DNA of 64,000 nt from Canna indica (taxonomy: Eukaryota; Streptophyta; Magnoliopsida; Zingiberales; Cannaceae). Within the stretch, counting starts at the first letter, position 1. The number at the start of each line of letters is the position of its first letter. The stretch spans positions 48,954,501 to 49,018,500 of the forward strand of contig CP136890.1 of assembly GCA_034359265.1 (NCBI GenBank), in the 5' to 3' direction. The position numbers and the translations under genes are program-made. The notes beneath the pieces are model-generated. The model was not told the origin of the DNA. It saw only the letters and a program-made list of their open reading frames with translations, and did not search any database. Positions 1 to 64,000 of the stretch are shown in pieces.

Positions 1-2268
1 ACTATGATGGGAGAAGTGGTTAATCGAGTTATTTTTGACCGACTAATGCAAAGAATTACACGCTCTTTCAAACAGAATGCTGAACGAAGCCTACTGAATG
101 AACTTTCGGGTATCGACTCGAAACGACCAGAAATCTGAGTCCCGGGCGACTCCAGAACATTCACTGTGATGGGAGAAGTTGTTAATCGAGTTATTTTTGA
201 CCGACTAATGCAAAGAATTACACGCTTTTTCGAACAGAATGCTGAACGAAGCCTACTGATCGAACTTTCGGGTATCGACTCGAATCGACCAGAAATCTGA
301 GTCCCGGGCGAATCCAGATTATTCACTGTGATGGGAGAAGTTGTTAATCGAGTTATTTTTGACAGACTAATGCAAAGAATTGAACGATTTTTCAAATAGA
401 ATCTTGAACGAAGACGACTGATTGAACTTCAGGGTATCGGCTCGAATCGCTCAGCAATCTGAGTCCCGAGCGACTCCAGAACATTCACTGTGATGGGAGA
501 AGTGGTTAATCGAGTTATTTTTGACCGACTAATGCAAAGAATTACACGCTCTTTCAAACAGAATGCTGAACGAAGCCTACTGAATGAACTTTCGGGTATC
601 GACTCGAAACGACCAGAAATCTGAGTCCCGGGCGACTCCAGAACATTCACTGTGATGGGAGAAGTTGTTAATCGAGTTATTTTTGACCGACTAATGCAAA
701 GAATTGCAAGATTTTTCGAATAGAATCTTGAATGAATCCGACTGATTGAACTTCTGGGTATCAAATCGAAATGCACAACAATCTGAGTCCCGAGCGACTC
801 CAGAACATTCACTGTGTTGGGAGAAGTTGTTAGTCGAGTTATTTTTGACCGACTAATGCAAAGAATTACTCGCTTTTTCGAACAGAATGATGAACGAAGT
901 CTACTGAATGAACTTTCGGGTATCGACACGAAACGACCAGAAATCTGAGTCCCGGGCGACTCCAGAACATTCACTGTGATGGGAGAAGTTGTTAATCGAG
1001 TTATTTTTGACCGACTAATACAAAGAATTGCAAGATTTTTCGAATAGAATCTTGAACGAATCCGACTGATTGAACTTCAGGGTATCAAATCGAAACGCAC
1101 AGCAATCTGAGTCCCGAGCGACTCCAGAACATTCACTGTGATGGGAGAAGTTGTTAGTCGAGTTATTTTTGACCGACTAATGCAAAGAATTACTCGCTTT
1201 TTCGAACAGAATGATGAACGAAGCCTACTGAATGAACTTTTGGGTATCGACTCGAAACGACCAGAAAACTGAGTCCCGAGCGACTCCAGAACATTCACTG
1301 TGATGGGAGAAGTTGTTAATCGAGTTATTTTTGACCGACTAATGCAAAGAATTGCAAGATTTTTCGAATAGAATCTTGAACGAATCCGACTGATTGAACT
1401 TCAGGGTATCAAATCAAAACGCACAGCAATTTGAGTCCCGGGCGAATCCAGATCATTCACTGTGATGGGAGAAGTTGTTAATCGAGTTATTTTTGACAGA
1501 CTAATGCAAAGAAATTCAAGATTTTTCGAATAGAATCTTGAACGAAGCCGACTGAGTGAACTTCGGGGTATCGGCTCGAAACGCCCAACAATCTGAGTCC
1601 CGAGCGACTCCAGAATATTCACTATGATGGGAGAAGTGGTTAATCGAGTTATTTTTGACAGACTAATGCAAGGAATTGCAAGATTTTTCGAATAGAATCT
1701 TGAACGAAGCCGACCGATTGAACATCGGGGTATCGGCTCGAATCGCTTAGCAATCTGAGTCCCGAGCGACACCAGAACATTCACTGTGATGGGAGAAGTT
1801 CTTAATCGAGTTATTTTTGACAGACTAATGCAAAGAATTACACGCTTTTTCGAACAGAATGCTGAACGAAGCCTACTGAATGAACTTTCGGGTATCGACT
1901 CGAAACGACCAGAAATCTGAGTCCCGGGCGACTCCAGAACATTCACTGTGATGGGAGAACTTCTTAATCGAGTTATTTTTGACCGACTAATGCAAAGAAT
2001 TACACGATTTTTCGAACAGAATGATGAACGAAGCCTACTGAATGAACTTTCGGGTATCGACTCGAAACGACCAGAAATTTGAGTCCCGGGCGACTCCAGA
2101 ACATACACTGTGATGGGAGAAGTTGTTAATCGAGTTATTTTTGACAGACTAATGCAAGGAATTGCAAGATTTTTCGAACAGAATGCTGAACGAAGCCTAC
2201 TGAATGAACTTTCGGGTATCGACTCGAAACGACCAGAAATCTGAGTCCCGGGCGACTCCAGAACATTC

Positions 2269-2421
2269 ACTGTGATGGGAGAACTTCTTAATCGAGTTAT
2301 TTTTGACAGACTAATGCAAGGAATTGCAAGATTTTTCGAACAGAATGCTGAACGAAGCCTACTGAATGAACTTTCGGGTATCGACTCGAAACGACCAGAA
2401 ATCTGAGTCCCGGGCGACTTC
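2269..2421 (+). repeat. 153-bp deletion monomer, copy 1
   Basis: The junction GGGCGACTTCACTG at 2413 replaces the usual GACTCCAGAACATTCACTG, a loss of 9 bp. Left part is hybrid (GCAAGGAATTGCAAG joined to GAACAGAATGCTG). It is the leftmost of eleven copies of this deletion, all upstream of 19 kb. Confidence 0.9.
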
Positions 2422-2745
2422 ACTGTGATGGGAGAAGTTGTTAATCGAGTTATTTTTGAACGACTAATGCAAAGAATTACACGCTTTTTCGAACAGAATG
2501 CTGAACGAAGCCTACAGATCGAACTTTTGGGTATCGACTCGAATCGACCAGAAATCTGAGTCCCGGGCGAATCCAGATCATTCACTGTAATGGGAGAAGT
2601 TGTTAATCGAGTTATTTTTGACAGACTAATGCAAAGAAATTCAAGATTTTTCGAATAGAATCTTGAACGAAGCCGACTGAGTGAACTTCGGGGTATCAGC
2701 TCGAAACGCCCAACAATCTGAGTCCCGGGCGACTCCAGAACATTC

Positions 2746-2907
2746 ACTGTGATGGGAGAAGTTGTTAATCGAGTTATTTTTGACCGACTAATGCAAAGAA
2801 TTACACGCTTTTTCGAACAGAATGCTGAACGAAGCCTAATGAATGAACTTTCGGGTATCGACTCGAAACGACCAGAAATCTGAGTCCCGGGCGACTCCAT
2901 AACATTC
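2746..2907 (+). repeat. Representative A-type monomer (162 bp)
   Basis: A-type diagnostic sites, counted from ACTGTGATGG: GACCGACTAATGC, AATTACACGC, TTCGAACAGAATGCTG, AACTTTCGGGTATCGACTCG, CGACCAGAAATCTG and a SmaI-type CCCGGG near the end. The CCTAATG in this copy is private; most A monomers read CCTACTG, and many have GATG in place of GCTG. A-type is abundant from 1 to about 39 kb and scarce in the right third, where it survives mainly inside segmental copies (43-45 kb, 53-55 kb). Confidence 0.9.
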
Positions 2908-3555
2908 ACTGTGATGGGAGAATTTGTTAATCGAGTTATTTTTGACCGACTAATGCAAAGAATTACACGCTTTTTCGAACAGAATGCTGAACGAAGCCGA
3001 CTGAATGAACTTTCGGGTATCGACTCGAAACGACCAGAAATCTGAGTCCCGGGCGACTCCAGAACATTCACTGTGATGGGAGAAGTTGTTAATCGAGTTA
3101 TTTTTGACCGACTAATGCAAAGAATTGCAAGATTTTTCGAATAGAATCTTGAATGAATCCGACTGATTGAACTTCTGGGTATCAAATCGAAATGCACAAC
3201 AATCTGAGTCCCGAGCGACTCCAGAACATTCACTGTGATGGGAGAAGTTGTTAGTCGAGTTATTTTTGACCGACTAATGCAAAGAATTACTCGCTTTTTC
3301 GAACAGAATGATGAACGAAGTCTACTGAATGAACTTTCGGGTATCGACTCGAAACGACCAGAAATCTGAGTCCCGGGCGACTCCAGAACATTCACTGTGA
3401 TGGGAGAAGTTGTTAATCGAGTTATTTTTGACCGACTAATACAAAGAATTGCAAGATTTTTCGAATAGAATCTTGAACGAATCCGACTGATTGAACTTCA
3501 GGGTATCAAATCGAAACGCACAGCAATCTGAGTCCCGAGCGACTCCAGAACATTC

Positions 3556-3708
3556 ACTGTGATGGGAGAAGTTGTTAGTCGAGTTATTTTTGACCGACTA
3601 ATGCAAAGAATTACTCGCTTTTTCGAACAGAATGATGAACGAAGCCTACTGAATGAACTTTTGGGTATCGACTCGAAACGACCAGAAATCTGAGTCCCGG
3701 GCGACTTC
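3556..3708 (+). repeat. 153-bp deletion monomer, copy 2
   Basis: Same 9-bp loss with junction at 3703. The left half carries GTTAGTCGAG and ATTACTCGC, unlike copy 1, so the deletion sits on more than one monomer background. Confidence 0.9.
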
Positions 3709-3870
3709 ACTGTGATGGGAGAAGTTGTTAATCGAGTTATTTTTGACAGACTAATGCAAAGAAATGCAAGATTTTTTGAATAGAATCTTGAACGAAGCCG
3801 ACTGATTGAACTTCGGGGTATCGGCTCGAATCGCTTAGCAATCTGAGTCCCGAGCGACTCCAGAACATTC

Positions 3871-4023
3871 ACTGTGATGGTAGAAGTTCTTAATCGAGTT
3901 ATTTTTGACAGACTAATGCAAAGAATTACACGCTTTTTCGAACAGAATGCTGAACGAAGCCTACTGAATGAACTTTCGGGTATCGACTCGAAACGACCAG
4001 AAATCTGAGTCCCGGGCGACTTC
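3871..4023 (+). repeat. 153-bp deletion monomer, copy 3
   Basis: Junction at 4018. The background is GTTCTTAATCGAG with GACAG and ATTACACGC, the form found in all copies within the 1449-bp HOR. It is a plausible source or relative of that lineage. Confidence 0.9.
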
Positions 4024-4263
4024 ACTGTGATGGGAGAAGTTGTTAATCGAGTTATTTTTGAACGACTAATGCAAAGAATTACACGCTTTTTCGAACAGAA
4101 TGCTGAACGAAGCCTACAGATCGAACTTTTGGGTATCGACTCGAATCGACCAGAAATCTGAGTCCCGGGCGAATAGAATCTTGAACGAATCCGACTGAGT
4201 GAACTTCGGGGTATCGGCTCGAGACGCCCAGCAATCTGAGTCCCGAGCGACTCCAGAACATTC
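4024..4263 (+). repeat. Fused monomer pair with 84-bp deletion
   Basis: Two neighbouring monomers occupy 240 bp in place of 324. The junction near 4169-4176 reads GGGCGAATAGAATC and joins the GGGCGAATCC of one monomer to the TTCGAATAGAATC of the next. CGAAT is present at both normal sites, so this is a deletion between 5-bp direct repeats. The loss is a multiple of three, so the open reverse frame reads through it. I saw no second copy. Confidence 0.9.
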
Positions 4264-5400
4264 ACTGTGATGGGAGAAGTTCTTAATCGAGTTATTTTTG
4301 ACAGACTAATGCAAAGAATTGCAAGATTTTTCGAATAGAATCTTGAACGAATCCCACTGATTGAACTTCAGGGTATCGAATCTAAACGCACAGCAATCTG
4401 AGTCCCGAGCGACTCCAGAACATTCACTGTGATGGGAGAAGTTGTTAATCGAGTTATTTTTGACCGACTAATGTAAAGAATTACTCGCTTTTTTGAACAG
4501 AATGATGAACGAAGTCTACTGAATGAACTTTCGGGTATCGACTCGAAACGACCAGAAATCTGAGTCCCGGGCGACTCCAGAACATTCACTGTGATGGGAG
4601 AAGTTGTTAGTCGAGTTATTTTTGACCGACTAATGCAAAGAATTACTCGCTTTTTCGAACAGAATGATGAACGAAGTCTACTGAATGAACTTTTGGGTAT
4701 CGACTCGAAACGACCAGAAATCTGAGTCCCGGGCGACTCCAGAACATTCACTGTGATGGGAGAAGTTGTTAATCGAGTTATTTTTGACACACTAATGCAA
4801 AGAATTGCAAGATTTTTCGAATAGAATCTTGAACGAATCCGACTTATTGAACTTCGGGGTATCGGCTCGAGACGCCCAGCAATCTGAGTCCCGAGCGACT
4901 CCAGAACATTCACTGTGATGGGAGAAGTTCTTAATCGAGTTATTTTTGACAGACTAATGCAAAGAATTGCAAGATTTTTCGAATAGAATCTTGAACGAAT
5001 CCGACTGATTGAACTTCAGGGTATCGAATCTAAACGCACAGCAATCTGAGTCCCGAGCGACTCCAGAACATTCACTGTGATGGGAGAAGTTGTTAATCGA
5101 GTTATTTTTGACCGACTAATGTAAAGAATTACTCGCTTTTTTGAACAGAATGATGAACGAAGTCTACTGAATGAACTTTCGGGTATCGACTCGAAACGAC
5201 CAGAAATCTGAGTCCCGGGCGACTCCAGAACATTCACTGTGATGGCAGAAGTTGTTAGTCGAGTTATTTTTGACCGACTAATGCAAAGAATTACTCGCTT
5301 TTTCGAACAGAATGATGAACGAAGCCTACTGAATGAACTTTCGGGTATCGACTCGAAACGACCAGAAATCTGAGTCCCGGGCGACTCCAGAACATTCACT
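4264..5400 (+). repeat. 648-bp tetramer HOR, about two copies
   Basis: Copy 1 is 4264-4911. Copy 2 starts at 4912 and matches to about 5400, at an offset of exactly four monomers. Order: a GTTCTTAATCG monomer; one with CTAATGTAAAGAATTACTCG and a CTTTTTTGAAC T6 tract; one with GTTAGTCGAG; then a fourth that differs between copies (GACACACTAATGC in copy 1; a D-like monomer in copy 2). Visible differences include GAATCCCACTG near 4351 and GATGGCAG near 5243. Confidence 0.85.
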
Positions 5401-6683
5401 GTGATGGGAGAAGTTCTTAATCGAGTTATTTTTGACCGACTAATGCAAAGAATTGCAAGATTTTTCGAATAGAATCTTGAACGAATCCGACTGATTGAAC
5501 TTCAGGGTATCAAATCGAATCGCACAGCAATCTGAGTCCCGGGCGAATCCAGATCATTCACTGTGGTCGGAGAAGTTGTTAATCGAGTTATTTTTGACAG
5601 ACTAATGCAAAGAAATTCAAGATTTTTCGAATAGAATCTTGAACGAAGCCGACTGAGTGAACTTCGGGGTATCGGCTCGAAACGCCCAACAATCTGAGTC
5701 CCGATCGACTCCAGAATATTCACTATGATGGGAGAAGTGGTTAATCGAGTTATTTTTGACAGACTAATGCAAGGAATTGCAAGATTTTTCGAATAGAATC
5801 TTGAACGAAGCCGGCCGATTGAACTTCGGGGTATCGGCTCGAATCGCTTAGCAATCTGAGTCCCGAGCGACTCCAGAACATTCACTGTGATGGGAGAAGT
5901 TCTTAATCGAGTTATTTTTGACAGACTAATGCAAAAAATTACACGCTTTTTCGAACAGAATGCTGAACGAAGCCTACTGAATGAACTTTCGGGTATCGAC
6001 TCGAAACGACCAGAAATCTGAGTCCCGGGCGACTTCACTGTGATGGGAGAAGTTGTTAATCGAGTTATTTTTGAACGACTAATGCAAAGAATTACACGCT
6101 TTTTCGAACAGAAGGCTGAACGAAGCCTACAGATCGAACTTTTGGGTATCGACTCGAATCGACCAGAAATCTGAGTCCCGGGCGAATCCAGATCATTCAC
6201 TGTAATGGGAGAAGTTGTTAATCGAGTTATTTTTGACAGACTAATGCAAAGAAATGCAAGATTTTTCGAATAGAATCTTGAACGAATCCGACTGATTGAA
6301 CTTCAGATATCGAATCTAAACGCACAGCAATCTGAGTCCCGAGCGACTCCAGAACATTCACTGTGATGGGAGAAGTTGTTAATCGAGTTATTTTTGACCG
6401 ACTAATGTAAAGAATTACTCGCTTTTTTGAACAGAATGATGAACGAAGTCTACTGATTGAACTTCGGGGTATCGAATCTAAACGCACAGCAATCTGAGTC
6501 CCGAGCGACTCCAGAACATTCACTGTGATGGGAGAAGTTCTTAATCGAGTTATTTTTGACAGACTAATGCAAAGAATTGCACGATTTTTCGAATAGAATC
6601 TTGAACGAAGCCGACTGATTGAACTTCGGGGTATCGATTCGAAAAGCCCAGCAATCTGAGTCCCGAGCGACTCCAGAACATTC
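5398..6683 (+). repeat. Divergent first unit of the 1449-bp HOR
   Basis: Monomers 3 to 9 of the 1449-bp HOR can be recognised, including its 153-bp member at 5884-6036. The offset to the next unit is 1772 bp at the 153-bp junction. The unit differs by an added stretch at 6199-6521, where a monomer with CTTCAGATATCG has lost 1 bp near 6306 and is followed by one with TAATGTAAAGAATTACTCG. Other private changes are GTGGTCGGAG near 5566 and CCCGATCGAC near 5700. It looks like the left edge of the HOR block. Confidence 0.8.
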
Positions 6684-8294
6684 ACTGTGATGGGAGAAGT
6701 TCTTAATCAAGTTATTTTTGACAGACTAATGCAAAGAATTACACGCTTTTTCGAACAGAATGCTGAACGAAGCCTACAGATCGAACTTTTGGGTATCGAC
6801 TCGAATCGACCAGAAATCTGAGTCCCGGGCGAATCCAGATCATTCACTGTAATGGGAGAAGTTGTTAATCGAGTTATTTTTGACAGACTAATGCAAAGAA
6901 TTGCAAGATTTTTCGAATAGAATATTGAACGAATCCGACTTATTGAACTTCGGGGTATCGGTTCGACGTCCCCAGCAATCTGAGTCCCGAGCGACTCCAG
7001 AACATTCACTGTGATGGGAGAAGTTCTTAATCGAGTTATTTTTGACAGACTAATGCAAAGAATTGCAAGATTTTTCGAATAGAATATTGAACGAATCCGA
7101 CTTATTGAACTTCGGGGTATCGGTTCGACGTCCCCAGCAATCTGAGTCCCGAGCGACTCCAGAACATTCACTGTGATGGGAGAATTTCTTAATCGAGTTA
7201 TTTTTGACAGACTAATGCAAAGAATTGCAAGATTTTTCGAATAGAATCTTGAACGAATCCGACTGATTGAACTTCAGGGTATCAAATCGAAACGCACAGC
7301 AATCTGAGTCCCGGGCGAATCCAGATCATTCACTGTGATGGGAGAAGTTGTTAATCGAGTTATTTTTGACAGACTAATGCAAAGAAATTCAAGATTTTTC
7401 GAATAGAATCTTGAACGAAGCCGACTGAGTGAACTTCGGGGTATCGGCTCGAAACGCCCAACAATCTGAGTCCCGAGCGACTCCAGAATATTCACTATGA
7501 TGGGAGAAGTGGTTAATCGAGTTATTTTTGACAGACTAATGCAAGGAATTGCAAGATTTTTCGAATAGAATCTTGAACGAAGCCGGCCGATTGAACTTCG
7601 GGGTATCGGCTCGAATCGCTTAGCAATCTGAGTCCCGAGCGACTCCAGAACATTCACTGTGATGGGAGAAGTTCTTAATCGAGTTATTTTTGACAGACTA
7701 ATGCAAAAAATTACACGCTTTTTCGAACAGAATGCTGAACGAAGCCTACTGAATGAACTTTCGGGTATCGACTCGAAACGACCAGAAATCTGAGTCCCGG
7801 GCGACTTCACTGTGATGGGAGAAGTTGTTAATCGAGTTATTTTTGAACGACTAATGCAAAGAATTACACGCTTTTTCGAACAGAATGCTGAACGAAGCCT
7901 ACAGATCGAACTTTTGGGTATCGACTCGAATCGACCAGAAATCTGAGTCCCGGGCGAATCCAGATCATTCACTGTAATGGGAGAAGTTGTTAATCGAGTT
8001 ATTTTTGACAGACTAATGCAAATAAATGAAAGATTTTTCGAATAGAATCTTGAACGAAGCCGACTGATTGAACTTCGGGGTATCGAATCTAAACGCACAG
8101 CAATCTGAGTCCCGAGCGACTCCAGAACATTCACTGTGATGGGAGAAGTTCTTAATCGAGTTATTTTTGACAGACTAATGCAAAGAATTGCACGATTTTT
8201 CGAATAGAATCTTGAACGAAGCCGACTGATTGAACTTCGGGGTATCGATTCGAAAAGCCCAGCAATCTGAGTCCCGAGCGACTCCAGAACATTC
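6684..8294 (+). repeat. 1449-bp HOR unit 1 (10-monomer variant, 1611 bp)
   Basis: The unit starts with the distinctive GTTCTTAATCAAG monomer and repeats monomer 2 (GAATATTGAACG, CGGTTCGACGTCCC) at 6846 and 7008, which makes it one monomer longer than the next units. The two monomer-2 copies look nearly identical, so a single-monomer duplication is likely. The 153-bp member is at 7656-7808. Near 8022-8030 monomer 8 has GCAAATAAATGAAAG where other units have GCAAAGAAATGCAAG. Confidence 0.88.
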
Positions 8295-9743
8295 ACTGTG
8301 ATGGGAGAAGTTCTTAATCAAGTTATTTTTGACAGACTAATGCAAAGAATTACACGCTTTTTCGAACAGAATGCTGAACGAAGCCTACAGATCGAACTTT
8401 TGGGTATCGACTCGAATCGACCAGAAATCTGAGTCCCGGGCGAATCCAGATCATTCACTGTAATGGGAGAAGTTGTTAATCGAGTTATTTTTGACAGACT
8501 AATGCAAAGAATTGCAAGATTTTTCGAATAGAATATTGAACGAATCCGACTTATTGAACTTCGGGGTATCGGTTCGACGTCCCCAGCAATCTGAGTCCCG
8601 AGCGACTCCAGAACATTCACTGTGATGGGAGAAGTTCTTAATCGAGTTATTTTTGACAGACTAATGCAAAGAATTGCAAGATTTTTCGAATAGAATCTTG
8701 AACGAATCCGACTGATTGAACTTCAGGGTATCAAATCGAAACGCACAGCAATCTGAGTCCCGGGCGAATCCAGATCATTCACTGTGATGGGAGAAGTTGT
8801 TAATCGAGTTATTTTTGACAGACTAATGCAAAGAAATTCAAGATTTTTCGAATAGAATCTTGAACGAAGCTGACTGAGTGAACTTCGGGGTATCGGCTCG
8901 AAACGCCCAACAATCTGAGTCCCGATCGACTCCAGAATATTCACTATGATGGGAGAAGTGGTTAATCGAGTTATTTTTGACAGACTAATGCAAGGAATTG
9001 CAAGATTTTTCGAATAGAATCTTGAACGAAGCCGGCCGATTGAACTTCGGGGTATCGGCTCGAATCGCTTAGCAATCTGAGTCCCGAGCGACTCCAGAAC
9101 ATTCACTGTGATGGGAGAAGTTCTTAATCGAGTTATTTTTGACAGACTAATGCAAAAAATTACACGCTTTTTCGAACAGAATGCTGAACGAAGCCTACTG
9201 AATGAACTTTCGGGTATCGACTCGAAACGACCAGAAATCTGAGTCCCGGGCGACTTCACTGTGATGGGAGAAGTTGTTAATCGAGTTATTTTTGAACGAC
9301 TAATGCAAAGAATTACACGCTTTTTCGAACAGAATGCTGAACGAAGCCTACAGATCGAACTTTTGGGTATCGACTCGAATCGACCAGAAATCTGAGTCCC
9401 GGGCGAATCCAGATCATTCACTGTAATGGGAGAAGTTGTTAATCGAGTTATTTTTGACAGACTAATGCAAAGAAATGCAAGATTTTTCGAATAGAATCTT
9501 GAACGAAGCCGACTGATTGAACTTCGGGGTATCGAATCTAAACGCACAGCAATCTGAGTCCCGAGCGACTCCAGAACATTCACTGTGATGGGAGAAGTTC
9601 TTAATCGAGTTATTTTTGACAGACTAATGCAAAGAATTGCACGATTTTTCGAATAGAATCTTGAACGAAGCCGACTGATTGAACTTCGGGGTATCGATTC
9701 GAAAAGCCCAGCAATCTGAGTCCCGAGCGACTCCAGAACATTC
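8295..9743 (+). repeat. 1449-bp HOR unit 2 (9 monomers)
   Basis: Eight 162-bp monomers plus one 153-bp monomer (9105-9257) give exactly 1449 bp. Order: (1) GTTCTTAATCAAG with CTACAGATCG; (2) GAATATTGAACG; (3) D-like CAGGGTATCAAATCG; (4) AAATTCAAG with GAGTGAAC and CCCAACAATC; (5) ACTATG, GTGGTTAATCG, CAAGGAATTG, CGCTTAGC; (6) the 153-bp member, GCAAAAAATTACACG; (7) TTTTTGAACGAC; (8) ATCGAATCTAAACGC; (9) ATTGCACG with CGATTCGAAAAGCCC. Confidence 0.92.
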
Positions 9744-11192
9744 ACTGTGATGGGAGAAGTTCTTAATCAAGTTATTTTTGACAGACTAATGCAAAGAATT
9801 ACACGCTTTTTCGAACAGAATGCTGAACGAAGCCTACAGATCGAACTTTTGGGTATCGACTCGAATCGACCAGAAATCTGAGTCCCGGGCGAATCCAGAT
9901 CATTCACTGTAATGGGAGAAGTTGTTAATCGAGTTATTTTTGACAGACTAATGCAAAGAATTGCAAGATTTTTCGAATAGAATATTGAACGAATCCGACT
10001 TATTGAACTTCGGGGTATCGGCTCGAAACGCCCAGCAATCTGAGTCCCGAGCGACTCCAGAACATTCACTGTGATGGGAGAAGTTCTTAATCGAGTTATT
10101 TTTGACAGACTAATGCAAAGAATTGCAAGATTTTTCGAATAGAATCTTGAACGAATCCGACTGATTGAACTTCAGGGTATCAAATTGAAACGCACAGCAA
10201 TCTGAGTCCCGGGCGAATCCAGATCATTCACTGTGATGGGAGAAGTTGTTAATCGAGTTATTTTTGACAGACTAATGCAAAGAAATTCAAGATTTTTCGA
10301 ATAGAATCTTGAACGAAGCCGACTGAGTGAACTTCGGGGTATCGGCTCGAAACGCCCAACAATCTGAGTCCCGAGCGACTCCAGAATATTCACTATGATG
10401 GGAGAAGTGGTTAATCGAGTTATTTTTGACAGACTAATGCAAGGAATTGCAAGATTTTTCGAATAGAATCTTGAACGAAGCCGACCGATTGAACTTCGGG
10501 GTATCGGCTCGAATCGCTTAGCAATCTGAGTCCCGAGCGACTCCAGAACATTCACTGTGATGGGAGAAGTTCTTAATCGAGTTATTTTTGACAGACTAAT
10601 GCAAAAAATTACACGCTTTTTCGAACAGAATGCTGAACGAAGCCTACTGAATGAACTTTCGGGTATCGACTCGAAACGACCAGAAATCTGAGTCCCGGGC
10701 GACTTCACTGTGATGGGAGAAGTTGTTAATCGAGTTATTTTTGAACGACTAATGCAAAGAATTACACGCTTTTTCGAACAGAATGCTGAACGAAGCCTAC
10801 AGATCGAACTTTTGGGTATCGACTCGAATCGACCAGAAATTTGAGTCCCGGGCGAATCCAGATCATTCACTGTAATGTGAGAAGTTGTTAATCGAGTTAT
10901 TTTTGACAGACTAATGCAAAGAAATGCAAGATTTTTCGAATAGAATCTTGAACGAAGCCGACTGATTGAACTTCGGGGTATCGAATCTAAACGCACAGCA
11001 ATCTGAGTCCCGAGCGACTCCAGAACATTCACTGTGATGGGAGAAGTTCTTAATCGAGTTATTTTTGACAGACTAATGCAAAGAATTGCACGATTTTTCG
11101 AATAGAATCTTGAACGAAGCCGACTGATTGAACTTCGGGGTATCGATTCGAAAAGCCCAGCAATCTGAGTCCCGAGCGACTCCAGAACATTC
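9744..11192 (+). repeat. 1449-bp HOR unit 3 (9 monomers)
   Basis: Same monomer order as the preceding unit at an offset of 1449 bp, with the 153-bp member at 10554-10706. Private changes that I could see include CAAATTGAAACG near 10183, GAAATTTGAG near 10839 and AATGTGAGAAG near 10875. Divergence from unit 2 is a few substitutions over 1.4 kb by eye. Confidence 0.92.
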
Positions 11193-12355
11193 ACTGTGAT
11201 GGGAGAAGTTCTTAATCAAGTTATTTTTGACAGACTAATGCAAAGAATTACACGCTTTTTCGAACAGAATGCTGAACGAAGCCTACAGATCGAACTTTTG
11301 GGTATCGACTCGAATCGACCAGAAATCTGAGTCCCGGGCGAATCCAGATCATTCACTGTAATGGGAGAAGTTGTTAATCGAGTTATTTTTGACAGACTAA
11401 TGCAAAGAATTGCAAGATTTTTCGAATAGAATATTGAACGAATCCAACTTATTGAACTTCGGGGTATCGGCTCGAGACGCCCAGCAATCTGAGTCCCGAG
11501 CGACTCCAGAACATTCACTGTGATGGGAGAAGTTCTTAATCGAGTTATTTTTGACAGACTAATGCAAAGAATTGCAAGATTTTTCGAATAGAATCTTGAA
11601 CGAATCCGACTGATTGAACTTCAGGGTATCAAATCGAAACGCACAGCAATCTGAGTCCCGGGCGAATCCAGATCATTCACTGTGATGGGAGAAGTTGTTA
11701 ATCGAGTTATTTTTGACAGACTAATGCAAAGAAATTCAAGATTTTTCGAATAGAATCTTGAACGAAGCCGACTGAGTGAACTTCGGGGTATCGGCTCGAA
11801 ACGCCCAACAATCTGAGTCCCGAGCGACTCCAGAATATTCACTATGATGGGAGAAGTGGTTAATCGAGTTATTTTTGACAGACTAATGCAAGGAATTGCA
11901 AGATTTTTCGAATAGAATCTTGAACGAAGCCGACCGATTGAACTTCGGGGTATCGACTCGAATCGCTTAGCAATCTGAGTCCCGAGCGACTCCAGAACAT
12001 TCACTGTGATGGGAGAAGTTCTTAATCGAGTTATTTTTGACAGCCTAATGCAAAAACTTACACGCTTTTTCGAACAGAATGCTGAACGAAGCCTACTGAA
12101 TGAACTTTCGGGTATCGACTCGAAACGACCAGAAATCTGAGTCCCGGGCGACTTCACTGAGATGGGAGAAGTTGTTAATCGAGTTATTTTTGAACGACTA
12201 ATGCAAAGAATTACACGCTTTTTCGACCAGAATGCTGAACGAAGCCTACAGATCGAACTTTTGGGTATCGACTCGAATCGACCAGAAATCTAAGTCCCGG
12301 GCGAATCCAGATCATTCACTGTAATGGGAGAAGTTGTTAATCGAGTTATTTTTGA
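11193..12355 (+). repeat. 1449-bp HOR unit 4, partial
   Basis: Homology to the previous unit runs through monomer 7 and into monomer 8, with the 153-bp member at 12003-12155, and is lost near 12355 where GACAG becomes GACCG. Private changes cluster here more than in units 2 and 3 (GACAGCCTAATGCAAAAACT near 12041, CACTGAGATGGG near 12155, TTTCGACCAG near 12223, ATCTAAGTCCC near 12288). That fits reduced homogenisation at the block edge. Confidence 0.88.
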
Positions 12356-13289
12356 CCGACTAATGCAAAGAATTGCAAGATTTTTCGAATAGAATGGTGA
12401 ACGAAGCCTACTGTTTGAACTTCGGGGGATCGGTTCAAAAAGCCCAGCAATCTGAGTCTCGAGCGACTCCAAAATATTCACTGTGATGGGAGAAGTTCTT
12501 AATCGAGTTATTTTTGACAGACTAATGCAAAGAATTGCACGATTTTTCGAATAGAATCTTGAACGAAGCCGACTGATTGAACTTCGGGGTATCGATTCGA
12601 AAAGCCCAGCAATCTGAGTCTCGAGCGACTCCAGAACATTCACTGTGATGGGAGAAGTTCTTAATCGAGTTATTTTTGACAGACTAATGCAAAGAATTGC
12701 AAGATTTTTCGAATAGAATCTTGAACGAATCCGACTGATTGAACTTCAGGGTATCGAATCTAAACGCACAGCAATCTGAGTCCCGAGCGACTCCAGAACA
12801 TTCACTGTGATGGGAGAAGTTGTTAATCGAGTTATTTTTGACCGACTAATGTAAAGAATTACACTCTTTTTCGAACAGAATGCTGAACGAAGCCTACTGA
12901 TCGAACTTTTGGGTATCGACTCGAATCGACCAGAAATCTGAGTCCCGGGCGAATCCAGATCATTCACTGTGATGGGAGAAGTTGTTAATCGAGTTATTTT
13001 TGACAGACTAATGCAAAGAAATGCAAGGTTTTTCGAATCGAATGGTGAACGAAGCCTACTGTTTGAACTTCGGGGGATCGGTTCAAAAAGCCCAGCAATC
13101 TGAGTCTCGAGCGACTCCAAAATATTCACTGTGATGGGAGAAGTTGTTAATCGAGTTATTTTTAACCGACTAATGTAAAGAATTACACGCTTTTTCGAAC
13201 AGAATGCTGAACGAAGCCTACTGATCGAACTTTTGGGTATCGACTCGAATCGACCAGAAATCTGAGTCCCGAGCGACTCCAGAACATTC

Positions 13290-13404
13290 ACTGTGATGGG
13301 AGAAGTTCTTAATCGAGTTATTTTTGACAGACTAATGCAAAGAATTACACGCTTTTTCGAACAGAATGCTGAACGAAGCCTACTGAATAGACTCCAAAAT
13401 ATTC
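13290..13404 (+). repeat. 115-bp truncated monomer, copy 1
   Basis: The monomer jumps from GCCTACTGAAT to AGACTCCAAAATATTC, losing a net 47 bp that normally hold the TTTCGGGTATCG to CCCGGGC portion. The junction is near 13387. The loss is not a multiple of three, so it changes the phase of the reverse frame. Confidence 0.92.
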
Positions 13405-13728
13405 ACTGTGATGGGAAAAGTTCTTAATCGAGTTATTTTTGACAGACTAATGCAAAGAATTGCAAGATTTTTCGAATAGAATCTTGAACGAATCCGACTG
13501 ATTGAACTTCAGGGTATCGAATCTAAACGCACATCAATCTGAGTCCCGAGCGACTCCAGAACATTCACTGTGATGGGAGAAGTTGTTAATCGAGTTATTT
13601 TTGACCGACTAATGTAAAGAATTACACGCTTTTTCGAACAGAATGCTGAACGAAGCCTACTGATCGAACTTTTGGGTATCGACTCGAATCGACCAGAAAT
13701 CTGAGTCCCGAGCGACTCCAGAACATTC

Positions 13729-13881
13729 ACTGTGATGGGAGAAGTTGTTAATCGAGTTATTTTTGACAGACTAATGCAAAGAATTACACGCTTTTTCGAA
13801 CAGAATGCTGAACGAAGCCTACTGAATGAACTTTCGGGTATCGACTCGAAACGACCAGAAATCTGAGTCCCGGGCGACTTC
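13729..13881 (+). repeat. 153-bp deletion monomer, copy 9
   Basis: Junction at 13876, outside the 1449-bp HOR. It is followed by a GAACGAC monomer, as inside the HOR, so the pair (153-bp member plus its right neighbour) seems to have been copied together. Confidence 0.88.
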
Positions 13882-14323
13882 ACTGTGATGGGAGAAGTTG
13901 TTAATCGAGTTATTTTTGAACGACTAATGCAAAGAATTACACGATTTTTCAAACAGAATGCTGAACGAAGCCTACAGATCGAACTTTTGGGTATCGACTC
14001 GAATCGACCAGAAATCTGAGTCCCGGGCGAATCCAGATCATTCACTGTAATGGGAGAAGTTGTTAATCGAGTTATTTTTGACAGACTAATGCAAAGAATT
14101 GCAAGATTTATCGAATAGAATCTTGAACGAATCCGACTTATTGAACTTCGGGGTATCGGCTCGAGACGCCCAGCAATCTGAGTCCCGGGCGAATCCAGAT
14201 CATTCACTGTAATGGGAGAAGTTGTTAATCGAGTAATTTTTGACAGACTAATGCAAAGAAATGCAAGATTTTTCGAATAGAATCTTGAACGAAGCCGACT
14301 GATTGAACTTCGGGGTATCGGCT

Positions 14324-14890
14324 CGAAACGCCCAACAATCTGAGTCCCAAGCGACTCCAGAATATTCACTATGATGGGAGAAGTGGTTAATCGAGTTATT
14401 TTTGACAGACTAATGCAAGGAATTGCAAGATTTTTCGAACAGAATGCTGAACGAAGCCTACTGAATGAACTTTCGGGTTTCGACTCGAAACGACCAGAAA
14501 TCTGAGTCCCGGGCGACTCCAGAACATTCACTGTGATGGGAGAACTTCTTAATCGAGTTATTTTTGACCGACTAATGCAAAGAATTACACGCTTTTTCGA
14601 ACAGAATGATGAACGAAGCCTACTGAATGAACTTTCGGGTATCGACTCGAAACGACCAGAAATCTGAGTCCCGGGCGACTCCAGAACATTCACTGTGATG
14701 GGAGAAGTTGTTAATCGAGTTATTTTTGACCGACTAATGCAAAGAATTGCAAGATTTTTCGAATAGAATCTTGAACGAATCCGACTTATTGAACTTCGGG
14801 GTATCGGCTCGAGACGCCCAGCAATCTGAGTCCCGAGCGACTCTAGAACATTCACTGTGATGAGAGAAGTTCTTAATTGAGTTATTTTTG
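14324..14890 (+). repeat. Module M, copy 1 (about 565 bp)
   Basis: About 3.5 monomers with a fixed series of marks: CCCAACAATC, AGTCCCAAGCG, GAATATTCACTATG, GTGGTTAATCG, the hybrid CAAGGAATTG...GAACAGAATGCTG, GGGAGAACTTCTTAATCG, then GAATCCGACTTATTG and CTCGAGACGCCC. The right edge has GACTCTAGAAC and a mutated GATGAGAGAAG. Confidence 0.82.
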
Positions 14891-15824
14891 ACAGACTAAT
14901 GCAAAAAATTGCAAGATTTTTCGAATAGAATCTTGAACGAATCCGACTGATTGAACTTCAGGGTATCGAATCTAAACGCACAGCAATCTGAGTCCCGAGC
15001 GACTCCAGAACATTCACTGTGATGGGAGAAGTTGTTAATCGAGTTATTTTTGACCGACTAATGTAAAGAATTACACGCTTTTTCGAACAGAATGCTGAAC
15101 GAAGCCTACTGATCGAACTTTTGGGTATCGACTCGAATTGACCAGAAATCTGAGTCCCGGGCGAATCCAGATCATTCACTGTGATGGGAGAAGTTGTTAA
15201 TCGAGTTATTTTTGACAGACTAATGCAAAGAAATGCAAGATTTTTTGAATCGAATGCTGAACGAAGCCTACTGATTGAACTTCGGGGGATCGGTTCAAAA
15301 AGCCCAGCAATCTGAGTCTCGAGCGACTCCAAAATATTCACTGTGATGGGAGAAGTTCTTAATCGAGTTATTTTTGACAGACTAATGCAAAGAATTGCAC
15401 GATTTTTCGAATAGAATCTTAAACGAAGCCGACTGATTGAACTTCGGGGTATCGATTCGAAAAGCCCAGCAATCTGAGTCCCGAGCGACTCCAGACATTC
15501 ACTGTGATGGGAGAAGTTGTTAATCGAGTTATTTTTGACCGACTAATGTAAAGAATTACACGCTTTTTCGAACAGAATGATGAACGAAGCCTACAGATCG
15601 AACTTTTGGGTATCGACTCGAATCGACCAGAAATCTGAGTCCCGGGCGAATCCAGATCATTCACTGTAATGGGAGAAGTTGTTAATCGAGTTATTTTTGA
15701 CAGACTAATGCAAAGAAATGCAAGATTTTTCGAATAGAATCTTGAACGAAGCCGACTGATTGAACTTCGGGGTATCGGCTCGAATCGCTCAGCAATCTGA
15801 GTCCCGAGCGACTCCAGAACATTC

Positions 15825-15977
15825 ACTGTGATGGGAGAAGTTCTTAATCGAGTTATTTTTGACAGACTAATGCAAAGAATTACACGCTTTTTCGAACAGA
15901 ATGCTGAACGATGCCTACTGAATGAACTTTCGGGTATCGACTCGAAATGACCAGAAATCTGAGTCCCGGGCGACTTC
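15825..15977 (+). repeat. 153-bp deletion monomer, copy 10
   Basis: Junction at 15972, with private changes CGATGCCTACTG near 15909 and CGAAATGACC near 15945. The GAACGAC neighbour follows again. Confidence 0.88.
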
Positions 15978-17390
15978 ACTGTGATGGGAGAAGTTGTTAA
16001 TCGAGTTATTTTTGAACGACTAATGCAAAGAATTACACGCTTTTTCAAACAGAATACTGAACGAAGCCTACAGATCGAACTTTTGGGTATCGACTCGAAT
16101 CGACCAGAAATCTGAGTCCCGGGCGAATCCAGATCATTCACTGTAATGGGAGAAGTTGTTAATCGAGTTATTTTTGACAGACTAATGCAAAGAAATGCAA
16201 GACTTTTCGAATAGAATCTTGAACGAAGCCGACTGATTGAACTTCGGGGTATCGGCTCGAATCGCTCAGCAATCTGAGTCCCGAGCGACTCCAGAACATT
16301 CACTGTGATGGGAGAAGTTCTTAATCGAGTTATTTTTGACAGACTAAAGCAAAGAATTGCACGATTTATCGAATAGAATCTTGAGCGAAGCCGACTGATT
16401 GAACTTCGGGGTATCGACTCGAAACGCACAGCAATCTGAGTCCCGAGCGACTCCAAACATTCACTGTGATGGGAGAAGTTGTTAATCGAGTTATTTTTGA
16501 CCGACTAATGTAAAGAATTACACGCTTTTTCGAACAGAATGATGAACGAAGCCTACAGATCGAACTTTTGGGTATCGACTCGAATCGACCAGAAATCTGA
16601 GTCCCGGGCGAATCCAGATCATTCACTGTAATGGGAGAAGTTGTTAATCGAGTTATTTTTGACAGACTAATGCAAAGAAATGCAAGATTTTTCGAATAGA
16701 ATCTTGAACGAAGCCGACTGATTGAACTTCGGGGTATCGGCTCGAATCGCTCAGCAATCTGAGTCCCGAGCGACTCCAGAACATTCACTGTGATGGGAGA
16801 AGTTCTTAATCGAGTTATTTTTGACAGACTAAAGCAAAGAATTGCACGATTTATCGAATAGAATCTTGAGCGAAGCCGACTGATTGAACTTCGGGGTATC
16901 GACTCGAAACGCACAGCAATCTGAGTCCCGAGCGACTCCAGAACATTCACTGTGATGGGAGAAGTTGTTAATCGAGTTATTTTTGACCGACTAATGTAAA
17001 GAATTACACGCTTTTTCGAACAGAATGATGAACGAAGCCTACTGAATGAACTTTCGGGTATCGACTCGAAACGACCAGAAATCTGAGCCCCGGGCGACAC
17101 CAGAACATTCACTGTGATGGGAGAAGTTGTTAATCGAGTTATTTTTGACCGACTAATACAAAGAATTGCAAAATTTTTCGAATAGAATCTTGAACGAATC
17201 CGACTGATTGAACTTCAGGGTATCAAATCGAAACGCACAGCAATCTGAGTCCCGGGCGAATCCAGATCATTCACTGTGATGGGAGAAGTTGTTAATCGAG
17301 TTATTTTTGACAGACTAATGCAAAGAAATTCAAGATTTTTCGAATAGAATCTTGAACGAAGCCGACTGATTGAACTTCGGGGTATCGGCT

Positions 17391-17957
17391 CGAAACACCC
17401 AACAATCTGAGTCCCAAGCGACTCCAGAATATTCACTATGATGGGAGAAGTGGTTAATCGAGTTATTTTTGACAGACTAATGCAAGGAATTGCAAGATTT
17501 TTCGAACAGAATGCTGAACGAAGCCTACTGAATGAACTTTCGGGTATCGACTCGAAACGACCAGAAATCTGAGTCCCGGGCGACTCCAGAACATTCACTG
17601 TGATGGGAGAACTTCTTAATCGAGTTATTTTTGACCGACTAATGCAAAGAATTACACGCTTTTTCGAACAGAATGATGAACGAAGCCTACTGAATGAACT
17701 TTCGGGTATCGACTCGAAACGACCAGAAATCTGAGTCCCGGGCGACTCCAGAACATTCACTGTGATGGGAGAAGTTGTTAATCGAGTTATTTTTGACCGA
17801 CTAATGCAAAGAATTGCAAGATTTTTCGAATAGAATCTTGAACGAATCCGACTTATTGAACTTCGGGGTATCGGCTCGAGACGCCCAGCAATCTGAGTCC
17901 CGAGCGACTCTAGAACATTCACTGTGATGGGAGAAGTTCTTAATTGAGTTATTTTTG
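17391..17957 (+). repeat. Module M, copy 2
   Basis: Offset 3067 from copy 1 and similar for about 840 bp, including GACTCTAGAAC and the otherwise rare TTCTTAATTGAG near 17937. It has CGAAACACCC where copy 1 has CGAAACGCCC, a change shared with the two later copies. Confidence 0.82.
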
Positions 17958-18244
17958 ACAGACTAATGCAAAAAATTGCAAGATTTTTCGAATAGAATCT
18001 TGAACGAATCCGACTGATTGAACTTCAGGGTATCGAATCTAAACGCACAGCAATCTGAGTCCCGAGCGACTCCAGAACATTCACTGTGATGGGAGAAGTT
18101 GTTAATCGAGTTATTTTTGACCGACTAATGTAAAGAATTACACGCTTTTTCGAACAGAATGCTGAACGAAGCCTACTGATCGAACTTTTGGGTATCGACT
18201 CGAATCGACCAGAAATCTGAGTCCCGAGCGACTCCAGAACATTC

Positions 18245-18359
18245 ACTGTGATGGGAGAAGTTCTTAATCGAGTTATTTTTGACAGACTAATGCAAAGAAT
18301 TACACGCTTTTTCGAACAGAATGCTGAACGAAGCCTACTGAATAGACTCCAAAATATTC
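18245..18359 (+). repeat. 115-bp truncated monomer, copy 2
   Basis: Carries the same junction (CTGAATAGACTCCAAAATATTC, near 18342) as the truncated monomer 4955 bp upstream, so the two derive from one deletion event and spread by segmental copying. The copy is followed by an extra monomer before the modules come back into register, which changes the offset to 5117. Confidence 0.92.
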
Positions 18360-18845
18360 ACTGTGATGGGAGAAGTTCTTAATCGAGTTATTTTTGACAA
18401 ACTAATGCAAAGAATTGCACGATTTTTCGAATAGAATCTTGAACGAATCCGACTTATTGAACTTCGGGGTATCGGCTCGAGACGCCCAACAATCTGAGTC
18501 CCGAGCGACTCCAGAACATTCACTGTGATGGGAAAAGTTCTTAATCGAGTTATTTTTGACAGACTAATGCAAAGAATTGCAAGATTTTTCGAATAGAATC
18601 TTGAACGAATCCGACTGATTGAACTTCAGGGTATCGAATCTAAACGCACATCAATCTGAGTCCCGAGCGACTCCAGAACATTCACTGTGATGGGAGAAGT
18701 TGTTAATCGAGTTATTTTTGACCGACTAATGTAAAGAATTACACGCTTTTTCGAACAGAATGCTGAACGAAGCCTACTGATCGAACTTTTGGGTATCGAC
18801 TCGAATCGACCAGAAATCTGAGTCCCGAGCGACTCCAGAACATTC

Positions 18846-18998
18846 ACTGTGATGGGAGAAGTTCTTAATCGAGTTATTTTTGACAGACTAATGCAAAGAA
18901 TTACACGCTTTTTCGAACAGAATGCTGAACGAAGCCTACTGAATGAACTTTCGGGTATCGACTCGAAACGACCAGAAATCTGATTCCCGGGCGACTTC
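18846..18998 (+). repeat. 153-bp deletion monomer, copy 11 (last)
   Basis: Junction at 18993, preceded by the private TCTGATTCCCGG. This is the rightmost copy; I found no further 9-bp-deletion monomer in the remaining 45 kb. Confidence 0.88.
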
Positions 18999-19926
18999 AC
19001 TGTGATGGGAGAAGTTGTTAATCGAGTTATTTTTGAACGACTAATGCAAAGAATTACACGATTTTTCAAACAGAATGCTGAACGAAGCCTACAGATCGAA
19101 CTTTTGGGTATCGACTCGAATCGACCAGAAATCTGAGTCCCGGGCGAATCCAGATCATTCACTGTAATGGGAGAAGTTGTTAATCGAGTTATTTTTGACA
19201 GACTAATGCAAAGAATTGCAAGATTTTTCGAATAGAATCTTGAACGAATCCGACTTATTGAACTTCGGGGTATCGGCTCGAGACGCCCAGCAATCTGAGT
19301 CCCGGGCGAATCCAGATCATTCACTGTAATGGGAGAAGTTGTTAATCGAGTTATTTTTGACAGACTAATGCAAAGAAATGCAAGATTTTTCGAATAGAAT
19401 CTTGAACGAAGCCGACTGATTGAACTTCGGGGTATCGGCTCGAATCGCTCAGCAATCTGAGTCCCGAGCGACTCCAGAACATTCACTGTGATGGGAGAAG
19501 TTCTTAATCGAGTTATTTTTGACAGACTAAAGCAAAGAATTGCACGATTTATCGAATAGAATCTTGAGCGAAGCCGACTGATTGAACTTCGGGGTATCGA
19601 CTCGAAACGCACAGCAATCTGAGTCCCGAGCGACTTCAGAACATTCACTGTGATGGGAGAAGTTGTTAATCGAGTTATTTTTGACCGACTAATGTAAAGA
19701 ATTACACGCTTTTTCGAACAGAATGATGAACGAAGCCTACTGAATGAACTTTCGGGTATCGACTCGAAACGACCAGAAATCTGAGCCCCGGGCGACTCCA
19801 GAACATTCACTGTGATGGGAGACGTTGTTAATCGAGTTATTTTTGACCGACTAATACAAAGAATTGCAAGATTTTTCGAATGGAATCTTGAACGAAGCCG
19901 ACTGATTGAACTTCGGGGTATCGGCT

Positions 19927-20493
19927 CGAAACACCCAACAATCTGAGTCCCAAGCGACTCCAGAATATTCACTATGATGGGAGAAGTGGTTAATCGAGTT
20001 ATTTTTGACAGACTAATGCAAGGAATTGCAAGATTTTTCGAACAGAATGCTGAACGAAGCCTACTGAATGAACTTTCGGGTATCGACTCGAAACGACCAG
20101 AAATCTGAGTCCCGGGCGACTCCAGAACATTCACTGTGATGGGAGAACTTCTTAATCGAGTTATTTTTGACCGACTAATGCAAAGAATTACACGCTTTTT
20201 CGAACAGAATGATGAACGAAGCCTACTGAATGAACTTTCGGGTATCGACTCGAAACGACCAGAAATCTGAGTCCCGGGCGACTCCAGAACATTCACTGTG
20301 ATGGGAGAAGTTGTTAATCGAGTTATTTTTGACCGACTAATGCAAAGAATTGCAAGATTTTTCGAATAGAATCTTGAACGAATCCGACTTATTGAACTTC
20401 GGGGTATCGGCTCGAGACGCCCAGCAATCTGAGTCCCGAGCGACTCCAGAACATTCACTGTGATGGGAGAAGTTCTTAATCGAGTTATTTTTG
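19927..20493 (+). repeat. Module M, copy 3
   Basis: Carries CGAAACACCC. The right edge has GACTCCAGAAC, unlike copies 1 and 2. Three extra monomers (about 19,440-19,925) separate it from the flank that copy 1 also has. Confidence 0.82.
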
Positions 20494-20898
20494 ACAGACT
20501 AATGCAAAGAATTGCAAGATTTTTTGAATAGAATCTTGAACGAATCCGACTGATTGAACTTCAGGGTATCAAATCGAAACGCACAGCAATCTGAGTCCCG
20601 GGCGAATCCAGATCATTCACTGTGATGGGAGAAGTTGTTAATCGAGTTATTTTTGACAGACTAATGCAAAGAAATTCAAGATTTTTCGAATAGAATCTTG
20701 AACGAAGCCGACTGATTGAACTTCGGGGTATCGGCTCGAAACGCCCAACAATCTAAGTCCCGAGCGACTCCAGAATATTCACTATGATGGGAGAAGTTGT
20801 TAGTCGAGTTATTTTTGACCGACTAATGCAAAGAATTACTCGCTTTTTCGAACAGAATGATGAACGAAGCCTACTGAATGAACTTTCGGGTATCGGCT

Positions 20899-21465
20899 CG
20901 AAACACCCAACAATCTGAGTCCCAAGCGACTCCAGAATATTCACTATGATGGGAGAAGTGGTTAATCGAGTTATTTTTGACAGACTAATGCAAGGAATTG
21001 CAAGATTTTTCGAACAGAATGCTGAACGAAGCCTACTGAATGAACTTTCGGGTATCGACTCGAAACGACCAGAAATCTGAGTCCCGGGCGACTCCAGAAC
21101 ATTCACTGTGATGGGAGAACTTCTTAATCGAGTTATTTTTGACCGACTAATGCAAAGAATTACACGCTTTTTCGAACAGAATGATGAACGAAGCCTACTG
21201 AATGAACTTTCGGGTATCGACTCGAAACGACCAGAAATCTGAGTCCCGGGCGACTCCAGAACATTCACTGTGATGGGAGAAGTTGTTAATCGAGTTATTT
21301 TTGACCGACTAATGCAAAGAATTGCAAGATTTTTCGAATAGAATCTTGAACGAATCCGACTTATTGAACTTCGGGGTATCGGCTCGAGACGCCCAGCAAT
21401 CTGAGTCCCGAGCGACTCCAGAACATTCACTGTGATGGGAGAAGTTCTTAATCGAGTTATTTTTG
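20899..21465 (+). repeat. Module M, copy 4
   Basis: Exactly six monomers (972 bp) after copy 3. Its left edge is spliced directly onto an A-type TTTCGGGTATCGG, showing a breakpoint near 20890. Related but more diverged modules appear near 27,536, 31,581 and 36,277. Confidence 0.82.
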
Positions 21466-23209
21466 ACAGACTAATGCAAAGAATTGCAAGATTTTTTGAA
21501 TAGAATCTTGAACGAATCCGACTGATTGAACTTCAGGGTATCGAATCTAAACGCACAGCAATCTGAGTCCCGAGCGACTCCAGAACATTCACTGTGATGG
21601 GAGAAGTTGTTAATCGAGTTATTTTTGACCGACTAATGTAAAGAATTACACGCTTTTTCGAACAGAATGATGAACGAAGCCTACTGAATGAACTTTCGGG
21701 TATCGACTCGAAACGACCAGAAATCTGAGCCCCGGGCGACTCCAGAACATTCACTGTGATGGGAGAAGTTGTTAATCGAGTTATTTTTTACCGACTAATA
21801 CAAAGAATTGCAAGATTTTTCGAATAGAATCTTGAACGAATCCGACTGATTGAACTTCAGGGTATCAAATCGAAACGCACAGCAATCTGAGTCCCGGGCG
21901 AATCCAGATCATTCACTGTGATGGGAGAAGTTGTTAATCGAGTTATTTTTGACAGACTAATGCAAAGAAATTCAAGATTTTTCGAATAGAATCTTGAACG
22001 AAGCCGACTGATTGAACTTCGGGGTATCGGCTCGAAACGCCCAACAATCTAAGTCCCGAGCGACTCCAGAATATTCACTATGATGGGAGAAGTTGTTAGT
22101 CGAGTTATTTTTGACCGACTAATGCAAAGAATTACTCGCTTTTTCGAACAGAATGATGAACGAAGCCTACTGAATGAACTTTCGGGTATCGACTCGAAAC
22201 GACCAGAAATCTGAGTCCCGGGCGACTCCAGAACATTCACTATGATGGGAGAAGTTGTTAGTCGAGTTATTTTTGACCGACTAATGCAAAGAATTACTCG
22301 CTTTTTCGAACAGAATGATGAACGAAGCCTACTGAATGAACTTTCGGGTATCGACTCGAAACGACCAGAAATCTGAGTCCCGGGCGAATCCAGATCATTC
22401 ACTGTGATGGGAGAAGTTGTTAATCGAGTTATTTTTGACCGACTAATGCAAAGAATTACATGCTTTTTCGAACAGAATGATGAACGAAGCCTACTGAATG
22501 AACTTTCGGGTATCGACTCGAAATGACCAGAAATCTGAGTCCCGTGCGACTCCAGAACATTCACTGTGATGGGAGAAGTTGTTAATCGAGTTATTTTTGA
22601 CCGACTAATGCAAAGAATTGCAAGATTTTTCGAATAGAATCTTGAACGAATCCGACTGATTGAACTTCAGGGTATCAAATCGAAACGCACAGCAATCTGA
22701 GTCCCGAGCGACTCCAGAACATTCACTGTGATGGGAGAAGTTGTTAGTCGAGTTATTTTTGACCGACTAATGCAAAGAATTACTCGCTTTTTCGAACAGA
22801 ATGATGAACGAAGCCTACTGAATGAACTTTCGGATATCGACTCGAAACGACCAGAAATCTGAGTCCCGGGCGAATCCAGATCATTCACTGTGATGGGAGA
22901 AGTTGTTAATCGAGTTATTTTTGAACGACTAATGCAAAGAATTACACGCTTTTTCGAACAGAGGCTGAACGAAGCCTACAGATCGAACTTTTGGGTATCG
23001 ACTCGAATCGACCAGAAATCTGAGTCCCGGGCGAATCCAGATCATTCACTGTAATGGGAGATTTTGTTAATCGAGTTATTTTTGACAGACTAATGCAAAG
23101 AAATTCAAGATTTTTCGAATAGAATCTTGAACGAAGCCGACTGATTGAACTTCGGGGTATCGGCTCGAAACGCCCAACAATCTGAGTCCCGAGCGACTCC
23201 AGAACATTC
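21429..23209 (+). repeat. 1781-bp HOR unit 1 (11 monomers)
   Basis: Eleven monomers, one of them 1 bp short: GAACAGAGGCTG near 22961 in place of GAACAGAATGCTG. Other unit marks are GATTTTTTGAATAG near 21491, ATCTGAGCCCCGGG near 21724, TTTTTTACCGACTAATACAA near 21784, ATCTAAGTCCC near 22047, ATTACATGC near 22457, CCCGTGCGAC near 22543 and GGATATCGAC near 22833. A-type content is high. Confidence 0.9.
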
Positions 23210-24990
23210 ACTGTGATGGGAGAAGTTCTTAATCGAGTTATTTTTGACAGACTAATGCAAAGAATTGCAAGATTTTTTGAATAGAATCTTGAACGAATCC
23301 GACTGATTGAACTTCAGGGTATCGAATCTAAACGCACAGCAATCTGAGTCCCGAGCGACTCCAGAACATTCACTGTGATGGGAGAAGTTGTTAATCGAGT
23401 TATTTTTGACCGACTAATGTAAAGAATTACACGCTTTTTCGAACAGAATGATGAACGAAGCCTACTGAATGAACTTTCGGGTATCGACTCGAAACGACCA
23501 GAAATCTGAGCCCCGGGCGACTCCAGAACATTCACTGTGATGGGAGAAGTTGTTAATCGAGTTATTTTTTACCGACTAATACAAAGAATTGCAAGATTTT
23601 TCGAATAGAATCTTGAACGAATCCGACTGATTGAACTTCAGGGTATCAAATCGAAACGCACAGCAATCTGAGTCCCGGGCGAATCCAGATCATTCACTGT
23701 GATGGGAGAAGTTGTTAATCGAGTTATTTTTGACAGACTAATGCAAAGAAATTCAAGATTTTTCGAATAGAATCTTGAACGAAGCCGACTGATTGAACTT
23801 CGGGGTATCGGCTCGAAACGCCCAACAATCTAAGTCCCGAGCGACTCCAGAATATTCACTATGATGGGAGAAGTTGTTAGTCGAGTTATTTTTGACCGAC
23901 TAATGCAAAGAATTACTCGCTTTTTCGAACAGAATGATGAACGAAGCCTACTGAATGAACTTTCGGGTATCGACTCGAAACGACCAGAAATCTGAGTCCC
24001 GGGCGACTCCAGAACATTCACTATGATGGGAGAAGTTGTTAGTCGAGTTATTTTTGACCGACTAATGCAAAGAATTACTCGCTTTTTCGAACAGAATGAT
24101 GAACGAAGCCTACTGAATGAACTTTCGGGTATCGACTCGAAACGACCAGAAATCTGAGTCCCGGGCGAATCCAGATCATTCACTGTGATGGGAGAAGTTG
24201 TTAATCGAGTTATTTTTGACCGACTAATGCAAAGAATTACATGCTTTTTCGAACAGAATGATGAACGAAGCCTACTGAATGAACTTTCGGGTATCGACTC
24301 GAAATGACCAGAAATCTGAGTCCCGTGCGACTCCAGAACATTCACTGTGATGGGAGAAGTTGTTAATCGAGTTATTTTTGACCGACTAATGCAAAGAATT
24401 GCAAGATTTTTCGAATAGAATCTTGAACGAATCCGACTGATTGAACTTCAGGGTATCAAATCGAAACGCACAGCAATCTGAGTCCCGAGCGACTCCAGAA
24501 CATTCACTGTGATGGGAGAAGTTGTTAGTCGAGTTATTTTTGACCGACTAATGCAAAGAATTACTCGCTTTTTCGAACAGAATGATGAACGAAGCCTACT
24601 GAATGAACTTTCGGATATCGACTCGAAACGACCAGAAATCTGAGTCCCGGGCGAATCCAGATCATTCACTGTGATGGGAGAAGTTGTTAATCGAGTTATT
24701 TTTGAACGACTAATGCAAAGAATTACACGCTTTTTCGAACAGAGGCTGAACGAAGCCTACAGATCGAACTTTTGGGTATCGACTCGAATCGACCAGAAAT
24801 CTGAGTCCCGGGCGAATCCAGATCATTCACTGTAATGGGAGATTTTGTTAATCGAGTTATTTTTGACAGACTAATGCAAAGAAATTCAAGATTTTTCGAA
24901 TAGAATCTTGAACGAAGCCGACTGATTGAACTTCGGGGTATCGGCTCGAAACGCCCAACAATCTGAGTCCCGAGCGACTCCAGAACATTC
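23210..24990 (+). repeat. 1781-bp HOR unit 2 (11 monomers)
   Basis: Repeats every mark of the preceding unit at exactly 1781 bp, including the 1-bp deletion (near 24742), ATCTGAGCCCC, TTTTTTACC, CCCGTGCG and the GATATC variant. I did not find a difference by eye, so the two are very close copies. Confidence 0.92.
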
Positions 24991-27900
24991 ACTGTGATGG
25001 GAGAAGTTCTTAATCGAGTTATTTTTGACAGACTAATGCAAAGAATTGCAAGATTTTTTGAATAGAATCTTGAACGAATCCGACTGATTGAACTTCAGGG
25101 TATCGAATCTAAACGCACAGCAATCTGAGTCCCGAGCGACTCCAGAACATTCACTGTGATGGGAGAAGTTGTTAATCGAGTTATTTTTGACCGACTAATG
25201 TAAAGAATTACACGCTTTTTCGAACAGAATGATGAACGAAGCCTACTGAATGAACTTTCGGGTATCGACTCGAAACGACCAGAAATCTGAGCCCCGGGCG
25301 ACTCCAGAACATTCACTGTGATGGGAGAAGTTGTTAATCGAGTTATTTTTTACCGACTAATACAAAGAATTGCAAGATTTTTCGAATAGAATCTTGAACG
25401 AATCCGACTGATTGAACTTCAGGGTATCAAATCGAAACGCACAGCAATCTGAGTCCCGGGCGAATCCAGATCATTCACTGTGATGGGAGAAGTTGTTAAT
25501 CGAGTTATTTTTGACAGACTAATGCAAAGAAATTCAAGATTTTTCGAATAGAATCTTGAACGAAGCCGACTGATTGAACTTCGGGGTATCGGCTCGAAAC
25601 GCCCAACAATCTAAGTCCCGAGCGACTCCAGAATATTCACTATGATGGGAGAAGTTGTTAGTCGAGTTATTTTTGACCGACTAATGCAAAGAATTACTCG
25701 CTTTTTCGAACAGAATGATGAACGAAGCCTACTGAATGAACTTTCGGGTATCGACTCGAAACGACCAGAAATCTGAGTCCCGGGCGACTCCAGAACATTC
25801 ACTGTGATGGGAGAAGTTGTTAATCGAGTTATTTTTGACCGACTAATGCAAAGAATTGCAAGATTTTTCGAATAGAATCTTGAACGAATCCGACTGATTG
25901 AACTTCAGGGTCAAATCGAAACGCACAGCAATCTGAGTCCCGAGCGACTCCAGAACATTCACTGTGATGGGAGAAGTTGTTAGTCGAGTTATTTTTGACC
26001 GACTAATGCAAAGAATTACTCGCTTTTTCGAACAGAATGATGAACGAAGCCTACTGAATGAACTTTCGGATATCGACTCGAAACGACCAGAAATCTGAGT
26101 CCCGGGCGAATCCAGATCATTCACTGTGATGGGAGAAGTTGTTAATCGAGTTATTTTTGAACGACTAATGCAAAGAATTACACGCTTTTTCGAACAGAGG
26201 CTGAACGAAGCCTACAGATCGAACTTTTGGGTATCGACTCGAATCGACCAGAAATCTGAGTCCCGGGCGAATCCAGATCATTCACTGTAATGGGAGAAGT
26301 TGTTAATCGAGTTATTTTTGACAGACTAATGCAAAGAAATTCAAGATTTTTCGAACAGAATGATGAACGAAGCCTACTGAATGAACTTTCGGATATCGAC
26401 TCGAAACGACCAGAAATCTGAGTCCCGGGCGAATCCAGATCATTCACTGTGATGGGAGAAGTTGTTAATCGAGTTATTTTTGAACGACTAATGCAAAGAA
26501 TTACACGCTTTTTCGAACAGAAGGCTGAACGAAGCCTACAGATCGAACTTTTGGGTATCGACTCGAATCGACCAGAAATCTGAGTCCCGGGCGAATCCAG
26601 ATCATTCACTGTAATGGGAGATTTTGTTAATCGAGTTATTTTTGACAGACTAATGCAAAGAAATTCAAGATTTTTCGAATAGAATCTTGAACGAAGCCGA
26701 CTGATTGAACTTCGGGGTACCGGCTCTAAACGCCCAACAATCTGAGTCCCGAGCGACTCCAGAATATTCACTATGATGGGAGAAGTGGTTAATCGAGTTA
26801 TTTTTGACCGACTAATGCAAAGAATTACACGCTTTTTCGAACAGAATGATGAACGAAGCCTACTGAATGAACTTTCGGGTATCGACTCGAAACGACCAGA
26901 AATCTGAGTCCCGGGCGACTCCAGAACATTCACTGTGATGGGAGAAGTTGTTAATCAAGTTATTTTTGACCGACTAATGCAAAGAATTGCAAGATTTTTC
27001 GAATAGAATCTAGAACGAATCCGACTGATTGAACTTCAGGGTATCAAATCGAAACGCACAGCAATCTGAGTCCCGAGCGACTCCAGAACATTCACTGTGA
27101 TGGGAGAAGTTGTTAGTCGAGTTATTTTTGACCGACTAATGCAAAGAATTACTCGCTTTTTCGAACAGAATGATGAACGAAGCCTACTGAATGAACTTTC
27201 GGATATCGACTCGAAACGACCAGAAATCTGAGTCCCGGGCGAATCCAGATCATTCACTGTGATGGGAGAAGTTGTTAATCGAGTTATTTTTGAACGACTA
27301 ATGCAAAGAATTACACGCTTTTTCGAACAGAGGCTGAACGAAGCCTACAGATCGAACTTTTGGGTATCGACTCGAATCGACCAGAAATCTGAGTCCCGGG
27401 CGAATCCAGATCATTCACTGTAATGGGAGAAGTTGTTAATCGAGTTATTTTTGACAGACTAATGCAAAGAAATTCAAGATTTTTCGAATAGAATCTTGAA
27501 CGAAGCCGACTGATTGAACTTCGGGGTATCGGCTCGAAACGCCCAACAATCTGAGTCCCGAGCGACTCCAGAATATTCACTATGATGGGAGAAGTGGTTA
27601 ATCGAGTTATTTTTGACAGACTAATGCAAGGAATTGCAAGATTTTTCGAACAGAATGCTGAACGAAGCCTACTGAATGAACTTTCGGGTATCGACTCGAA
27701 ACAACCAGAAATCTGAGTCCCCGGCGACTCCAGAGCATTCACTGTGATGGGAGAACTTCTTAATCGAGTTATTTTTGACCGACTAATGCAAAGAATTACA
27801 CGCTTTTTCGAACAGAATGATGAACGAAGCCTACTGAATGAACTTTCGGGTATCGACTCGAAACGACCAGAAATCTGAGTCCCGGGTGACTCCAGAACAT

Positions 27901-28065
27901 TCACTGTGATGGGAGAAGTTGTTAATCAAGTTATTTTTGACCGACTAATGCAAAGAAATTCAAGATTTTTCGAATAGAATCTTGAACGAAGCCGACTGAT
28001 TGAACTTCGGGGTATCGGCTCGAAACGCCCAACAATCTAAGTCCCGAGCGACTCCAGAATATTCA
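24022..28065 (+). repeat. 4045-bp tandem duplication, copy 1
   Basis: The left edge lies inside the second 1781-bp unit, so this duplication overlaps and postdates that HOR. Internal marks reused in copy 2 are the GAGGCTG 1-bp deletions (24742, 26197, 27330), the 2-bp deletion (25911), GGTACCGGCTCTAAACG near 26716, ATCTAGAACG near 27008, and GAGTCCCCGGCGAC with CAGAGCATTC near 27720-27735. Length is 25 monomers less 5 bp. Confidence 0.9.
24991..25803 (+). repeat. 1781-bp HOR unit 3, partial
   Basis: The first five or so monomers match the two preceding units. Homology then jumps forward, skipping two monomers (324 bp) that would hold the ATTACATGC and CCCGTGCG marks. The next monomer also carries a 2-bp deletion near 25911 (CAGGGTCAAATCG for CAGGGTATCAAATCG). 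Confidence 0.85.
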
Positions 28066-31000
28066 CTATGATGGGAGAAGTTGTTAGTCGAGTTATTTTT
28101 GACCGACTAATGCAAAGAATTACTCGCTTTTTCGAACAGAATGATGAACGAAGCCTACTGAATGAACTTTCGGGTATCGACTCGAAACGACCAGAAATCT
28201 GAGTCCCGGGCGAATCCAGATCATTCACTGTGATGGGAGAAGTTGTTAATCGAGTTATTTTTGACCGACTAATGCAAAGAATTACATGCTTTTTCGAACA
28301 GAATGATGAACGAAGCCTACTGAATGAACTTTCGGGTATCGACTCGAAATGACCAGAAATCTGAGTCCCGTGCGACTCCAGAACATTCACTGTGATGGGA
28401 GAAGTTGTTAATCGAGTTATTTTTGACCGACTAATGCAAAGAATTGCAAGATTTTTCGAATAGAATCTTGAACGAATCCGACTGATTGAACTTCAGGGTA
28501 TCAAATCGAAACGCACAGCAATCTGAGTCCCGAGCGACTCCAGAACATTCACTGTGATGGGAGAAGTTGTTAGTCGAGTTATTTTTGACCGACTAATGCA
28601 AAGAATTACTCGCTTTTTCGAACAGAATGATGAACGAAGCCTACTGAATGAACTTTCGGATATCGACTCGAAACGACCAGAAATCTGAGTCCCGGGCGAA
28701 TCCAGATCATTCACTGTGATGGGAGAAGTTGTTAATCGAGTTATTTTTGAACGACTAATGCAAAGAATTACACGCTTTTTCGAACAGAGGCTGAACGAAG
28801 CCTACAGATCGAACTTTTGGGTATCGACTCGAATCGACCAGAAATCTGAGTCCCGGGCGAATCCAGATCATTCACTGTAATGGGAGATTTTGTTAATCGA
28901 GTTATTTTTGACAGACTAATGCAAAGAAATTCAAGATTTTTCGAATAGAATCTTGAACGAAGCCGACTGATTGAACTTCGGGGTATCGGCTCGAAACGCC
29001 CAACAATCTGAGTCCCGAGCGACTCCAGAACATTCACTGTGATGGGAGAAGTTCTTAATCGAGTTATTTTTGACAGACTAATGCAAAGAATTGCAAGATT
29101 TTTTGAATAGAATCTTGAACGAATCCGACTGATTGAACTTCAGGGTATCGAATCTAAACGCACAGCAATCTGAGTCCCGAGCGACTCCAGAACATTCACT
29201 GTGATGGGAGAAGTTGTTAATCGAGTTATTTTTGACCGACTAATGTAAAGAATTACACGCTTTTTCGAACAGAATGATGAACGAAGCCTACTGAATGAAC
29301 TTTCGGGTATCGACTCGAAACGACCAGAAATCTGAGCCCCGGGCGACTCCAGAACATTCACTGTGATGGGAGAAGTTGTTAATCGAGTTATTTTTTACCG
29401 ACTAATACAAAGAATTGCAAGATTTTTCGAATAGAATCTTGAACGAATCCGACTGATTGAACTTCAGGGTATCAAATCGAAACGCACAGCAATCTGAGTC
29501 CCGGGCGAATCCAGATCATTCACTGTGATGGGAGAAGTTGTTAATCGAGTTATTTTTGACAGACTAATGCAAAGAAATTCAAGATTTTTCGAATAGAATC
29601 TTGAACGAAGCCGACTGATTGAACTTCGGGGTATCGGCTCGAAACGCCCAACAATCTAAGTCCCGAGCGACTCCAGAATATTCACTATGATGGGAGAAGT
29701 TGTTAGTCGAGTTATTTTTGACCGACTAATGCAAAGAATTACTCGCTTTTTCGAACAGAATGATGAACGAAGCCTACTGAATGAACTTTCGGGTATCGAC
29801 TCGAAACGACCAGAAATCTGAGTCCCGGGCGACTCCAGAACATTCACTGTGATGGGAGAAGTTGTTAATCGAGTTATTTTTGACCGACTAATGCAAAGAA
29901 TTGCAAGATTTTTCGAATAGAATCTTGAACGAATCCGACTGATTGAACTTCAGGGTCAAATCGAAACGCACAGCAATCTGAGTCCCGAGCGACTCCAGAA
30001 CATTCACTGTGATGGGAGAAGTTGTTAGTCGAGTTATTTTTGACCGACTAATGCAAAGAATTACTCGCTTTTTCGAACAGAATGATGAACGAAGCCTACT
30101 GAATGAACTTTCGGATATCGACTCGAAACGACCAGAAATCTGAGTCCCGGGCGAATCCAGATCATTCACTGTGATGGGAGAAGTTGTTAATCGAGTTATT
30201 TTTGAACGACTAATGCAAAGAATTACACGCTTTTTCGAACAGAGGCTGAACGAAGCCTACAGATCGAACTTTTGGGTATCGACTCGAATCGACCAGAAAT
30301 CTGAGTCCCGGGCGAATCCAGATCATTCACTGTAATGGGAGAAGTTGTTAATCGAGTTATTTTTGACAGACTAATGCAAAGAAATTCAAGATTTTTCGAA
30401 CAGAATGATGAACGAAGCCTACTGAATGAACTTTCGGATATCGACTCGAAACGACCAGAAATCTGAGTCCCGGGCGAATCCAGATCATTCACTGTGATGG
30501 GAGAAGTTGTTAATCGAGTTATTTTTGAACGACTAATGCAAAGAATTACACGCTTTTTCGAACAGAAGGCTGAACGAAGCCTACAGATCGAACTTTTGGG
30601 TATCGACTCGAATCGACCAGAAATCTGAGTCCCGGGCGAATCCTGATCATTCACTGTAATGGGAGATTTTGTTAATCGAGTTATTTTTGACAGACTAATG
30701 CAAAGAAATTCAAGATTTTTCGAATAGAATCTTGAACGAAGCCGACTGATTGAACTTCGGGGTACCGGCTCTAAACGCCCAACAATCTGAGTCCCGAGCG
30801 ACTCCAGAATATTCACTATGATGGGAGAAGTGGTTAATCGAGTTATTTTTGACCGACTAATGCAAAGAATTACACGCTTTTTCGAACAGAATGATGAACG
30901 AAGCCTACTGAATGAACTTTCGGGTATCGACTCGAAACGACCAGAAATCTGAGTCCCGGGCGACTCCAGAACATTCACTGTGATGGGAGAAGTTGTTAAT

Positions 31001-32004
31001 CAAGTTATTTTTGACCGACTAATGCAAAGAATTGCAAGATTTTTCGAATAGAATCTAGAACGAATCCGACTGATTGAACTTCAGGGTATCAAATCGAAAC
31101 GCACAGCAATCTGAGTCCCGAGCGACTCCAGAACATTCACTGTGATGGGAGAAGTTGTTAGTCGAGTTATTTTTGACCGACTAATGCAAAGAATTACTCG
31201 CTTTTTCGAACAGAATGATGAACGAAGCCTACTGAATGAACTTTCGGATATCGACTCGAAACGACCAGAAATCTGAGTCCCGGGCGAATCCAGATCATTC
31301 ACTGTGATGGGAGAAGTTGTTAATCGAGTTATTTTTGAACGACTAATGCAAAGAATTACACGCTTTTTCGAACAGAGGCTGAACGAAGCCTACAGATCGA
31401 ACTTTTGGGTATCGACTCGAATCGACCAGAAATCTGAGTCCCGGGCGAATCCAGATCATTCACTGTAATGGGAGAAGTTGTTAATCGAGTTATTTTTGAC
31501 AGACTAATGCAAAGAAATTCAAGATTTTTCGAATAGAATCTTGAACGAAGCCGACTGATTGAACTTCGGGGTATCGGCTCGAAACGCCCAACAATCTGAG
31601 TCCCGAGCGACTCCAGAATATTCACTATGATGGGAGAAGTGGTTAATCGAGTTATTTTTGACAGACTAATGCAAGGAATTGCAAGATTTTTCGAACAGAA
31701 TGCTGAACGAAGCCTACTGAATGAACTTTCGGGTATCGACTCGAAACAACCAGAAATCTGAGTCCCCGGCGACTCCAGAGCATTCACTGTGATGGGAGAA
31801 CTTCTTAATCGAGTTATTTTTGACCGACTAATGCAAAGAATTACACGCTTTTTCGAACAGAATGATGAACGAAGCCTACTGAATGAACTTTCGGGTATCG
31901 ACTCGAAACGACCAGAAATCTGAGTCCCGGGTGACTCCAGAACATTCACTGTGATGGGAGAAGTTGTTAATCAAGTTATTTTTGACCGACTAATGCAAAG
32001 AATT
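28066..32004 (+). repeat. 4045-bp tandem duplication, copy 2 (about 3.94 kb)
   Basis: Every mark of copy 1 recurs at +4045 bp, including GAGGCTG at 28787, 30242 and 31375 and the 2-bp deletion at 29956. The only difference I located is T at 30644 against A at 26599. Homology ends near 32004, where AATTGAATGATTTTTCG replaces AAATTCAAGATTTTTCG. The near-identity suggests a very recent event or an assembly duplication; sequence alone cannot decide. Confidence 0.9.
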
Positions 32005-34539
32005 GAATGATTTTTCGAATAGAATCTTGAACGAATCCGACAGATTGAACTTCAAGGTATCAAATCGAAACGCACAGCAATCTGAGTCCCGAGCGACTCC
32101 AGAACATTCACTGTGATGGGAGAAGTTGTTAGTCGAGTTATTTTTGACCGACTAATGCAAAGAATTACTCGCTTTTTCGAACAGAATGATGAACGAAGCC
32201 TACTAAATGAACTTTCGGGTATCGACTCGAAACGACCAGAAAACTGAGTCCCGGGCGACTCCAGAACATTCACTGTGATGGGAGAAGTTGTTAATCGAGT
32301 TATTTTTGACCGACTAATGCAAAGAATTGCAAGATTTTTCGAATAGAATCTTGAACGAATCCGACTGATTGAACTTCAGGGTATCAAATCGGAACGCACA
32401 GCAATTTGAGTCCCGGGCGAATCCAGATCATTCACTGTGATGGGAGAAGTTGTTAATCGAGTTATTTTTGACAGACTAATGCAAAGAAATTCAAGATTTT
32501 TCGAATAGAATCTTGAACGAAGCCGACTGATTGAACTTCGGGGTATCGGCTCGAAACGCCCAACAATCTGAGTCCCGAGCGACTCCAGAATATTCACTAT
32601 GATGGGAGAAGTGGTTAATCGAGTTATTTTTGACAGACTAATGCAAGGAATTGCAAGATTTTTCGAATAGAATCTTGAACGAAGCCGACTTATTGAACTT
32701 CGGGGTATCGGCTCGAATCGCTTAGCAATCTGAGTCCCGAGCGACTCCAGAACATTCACTGTGATGGGAGAACTTCTTAATCGAGTTATTTTTGACCGAC
32801 TAATGCAAAGAATTACATGCTTTTTCGAACAGAATGATGAACGAAGCCTACTGAATGAACTTTCGGGTATCGACTCGAAATGACCAGAAATCTAAGTCCC
32901 GGGCGACTCCAGAACATTCACTGTGATGGGAGAAGTTGTTAATCGTGTTATTTTTGACCGACTAATGCAAAGAATTGCAAGATTTTTCGAATAGAATCTT
33001 GAACGAATCCGACTGATTGAACTTCAGGGTATCAAATCGAAACGCACAGCAATCTGAGTCCCGAGCGACTCCAGAACATTCACTGTGATGGGAGAAGTTG
33101 TTAGTCGAGTTATTTTTGACCGACTAATGCAAAGAATTACTCGCTTTTTCGAACAGAATGATGAACGAAGCCTACTGAATAAACTTTCGGGTATCGACTC
33201 GAAACGACCAGAAAACTGAGTCCCGGGCGACTCCAGAACATTCACTGTGATGGGAGAAGTTGTTAATCGAGTTATTTTTGACCGACTAATGCAAAGAATT
33301 GCAAGATTTTTCGAATAGAATCTTGAACGAATCCGACTGATTGAACTTCAGGGTATCAAATCGAAACGCACAGCAATCTGAGTCCCGGGCGAATCCAGAT
33401 CATTCACTGTGATGGGAGAAGTTGTTAATCGAGTTATTTTTGACAGACTAATGCAAAGAAATTCAAGATTTTTCGAATAGAATCTTGAACGAAGCCGACT
33501 GATTGAACTTCGGGGTATTGGCTCAAAATGCCCAACAATCTGAGTCCCGAGCGACTCCAGAATATTCACTATGATGGGAGAAGTTGTTAGTCGAGTTATT
33601 TTTGACCGACTAATGCAAAGAATTACTTGCTTTTTCGAACAGAATGATGAACGAAGCCTACTGAATGAACTTTCGGGTATCGACTCGAAACGACCAGAAA
33701 TCTGAGTCCCGGGCGAATCCAGATCATTCACTGTGATGGGAGAAGTTGTTAATCGAGTTATTTTTGAACGACTAATGCAAAGAATTACACGCTTTTTCGA
33801 ACAGAATGCTGAACGAAGCCTACAGATCGAACTTTTGGGTATCGACTCGAATCGATCAGAAATCTGAGTCCCGGGCGAATCCAGATCATTCACTGTAATG
33901 GGAGAAGTTGTTAATCGAGTTATTTTTGACAGACTAATGCAAAGAAATTCAAGATTTTTCGAATAGAATCTTGAACGAAGCCGACTGATTGAACTTCGGG
34001 GTATCGGCTCGAAACGCCCAACAATCTGAGTCCCGAGCGACCCCAGAATATTCACTATGATGGGAGAAGTGGTTAATCGAGTTATTTTTGACAGACTAAT
34101 GCAAGGAATTGCAAGATTTTTCGAACAGAATGCTGAACGAAGCCTACTGAATGAACTTTCGGGTATCGACTCGAAATGACCAGAAATCTGAGTCCCGGGC
34201 GACTCCAGAACATTCACTGTGATGGGAGAAGTTGTTAATCGAGTTATTTTTGACCGACTAATGCAAAGAATTGCAAGATTTTTCGAATAGAATCTTGAAC
34301 GAATCCGACTGATTGAACTTCAGGGTATCAAATCGAAACGCACAGCAATCTGAGTCCCGAGCGACTCCAGAACATTCACTGTGATGGGAGAAGTTGTTAG
34401 TCGAGTTATTTTTGACCGACTAATGCAAAGAATTACTCGCTTTTTCGAACAGAATGATGAACGAAGCCTACTGAATAAACTTTCTGGTATCGACTCGAAA
34501 CGACCAGAAAACTGAGTCCCGGGCGACTCCAGAACATTC
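32005..34539 (+). repeat. Mosaic block of A, B and D monomers
   Basis: Alternating A and D monomers with short runs of B. Frequent marks are AAAACTGAGTCCCGGG (near 32240, 33212, 34508) and CTACTGAATAAACTTTC (near 33173, 34469). Private changes include AATCGTGTTATTT near 32941 and GGTATTGGCTCAAAATGCC near 33513. The GAGGCTG deletion and 153-bp forms are absent. I see nothing but satellite here. Confidence 0.82.
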
Positions 34540-35187
34540 ACTGTGATGGGAGAAGTTGTTAATCGAGTTGTTTTTGACCGACTAATGCAAAGAATTGCAA
34601 GATTTTTCGAATAGAATTTTGAACGAAGCCGACTGATTGAACTTAGGGCTATCGGCTCGAAACGCCCAGTAATCTGAGTCCCGAGCGACTCCAGAACATT
34701 CACTGTGATGGGAGAAGTTGTTAATCGAGTTATTTTTGACAGACTAATGCAAAGAATTGCAAGATTTTTCGAATAGAATCTTGAACGAAGCCGACTGATT
34801 GAACTTCGTGGTATCGGCTCGAAACGCACAGCAATCTGAGTCCCGAGCGACTCCAGAACATTCACTGTGATGGGAGAAGTTGTTAATCGAGTTATTTTTG
34901 ACAGACTAATGCAAAGAATTGCAAGATTTTTCGAATAGAATCTTGAACGAAGCCGACTGATTGAACTTCGGGCTATCGGCTCGAAACGCCCAGTAATCTG
35001 AGTCCCGAGCGACTCCAGAACATTCACTGTGATGGGAGAAGTTGTTAATCGAGTTATTTTTGACAGACTAATGCAAAGAATTGCAAGATTTTTCGAATAG
35101 AATCTTGAACGAAGCCGACTGATTGAACTTCGTGGTATCGGCTCGAAACGCACAGCAATCTGAGTCCCGAGCGACTCCAGAACATTC
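34540..35187 (+). repeat. 324-bp dimer block, copy 1 (two dimers)
   Basis: Four B-type monomers alternate two forms: GGGCTATCGG with CGCCCAGTAATC, then CTTCGTGGTATCGG with CGCACAGCAATC. The repeat is therefore a dimer of 324 bp, seen twice. The first monomer has private changes (GAGTTGTTTTTGACC near 34566, CTTAGGGC near 34642). Confidence 0.88.
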
Positions 35188-36806
35188 ACTGTGATGGGAG
35201 AAGTTGTTAATCGAGTTATTTTTGACAGACTAATGCAAAGAAATTCAAGATTTTTCGAATAGAATCTTGAACGAAGCCGACTGATTGAACTTCGGGGAAT
35301 CGGCTCGAAATGCCCAATAATCTGAGTCCCGAGCGACTCTAGAATATTCACTATGATGGGAGAAGTGGTTAATCGAGTTATTTTTGACAGACTAATGCAA
35401 GGAATTGCAAGATTTTTCGAACAGAATGCTGAACGAATCCGACTGATTGAACTTCAGGGTATCAAATCGAAACGCACAGCAATCTGAGTCCCGAGCGACT
35501 CCAGAACATTCACTGTGATGGGAGAAGTTGTTAGTCGAGTTATTTTTGACCGACTAATGCAAAGAATTACACGCTTTTTCGAACAGAATGATGAACGAAG
35601 CCTACTGAATGAACTTTCGGGTATCGACTCGAAACGACCAAAAATCTGAGTCCCGGGCGACTCCAGAACATTCACTGTGATGGGAGAAGTTGTTAATCGA
35701 GTTATTTTTGACCGACTAATGCAAAGAATTGCAAGATTTTTCGAATAGAATCTAGAACGAATCCGACTGATTGAATTTCAGGGTATCAAATCGAAACGCA
35801 CAGCAATCTGAGTCCCGAGCGACTCCAGAACATTCACTGTGATGGGAGAAGTTGTTAGTCGAGTTATTTTTGACCGACTAATGCAAAGAATTACTCGCTT
35901 TTTCGAACAGAATGATGAACGAAGCCTACTGAATGAACTTTCGGATATCGACTCGAAACGACCAGAAATCTGAGTCCCGGGCGAATCCAGATCATTCACT
36001 GTGATGGGAGAAGTTGTTAATCGAGTTATTTTTGAACGACTAATGCAAAGAATTACACGCTTTTTCGAACAGAGGCTGAACGAAGCCTACAGATCGAACT
36101 TTTGGGTATCGACTCGAATCGACCAGAAATCTGAGTCCCGGGCGAATCCAGATCATTCACTGTAATGGGAGAAGTTGTTAATCGAGTTATTTTTGACAGA
36201 CTATTGCAAAGAAATTCAAGATTTTTCGAATAGAATCTTGAACGAAGCCGACTGATTGAACTTCGGGGTATCGGCTCGAAACGCCCAACAATCTGAGTCC
36301 CGAGCGACTCCAGAATATTCACTATGATGGGAGAAGTGGTTAATCGAGTTATTTTTGACAGACTAATGCAAGGAATTGCAAGATTTTTCGAACAGAATGC
36401 TGAACGAAGCCTACTGAATGAACTTTCGGGTATCGACTCGAAACAACCAGAAATCTGAGTCCCCGGAGACTCCAGAGCATTCACTGTGATGGGAGAACTT
36501 CTTAATCGAGTTATTTTTGACCGACTAATGCAAAGAATTACACGCTTTTTCGAACAGAATGATGAACGAAGCCTACTGAATGAACTTTCGGGTATCGACT
36601 CGAAACGACCAGAAATCTGAGTCCCGGGCGACTCCAGAACATTCACTGTGATGGGAGAAGTTGTTAATCGAGTTATTTTTGACCGACTAATGCAAAGAAT
36701 TGCAAGATTTTTCGAATAGAATCTTGAACGAATCCGACTGATTGAACTTCAGGGTATCAAATCGAAACGCCCAGCAATCTGAATCTCAAGCCACTCCAGA
36801 ACATTC
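35188..36806 (+). repeat. Mosaic block with third copy of the 27.0-27.9 kb segment
   Basis: About 35,745-36,650 carries the same series of marks as 27,003-27,904 and 31,048-31,949: ATCTAGAACG, GGATATCGAC, GAGGCTG (36072), CCCAACAATC and CAGAGCATTC. It has private changes (TTGAATTTCAGGG near 35772, GACTATTGCAAAG near 36201, GAGTCCCCGGAGAC near 36459). It is therefore an older or independent copy of part of the 4045-bp unit, about 4.7 kb beyond copy 2. Confidence 0.82.
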
Positions 36807-37454
36807 ACTGTGATGGGAGAAGTTGTTAATCGAGTTATTTTTGACCGACTAATGCAAAGAATTGCAAGATTTTTCGAATAGAATTTTGAACGAAGCCGAC
36901 TGATTGAACTTCGGGCTATCGGCTCGAAACGCCCAGTAATCTGAGTCCCGAGCGACTCCAGAACATTCACTGTGATGGGAGAAGTTGTTAATCGAGTTAT
37001 TTTTGACAGACTAATGCAAAGAATTGCAAGATTTTTCGAATAGAATCTTGAACGAAGCCGACTGATTGAACTTCGTGGTATTGGCTCGAAACGCACAGCA
37101 ATCTGAGTCCCGAGCGACTCCAGAACATTCACTGTGATGGGAGAAGTTGTTAATCGAGTTATTTTTGACAGACTAATGCAAAGAATTGCAAGATTTTTCG
37201 AATAGAATCTTGAACGAAGCCGACTGATTGAACTTCGGGCTATCGGCTCGAAACGCCCAGTAATCTGAGTCCCGAGCGACTCCAGAACATTCACTGTGAT
37301 GGGAGAAGTTGTTAATCGAGTTATTTTTGACAGACTAATGCAAAGAATTGCAAGATTTTTCGAATAGAATCTTGAACGAAGCCGACTGATTGAACTTCGT
37401 GGTATCGGCTCGAAACGCACAGCAATCTGAGTCCCGAGCGACTCCAGAACATTC
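36807..37454 (+). repeat. 324-bp dimer block, copy 2 (two dimers)
   Basis: The same alternating forms as the block at offset 2267 bp upstream (14 monomers less the 1-bp deletion near 36072). It follows a private stretch CTGAATCTCAAGCCACTCC near 36780. The second dimer runs directly into the D-type monomer that opens the next segmental copy. Confidence 0.88.
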
Positions 37455-39619
37455 ACTGTGATGGGAGAAGTTGTTAATCGAGTTATTTTTGACAGACTAA
37501 TGCAAAGAATTGCAAGATTTTTCGAATAGAATCTTGAACGAATCCGACTGATTGAACTTCAGGGTATCAAATCGAAACGCACAGCAATTTGAGTCCCGGG
37601 CGAATCCAGATCATTCACTGTGATGGGAGAAGTTGTTAATCGAGTTATTTTTGACAGACTAATGCAAAGAAATTCAAGATTTTTCGAATAGAATCTTGAA
37701 CGAAGCCGACTGATTGAACTTCGGGGTATCGGCTCGAAACCCCCAACAATCTGAGTCCCGAGCGACTCCAGAATATTCACTATGATGGGAGAAGTGGTTA
37801 ATCGAGTTATTTTTGACAGACTAATGCAAGGAATTGCAAGATTTTTCGAATAGAATCTTGAACGAAGCCGACTTATTGAACTTCGGGGTATCGGCTCGAA
37901 TCGCTTAGCAATCTGAGTCCCGAGCGACTCCAGAACATTCACTGTGATGGGAGAACTTCTTAATCGAGTTATTTTTGACCGACTAATGCAAAGAATTACA
38001 TGCTTTTTCGAACATAATGATGAACGAAGCCTACTGAATGAACTTTCGGGTATCGACTCGAAATGACCAGAAATCTGAGTCCCGGGCGACTCCAGAACAT
38101 TCACTGTGATGGGAGAAGTGGTTAATCGAGTTATTTTTGACAGACTAATGCAAGGAATTGCAAGATTTTTCGAATAGAATCTTGAACGAAGCCGACTGAT
38201 TGAACTTCGGGGTATCGGCTCGAATCGCTTAGCAATCTGAGTCCCGAGCGACTCCAGAACATTCACTGTGATGGGAGAAGTTCTTAATCGAGTTATTTTT
38301 GACAGACTAATGCAAAGAATTACACGCTTTTTCGAACAGAATGCTGAACGAAGCCTACTGATTGAACTTTCGGGTATCGACTCGAAACGACCAGAAATCT
38401 GAGTCCCGGGCGACTCCAGAACATTCACTGTGATGGGAGAACTTCTTAATCGAGTTATTTTTGACCGACTAATGCAAAGAATTACACGCTTTTTCGAACA
38501 GAATGATGAACGAAGCCTACTGAATGAACTTTCGGGTATCGACTCGAAACGACCAAAAATCTGAGTCCCGGGCGACTCCAGAACATTCACTGTGATGGGA
38601 GAAGTTGTTAATCGAGTTATTTTTGACCGACTAATGCAAAGAATTGCATGATTTTTCGAATAGAATCTTGAACGAATCCGACTGATTGAACTTCAGGGTA
38701 TCAAATCGAAACGCACAGCAATCTGAGTCCCGAGCGACTCCAGAACATTCACTGTGATGGGAGAAGTTCTTAATCGAGTTATTTTTGACAGACTAATGCA
38801 AAGAATTGCACGATTTTTCGAATAGAATGATGAACGAAGCCGACTGATTGAACTTCGGGGTATCGATTCGAAAAGCCCAGCAATCTGAGTCCCGAGCGAC
38901 TCCAGAACATCCACTGTGATGGGAGAAGTTGTTAATCGAGTTATTTTTGACAGACTAATGCAAAGAATTGCAAGATTTTTCGAATAGAATCTTGAACGAA
39001 TCCGACTGATTGAACTTCAGGGTATCAAATCGAAACGCACAGCAATCTGAGTCCCGAGCGACTCCAGAACATTCACTGTGATGGGAGAAGTTGTTAGTCG
39101 AGTTATTTTTGACCGACTAATGCAAAGAATTACTCGCTTTTTCGAACAGAATGATGAACGAAGCCTACTGAATGAACTTTCGGTTATCGACTCGAAACGA
39201 CCAGAAATCTGAGTCCCGAGCGACTCCAGAACATTCACTGTGATGGGAGAAGTTCTTAATCGAGTTTTTTTTGACAGACTAATGCAAAGAATTACACGCT
39301 TTTTCGAACAGAATGCTGAACGAAGCCTACTGATTGAACTTTCGGGTATCGACTCGAAACGACCAGAAATCTGAGTCCCGGGCGACTCCAGAACATTCAC
39401 TGTGATGGGAGAACTTCTTAATCGAGTTATTTTTGACCGACTAATGCAAAGAATTACACGCTTTTTCGAACAGAATGATGAACGAAGCCTACTGAATGAA
39501 CTTTCGGGTATCGACTCGAAACGACCAAAAATCTGAGTCCCGGGCGACTCCAGAACATTCACTGTGATGGGAGAAGTTGTTAATCGAGTTATTTTTGACC
39601 GACTAATGCAAAGAATTGC
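37260..39619 (+). repeat. Segment S, copy 1
   Basis: A segment of about 2.3 kb starting with a B monomer (CTTCGTGGTATCGG) and a D monomer (CAATTTGAGTCCCGGG), then marks such as AACCCCCAACAATC, GAACATAATGATG, CGCTTAGC, CGACCAAAAATC, ATTGCATGATTTTTCG, ATCCACTGTG and TTCGGTTATCG. Within it, the monomers around 38,693 and 39,665 repeat at 972 bp. GAGTTTTTTTTGAC near 39262 is private. Confidence 0.82.
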
Positions 39620-39884
39620 ATGATTTTTCGAATAGAATCTTGAACGAATCCGACTGATTGAACTTCAGGGTATCAAATCGAAACGCACAGCAATCTGAGT
39701 CCCGAGCGACTCCAGAACATTCACTGTGATGGGAGAAGTTCTTAATCGAGTTATTTTTGACAGACTAATGCAAAGAATTGCACGATTTTTCGAATAGAAT
39801 GATGAACGAAGCCGACTGATTGAACTTCGGGGTATCGATTCGAAAAGCCCAGCAATCTGAGTCCCGAGCGACTCCAGAACATCC

Positions 39885-42800
39885 ACTGTGATGGGAGAAG
39901 TTGATTAATCGAGTTATTTTTGACAGACTAATGCAAAGAATTGCAAGATTTTTCGAATATAATCTTGAACGAAGCCGACTGATTGAACTTCGGGGTATCG
40001 GCTCGAAACGCCCAGCAATCTTTGTCCCAAGCGACTCCAGAACATTCACTGTGATGGGAGAAGTTGTTAATCGAGTTATTTTTGATAGACTAATGCAAAG
40101 AATTGCAAGATTTTTTGAATAGAATCTTGAACGAAGCCGACTGATTGAACTTCGGGGTATCGGCTCGAAACGCCCAGCAATCTGAGTCCCGAGCGACTCC
40201 AGAACATTCACTGTGATGGGAGAAGTTGTCAATCGAGTTACTTTTGATAGACTAATGCAAAGAATTGCAAGATTTTTTGAATAGAATCTTGAACGAAGCC
40301 GACTGATTGAACTTCGGGGTATCGGCTCGAAACGCCCAGCAATCTGAGTCCCGAGCGACTCCAGAACATTCACTGTGATGGGAGAAGTTGTTAATCGAGT
40401 TATTTTTGACAGACTAATGCAAAGAATTGCAAGATTTTTCGAATAGAATCTTGAACAAAGCCGACTGATTGAACATCGGGGTATCGGCTCGAAACGCACA
40501 GCAATCAGAGTCCCGAGCGACTCCAGAACATTCACTGTGATGGGAGAAGTTGTTAATCGAGTTATTTTTGACAGACTAATGCAAAGAATTGCAAGATTTT
40601 TCGAATAAAATCTTGAACGAAGCCGACTGATTGAACTTCGGGGTATGGACTCGAAACGCCCAGCAATCTGAGTCCCGAGCGACTCCAGAACATTCACTGT
40701 GATGGGAGAAGTTGTTAATCGAGTTATTTTTGACAGACTAATGCAAAGAATTGCAAGATTTTTCGAATAGAATCTTCAACGAAGACGACTGATTGAACTT
40801 CGGGGTATCGGCTCGAAACGCACAGCAATCTGAGTCCCGAGCGACTCCAGAACATTCACTGTGATGGGAGAAGTTGTTAATGGAGTTATTTTTGATAGAC
40901 TAATGCATTGAATTACACGGTTTTTCGAACAAAATACTGAACGAAGCCGACTGATTGAACTTCGGTGTATCAGCTCGAAACGCCCGGCAATCTGAGTCCC
41001 GAGCGACTCTAGAACATTCACTGTGATGGGAGAAGTTGTTAATCGAGTTATTTTTGACAGACTAATACAAAGAATTACTCGCTTTTTCGAACAGAATGCT
41101 GAACGAAGCCGACTGATTGAACTTCGGGGTATCGGCTCGAAACGCCCAGCAATCTGAGTCCCGAGCGACTCCAGAACATTCACTGTGATGGGAGAAGTTG
41201 TTAATCGAGTTATTTTTGACAGACTAATGCAAAGAATTGCAAGATTTTTCGAATAGAATCTTGAACGAAGCCGACTGATTGAACTTCGTGGTATCGGCTC
41301 GAAACGCACAGCAATCTGAGTCCCGAGCGACTCCAGAACATTCACTGTGATGGGAGAAGTTGTTAATCGAGTTATTTTTGACAGACTAATGCAAAGAATT
41401 GCAAGATTTTTCGAATAGAATCTTGAACGAATCCGACTGATTGAACTTCAGGGTATCAAATCGAAACGCACAGCAATTTGAGTCCCGGGCGAATCCAGAT
41501 CATTCACTGTGATGGGAGAAGTTGTTAATCGAGTTATTTTTGACAGACTAATGCAAAGAAATTCAAGATTTTTCGAATTGAATCTTGAACGAAGCCGACT
41601 GATTGAACTTCGGGGTATCGGCTCGAAACGCCCAACAATCTGAGTCCCGAGCGACTCCAGAATATTCACTATGATGGGAGAAGTGGTTAATCGAGTTATT
41701 TTTGACAGACTAATGCAAGGAATTGCAAGATTTTTCGAATAGAATCTTGAACGAAGCCGACTTATTGAACTTCGGGGTATCGGCTCGAATCGCTTAGCAA
41801 TCTGAGTCCCGAGCGACTCCAGAACATTCACTGTGATGGGAGAACTTCTTAATCGAGTTATTTTTGACAGACTAATGCAAGGAATTGCAAGATTTTTCGA
41901 ATAGAATCTTGAACGAAGCCGACTTATTGAACTTCGGGGTATCGGCTCGAATCGCTTAGCAATCTGAGTCCCGAGCGACTCCAGAACATTCACTGTGATG
42001 GGAGAACTTCTTAATCGAGTTATTTTTGACCGACTAATGCAAAGAATTACATGCTTTTTCGAACATAATGATGAACGAAGCATACTGAATGAACTTTCGG
42101 GTATCAAATCGAAACGCACAGCAATTTGAGTCACGGGCGAATCCAGATCATTCACTGTGATGGGAGAAGTTGTTAATCGAGTTATTTTTGACAGACTAAT
42201 GCAAAGAAATTCAAGATTTTTCGAATAGAATCTTGAACGAAGCCGACTGATTGAACTTCGGGGTATCGGCTCGAAACGCCCAACAATCTGAGTCCCGAGC
42301 GACTCCAGAATATTCACTATGATGGGAGAAGTGGTTAATCGAGTTATTTTTGACAGACTAATGCAAGGAATTGCAAGATTTTTCGAATAGAATCTTGAAC
42401 GAAGCCGACTTATTGAACTTCGGGGTATCGGCTCGAATCGCTTAGCAATCTGAGTCCCGAGCGACTCCAGAACATTCACTGTGATGGGAGAACTTCTTAA
42501 TCGAGTTATTTTTGACCGACTAATACAAAGAATTACATGCTTTTTCGAACATAATGATGAACGAAGCCTACTGAATGAACTTTCGGGTATCGACTCGAAA
42601 TGACCAGAAATCTGAGTCCCGGGCGACTCCAGAACATTCACTGTGATGGGAGAAGTGGTTAATCGAGTTATTTTTGACAGACTAATGCAAGGAATTGCAA
42701 GATTTTTCGAATAGAATCTTGAACGAAGCCGACTGATTGGACTTCGGGGTATCGGCTCGAATCGCTTAGCAATCTGAGTCCCGAGCGACTCCAGAACATT

Positions 42801-44258
42801 CACTGTGATGGGAGAAGTTCTTAATCGAGTTATTTTTGACCGACTAATGCAAAGAATTACACGCTTTTTCGAACAGAATGATGAACGAAGCCTACTGAAT
42901 GAACTTTCGGGTATCGACTCGAAACGACCAAAAATCTGAGTCCCGGGCGACTCCAGAACATTCACTGTGATGGGAGAAGTTGTTAATCGAGTTATTTTTG
43001 ACCGACTAATGCAAAGAATTGCATGATTTTTCGAATAGAATCTGAACGAATCCGACTGATTGAACTTCAGGGTATCAAATCGAAACGCACAGCAATCTGA
43101 GTCCCGAGCGACTCCAGAACATTCACTGTGATGGGAGAAGTTCTTAATCGAGTTATTTTTGACAGACTAATGCAAAGAATTGCACGATTTTTCGAATAGA
43201 ATGATGAACGAAGCCGACTGATTGAACTTCGGGGTATCGATTCGAAAAGCCCAGCAATCTGAGTCCCGAGCGACTCCAGAACATCCACTGTGATGGGAGA
43301 AGTTGTTAATCGAGTTATTTTTGACAGACTAATGCAAAGAATTGCAAGATTTTTCGAATAGAATCTTGAACGAATCCGACTGATTGAACTTCAGGGTATC
43401 AAATCGAAACGCACAGCAATCTGAGTCCCGAGCGACTCCAGAACATTCACTGTGATGGGAGAAGTTGTTAGTCGAGTTATTTTTGACCGACTAATGCAAA
43501 GAATTACTCGCTTTTTCGAACAGAATGATGAACGAAGCCTACTGAATGAACTTTCGGTTATCGACTCGAAACGACCAGAAATCTGAGTCCCGAGCGACTC
43601 CAGAACATTCACTGTGATGGGAGAAGTTCTTAATCGAGTTATTTTTGACAGACTAATGCAAAGAATTACACGCTTTTTCGAACAGAATGCTGAACGAAGC
43701 CTACTGATTGAACTTTCGGGTATCGACTCGAAACGACCAGAAATCTGAGTCCCGGGCGACTCCAGAACATTCACTGTGATGGGAGAACTTCTTAATCGAG
43801 TTATTTTTGACCGACTAATGCAAAGAATTACACGCTTTTTCGAACAGAATGATGAACGAAGCCTACTGAATGAACTTTCGGGTATCGACTCGAAACGACC
43901 AAAAATCTGAGTCCCGGGCGACTCCAGAACATTCACTGTGATGGGAGAAGTTGTTAATCGAGTTATTTTTGACCGACTAATGCAAAGAATTGCATGATTT
44001 TTCGAATAGAATCTTGAACGAATCCGACTGATTGAACTTCAGGGTATCAAATCGAAACGCACAGCAATCTGAGTCCCGAGCGACTCCAGAACATTCACTG
44101 TGATGGGAGAAGTTCTTAATCGAGTTATTTTTGACAGACTAATGCAAAGAATTGCACGATTTTTCGAATAGAATGATGAACGAAGCCGACTGATTGAACT
44201 TCGGGGTATCGATTCGAAAAGCCCAGCAATCTGAGTCCCGAGCGACTCCAGAACATCC
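39885..44258 (+). repeat. GTTGATTAATCG-bounded interval 1 (27 monomers)
   Basis: Opens with the marker monomer (m1) that holds a 1-bp insertion (GTTGATTAATCG), TCGAATATAATC and ATCTTTGTCCCAAGCG. The next such monomer is 4374 bp later, exactly 27 x 162 because a 1-bp deletion near 43041 cancels the insertion. From here rightward B- and C-type monomers dominate. It contains S copy 2 and the single C monomer near 40.9 kb. Confidence 0.85.
41150..44258 (+). repeat. Segment S, copy 2 (rearranged and longer)
   Basis: Starts like copy 1 (offset 3889 at the D monomer) but holds extra duplicated monomers near 41.8-42.6 kb. It then returns to register at offset 4536, then 4375, then 4374 after a 1-bp deletion (AATCTGAACG near 43041). 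GAGTCACGGGCG near 42128 is private. The right end runs into the GTTGATTAATCG monomer at 44,259. Confidence 0.82.
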
Positions 44259-45879
44259 ACTGTGATGGGAGAAGTTGATTAATCGAGTTATTTTTGACAG
44301 ACTAATGCAAAGAATTGCAAGATTTTTCGAATATAATCTTGAACGAAGCCGACTGATTGAACTTCGGGGTATCGGCTCGAAACGCCCAGCAATCTTTGTC
44401 CCAAGCGACTCCAGAACATTCACTGTGATGGGAGAAGTTGTTAATCGAGTTATTTTTGATAGACTAATGCAAAGAATTGCAAGATTTTTTGAATAGAATC
44501 TTGAACGAAGCCGACTGATTGAACTTCGGGGTATCGGCTCGAAACGCCCAGCAATCTGAGTCCCGAGCGACTCCAGAACATTCACTGTGATGGGAGAAGT
44601 TGTTAATCGAGTTACTTTTGATAGACTAATGCAAAGAATTGCAAGATTTTTTGAATAGAATCTTGAACGAAGCCGACTGATTGAATTTCGGGGTATCGGC
44701 TCGAAACGCCCAGCAATCTGAGTCCCGAGCGACTCCAGAACATTCACTGTGATGGGAGAAGTTGTTAATCGAGTTATTTTTGACAGACTAATGCAAAGAA
44801 TTGCAAGATTTTTCGAATAGAATCTTGAACGAAGCCGACTGATTGAACTTCGGGGTATCGGCTCGAAACGCACAGCAATCTGAGTCCCGAGCGACTCCAG
44901 AACATTCACTGTGATGGGAGAAGTTGTTAATGGAGTTATTTTTGATAGACTAATGCATTGAATTACACGGTTTTTCGAACAAAATACTGAACGAAGCCGA
45001 CTGATTGAACTTCGGTGTATCAGCTCGAAACGCCCGGCAATCTGAGTCCCGAGCGACTCTAGAACATTCACTGTGATGGGAGAAGTTGTTAATCGAGTTA
45101 TTTTTGACAGACTAATACAAAGAATTACTCGCTTTTTCGAACAGAATGCTGAACGAAGCCGACTGATTGAACTTCGGGGTATCGGCTCGAAACGCACAGC
45201 AATCTGAGTCCCGAGCGACTCCAGAACATTCACTGTGATGGGAGAAGTTGTTAATCGAGTTATTTTTGACAGACTAATGCAAAGAATTACACGCTTTTTC
45301 GAACAGAATGCTGAACGAAGCCTACTGATTGAACTTTCGGGTATCGACTCGAAACGACCAGAAATCTGAGTCCCGGGCGACTCCAGAAAATTCACTGTGA
45401 TGGGAGAACTTCTTAATCGAGTTATTTTTGACCGACTAATGCAAAGAATTACACGCTTTTTCGAACAGAATGATGAACGAAGCCTACTGAATGAACTTTC
45501 GGGTATCGACTCGAAACGTCCAAAAATCTGAGTCCCGGGCGACTCCAGAACATTCACTGTGATGGGAGAAGTTGTTAATCGAGTTATTTTTGACCGACTA
45601 ATGCAAAGAATTGCATGATTTTTCGAATAGAATCTTGAACGAATCCGACTGATTGAACTTCAGGGTATCAAATCGAAACGCACAGCAATCTGAGTCCCGA
45701 GCGACTCCAGAACATTCACTGTGATGGGAGAAGTTCTTAATCGAGTTATTTTTGACAGACTAATGCAAAGAATTGCACGATTTTTCGAATAGAATGATGA
45801 ACGAAGCCGACTGATTGAACTTCGGGGTATCGATTCGAAAAGCCCAGCAATCTGAGTCCCGAGCGACTCCAGAACATCC
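44259..45879 (+). repeat. GTTGATTAATCG-bounded interval 2 (10 monomers)
   Basis: Ten monomers plus the 1-bp insertion (1621 bp). The order m1, T6-tract monomer, GTTACTTTTGATAG monomer, B, single C, then GACAGACTAATACAA and A-type monomers is related to the right-end HOR, but C is not yet paired. Private change: CAGAAAATTCAC near 45384. Confidence 0.85.
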
Positions 45880-48800
45880 ACTGTGATGGGAGAAGTTGAT
45901 TAATCGAGTTATTTTTGACAGACTAATGCAAAGAATTGCAAGATTTTTCGAATATAATCTTGAACGAAGCCGACTGATTGAACTTCGGAGTATCGGCTCG
46001 AAACGCCCAGCAATCTTTGTCCCAAGCGACTCCAGAACATTCACTGTGATGGGAGAAGTTGTTAATCGAGTTATTTTTGATAGACTAATGCAAAGAATTG
46101 CAAGATTTTTTGAATAGAATCTTGAACGAAGCCGACTGATTGAACTTCGGGGTATCGGCTCGAAACGCCCAGCAATCTGAGTCCCGAGCGACTCCAGAAC
46201 ATTCACTGTGATGGGAGAAGTTGTTAATCGAGTTACTTTTGATAGACTAATGCAAAGAATTGCAAGATTTTTTGAATAGAATCTTGAACGAAGCCGACTG
46301 ATTGAACTTCGGGGTATCGGCTCGAAACGCCCAGCAATCTGAGTCCCGAGCGACTCCAGAACATTCACTGTGATGGGAGAAGTTGTTAATCGAGTTATTT
46401 TTGACAGACTAATGCAAAGAATTGCAAGATTTTTCGAATAGAATCTTGAACAAAGCCGACTGATTGAACATCGGGGTATCGATTCGAAAAGCCCAGCAAT
46501 CTGAGTCCCGAGCGACTCCAGAACATCCACTGTGATGGGAGAAGTTGTTAATCGAGTTATTTTTGACAGACTAATGCAAAGAATTGCAAGATTTTTCGAA
46601 TAGAATCTTCAACGAAGACGACTGATTGAATTTCGGGGTATCGGCTCGAAACGCCCAGCAATCTGAGTCCCGAGCGACTCCAGAACATTCACTGTGATGG
46701 GAGAAGTTGTTAATCGAGTTATTTTTGACAGACTAATGCAAAGAATTGCAAGATTTTTCGAATAGAATCTTGAACGAAGCCGACTGATTGAATTTCGGGG
46801 TATCGGCTCGAAACGCACAGCAATCTGAGTCCCGAGCGACTCCAGAACATTCACTGTGATGGGAGAAGTTGTTAATGGAGTTATTTTTGATAGACTAATG
46901 CATTGAATTACACGGTTTTTCGAACAAAATACTGAACGAAGCCGACTGATTGAACTTCGGTGTATCAGCTCGAAACGCCCGGCAATCTGAGTCCCGAGCG
47001 ACTCTAGAACATTCACTGTGATGGGAGAAGTTGTTAATCGAGTTATTTTTGACAGACTAATACAAAGAATTACTCGCTTTTTCGAACAGAATGCTGAACG
47101 AAGCCGACTGATTGAACTTCGGGGTATCGGCTCGAAACGCACAGCAATCTGAGTCCCGAGCGACTCCAGAACATTCACTGTGATGGGAGAAGTTGTTAAT
47201 CGAGTTATTTTTGACAGACTAATGCAAAGAATTACTCGCTTTTTCGAACAGAATGCTGAACGAAGCCGACTGATTGAACTTCGGGGTATCGGCTCGAAAC
47301 GCCCAGCAATCTGAGTCCCGAGCGACTCCAGAACATTCACTGTGATGGGAGAACTTCTTAATCGAGTTATTTTTGACAGACTAATGCAAGGAATTGCAAG
47401 ATTTTTCGAATAGAGTCTTGAACGAAGCCGACTTATTGAACTTCGGGGTATCGGCTCGAATCGCTTAGCAATCTGAGTCCCGAGCGACTCCAGAACATTC
47501 ACTGTGATGGGAGAACTTCTTAATCGAGTTATTTTTGACCGACTAATGCAAAGAATTACATGCTTTTTCGAACATAATGATGAACGAAGCCTACTGAATG
47601 AACTTTCGGGTATCAAATCGAAACGCACAGCAATTTGAGTCCCGGGCGAATCCAGATCATTCACTGTGATGGGAGAAGTTGTTAATCGAGTTATTTTTGA
47701 CAGACTAATGCAAAGAAATTCAAGATTTTTCGAATAGAATCTTGAACGAAGCCGACTGATTGAACTTCGGGGTATCGGCTCGAAACGCCCAACAATCTGA
47801 GTCCCGAGCGACTCCAGAATATTCACTATGATGGGAGAAGTGGTTAATCGAGTTATTTTTGACAGACTAATGCAAAGAATTGCAAGATTTTTCGAATAAA
47901 ATCTTGAACGAAGCCGACTGATTGAACTTCGGGGTATGGACTCGAAACGCCCAGCAATCTGAGTCCCGAGCGACTCCAGAACATTCACTGTGATGGGAGA
48001 AGTTGTTAATCGAGTTATTTTTGACAGACTAATGCAAAGAATTGCAAGATTTTTCGAATAGAATCTTCAACGAAGACGACTGATTGAATTTCGGGGTATC
48101 GGCTCGAAACGCCCAGCAATCTGAGTCCCGAGCGACTCCAGAACATTCACTGTGATGGGAGAAGTTGTTAATCGAGTTATTTTTGACAGACTAATGCAAA
48201 GAATTGCAAGATTTTTCGAATAGAATCTTGAATGAAGCCGACTGATTGAACTTCGGGGTATCGGCTCGAAACGCACAGCAATCTGAGTCCCGAGCGACTC
48301 CAGAACATTCACTGTGATGGGAGAAGTTGTTAATGGAGTTATTTTTGATAGACTAATGCATTGAATTACACGGTTTTTCGAACAAAATACTGAACGAAGC
48401 CGACTGATTGAACTTCGGTGTATCAGCTCGAAACGCCCGGCAATCTGAGTCCCAAGCGACTCTAGAACATTCACTGTGATGGGAGAAGTTGTTAATCGAG
48501 TTATTTTTGACAGACTAATACAAAGAATTACTCGCTTTTTCGAACAGAATGCTGAACGAAGCCGACTGATTGAACTTCGGGGTATCGGCTCGAAACGCAC
48601 AGCAATCTGAGTCCCGATCGACTCCAGAACATTCACTGTGATGGGAGAAGTTGTTAATCGAGTTATTTTTGACAGACTAATGCAAAGAATTACTCGCTTT
48701 TTCGAACAGAATGCTGAACGAAGCCGACTGATTGAACTTCGGGGTATCGGCTCGAAACGCCCAGCAATCTGAGTCCCGAGCGACTCCAGAACATTCACTG

Positions 48801-51800
48801 TGATGGGAGAAGTTGTTAATCGAGTTATTTTTGACAGACTAATGCAAAGAATTGCAAGATTTTTCGAATAAAATCTTGAACGAAGCCGACTGATTGAACT
48901 TCGGGGTATCGGCTCGAAACGCCCAGCAATCTGAGTCCCGAGCGACTCCAGAACATTCACTGTGATGGGAGAAGTTGTTAATCGAGTTACTTTTGATAGA
49001 CTAATGCAAAGAATTGCAAGATTTTTTGAATAGAATCTTCAACGAAGACGACTGATTGAATTTCGGTGTATCAGCTCGAAACGCCCGGCAATCTGAGTCC
49101 CGAGCGACTCTAGAACATTCACTGTGATGGGAGAAGTTGTTAATCGAGTTATTTTTGACAGACTAATACAAAGAATTACTCGCTTTTTCGAACAGAATGC
49201 TGAACGAAGCCGACTGATTGAACTTCGGGGTATCGGCTCGAAACGCACAGCAATCTGAGTCCCGAGCGACTCCAGAACATTCACTGTGATGGGAGAAGTT
49301 GTTAATCGAGTTATTTTTGACAGACTAATGCAAAGAATTACTCGCTTTTTCGAACAGAATGCTGAACGAAGCCGACTGATTGAACTTCGGGGTATCGGCT
49401 CGAAACGCCCAGCAATCTGAGTCCCGAGCGACTCCAGAACATTCACTGTGATGGGAGAAGTTGTTAATCGAGTTATTTTTGACAGACTAATGCAAAGAAT
49501 TGCAAGATTTTTCGAATAAAATCTTGAACGAAGCCGACTGATTGAACTTCGGGGTATCGGCTCGAAACGCCCAGCAATCTGAGTCCCGAGCGACTCCAGA
49601 ACATTCACTGTGATGGGAGAAGTTGTTAATCGAGTTACTTTTGATAGACTAATGCAAAGAATTGCAAGATTTTTCGAATAGAATCTTCAACGAAGACGAC
49701 TGATTGAATTTCGGGGTATCGGCTCGAAACGCCCAGCAATCTGAGTCCCGAGCGACTCCAGAACATTCACTGTGATGGGAGAAGTTGTTAATCGAGTTAT
49801 TTTTGACAGACTAATGCAAAGAATTGCAAGATTTTTTGAATAGAATCTTGAACGAAGCCGACTGATTGAACTTCGGGGTATCGGCTCGAAACGCACAGCA
49901 ATCTGAGTCCCGAGCGACTCCAGAACATTCACTGTGATGGGAGAAGTTGTTAATGGAGTTATTTTTGATAGACTAATGCATTGAATTACACGGTTTTTCG
50001 AACAAAATACTGAACGAAGCCGACTGATTGAACTTCGGTGTATCAGCTCGAAACGCCCGGCAATCTGAGTCCCGAGCGACTCTAGAACATTCACTGTGAT
50101 GGGAGAAGTTGTTAATCGAGTTATTTTTGACAGACTAATACAAAGAATTACTCGCTTTTTCGAACAGAATGCTGAACGAAGCCGACTGATTGAACTTCGG
50201 GGTATCGGCTCGAAACGCACAGCAATCTGAGTCCCGAGCGACTCCAGAACATTCACTGTGATGGGAGAAGTTGTTAATCGAGTTATTTTTGACAGACTAA
50301 TGCAAAGAATTACTCGCTTTTTCGAACAGAATGCTGAACGAAGCCGACTGATTGAACTTCGGGGTATCGGCTCGAAACGCCCAGCAATCTGAGTCCCGAG
50401 CGACTCCAGAACATTCACTGTGATGGGAGAAGTTGTTAATCGAGTTATTTTTGACAGACTAATGCAAAGAATTGCAAGATTTTTCGAATAAAATCTTGAA
50501 CGAAGCCGACTGATTGAACTTCGGGGTATCGGCTCGAAACGCCCAGCAATCTGAGTCCCGAGCGACTCCAGAACATTCACTGTGATGGGAGAAGTTGTTA
50601 ATCGAGTTATTTTTGACAGACTAATGCAAAGAATTGCAAGATTTTTCGAATAAAATCTTGAACGAAGCCGACTGATTGAACTTCGGGGTATCGGCTCGAA
50701 ACGCACAGCAATCTGAGTCCCGAGCGACTCCAGAACATTCACTGTGATGGGAGAAGTTGTTAATGGAGTTATTTTTGATAGACTAATGCATTGAATTACA
50801 CGGTTTTTCGAACAAAATACTGAACGAAGCCGACTGATTGAACTTCGGTGTATCAGCTCGAAACGCCCGGCAATCTGAGTCCCGAGCGACTCTAGAACAT
50901 TCACTGTGATGGGAGAAGTTGTTAATCGAGTTATTTTTGACAGACTAATACAAAGAATTACTCGCTTTTTCGAACAGAATGCTGAACGAAGCCGACTGAT
51001 TGAACTTCGGGGTATCGGCTCGAAACGCACAGCAATCTGAGTCCCGAGCGACTCCAGAACATTCACTGTGATGGGAGAAGTTGTTAATCGAGTTATTTTT
51101 GACAGACTAATGCAAAGAATTACTCGCTTTTTCGAACAGAATGCTGAACGAAGCCGACTGATTGAACTTCGGGGTATCGGCTCGAAACGCCCAGCAATCT
51201 GAGTCCCGAGCGACTCCAGAACATTCACTGTGATGGGAGAACTTCTTAATCGAGTTATTTTTGACAGACTAATGCAAGGAATTGCAAGATTTTTCGAATA
51301 GAGTCTTGAACGAAGCCGACTTATTGAACTTCGGGGTATCGGCTCGAATCGCTTAGCAATCTGAGTCCCGAGCGACTCCAGAACATTCACTGTGATGGGA
51401 GAACTTCTTAATCGAGTTATTTTTGACCGACTAATGCAAAGAATTGCAAGATTTTTCGAATAGAATCTTGAACGAAGCCGACTGATTGAACTTCGGGGTA
51501 TCGGCTCGAAACGCACAGCAATCTGAGTCCCGAGCGACTCCAGAACATTCACTGTGATGGGAGAAGTTGTTAATGGAGTTATTTTTGACAGACTAATGCA
51601 AAGAATTGCAAGATTTTTCGAATAGAATCTTGAACAAAGCCGACTGATTGAACATCGGGGTATCGGCTCGAAACGCACAGCAATCTGAGTCCCGAGCGAC
51701 TCCAGAACATTCACTGTGATGGGAGAAGTTGTTAATCGAGTTATTTTTGACAGACTAATGCAAAGAATTGCAAGATTTTTCGAATAAAATCTTGAACGAA

Positions 51801-54800
51801 GCCGACTGATTGAACTTCGGGGTATGGACTCGAAACGCCCAGCAATCTGAGTCCCGAGCGACTCCAGAACATTCACTGTGATGGGAGAAGTTGTTAATCG
51901 AGTTATTTTTGACAGACTAATGCAAAGAATTGCAAGATTTTTCGAATAGAATCTTCAACGAAGACGACTGATTGAATTTCGGGGTATCGGCTCGAAACGC
52001 CCAGCAATCTGAGTCCCGAGCGACTCCAGAACATTCACTGTGATGGGAGAAGTTGTTAATCGAGTTATTTTTGACAGACTAATGCAAAGAATTGCAAGAT
52101 TTTTCGAATAGAATCTTGAACGAAGCCGACTGATTGAACTTCGGGGTATCGGCTCGAAACGCACAGCAATCTGAGTCCCGAGCGACTCCAGAACATTCAC
52201 TGTGATGGGAGAAGTTGTTAATGGAGTTATTTTTGATAGACTAATGCATTGAATTACACGGTTTTTCGAACAAAATACTGAACGAAGCCGACTGATTGAA
52301 CTTCGGTGTATCAGCTCGAAACGCCCGGCAATCTGAGTCCCGAGCGACTCTAGAACATTCACTGTGATGGGAGAAGTTGTTAATCGAGTTATTTTTGACA
52401 GACTAATACAAAGAATTACTCGCTTTTTCGAACAGAATGCTGAACGAAGCCGACTGATTGAACTTCGGGGTATCGGCTCGAAACGCCCAGCAATCTGAGT
52501 CCCGAGCGACTCCAGAACATTCACTGTGATGGGAGAAGTTGTTAATCGAGTTATTTTTGACAGACTAATGCAAAGATTTGCAAGATTTTTCGAATAGAAT
52601 CTTGAACGAAGCCGACTGATTGAACTTCGTGGTATCGGCTCGAAACGCACAGCAATCTGAGTCCCGAGCGACTCCAGAACATTCACTGTGATGGGAGAAG
52701 TTGTTAATCGAGTTATTTTTGACAGACTAATGCAAAGAATTGCAAGATTTTTCGAATAGAATCTTGAACGAATCCGACTGATTGAACTTCAGGGTATCAA
52801 ATCGAAACGCACAGCAATTTGAGTCCCGGGCGAATCCAGATCATTCACTGTGATGGGAGAAGTTGTTAATCGAGTTATTTTTGACAGACTAATGCAAAGA
52901 AATTCAAGATTTTTCGAATAGAATCTTGAACGAAGCCGACTGATTGAACTTCGGGGTATCGGCTCGAAACGCCCAACAATCTGAGTCCCGAGCGACTCCA
53001 GAATATTCACTATGATGGGAGAAGTGGTTAATCGAGTTATTTTTGACAGACTAATGCAAGGAATTGCAATATTTTTCGAATAGAATCTTGAACGAAGCCG
53101 ACTTATTGAACTTCGGGGTATCGGCTCGAATCGCTTAGCAATCTGAGTCCCGAGCGACTCCAGAACATTCACTGTGATGGGAGAACTTCTTAATCGAGTT
53201 ATTTTTGACCGACTAATGCAAAGAATTACATGCTTTTTCGAACATAATGATGAACGAAGCCTACTGAATGAACTTTCGGGTATCGACTCGAAATGACCAG
53301 AAATCTGAGTCCCGGGCGACTCCAGAACATTCACTGTGATGGGAGAAGTGGTTAATCGAGTTATTTTTGACAGACTAATGCAAGGAATTGCAAGATTTTT
53401 CGAATAGAATCTTGAACGAAGCCGACTGATTGAACTTCGGGGTATCGGCTCGAATCGCTTAGCAATCTGAGTCCCGAGCGACTCCAGAACATTCACTGTG
53501 ATGGGAGAAGTTCTTAATCGAGTTATTTTTGACAGACTAATGCAAAGAATTACACGCTTTTTCGAACAGAATGCTGAACGAAGCCTACTGATTGAACTTT
53601 CGGGTATCGACTCGAAACGACCAGAAATCTGAGTCCCGGGCGACTCCAGAACATTCACTGTGATGGGAGAACTTCTTAATCGAGTTATTTTTGACCGACT
53701 AATGCAAAGAATTACACGCTTTTTCGAACAGAATGATGAACGAAGCCTACTGAATGAACTTTCGGGTATCGACTCGAAACGACCAAAAATCTGAGTCCCG
53801 GGCGACTCCAGAACATTCACTGTGATGGGAGAAGTTGTTAATCGAGTTATTTTTGACCGACTAATGCAAAGAATTGCATGATTTTTCGAATAGAATCTTG
53901 AACGAATCCGACTGATTGAACTTCAGGGTATCAAATCGAAACGCACAGCAATCTGAGTCCCGAGCGACTCCAGAACATTCACTGTGATGGGAGAAGTTCT
54001 TAATCGAGTTATTTTTGACAGACTAATGCAAAGAATTGCACGATTTTTCGAATAGAATGATGAACGAAGCCGACTGATTGAACTTCGGGGTATCGATTCG
54101 AAAAGCCCAGCAATCTGAGTCCCGAGCGACTCCAGAACATCCACTGTGATGGGAGAAGTTGTTAATCGAGTTATTTTTGACAGACTAATGCAAAGAATTG
54201 CAAGATTTTTCGAATAGAATCTTGAACGAATCCGACTGATTGAACTTCAGGGTATCAAATCGAAACGCACAGCAATCTGAGTCCCGAGCGACTCCAGAAC
54301 ATTCACTATGATGGGAGAAGTTGTTAGTCGAGTTATTTTTGACCGACTAATGCAAAGAATTACTCGCTTTTTCGAACAGAATGATGAACGAAGCCTACTG
54401 AATGAACTTTCGGTTATCGACTCGAAACGACCAGAAATCTGAGTCCCGAGCGACTCCAGAACATTCACTGTGATGGGAGAAGTTCTTAATCGAGTTATTT
54501 TTGACAGACTAATGCAAAGAATTACACGCTTTTTCGAACAGAATGCTGAACGAAGCCTACTGATTGAACTTTCGGGTATCGACTCGAAACGACCAGAAAT
54601 CTGAGTCCCGGGCGACTCCAGAACATTCACTGTGATGGGAGAACTTCTTAATCGAGTTATTTTTGACCGACTAATGCAAAGAATTACACGCTTTTTCGAA
54701 CAGAATGATGAACGAAGCCTACTGAATGAACTTTCGGGTATCGACTCGAAACGACCAAAAATCTGAGTCCCGGGCGACTCCAGAACATTCACTGTGATGG

Positions 54801-54952
54801 GAGAAGTTGTTAATCGAGTTATTTTTGACCGACTAATGCAAAGAATTGCACGATTTTTCGAATAGAATGATGAACGAAGCCGACTGATTGAACTTCGGGG
54901 TATCGATTCGAAAAGCCCAGCAATCTGAGTCCCGAGCGACTCCAGAACATCC
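45880..54952 (+). repeat. GTTGATTAATCG-bounded interval 3 (56 monomers)
   Basis: 9073 bp, exactly 56 monomers plus 1 bp. It contains a B/C-rich stretch in which the marker AATCTTCAACGAAGACG recurs near 46,606, 48,064, 49,036, 49,684 and 51,952. The spacings are whole monomers (9, 6, 4 and 14). Single C monomers fall at spacings of 9, 10, 5, 5 and 4 monomers. The stretch ends in S copy 3. Length changes here are by whole monomers only. Confidence 0.85.
52490..54849 (+). repeat. Segment S, copy 3
   Basis: Matches copy 1 at an offset of 15,230 bp (94 monomers plus 2 bp) from about 52,490 until 54,850, where ATTGCATGATTTTTCG gives way to ATTGCACGATTTTTCG. Private changes seen: AAAGATTTGCAAG near 52572, GCAATATTTTTCG near 53067 and CACTATGATGGG near 54304. 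Confidence 0.82.
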
Positions 54953-55439
54953 ACTGTGATGGGAGAAGTTGATTAATCGAGTTATTTTTGACAGACTAAT
55001 GCAAAGAATTGCAAGATTTTTCGAATATAATCTTGAACGAAGCCGACTGATTGAACTTCGGGGTATCGGCTCGAAACGCCCAGCAATCTTTGTCCCAAGC
55101 GACTCCAGAACATTCACTGTGATGGGAGAAGTTGTTAATCGAGTTATTTTTGATAGACTAATGCAAAGAATTGCAAGATTTTTTGAATAGAATCTTGAAC
55201 GAAGCCGACTGATTGAACTTCGGGGTATCGGCTCGAAACGCCCAGCAATCTGAGTCCCGAGCGACTCCAGAACATTCACTGTGATGGGAGAAGTTGTTAA
55301 TCGAGTTACTTTTGATAGACTAATGCAAAGAATTGCAAGATTTTTTGAATAGAATCTTGAACGAAGCCGACTGATTGAATTTCGGGGTATCGGCTCGAAA
55401 CGCCCAGCAATCTGAGTCCCGAGCGACTCCAGAACATTC

Positions 55440-55601
55440 ACTGTGATGGGAGAAGTTGTTAATCGAGTTATTTTTGACAGACTAATGCAAAGAATTGCAA
55501 GATTTTTCGAATAGAATCTTGAACGAAGCCGACTGATTGAACTTCGGGGTATCGGCTCGAAACGCACAGCAATCTGAGTCCCGAGCGACTCCAGAACATT
55601 C
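55440..55601 (+). repeat. Representative B-type monomer (162 bp)
   Basis: B-type diagnostic sites: GACAGACTAATGC, AATTGCAAGA, TTCGAATAGAATCTTG, GAAGCCGACTGATTG, CTTCGGGGTATCGGCTCG, CGCACAGC or CGCCCAGC, and CCCGAGCGACTCC. This copy matches my eye consensus throughout. B is about 44% GC with 10 CpG sites. It holds two short dyads: GAGTC-N6-GACTC at monomer positions 137-152, and AGCCGA-N19-TCGGCT at 88-118. A-type lacks the second dyad. B-type dominates the right third of the window. Confidence 0.92.
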
Positions 55602-55925
55602 ACTGTGATGGGAGAAGTTGTTAATGGAGTTATTTTTGATAGACTAATGCATTGAATTACACGGTTTTTCGAACAAAATACTGAACGAAGCCGACTGATT
55701 GAACTTCGGTGTATCAGCTCGAAACGCCCGGCAATCTGAGTCCCGAGCGACTCTAGAACATTCACTGTGATGGGAGAAGTTGTTAATGGAGTTATTTTTG
55801 ATAGACTAATGCATTGAATTACACGGTTTTTCGAACAAAATACTGAACGAAGCCGACTGATTGAACTTCGGTGTATCAGCTCGAAACGCCCGGCAATCTG
55901 AGTCCCGAGCGACTCTAGAACATTC
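55602..55925 (+). repeat. C-type monomer pair (2 x 162 bp)
   Basis: Two adjacent C-type monomers, seemingly identical. C-type marks are GTTAATGGAG in place of GTTAATCGAG, GATAGACTAATGCATTGAA, TTACACGGTTTTTCG, GAACAAAATACTG, CTTCGGTGTATCAGCTCG, CGCCCGGC and GACTCTAGAAC. Single C monomers lie near 40.9, 44.9, 46.9, 48.3, 50.0, 50.8 and 52.2 kb. From 55.6 kb rightward C always appears as a tandem pair (about 56.9, 58.4, 60.2, 61.6 and 63.1 kb), so pairing is a feature of the right-end HOR. Confidence 0.9.
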
Positions 55926-56087
55926 ACTGTGATGGGAGAAGTTGTTAATCGAGTTATTTTTGACAGACTAATGCAAAGAATTGCACGATTTTTCGAATAG
56001 AATGATGAACGAAGCCGACTGATTGAACTTCGGGGTATCGATTCGAAAAGCCCAGCAATCTGAGTCCCGAGCGACTCCAGAACATCC

Positions 56088-57384
56088 ACTGTGATGGGAG
56101 AAGTTGATTAATCGAGTTATTTTTGACAGACTAATGCAAAGAATTGCAAGATTTTTCGAATATAATCTTGAACGAAGCCGACTGATTGAACTTCGGGGTA
56201 TCGGCTCGAAACGCCCAGCAATCTTTGTCCCAAGCGACTCCAGAACATTCACTGTGATGGGAGAAGTTGTTAATCGAGTTATTTTTGATAGACTAATGCA
56301 AAGAATTGCAAGATTTTTTGAATAGAATCTTGAACGAAGCCGACTGATTGAACTTCGGGGTATCGGCTCGAAACGCCCAGCAATCTGAGTCCCGAGCGAC
56401 TCCAGAACATTCACTGTGATGGGAGAAGTTGTTAATCGAGTTATTTTTGACAGACTAATGCAAAGAATTGCAAGATTTTTCGAATAAAATCTTGAACGAA
56501 GCCGACTGATTGAACTTCGGGGTATCGGCTCGAAACGCCCAGCAATCTGAGTCCCGAGCGACTCCAGAACATTCACTGTGATGGGAGAAGTTGTTAATCG
56601 AGTTACTTTTGATAGACTAATGCAAAGAATTGCAAGATTTTTTGAATAGAATCTTGAACGAAGCCGACTGATTGAATTTCGGGGTATCGCCTCGAAACGC
56701 CCAGCAATCTGAGTCCCGAGCGACTCCAGTACATTCACTGTGATGGGAGAAGTTGTTAATCGAGTTATTTTTGACAGACTAATGCAAAGAATTGCAAGAT
56801 TTTTCGAATAGAATCTTGAACGAAGCCGACTGATTGAACTTCGGGGTATCGGCTCGAAACGCACAGCAATCTGAGTCCCGAGCGACTCCAGAACATTCAC
56901 TGTGATGGGAGAAGTTGTTAATGGAGTTATTTTTGATAGACTAATGCATTGAATTACACGGTTTTTCGAACAAAATACTGAACGAAGCCGACTGATTGAA
57001 CTTCGGTGTATCAGCTCGAAACGCCCGGCAATCTGAGTCCCGAGCGACTCTAGAACATTCACTGTGATGGGAGAAGTTGTTAATGGAGTTATTTTTGATA
57101 GACTAATGCATTGAATTACACGGTTTTTCGAACAAAATACTGAACGAAGCCGACTGATTGAACTTCGGTGTATCAGCTCGAAACGCCCGGCAATCTGAGT
57201 CCCGAGCGACTCTAGAACATTCACTGTGATGGGAGAAGTTGTTAATCGAGTTATTTTTGACAGACTAATGCAAAGAATTGCACGATTTTTCGAATAGAAT
57301 GATGAACGAAGCCGACTGATTGAACTTCGGGGTATCGATTCGAAAAGCCCAGCAATCTGAGTCCCGAGCGACTCCAGAACATCC
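56088..57384 (+). repeat. Right-end HOR, 8-monomer unit (1297 bp)
   Basis: Like the preceding 7-mer with one monomer added between m2 and m4: m3, marked by TCGAATAAAATC. Private changes are ATCGCCTCG near 56688 and CTCCAGTACATTC near 56727. B is still the single monomer before the C pair. Confidence 0.9.
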
Positions 57385-58843
57385 ACTGTGATGGGAGAAG
57401 TTGATTAATCGAGTTATTTTTGACAGACTAATGCAAAGAATTGCAAGATTTTTCGAATATAATCTTGAACGAAGCCGACTGATTGAACTTCGGGGTATCG
57501 GCTCGAAACGCCCAGCAATCTTTGTCCCAAGCGACTCCAGAACATTCACTGTGATGGGAGAAGTTGTTAATCGAGTTATTTTTGATAGACTAATGCAAAG
57601 AATTGCAAGATTTTTTGAATAGAATCTTGAACGAAGCCGACTGATTGAACTTCGGGGTATCGGCTCGAAACGCCCAGCAATCTGAGTCCCGAGCGACTCC
57701 AGAACATTCACTGTGATGGGAGAAGTTGTTAATCGAGTTATTTTTGACAGACTAATGCAAAGAATTGCAAGATTTTTCGAATAAAATCTTGAACGAAGCC
57801 GACTGATTGAACTTCGGGGTATCGGCTCGAAACGCCCAGCAATCTGAGTCCCTAGCGACTCCAGAACATTCACTGTGATGGGAGAAGTTGTTAATCGAGT
57901 TACTTTTGATAGACTAATGCAAAGAATTGCAAGATTTTTTGAATAGAATCTTGAACGAAGCCGACTGATTGAACTTCGGGGTATCGGCTCGAAACGCACA
58001 GCAATCTGAGTCCCGAGCGACTCCAGAACATTCACTGTGATGGGAGAAGTTGTTAATCGAGTTATTTTTGACAGACTAATGCAAAGAATTGCAAGATTTT
58101 TCGAATAGAATCTTGAACGAATCCGACTGATTGAACTTCAGGGTATCAAATCGAAACGCACAGCAATTTGAGTCCCGGGCGAATCCAGATCATTCACTGT
58201 GATGGGAGAAGTTGTTAATCGAGTTATTTTTGACAGACTAATGCAAAGAAATTCAAGATTTTTCGAATAGAATCTTGAACGAAGCCGACTGATTGAACTT
58301 CGGGGTATCGGCTCGAAACGCACAGCAATCTGAGTCCCGAGCGACTCCAGAACATTCACTGTGATGGGAGAAGTTGTTAATGGAGTTATTTTTGATAGAC
58401 TAATGCATTGAATTACACGGTTTTTCGAACAAAATACTGAACGAAGCCGACTGATTGAACTTCGGTGTATCAGCTCGAAACGCCCGGCAATCTGAGTCCC
58501 GAGCGACTCTAGAACATTCACTGTGATGGGAGAAGTTGTTAATGGAGTTATTTTTGATAGACTAATGCATTGAATTACACGGTTTTTCGAACAAAATACT
58601 GAACGAAGCCGACTGATTGAACTTCGGTGTATCAGCTCGAAACGCCCGGCAATCTGAGTCCCGAGCGACTCTAGAACATTCACTGTGATGGGAGAAGTTG
58701 TTAATCGAGTTATTTTTGACAGACTAATGCAAAGAATTGCACGATTTTTCGAATAGAATGATGAACGAAGCCGACTGATTGAACTTCGGGGTATCGATTC
58801 GAAAAGCCCAGCAATCTGAGTCCCGAGCGACTCCAGAACATCC
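57385..58843 (+). repeat. Right-end HOR, 9-monomer unit 1 (1459 bp)
   Basis: m1, m2, m3, m4, m5, m6, C, C, m9. The single B of the 8-mer is replaced by two monomers: m5 (D-type, CAATTTGAGTCCCGGG) and m6 (AAATTCAAG). Both match the opening of segment S. m3 now carries GAGTCCCTAGCG, a mark kept in all later units. Confidence 0.92.
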
Positions 58844-60626
58844 ACTGTGATGGGAGAAGTTGATTAATCGAGTTATTTTTGACAGACTAATGCAAAGAAT
58901 TGCAAGATTTTTCGAATATAATCTTGAACGAAGCCGACTGATTGAACTTCGGGGTATCGGCTCGAAACGCCCAGCAATCTTTGTCCCAAGCGACTCCAGA
59001 ACATTCACTGTGATGGGAGAAGTTGTTAATCGAGTTATTTTTGATAGACTAATGCAAAGAATTGCAAGATTTTTTGAATAGAATCTTGAACGAAGCCGAC
59101 TGATTGAACTTCGGGGTATCGGCTCGAAACGCCCAGCAATCTGAGTCCCGAGCGACTCCAGAACATTCACTGTGATGGGAGAAGTTGTTAATCGAGTTAT
59201 TTTTGACAGACTAATGCAAAGAATTGCAAGATTTTTCGAATAAAATCTTGAACGAAGCCGACTGATTGAACTTCGGGGTATCGGCTCGAAACGCCCAGCA
59301 ATCTGAGTCCCTAGCGACTCCAGAACATTCACTGTGATGGGAGAAGTTGTTAATCGAGTTATTTTTGATAGACTAATGCAAAGAATTGCAAGATTTTTTG
59401 AATAGAATCTTGAACGAAGCCGACTGATTGAACTTCGGGGTATCGGCTCGAAACGCCCAGCAATCTGAGTCCCGAGCGACTCCAGAACATTCACTGTGAT
59501 GGGAGAAGTTGTTAATCGAGTTATTTTTGACAGACTAATGCAAAGAATTGCAAGATTTTTCGAATAAAATCTTGAACGAAGCCGACTGATTGAACTTCGG
59601 GGTATCGGCTCGAAACGCCCAGCAATCTGAGTCCCTAGCGACTCCAGAACATTCACTGTGATGGGAGAAGTTGTTAATCGAGTTACTTTTGATAGACTAA
59701 TGCAAAGAATTGCAAGATTTTTTGAATAGAATCTTGAACGAAGCCGACTGATTGAACTTCGGGGTATCGGCTCGAAACGCACAGCAATCTGAGTCCCGAG
59801 CGACTCCAGAACATTCACTGTGATGGGAGAAGTTGTTAATCGAGTTATTTTTGACAGACTAATGCAAAGAATTGCAAGATTTTTCGAATAGAATCTTGAA
59901 CGAATCCGACTGATTGAACTTCAGGGTATCAAATCGAAACGCACAGCAATTTGAGTCCCGGGCGAATCCAGATCATTCACTGTGATGGGAGAAGTTGTTA
60001 ATCGAGTTATTTTTGACAGACTAATGCAAAGAAATTCAAGATTTTTCGAATAGAATCTTGAACGAAGCCGACTGATTGAACTTCGGGGTATCGGCTCGAA
60101 ACGCACAGCAATCTGAGTCCCGAGCGACTCCAGAACATTCACTGTGATGGGAGAAGTTGTTAATGGAGTTATTTTTGATAGACTAATGCATTGAATTACA
60201 CGGTTTTTCGAACAAAATACTGAACGAAGCCGACTGATTGAACTTCGGTGTATCAGCTCGAAACGCCCGGCAATCTGAGTCCCGAGCGACTCTAGAACAT
60301 TCACTGTGATGGGAGAAGTTGTTAATGGAGTTATTTTTGATAGACTAATGCATTGAATTACACGGTTTTTCGAACAAAATACTGAACGAAGCCGACTGAT
60401 TGAACTTCGGTGTATCAGCTCGAAACGCCCGGCAATCTGAGTCCCGAGCGACTCTAGAACATTCACTGTGATGGGAGAAGTTGTTAATCGAGTTATTTTT
60501 GACAGACTAATGCAAAGAATTGCACGATTTTTCGAATAGAATGATGAACGAAGCCGACTGATTGAACTTCGGGGTATCGATTCGAAAAGCCCAGCAATCT
60601 GAGTCCCGAGCGACTCCAGAACATCC
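58844..60626 (+). repeat. Right-end HOR, 11-monomer unit (1783 bp)
   Basis: The 9-mer with m2-m3 present twice. GATTTTTTGAATAG followed by TCGAATAAAATC and CCCTAGCG appears near 59,060-59,310 and again near 59,390-59,640. This is a dimer duplication inside one unit, probably a recent exchange because both flanking units are plain 9-mers. Confidence 0.92.
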
Positions 60627-62085
60627 ACTGTGATGGGAGAAGTTGATTAATCGAGTTATTTTTGACAGACTAATGCAAAGAATTGCAAGATTTTTCGAAT
60701 ATAATCTTGAACGAAGCCGACTGATTGAACTTCGGGGTATCGGCTCGAAACGCCCAGCAATCTTTGTCCCAAGCGACTCCAGAACATTCACTGTGATGGG
60801 AGAAGTTGTTAATCGAGTTATTTTTGATAGACTAATGCAAAGAATTGCAAGATTTTTTGAATAGAATCTTGAACGAAGCCGACTGATTGAACTTCGGGGT
60901 ATCGGCTCGAAACGCCCAGCAATCTGAGTCCCGAGCGACTCCAGAACATTCACTGTGATGGGAGAAGTTGTTAATCGAGTTATTTTTGACAGACTAATGC
61001 AAAGAATTGCAAGATTTTTCGAATAAAATCTTGAACGAAGCCGACTGATTGAACTTCGGGGTATCGGCTCGAAACGCCCAGCAATCTGAGTCCCTAGCGA
61101 CTCCAGAACATTCACTGTGATGGGAGAAGTTGTTAATCGAGTTACTTTTGATAGACTAATGCAAAGAATTGCAAGATTTTTTGAATAGAATCTTGAACGA
61201 AGCCGACTGATTGAACTTCGGGGTATCGGCTCGAAACGCACAGCAATCTGAGTCCCGAGCGACTCCAGAACATTCACTGTGATGGGAGAAGTTGTTAATC
61301 GAGTTATTTTTGACAGACTAATGCAAAGAATTGCAAGATTTTTCGAATAGAATCTTGAACGAATCCGACTGATTGAACTTCAGGGTATCAAATCGAAACG
61401 CACAGCAATTTGAGTCCCGGGCGAATCCAGATCATTCACTGTGATGGGAGAAGTTGTTAATCGAGTTATTTTTGACAGACTAATGCAAAGAAATTCAAGA
61501 TTTTTCGAATAGAATCTTGAACGAAGCCGACTGATTGAACTTCGGGGTATCGGCTCGAAACGCACAGCAATCTGAGTCCCGAGCGACTCCAGAACATTCA
61601 CTGTGATGGGAGAAGTTGTTAATGGAGTTATTTTTGATAGACTAATGCATTGAATTACACGGTTTTTCGAACAAAATACTGAACGAAGCCGACTGATTGA
61701 ACTTCGGTGTATCAGCTCGAAACGCCCGGCAATCTGAGTCCCGAGCGACTCTAGAACATTCACTGTGATGGGAGAAGTTGTTAATGGAGTTATTTTTGAT
61801 AGACTAATGCATTGAATTACACGGTTTTTCGAACAAAATACTGAACGAAGCCGACTGATTGAACTTCGGTGTATCAGCTCGAAACGCCCGGCAATCTGAG
61901 TCCCGAGCGACTCTAGAACATTCACTGTGATGGGAGAAGTTGTTAATCGAGTTATTTTTGACAGACTAATGCAAAGAATTGCACGATTTTTCGAATAGAA
62001 TGATGAACGAAGCCGACTGATTGAACTTCGGGGTATCGATTCGAAAAGCCCAGCAATCTGAGTCCCGAGCGACTCCAGAACATCC
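60627..62085 (+). repeat. Right-end HOR, 9-monomer unit 2 (1459 bp)
   Basis: Same order and marks as the 9-mer at 57,385. I saw no difference from the next unit apart from one base noted there. Confidence 0.92.
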
Positions 62086-63544
62086 ACTGTGATGGGAGAA
62101 GTTGATTAATCGAGTTATTTTTGACAGACTAATGCAAAGAATTGCAAGATTTTTCGAATATAATCTTGAACGAAGCCGACTGATTGAACTTCGGGGTATC
62201 GGCTCGAAACGCCCAGCAATCTTTGTCCCAAGCGACTCCAGAACATTCACTGTGATGGGAGAAGTTGTTAATCGAGTTATTTTTGATAGACTAATGCAAA
62301 GAATTGCAAGATTTTTTGAATAGAATCTTGAACGAAGCCGACTGATTGAACTTCGGGGTATCGGCTCGAAACGCCCAGCAATCTGAGTCCCGAGCGACTC
62401 CAGAACATTCACTGTGATGGGAGAAGTTGTTAATCGAGTTATTTTTGACAGACTAATGCAAAGAATTGCAAGATTTTTCGAATAAAATCTTGAACGAAGC
62501 CGACTGATTGAACTTCGGGGTATCGGCTCGAAACGCCCAGCAATCTGAGTCCCTAGCGACTCCAGAACATTCACTGTGATGGGAGAAGTTGTTAATCGAG
62601 TTACTTTTGATAGACTAATGCAAAGAATTGCAAGATTTTTTGAATAGAATCTTGAACGAAGCCGACTGATTGAACTTCGGGGTATCGGCTCGAAACGCAC
62701 AGCAATCTGAGTCCCGAGCGACTCCAGAACATTCACTGTGATGGGAGAAGTTGTTAATCGAGTTATTTTTGACAGACTAATGCAAAGAATTGCAAGATTT
62801 TTCGAATAGAATCTTGAACGAATCCGACTGATTGAACTTCAGGGTATCAAATCGAAACGCACAGCAATTTGAGTCCCGGGCGAATCCAGATCATTCACTG
62901 TGATGGGAGAAGTTGTTAATCGAGTTATTTTTGACAGACTAATGCAAAGAAATTCAAGATTTTTCGAATAGAATCTTGAACGAAGCCGACTGATTGAACT
63001 TCGGGGTATCGGCTCGAAACGCACAGCAATCTGAGTCCCGAGCGACTCCAGAACATTCACTGTGATGGGAGAAGTTGTTAATGGAGTTATTTTTGATAGA
63101 CTAATGCATTGAATTACACGGTTTTTCGAACAAAATACTGAACGAAGCCGACTGATTGAACTTCGGTGTATCAGCTCGAAACTCCCGGCAATCTGAGTCC
63201 CGAGCGACTCTAGAACATTCACTGTGATGGGAGAAGTTGTTAATGGAGTTATTTTTGATAGACTAATGCATTGAATTACACGGTTTTTCGAACAAAATAC
63301 TGAACGAAGCCGACTGATTGAACTTCGGTGTATCAGCTCGAAACGCCCGGCAATCTGAGTCCCGAGCGACTCTAGAACATTCACTGTGATGGGAGAAGTT
63401 GTTAATCGAGTTATTTTTGACAGACTAATGCAAAGAATTGCACGATTTTTCGAATAGAATGATGAACGAAGCCGACTGATTGAACTTCGGGGTATCGATT
63501 CGAAAAGCCCAGCAATCTGAGTCCCGAGCGACTCCAGAACATCC
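62086..63544 (+). repeat. Right-end HOR, 9-monomer unit 3 (1459 bp)
   Basis: Offset 1459 bp from the previous unit. The one difference I located is CGAAACTCCCGG near 63,183 (CGAAACGCCCGG elsewhere), in the first C monomer. This low divergence points to the most recently homogenised part of the window. Confidence 0.92.
62735..62896 (+). repeat. Representative D-type monomer (162 bp, CTTCAGGG variant)
   Basis: D-type has a B-like left half, then GAATCCGACTGATTG, CTTCAGGGTATCAAATCG, CGCACAGCAATTTGAG and CCCGGGCGAATCCAGATC. The G-to-A change in CTTCAGGG creates a TGA in the otherwise open reverse frame. This is why reverse-strand frames end at regular places throughout the array. D-like monomers recur within each HOR (monomer 3 of the 1449-bp unit, monomer 5 of the 1459-bp unit), so they act as unit markers. 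Confidence 0.85.
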
Positions 63545-64000
63545 ACTGTGATGGGAGAAGTTGATTAATCGAGTTATTTTTGACAGACTAATGCAAAGAA
63601 TTGCAAGATTTTTCGAATATAATCTTGAACGAAGCCGACTGATTGAACTTCGGGGTATCGGCTCGAAACGCCCAGCAATCTTTGTCCCAAGCGACTCCAG
63701 AACATTCACTGTGATGGGAGAAGTTGTTAATCGAGTTATTTTTGATAGACTAATGCAAAGAATTGCAAGATTTTTTGAATAGAATCTTGAACGAAGCCGA
63801 CTGATTGAACTTCGGGGTATCGGCTCGAAACGCCCAGCAATCTGAGTCCCGAGCGACTCCAGAACATTCACTGTGATGGGAGAAGTTGTTAATCGAGTTA
63901 TTTTTGACAGACTAATGCAAAGAATTGCAAGATTTTTCGAATAAAATCTTGAACGAAGCCGACTGATTGAACTTCGGGGTATCGGCTCGAAACGCCCAGC
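63545..64000 (+). repeat. Right-end HOR, next unit cut by window end
   Basis: Holds m1, m2 and most of m3 (TCGAATAAAATC near 63,938) in the usual order before the window stops. The HOR therefore continues to the right, and its copy number is unknown. Confidence 0.92.

Follow-up and report, generated by a model that had tools for sequence, protein, structure and literature searches.

Large homogenised arrays, the usual basis for inferring how the unit of a satellite higher-order repeat (HOR) originates and changes its length, no longer contain the early stages. The right-hand end of a 64,000-nucleotide stretch of Canna indica DNA (contig CP136890.1), referred to below as the window, raises the question of whether a short row of neighbouring units that differ in size may still hold such stages. 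The first-pass annotation took this row for a steady record of growth, built from six units bounded by one and the same marker. The unit sizes are borne out: seven copies of the marker GTTGATTAATCG (10 in the window vs 0.02 expected by chance) lie between 54968 and 63560 at spacings of 1135, 1297, 1459, 1783, 1459 and 1459 bp, and the first six units contain 7, 8, 9, 11, 9 and 9 monomers of a 162-bp satellite, counts to which a second anchor leads as well. The growth record itself fared less well. Where plain 9-mers had been expected to continue rightward, sequence past the window edge gave a 10-mer, an 8-mer of other make-up, a stub and, near 67.3 kb, the end of the array. The full series is thus 7, 8, 9, 11, 9, 9, 10 and 8 plus the stub, and what lies at 54952-67272 (about 12.3 kb) is an eight-unit island with a stub rather than a ramp into a 9-mer array. 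For the following list, monomers were sorted into exact-sequence classes (c numbers), unit contents were written as class strings and units were cut at monomer starts, not at marker positions.

54790 to 54951, + strand: left flank monomer c55, by diagnostic variants apparently hybrid, with its head from c3 and its tail from c4
54952 to 56086, + strand: unit 1, 7-mer 5-6-26-27-11-11-56 (monomer classes, exact matches)
55925 to 56086, + strand: c56, boundary hybrid monomer at the end of unit 1, c12/c28-type head and c4/c55-type tail
56087 to 57383, + strand: unit 2, 8-mer 5-6-43-57-27-11-11-56 (monomer classes, exact matches)
57384 to 58842, + strand: unit 3, 9-mer 5-6-58-59-14-60-11-11-56 (monomer classes, exact matches)
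58843 to 60625, + strand: unit 4, 11-mer 5-6-58-6-58-59-14-60-11-11-56, unit 3 with 6-58 doubled (obtained from unit 3 through one junction without a mismatch)
60626 to 62084, + strand: unit 5, 9-mer, same as unit 3 (1459-bp exact match)
62085 to 63543, + strand: unit 6, 9-mer with one SNP, c61 (diagnostic variants, exact matches)
63544 to 65164, + strand: unit 7, 10-mer 5-6-58-6-58-14-60-11-385-56, 1621 bp (sequence past the edge; the window holds 63544 to 64000)
65165 to 66461, outside the window: unit 8, 8-mer 5-6-43-59-386-387-13-388, 1297 bp (sequence past the edge)
Ending at 67272, outside the window: stub of a ninth copy, five monomers 5-6-43-59-386 (sequence past the edge)

Neighbouring monomers within the window differ by a mean of 16.4 alignment columns, and c5, c6, c11 and c56 are identical across units 1-6 except for one SNP (c61), as is expected of a HOR. 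The eight unit lengths (1135, 1297, 1459, 1783, 1459, 1459, 1621 and 1297 bp, i.e. n x 162 + 1) differ by whole monomers, as do structural variants (StVs) of HORs. A prevailing unit repeated many times, as in a HOR array, was not found among these eight units of mixed size, which have six different make-ups and of which the commonest, the 9-mer, occurs three times. Exact markers number 12 in the 264 kb read around the island, all of them on the + strand and within 39900 to 66478, the latter being the last of the array and beyond the window. Side-by-side sizes, deemed rare by the annotation, are in fact common in the Canna 162-bp satellite, six of the seven distinct unit-spacing lists elsewhere in the 264 kb being mixed too, and are known from human alpha satellite. 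That near-identical units were mis-joined during assembly is conceivable for a sequence type prone to copy loss or gain in which the 1459 bp of unit 3 recur unchanged as unit 5; we consider it very improbable, however, given that each odd-sized unit has internal junctions of its own and that the island spans just 12.3 kb in a genome of 9 contigs, with no N in the 264 kb.

Unit 1 is made up of three blocks of outside sequence without any new base, and the satellite upstream of the island holds both a copy of most of it and candidate donors for later units:

44258 to 45093, + strand: outgroup copy, 5-6-26-27-11 and then 25 bp of c28 (maximal exact match of 836 bp to 54952-55787 of unit 1)
48715 to 49039, + strand: candidate c43 donor comprising c36 tail, c43 and c44 head (longest match, 325 bp exact to 56331-56655 of unit 2)
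52631 to 52972, + strand: candidate c14-c60 donor comprising c50 tail, c14 and c19 head (longest match, 342 bp exact to 57980-58321)

The c43 donor is not unique, with shorter exact matches at 49363-49674 and 50335-50609, and the junction fit chose 40508-40608 at an equal mismatch count; for c14-c60 the next-best match (37401-37740, 340 bp) is the place that the junction fit chose. Hybrid monomers mark the joins: c56 and c388 can each be composed of two outside blocks without a mismatch and so are exact two-part hybrids, the head-to-tail switch in c56 falling between monomer positions 21 and 48. By diagnostic variants c60 reads as a hybrid, as does c55, and c26 looks like one of c7 and c34. 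A separate hybrid scan was confined to the 4 of 63 classes that differ from their nearest relative at 3 or more sites.

What the sequence itself shows is the make-up of the units, the hybrids, the blocks that match and the mismatch counts, and these counts bear on how each unit could derive from another. Unit 2 can be built from unit 1 and an upstream donor with two junctions and 2 mismatches; from unit 1 alone, one, two or three junctions leave 5, 3 or 2 mismatches, so an outside source of c43 is not strictly needed. The monomer gained between 7-mer and 8-mer is indeed the predicted one (c43), yet it is not the single change, as c57 of unit 2 has two private SNPs. An origin of c43 by a one-junction duplication of c6 plus SNPs was judged less likely (5 mismatches, as against the 2 left by two junctions plus a donor). 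Such a duplication is also disfavoured by the three upstream occurrences of c43, albeit unit 1 alone does reach 3 and then 2 mismatches. For unit 3, units 1 and 2 alone leave 12 mismatches or more even when three junctions are allowed, while unit 2 and an upstream donor suffice with two junctions and 2 mismatches. Here the swap of one monomer for two, as annotated, holds for c27 (replaced by c14 and c60) but was accompanied by c43 to c58 (one SNP) and c57 to c59. The step from 9-mer to 11-mer was correctly recognised as a two-monomer duplication (c6-c58), although units 3 and 4 convert with 0 mismatches both ways, so that 9 vs 11 is not polarised by sequence. Since unit 7 carries the same duplication as unit 4, the 11-mer is neither a private oddity nor one stage in a row; and as unit 7 equals unit 4 minus c59 (one junction, 1 mismatch), the 10-mer is best read as a loss.

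This loss might suggest that a longer unit came first and that the 8-mer and 7-mer were derived from it by deletion. Along these lines, the 7-mer could be a pre-SNP 8-mer minus c43 (one junction, the 2 mismatches being the private c57 SNPs), a derivation that the outgroup alone opposes, and the upstream layer, too, seems shortened (5-6-7-8-9-10-11 at 39884 vs 5-6-26-27-11 at 44258). Simple deletion of the 9-mer to the 8-mer, which the annotation had named as fatal to growth, is not seen: one deletion from unit 3 leaves 5 mismatches with unit 2, of which 2 are private to unit 2 and 3 are states present in upstream c43 and c26. Moreover, c43 has three identical upstream monomers and c26 one, c58 and c59 occur within the 264 kb only inside the array, and a long unit must first be built through those very insertions. 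To our minds, an overall history of shrinkage is therefore improbable. Rooting on the 44258-45093 copy rather favours real gains of c43, of the block matching 52631-52972 and of the two-monomer duplication. Together with the context of c6, whose next monomer outside the array is c43 or c58 in none of 8 cases (264 kb), and with the junction fits, this indicates that additions probably happened. As far as sequence can tell, growth is thus partly supported, with one step being a loss, and the sequence of units in the DNA need not be that in which they arose.

A four-gamete test rooted on the 44258 copy, based on few characters (eight, hand-coded, with unit 7 having no state for c59), was passed by 25 of 28 character pairs; the other three all involve the 11-11-56 end and call for one or more exchanges or replacements between unit types. 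Two unit types may have met and recombined, the left being 5-6-26-27-11-11-56 and the right 5-6-43-59-386-387-13-388, with units 2-7 as recombinants plus one captured block, in which case unit 2 would be no intermediate and the 7-8-9 order no growth series. Indeed, unit 2 equals unit 8 to position 401 and then unit 1, which takes one junction and 2 mismatches vs two junctions for upstream insertion; unit 3 equals the start of unit 8, the upstream block and the end of unit 1 (two junctions, 1 mismatch); and, with the outgroup included, c43 and the 11-11-56 end occur in all four possible combinations. However, the left type has an exact outside copy over 836 bp, while a search for the right type outside the array found no copy: assembling unit 8 from the flanks read here alone takes 5 junctions and still leaves 4 mismatches, and the best match to c59-386-387 outside the array is 97% among the 40 of 2638 candidates scored in a genome search. 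So we regard recombination of two types as unlikely, albeit a serious contender.

Our preferred reading, to which we assign a probability of roughly 0.6, is that of a young, small HOR island changed by stepwise copying-in and one loss inside an older, megabase-scale satellite block. It would have started with tandem duplication of segment 5-6-26-27-11 by out-of-register exchange involving the monomer that follows c11 and the one that precedes c5, giving the boundary hybrid c56, and c11 would have been doubled. Later units may each have been altered by one or few events: c43 copied in after c6 (8-mer), a c14-bearing block copied from the neighbouring older stretch along with the c43-to-c58 SNP (9-mer), duplication of 6-58 (11-mer) and loss of c59 from one 11-mer-type unit (10-mer). 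The right-end units bear c43 and c59 but none of the later changes, and join right-flank monomers. With edge units carrying earlier forms, both edges would keep states older than those of the middle units. Event order, donor copy and mechanism, be it unequal exchange or short-patch copying in break repair, are what we infer.

Changes of this type are already known; here they can be traced event by event. All human alpha-satellite HORs are described as having StVs, usually explained as whole-monomer insertions or deletions (PMC9549924), and hybrid monomers are reported there too (PMC8336445). The island likewise has units that differ by whole monomers and monomers fused from two; unlike alpha satellite, it is made of a 162-bp satellite, has no dominant unit and only eight units, and the candidate donors that match it over the greatest length are no more than 8 kb away. 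The CENP-B box core TTCGNNNNANNCGGG has no exact match in the window, with 0.64 expected. At human D5Z2, the account in PMC11062924 places the ancestral form at the edge and derived forms inside, with repeated deletion to shorter units; the island shares this placement, but here the unit grew longer in most of the inferred steps and lost a monomer in one. Similarly, layered expanding centromere arrays have their youngest sequence in the core (PMC9549924, PMC11062924), and island edge units bear older states than the middle, yet the island measures 12 kb and eight units vs hundreds of kb and has a neighbourhood of the same satellite on either side. HOR block sizes are highly variable in Brachypodium centromere satellites as well (PMC10910784); that satellite is a different one, and the account of its block sizes gives no unit-by-unit event order. 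A literature search for HOR expansion by insertion found nothing. Melon CmSat162 was rejected as the satellite's identity, with neither of two primers from its published description (PMC6964814) matching the window at <=3 mismatches.

As to the genomic setting, the island occupies C1:49009452-49021772. Of 20 pieces of 3 kb sampled from C1, the satellite family is strong in the 15 that lie between 47.0 and 50.0 Mb, a stretch about mid-way along C1 (103.6 Mb). By position and scale, the repeat DNA is putatively centromere-like. Reverse transcriptase and zf-RVT domains were detected in an insert, which we take to be plant-like in character. Rfam and tRNA scans of the window gave no matches, nor did an exact 37-base pattern in genome-contig and viral-contig collections that possibly do not include the window's own genome.

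A tidy series at a window edge can mislead, as what looked like a growth ramp proved, with about 3 kb more, to be a two-sided mosaic. The island, both flanks, the outgroup copy and the candidate donors all lie within about 30 kb, so close that every event can be written out and checked in other individuals. What they may tell us, and we put this forward tentatively, is that a newborn HOR lengthened its unit with blocks of about one monomer captured from the adjoining older satellite while its edges kept the precursors, in an inside-out layering on the scale of eight units.

A single tandem satellite of 162-bp monomers fills the entire window and was cut at a conserved anchor into 395 pieces, 202 of them distinct and the last truncated by the window end. 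Each exact class (identical monomers) received a number (c5, c6, ...), and for those in the right-hand portion of the window the departures from the 162-bp consensus were tabulated. Units of the HOR array at 54952-67272 have c5 as their first monomer; the marker, an extra A after position 20, tags c5 and its one-SNP relative c31 and occurs 10 times in the window versus 0.02 expected by chance. With flanks of 80 kb (left) and 120 kb (right) added to the window (C1:48954501-49018500; genome of 753 Mb in 9 contigs), the join at the right edge of the window is consistent with a locus that spans it, and the resulting 264 kb hold only three markers outside the array, at 39900, 44274 and 45895. Shortened monomers give a local 115-bp periodicity at two window sites (13275-13501 and 18230-18454).

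The first-pass annotation saw in successive units of 7, 8, 9, 11, 9 and 9 monomers an apparent record of HOR growth. Its sizes are exact by marker spacing, and a second anchor yields identical monomer counts, but the expected plain 9-mers do not continue rightward: units 7, 8 and a stub come next instead, with two further spacings of 1621 and 1297 bp and a final marker at 66478.

Units of the array as class strings (window coordinates, forward strand; c56 is a boundary hybrid monomer)
Unit 1, starts 54952: 7-mer, 5-6-26-27-11-11-56
Unit 2: 8-mer, 5-6-43-57-27-11-11-56
Unit 3: 9-mer, 5-6-58-59-14-60-11-11-56
Unit 4: 11-mer, make-up of unit 3 with 6-58 doubled
Units 5 and 6: two further 9-mers after the 11-mer
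Unit 7, 63544-65164: 5-6-58-6-58-14-60-11-385-56, the 11-mer minus c59
Unit 8, 65165-66461: 5-6-43-59-386-387-13-388
Stub (unit 9), 66462-67272: 5-6-43-59-386, then monomers of the right-hand neighbourhood

The eight units represent six make-ups (class order) and seven distinct sequences. As a measure of relatedness we took the fewest junctions and mismatches needed to assemble each unit from other sequence. Two junctions suffice to assemble unit 1 from outside sequence without any mismatch, and an upstream copy at 44258-45093 is identical to its opening 836 bp. Unit 2, with two SNPs of its own in c57, leaves 5, 3 or 2 mismatches at one, two or three junctions when built from unit 1 alone, and two mismatches with either an upstream donor (two junctions) or a start taken from unit 8 (one junction). 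The donor of its c43 insert is not settled, since the longest upstream match (48715-49039, 325 bp) differs from the junction fit's choice (40508-40608). Unit 3 leaves 16, 14 or 12 mismatches at one, two or three junctions when built from units 1 and 2 alone; an upstream block matching 52631-52972 (342 bp) and 37401-37740 (340 bp) brings this to two junctions, with two mismatches if joined to unit 2 and one if joined to units 8 and 1. Unit 4 follows from unit 3 by one junction without mismatch, the reverse being identical, and unit 7 follows with one mismatch from unit 4 (one junction) or unit 3 (two). Unit 8 costs five junctions and four mismatches from the flanks alone, and three plus five or four plus four once units 1-3 are allowed.

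As for direction, we rooted the array on the 44258 copy (5-6-26-27-11) and the other outside c6 copies. The 264 kb contain 19 c6 monomers, 11 within the array and eight outside it. None of these eight directly precedes c43 or its relative c58, and three precede c7, c26 or c32, so that c43 after c6, which (as c43 or c58) marks all units except unit 1, looks derived. Within the same 264 kb, c58 and c60 are confined to units 3-7, and c59 to units 3-6, 8 and the stub. Eight hand-coded characters give three incompatible pairs out of 28, each involving the 11-11-56 end: units 8 and 9 carry c43 without this end, unit 1 the end without c43, a pattern that calls for one exchange or replacement among unit types. 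Unit 2 and its successors could be recombinants of a left type (unit 1) and a right type (unit 8), a reading we favour less. We lean instead towards right-end units that would have lost the 11-11-56 end on joining the right flank, since an outside sequence matches the left type exactly, whereas a genome-wide search (40 of 2638 candidates scored) turned up no such copy of the right type.

Could the shorter units be deletion products of longer ones? Against such an origin, a single deletion turns unit 3 into unit 2 only with five mismatches, of which two are private to unit 2 and three are sites where unit 2 agrees with upstream c43 or c26; getting unit 1 out of unit 2 by one deletion leaves only the two private SNPs, so the case for 7 versus 8 rests on the outgroup. 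In an upstream layer the same interval runs from 5-6-7-8-9-10-11 (39884) to 5-6-26-27-11 (44258), suggesting shrinkage there. The history of the array includes gains as well as losses.

Variable units recur nearby. Outside the array, 14 anchor pairs in the 264 kb recur at intervals of 3-15 monomers three or more times in succession and reduce to seven distinct spacing lists, six of them mixed in size. Spacings of the c164-c165 pair in the window run 11, 9, 7, 9, 9, 7, then 29 monomers, the first six bounding units of another HOR region (22724-32594, monomers 140-200), in which a 25-monomer stretch (9+7+9) from 24505 recurs from 28550 with the exact class shared at 20 of 25 monomers. A further short-variable-unit cluster, around c28-c36 at 47014-51225 (spacings 13, 6 and 5 monomers), contains the three upstream c43 copies. 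Window copy pairs with exact two-monomer flanks that diverge and then resynchronise number 41; net length shifts by one monomer in six of them and by two in ten, and 35 lie entirely left of the array. Hybrid monomers, too, are present beyond the array: among 63 classes of monomers 230-393, four are at least three sites from their nearest relative and three of these are exact two-parent hybrids (mean 0.07 with permuted columns, albeit a loose control whose permuted sets are far more scattered than real classes).

In twenty 3-kb samples of C1 the satellite is strong in 15 (47.0 to 50.0 Mb), weak at 50.2 Mb and absent at 46.0, 50.5, 51 and 52 Mb; further matches lie on C3 and C7. By its size and mid-chromosome position the block looks like a candidate centromere satellite. 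In these samples the satellite runs on the minus strand at 49.2 to 49.6 Mb and on the plus strand to both sides, and the weak 50.2-Mb sample is minus again. The two switches around the minus stretch fall at 49.14-49.2 Mb and 49.6-49.8 Mb, which would fit an inverted block several hundred kb long. Two inserts in the satellite (L025:1957-5743 and L024:90-3876, at window coordinates -48043 and -39910), each occupying an anchor gap of 3787 bp, differ at 2 positions and lie 8.1 kb apart; the one scanned encodes RVT_1 and zf-RVT domains in an open reading frame, and the pair resembles a single LINE-type insert that was copied along with the satellite around it. Another insert (L018:8633 to L019 about 5196; 6564-bp anchor gap) has a reading frame matching DUF4283.

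Our literature search found no paper on the present 162-bp satellite, a negative of little weight. Human HORs are reported to show, as a general feature, whole-monomer structural variants (PMC9549924) and hybrid monomers (PMC9549924, PMC8336445), and the present island is of the same kind. On human chromosome 5, PMC11062924 derives four- and six-monomer variants from a ten-monomer HOR found at the array edge, probably by repeated deletions; compared with that account, most steps inferred for the present island go the opposite way, and its scale lets every event be listed singly.
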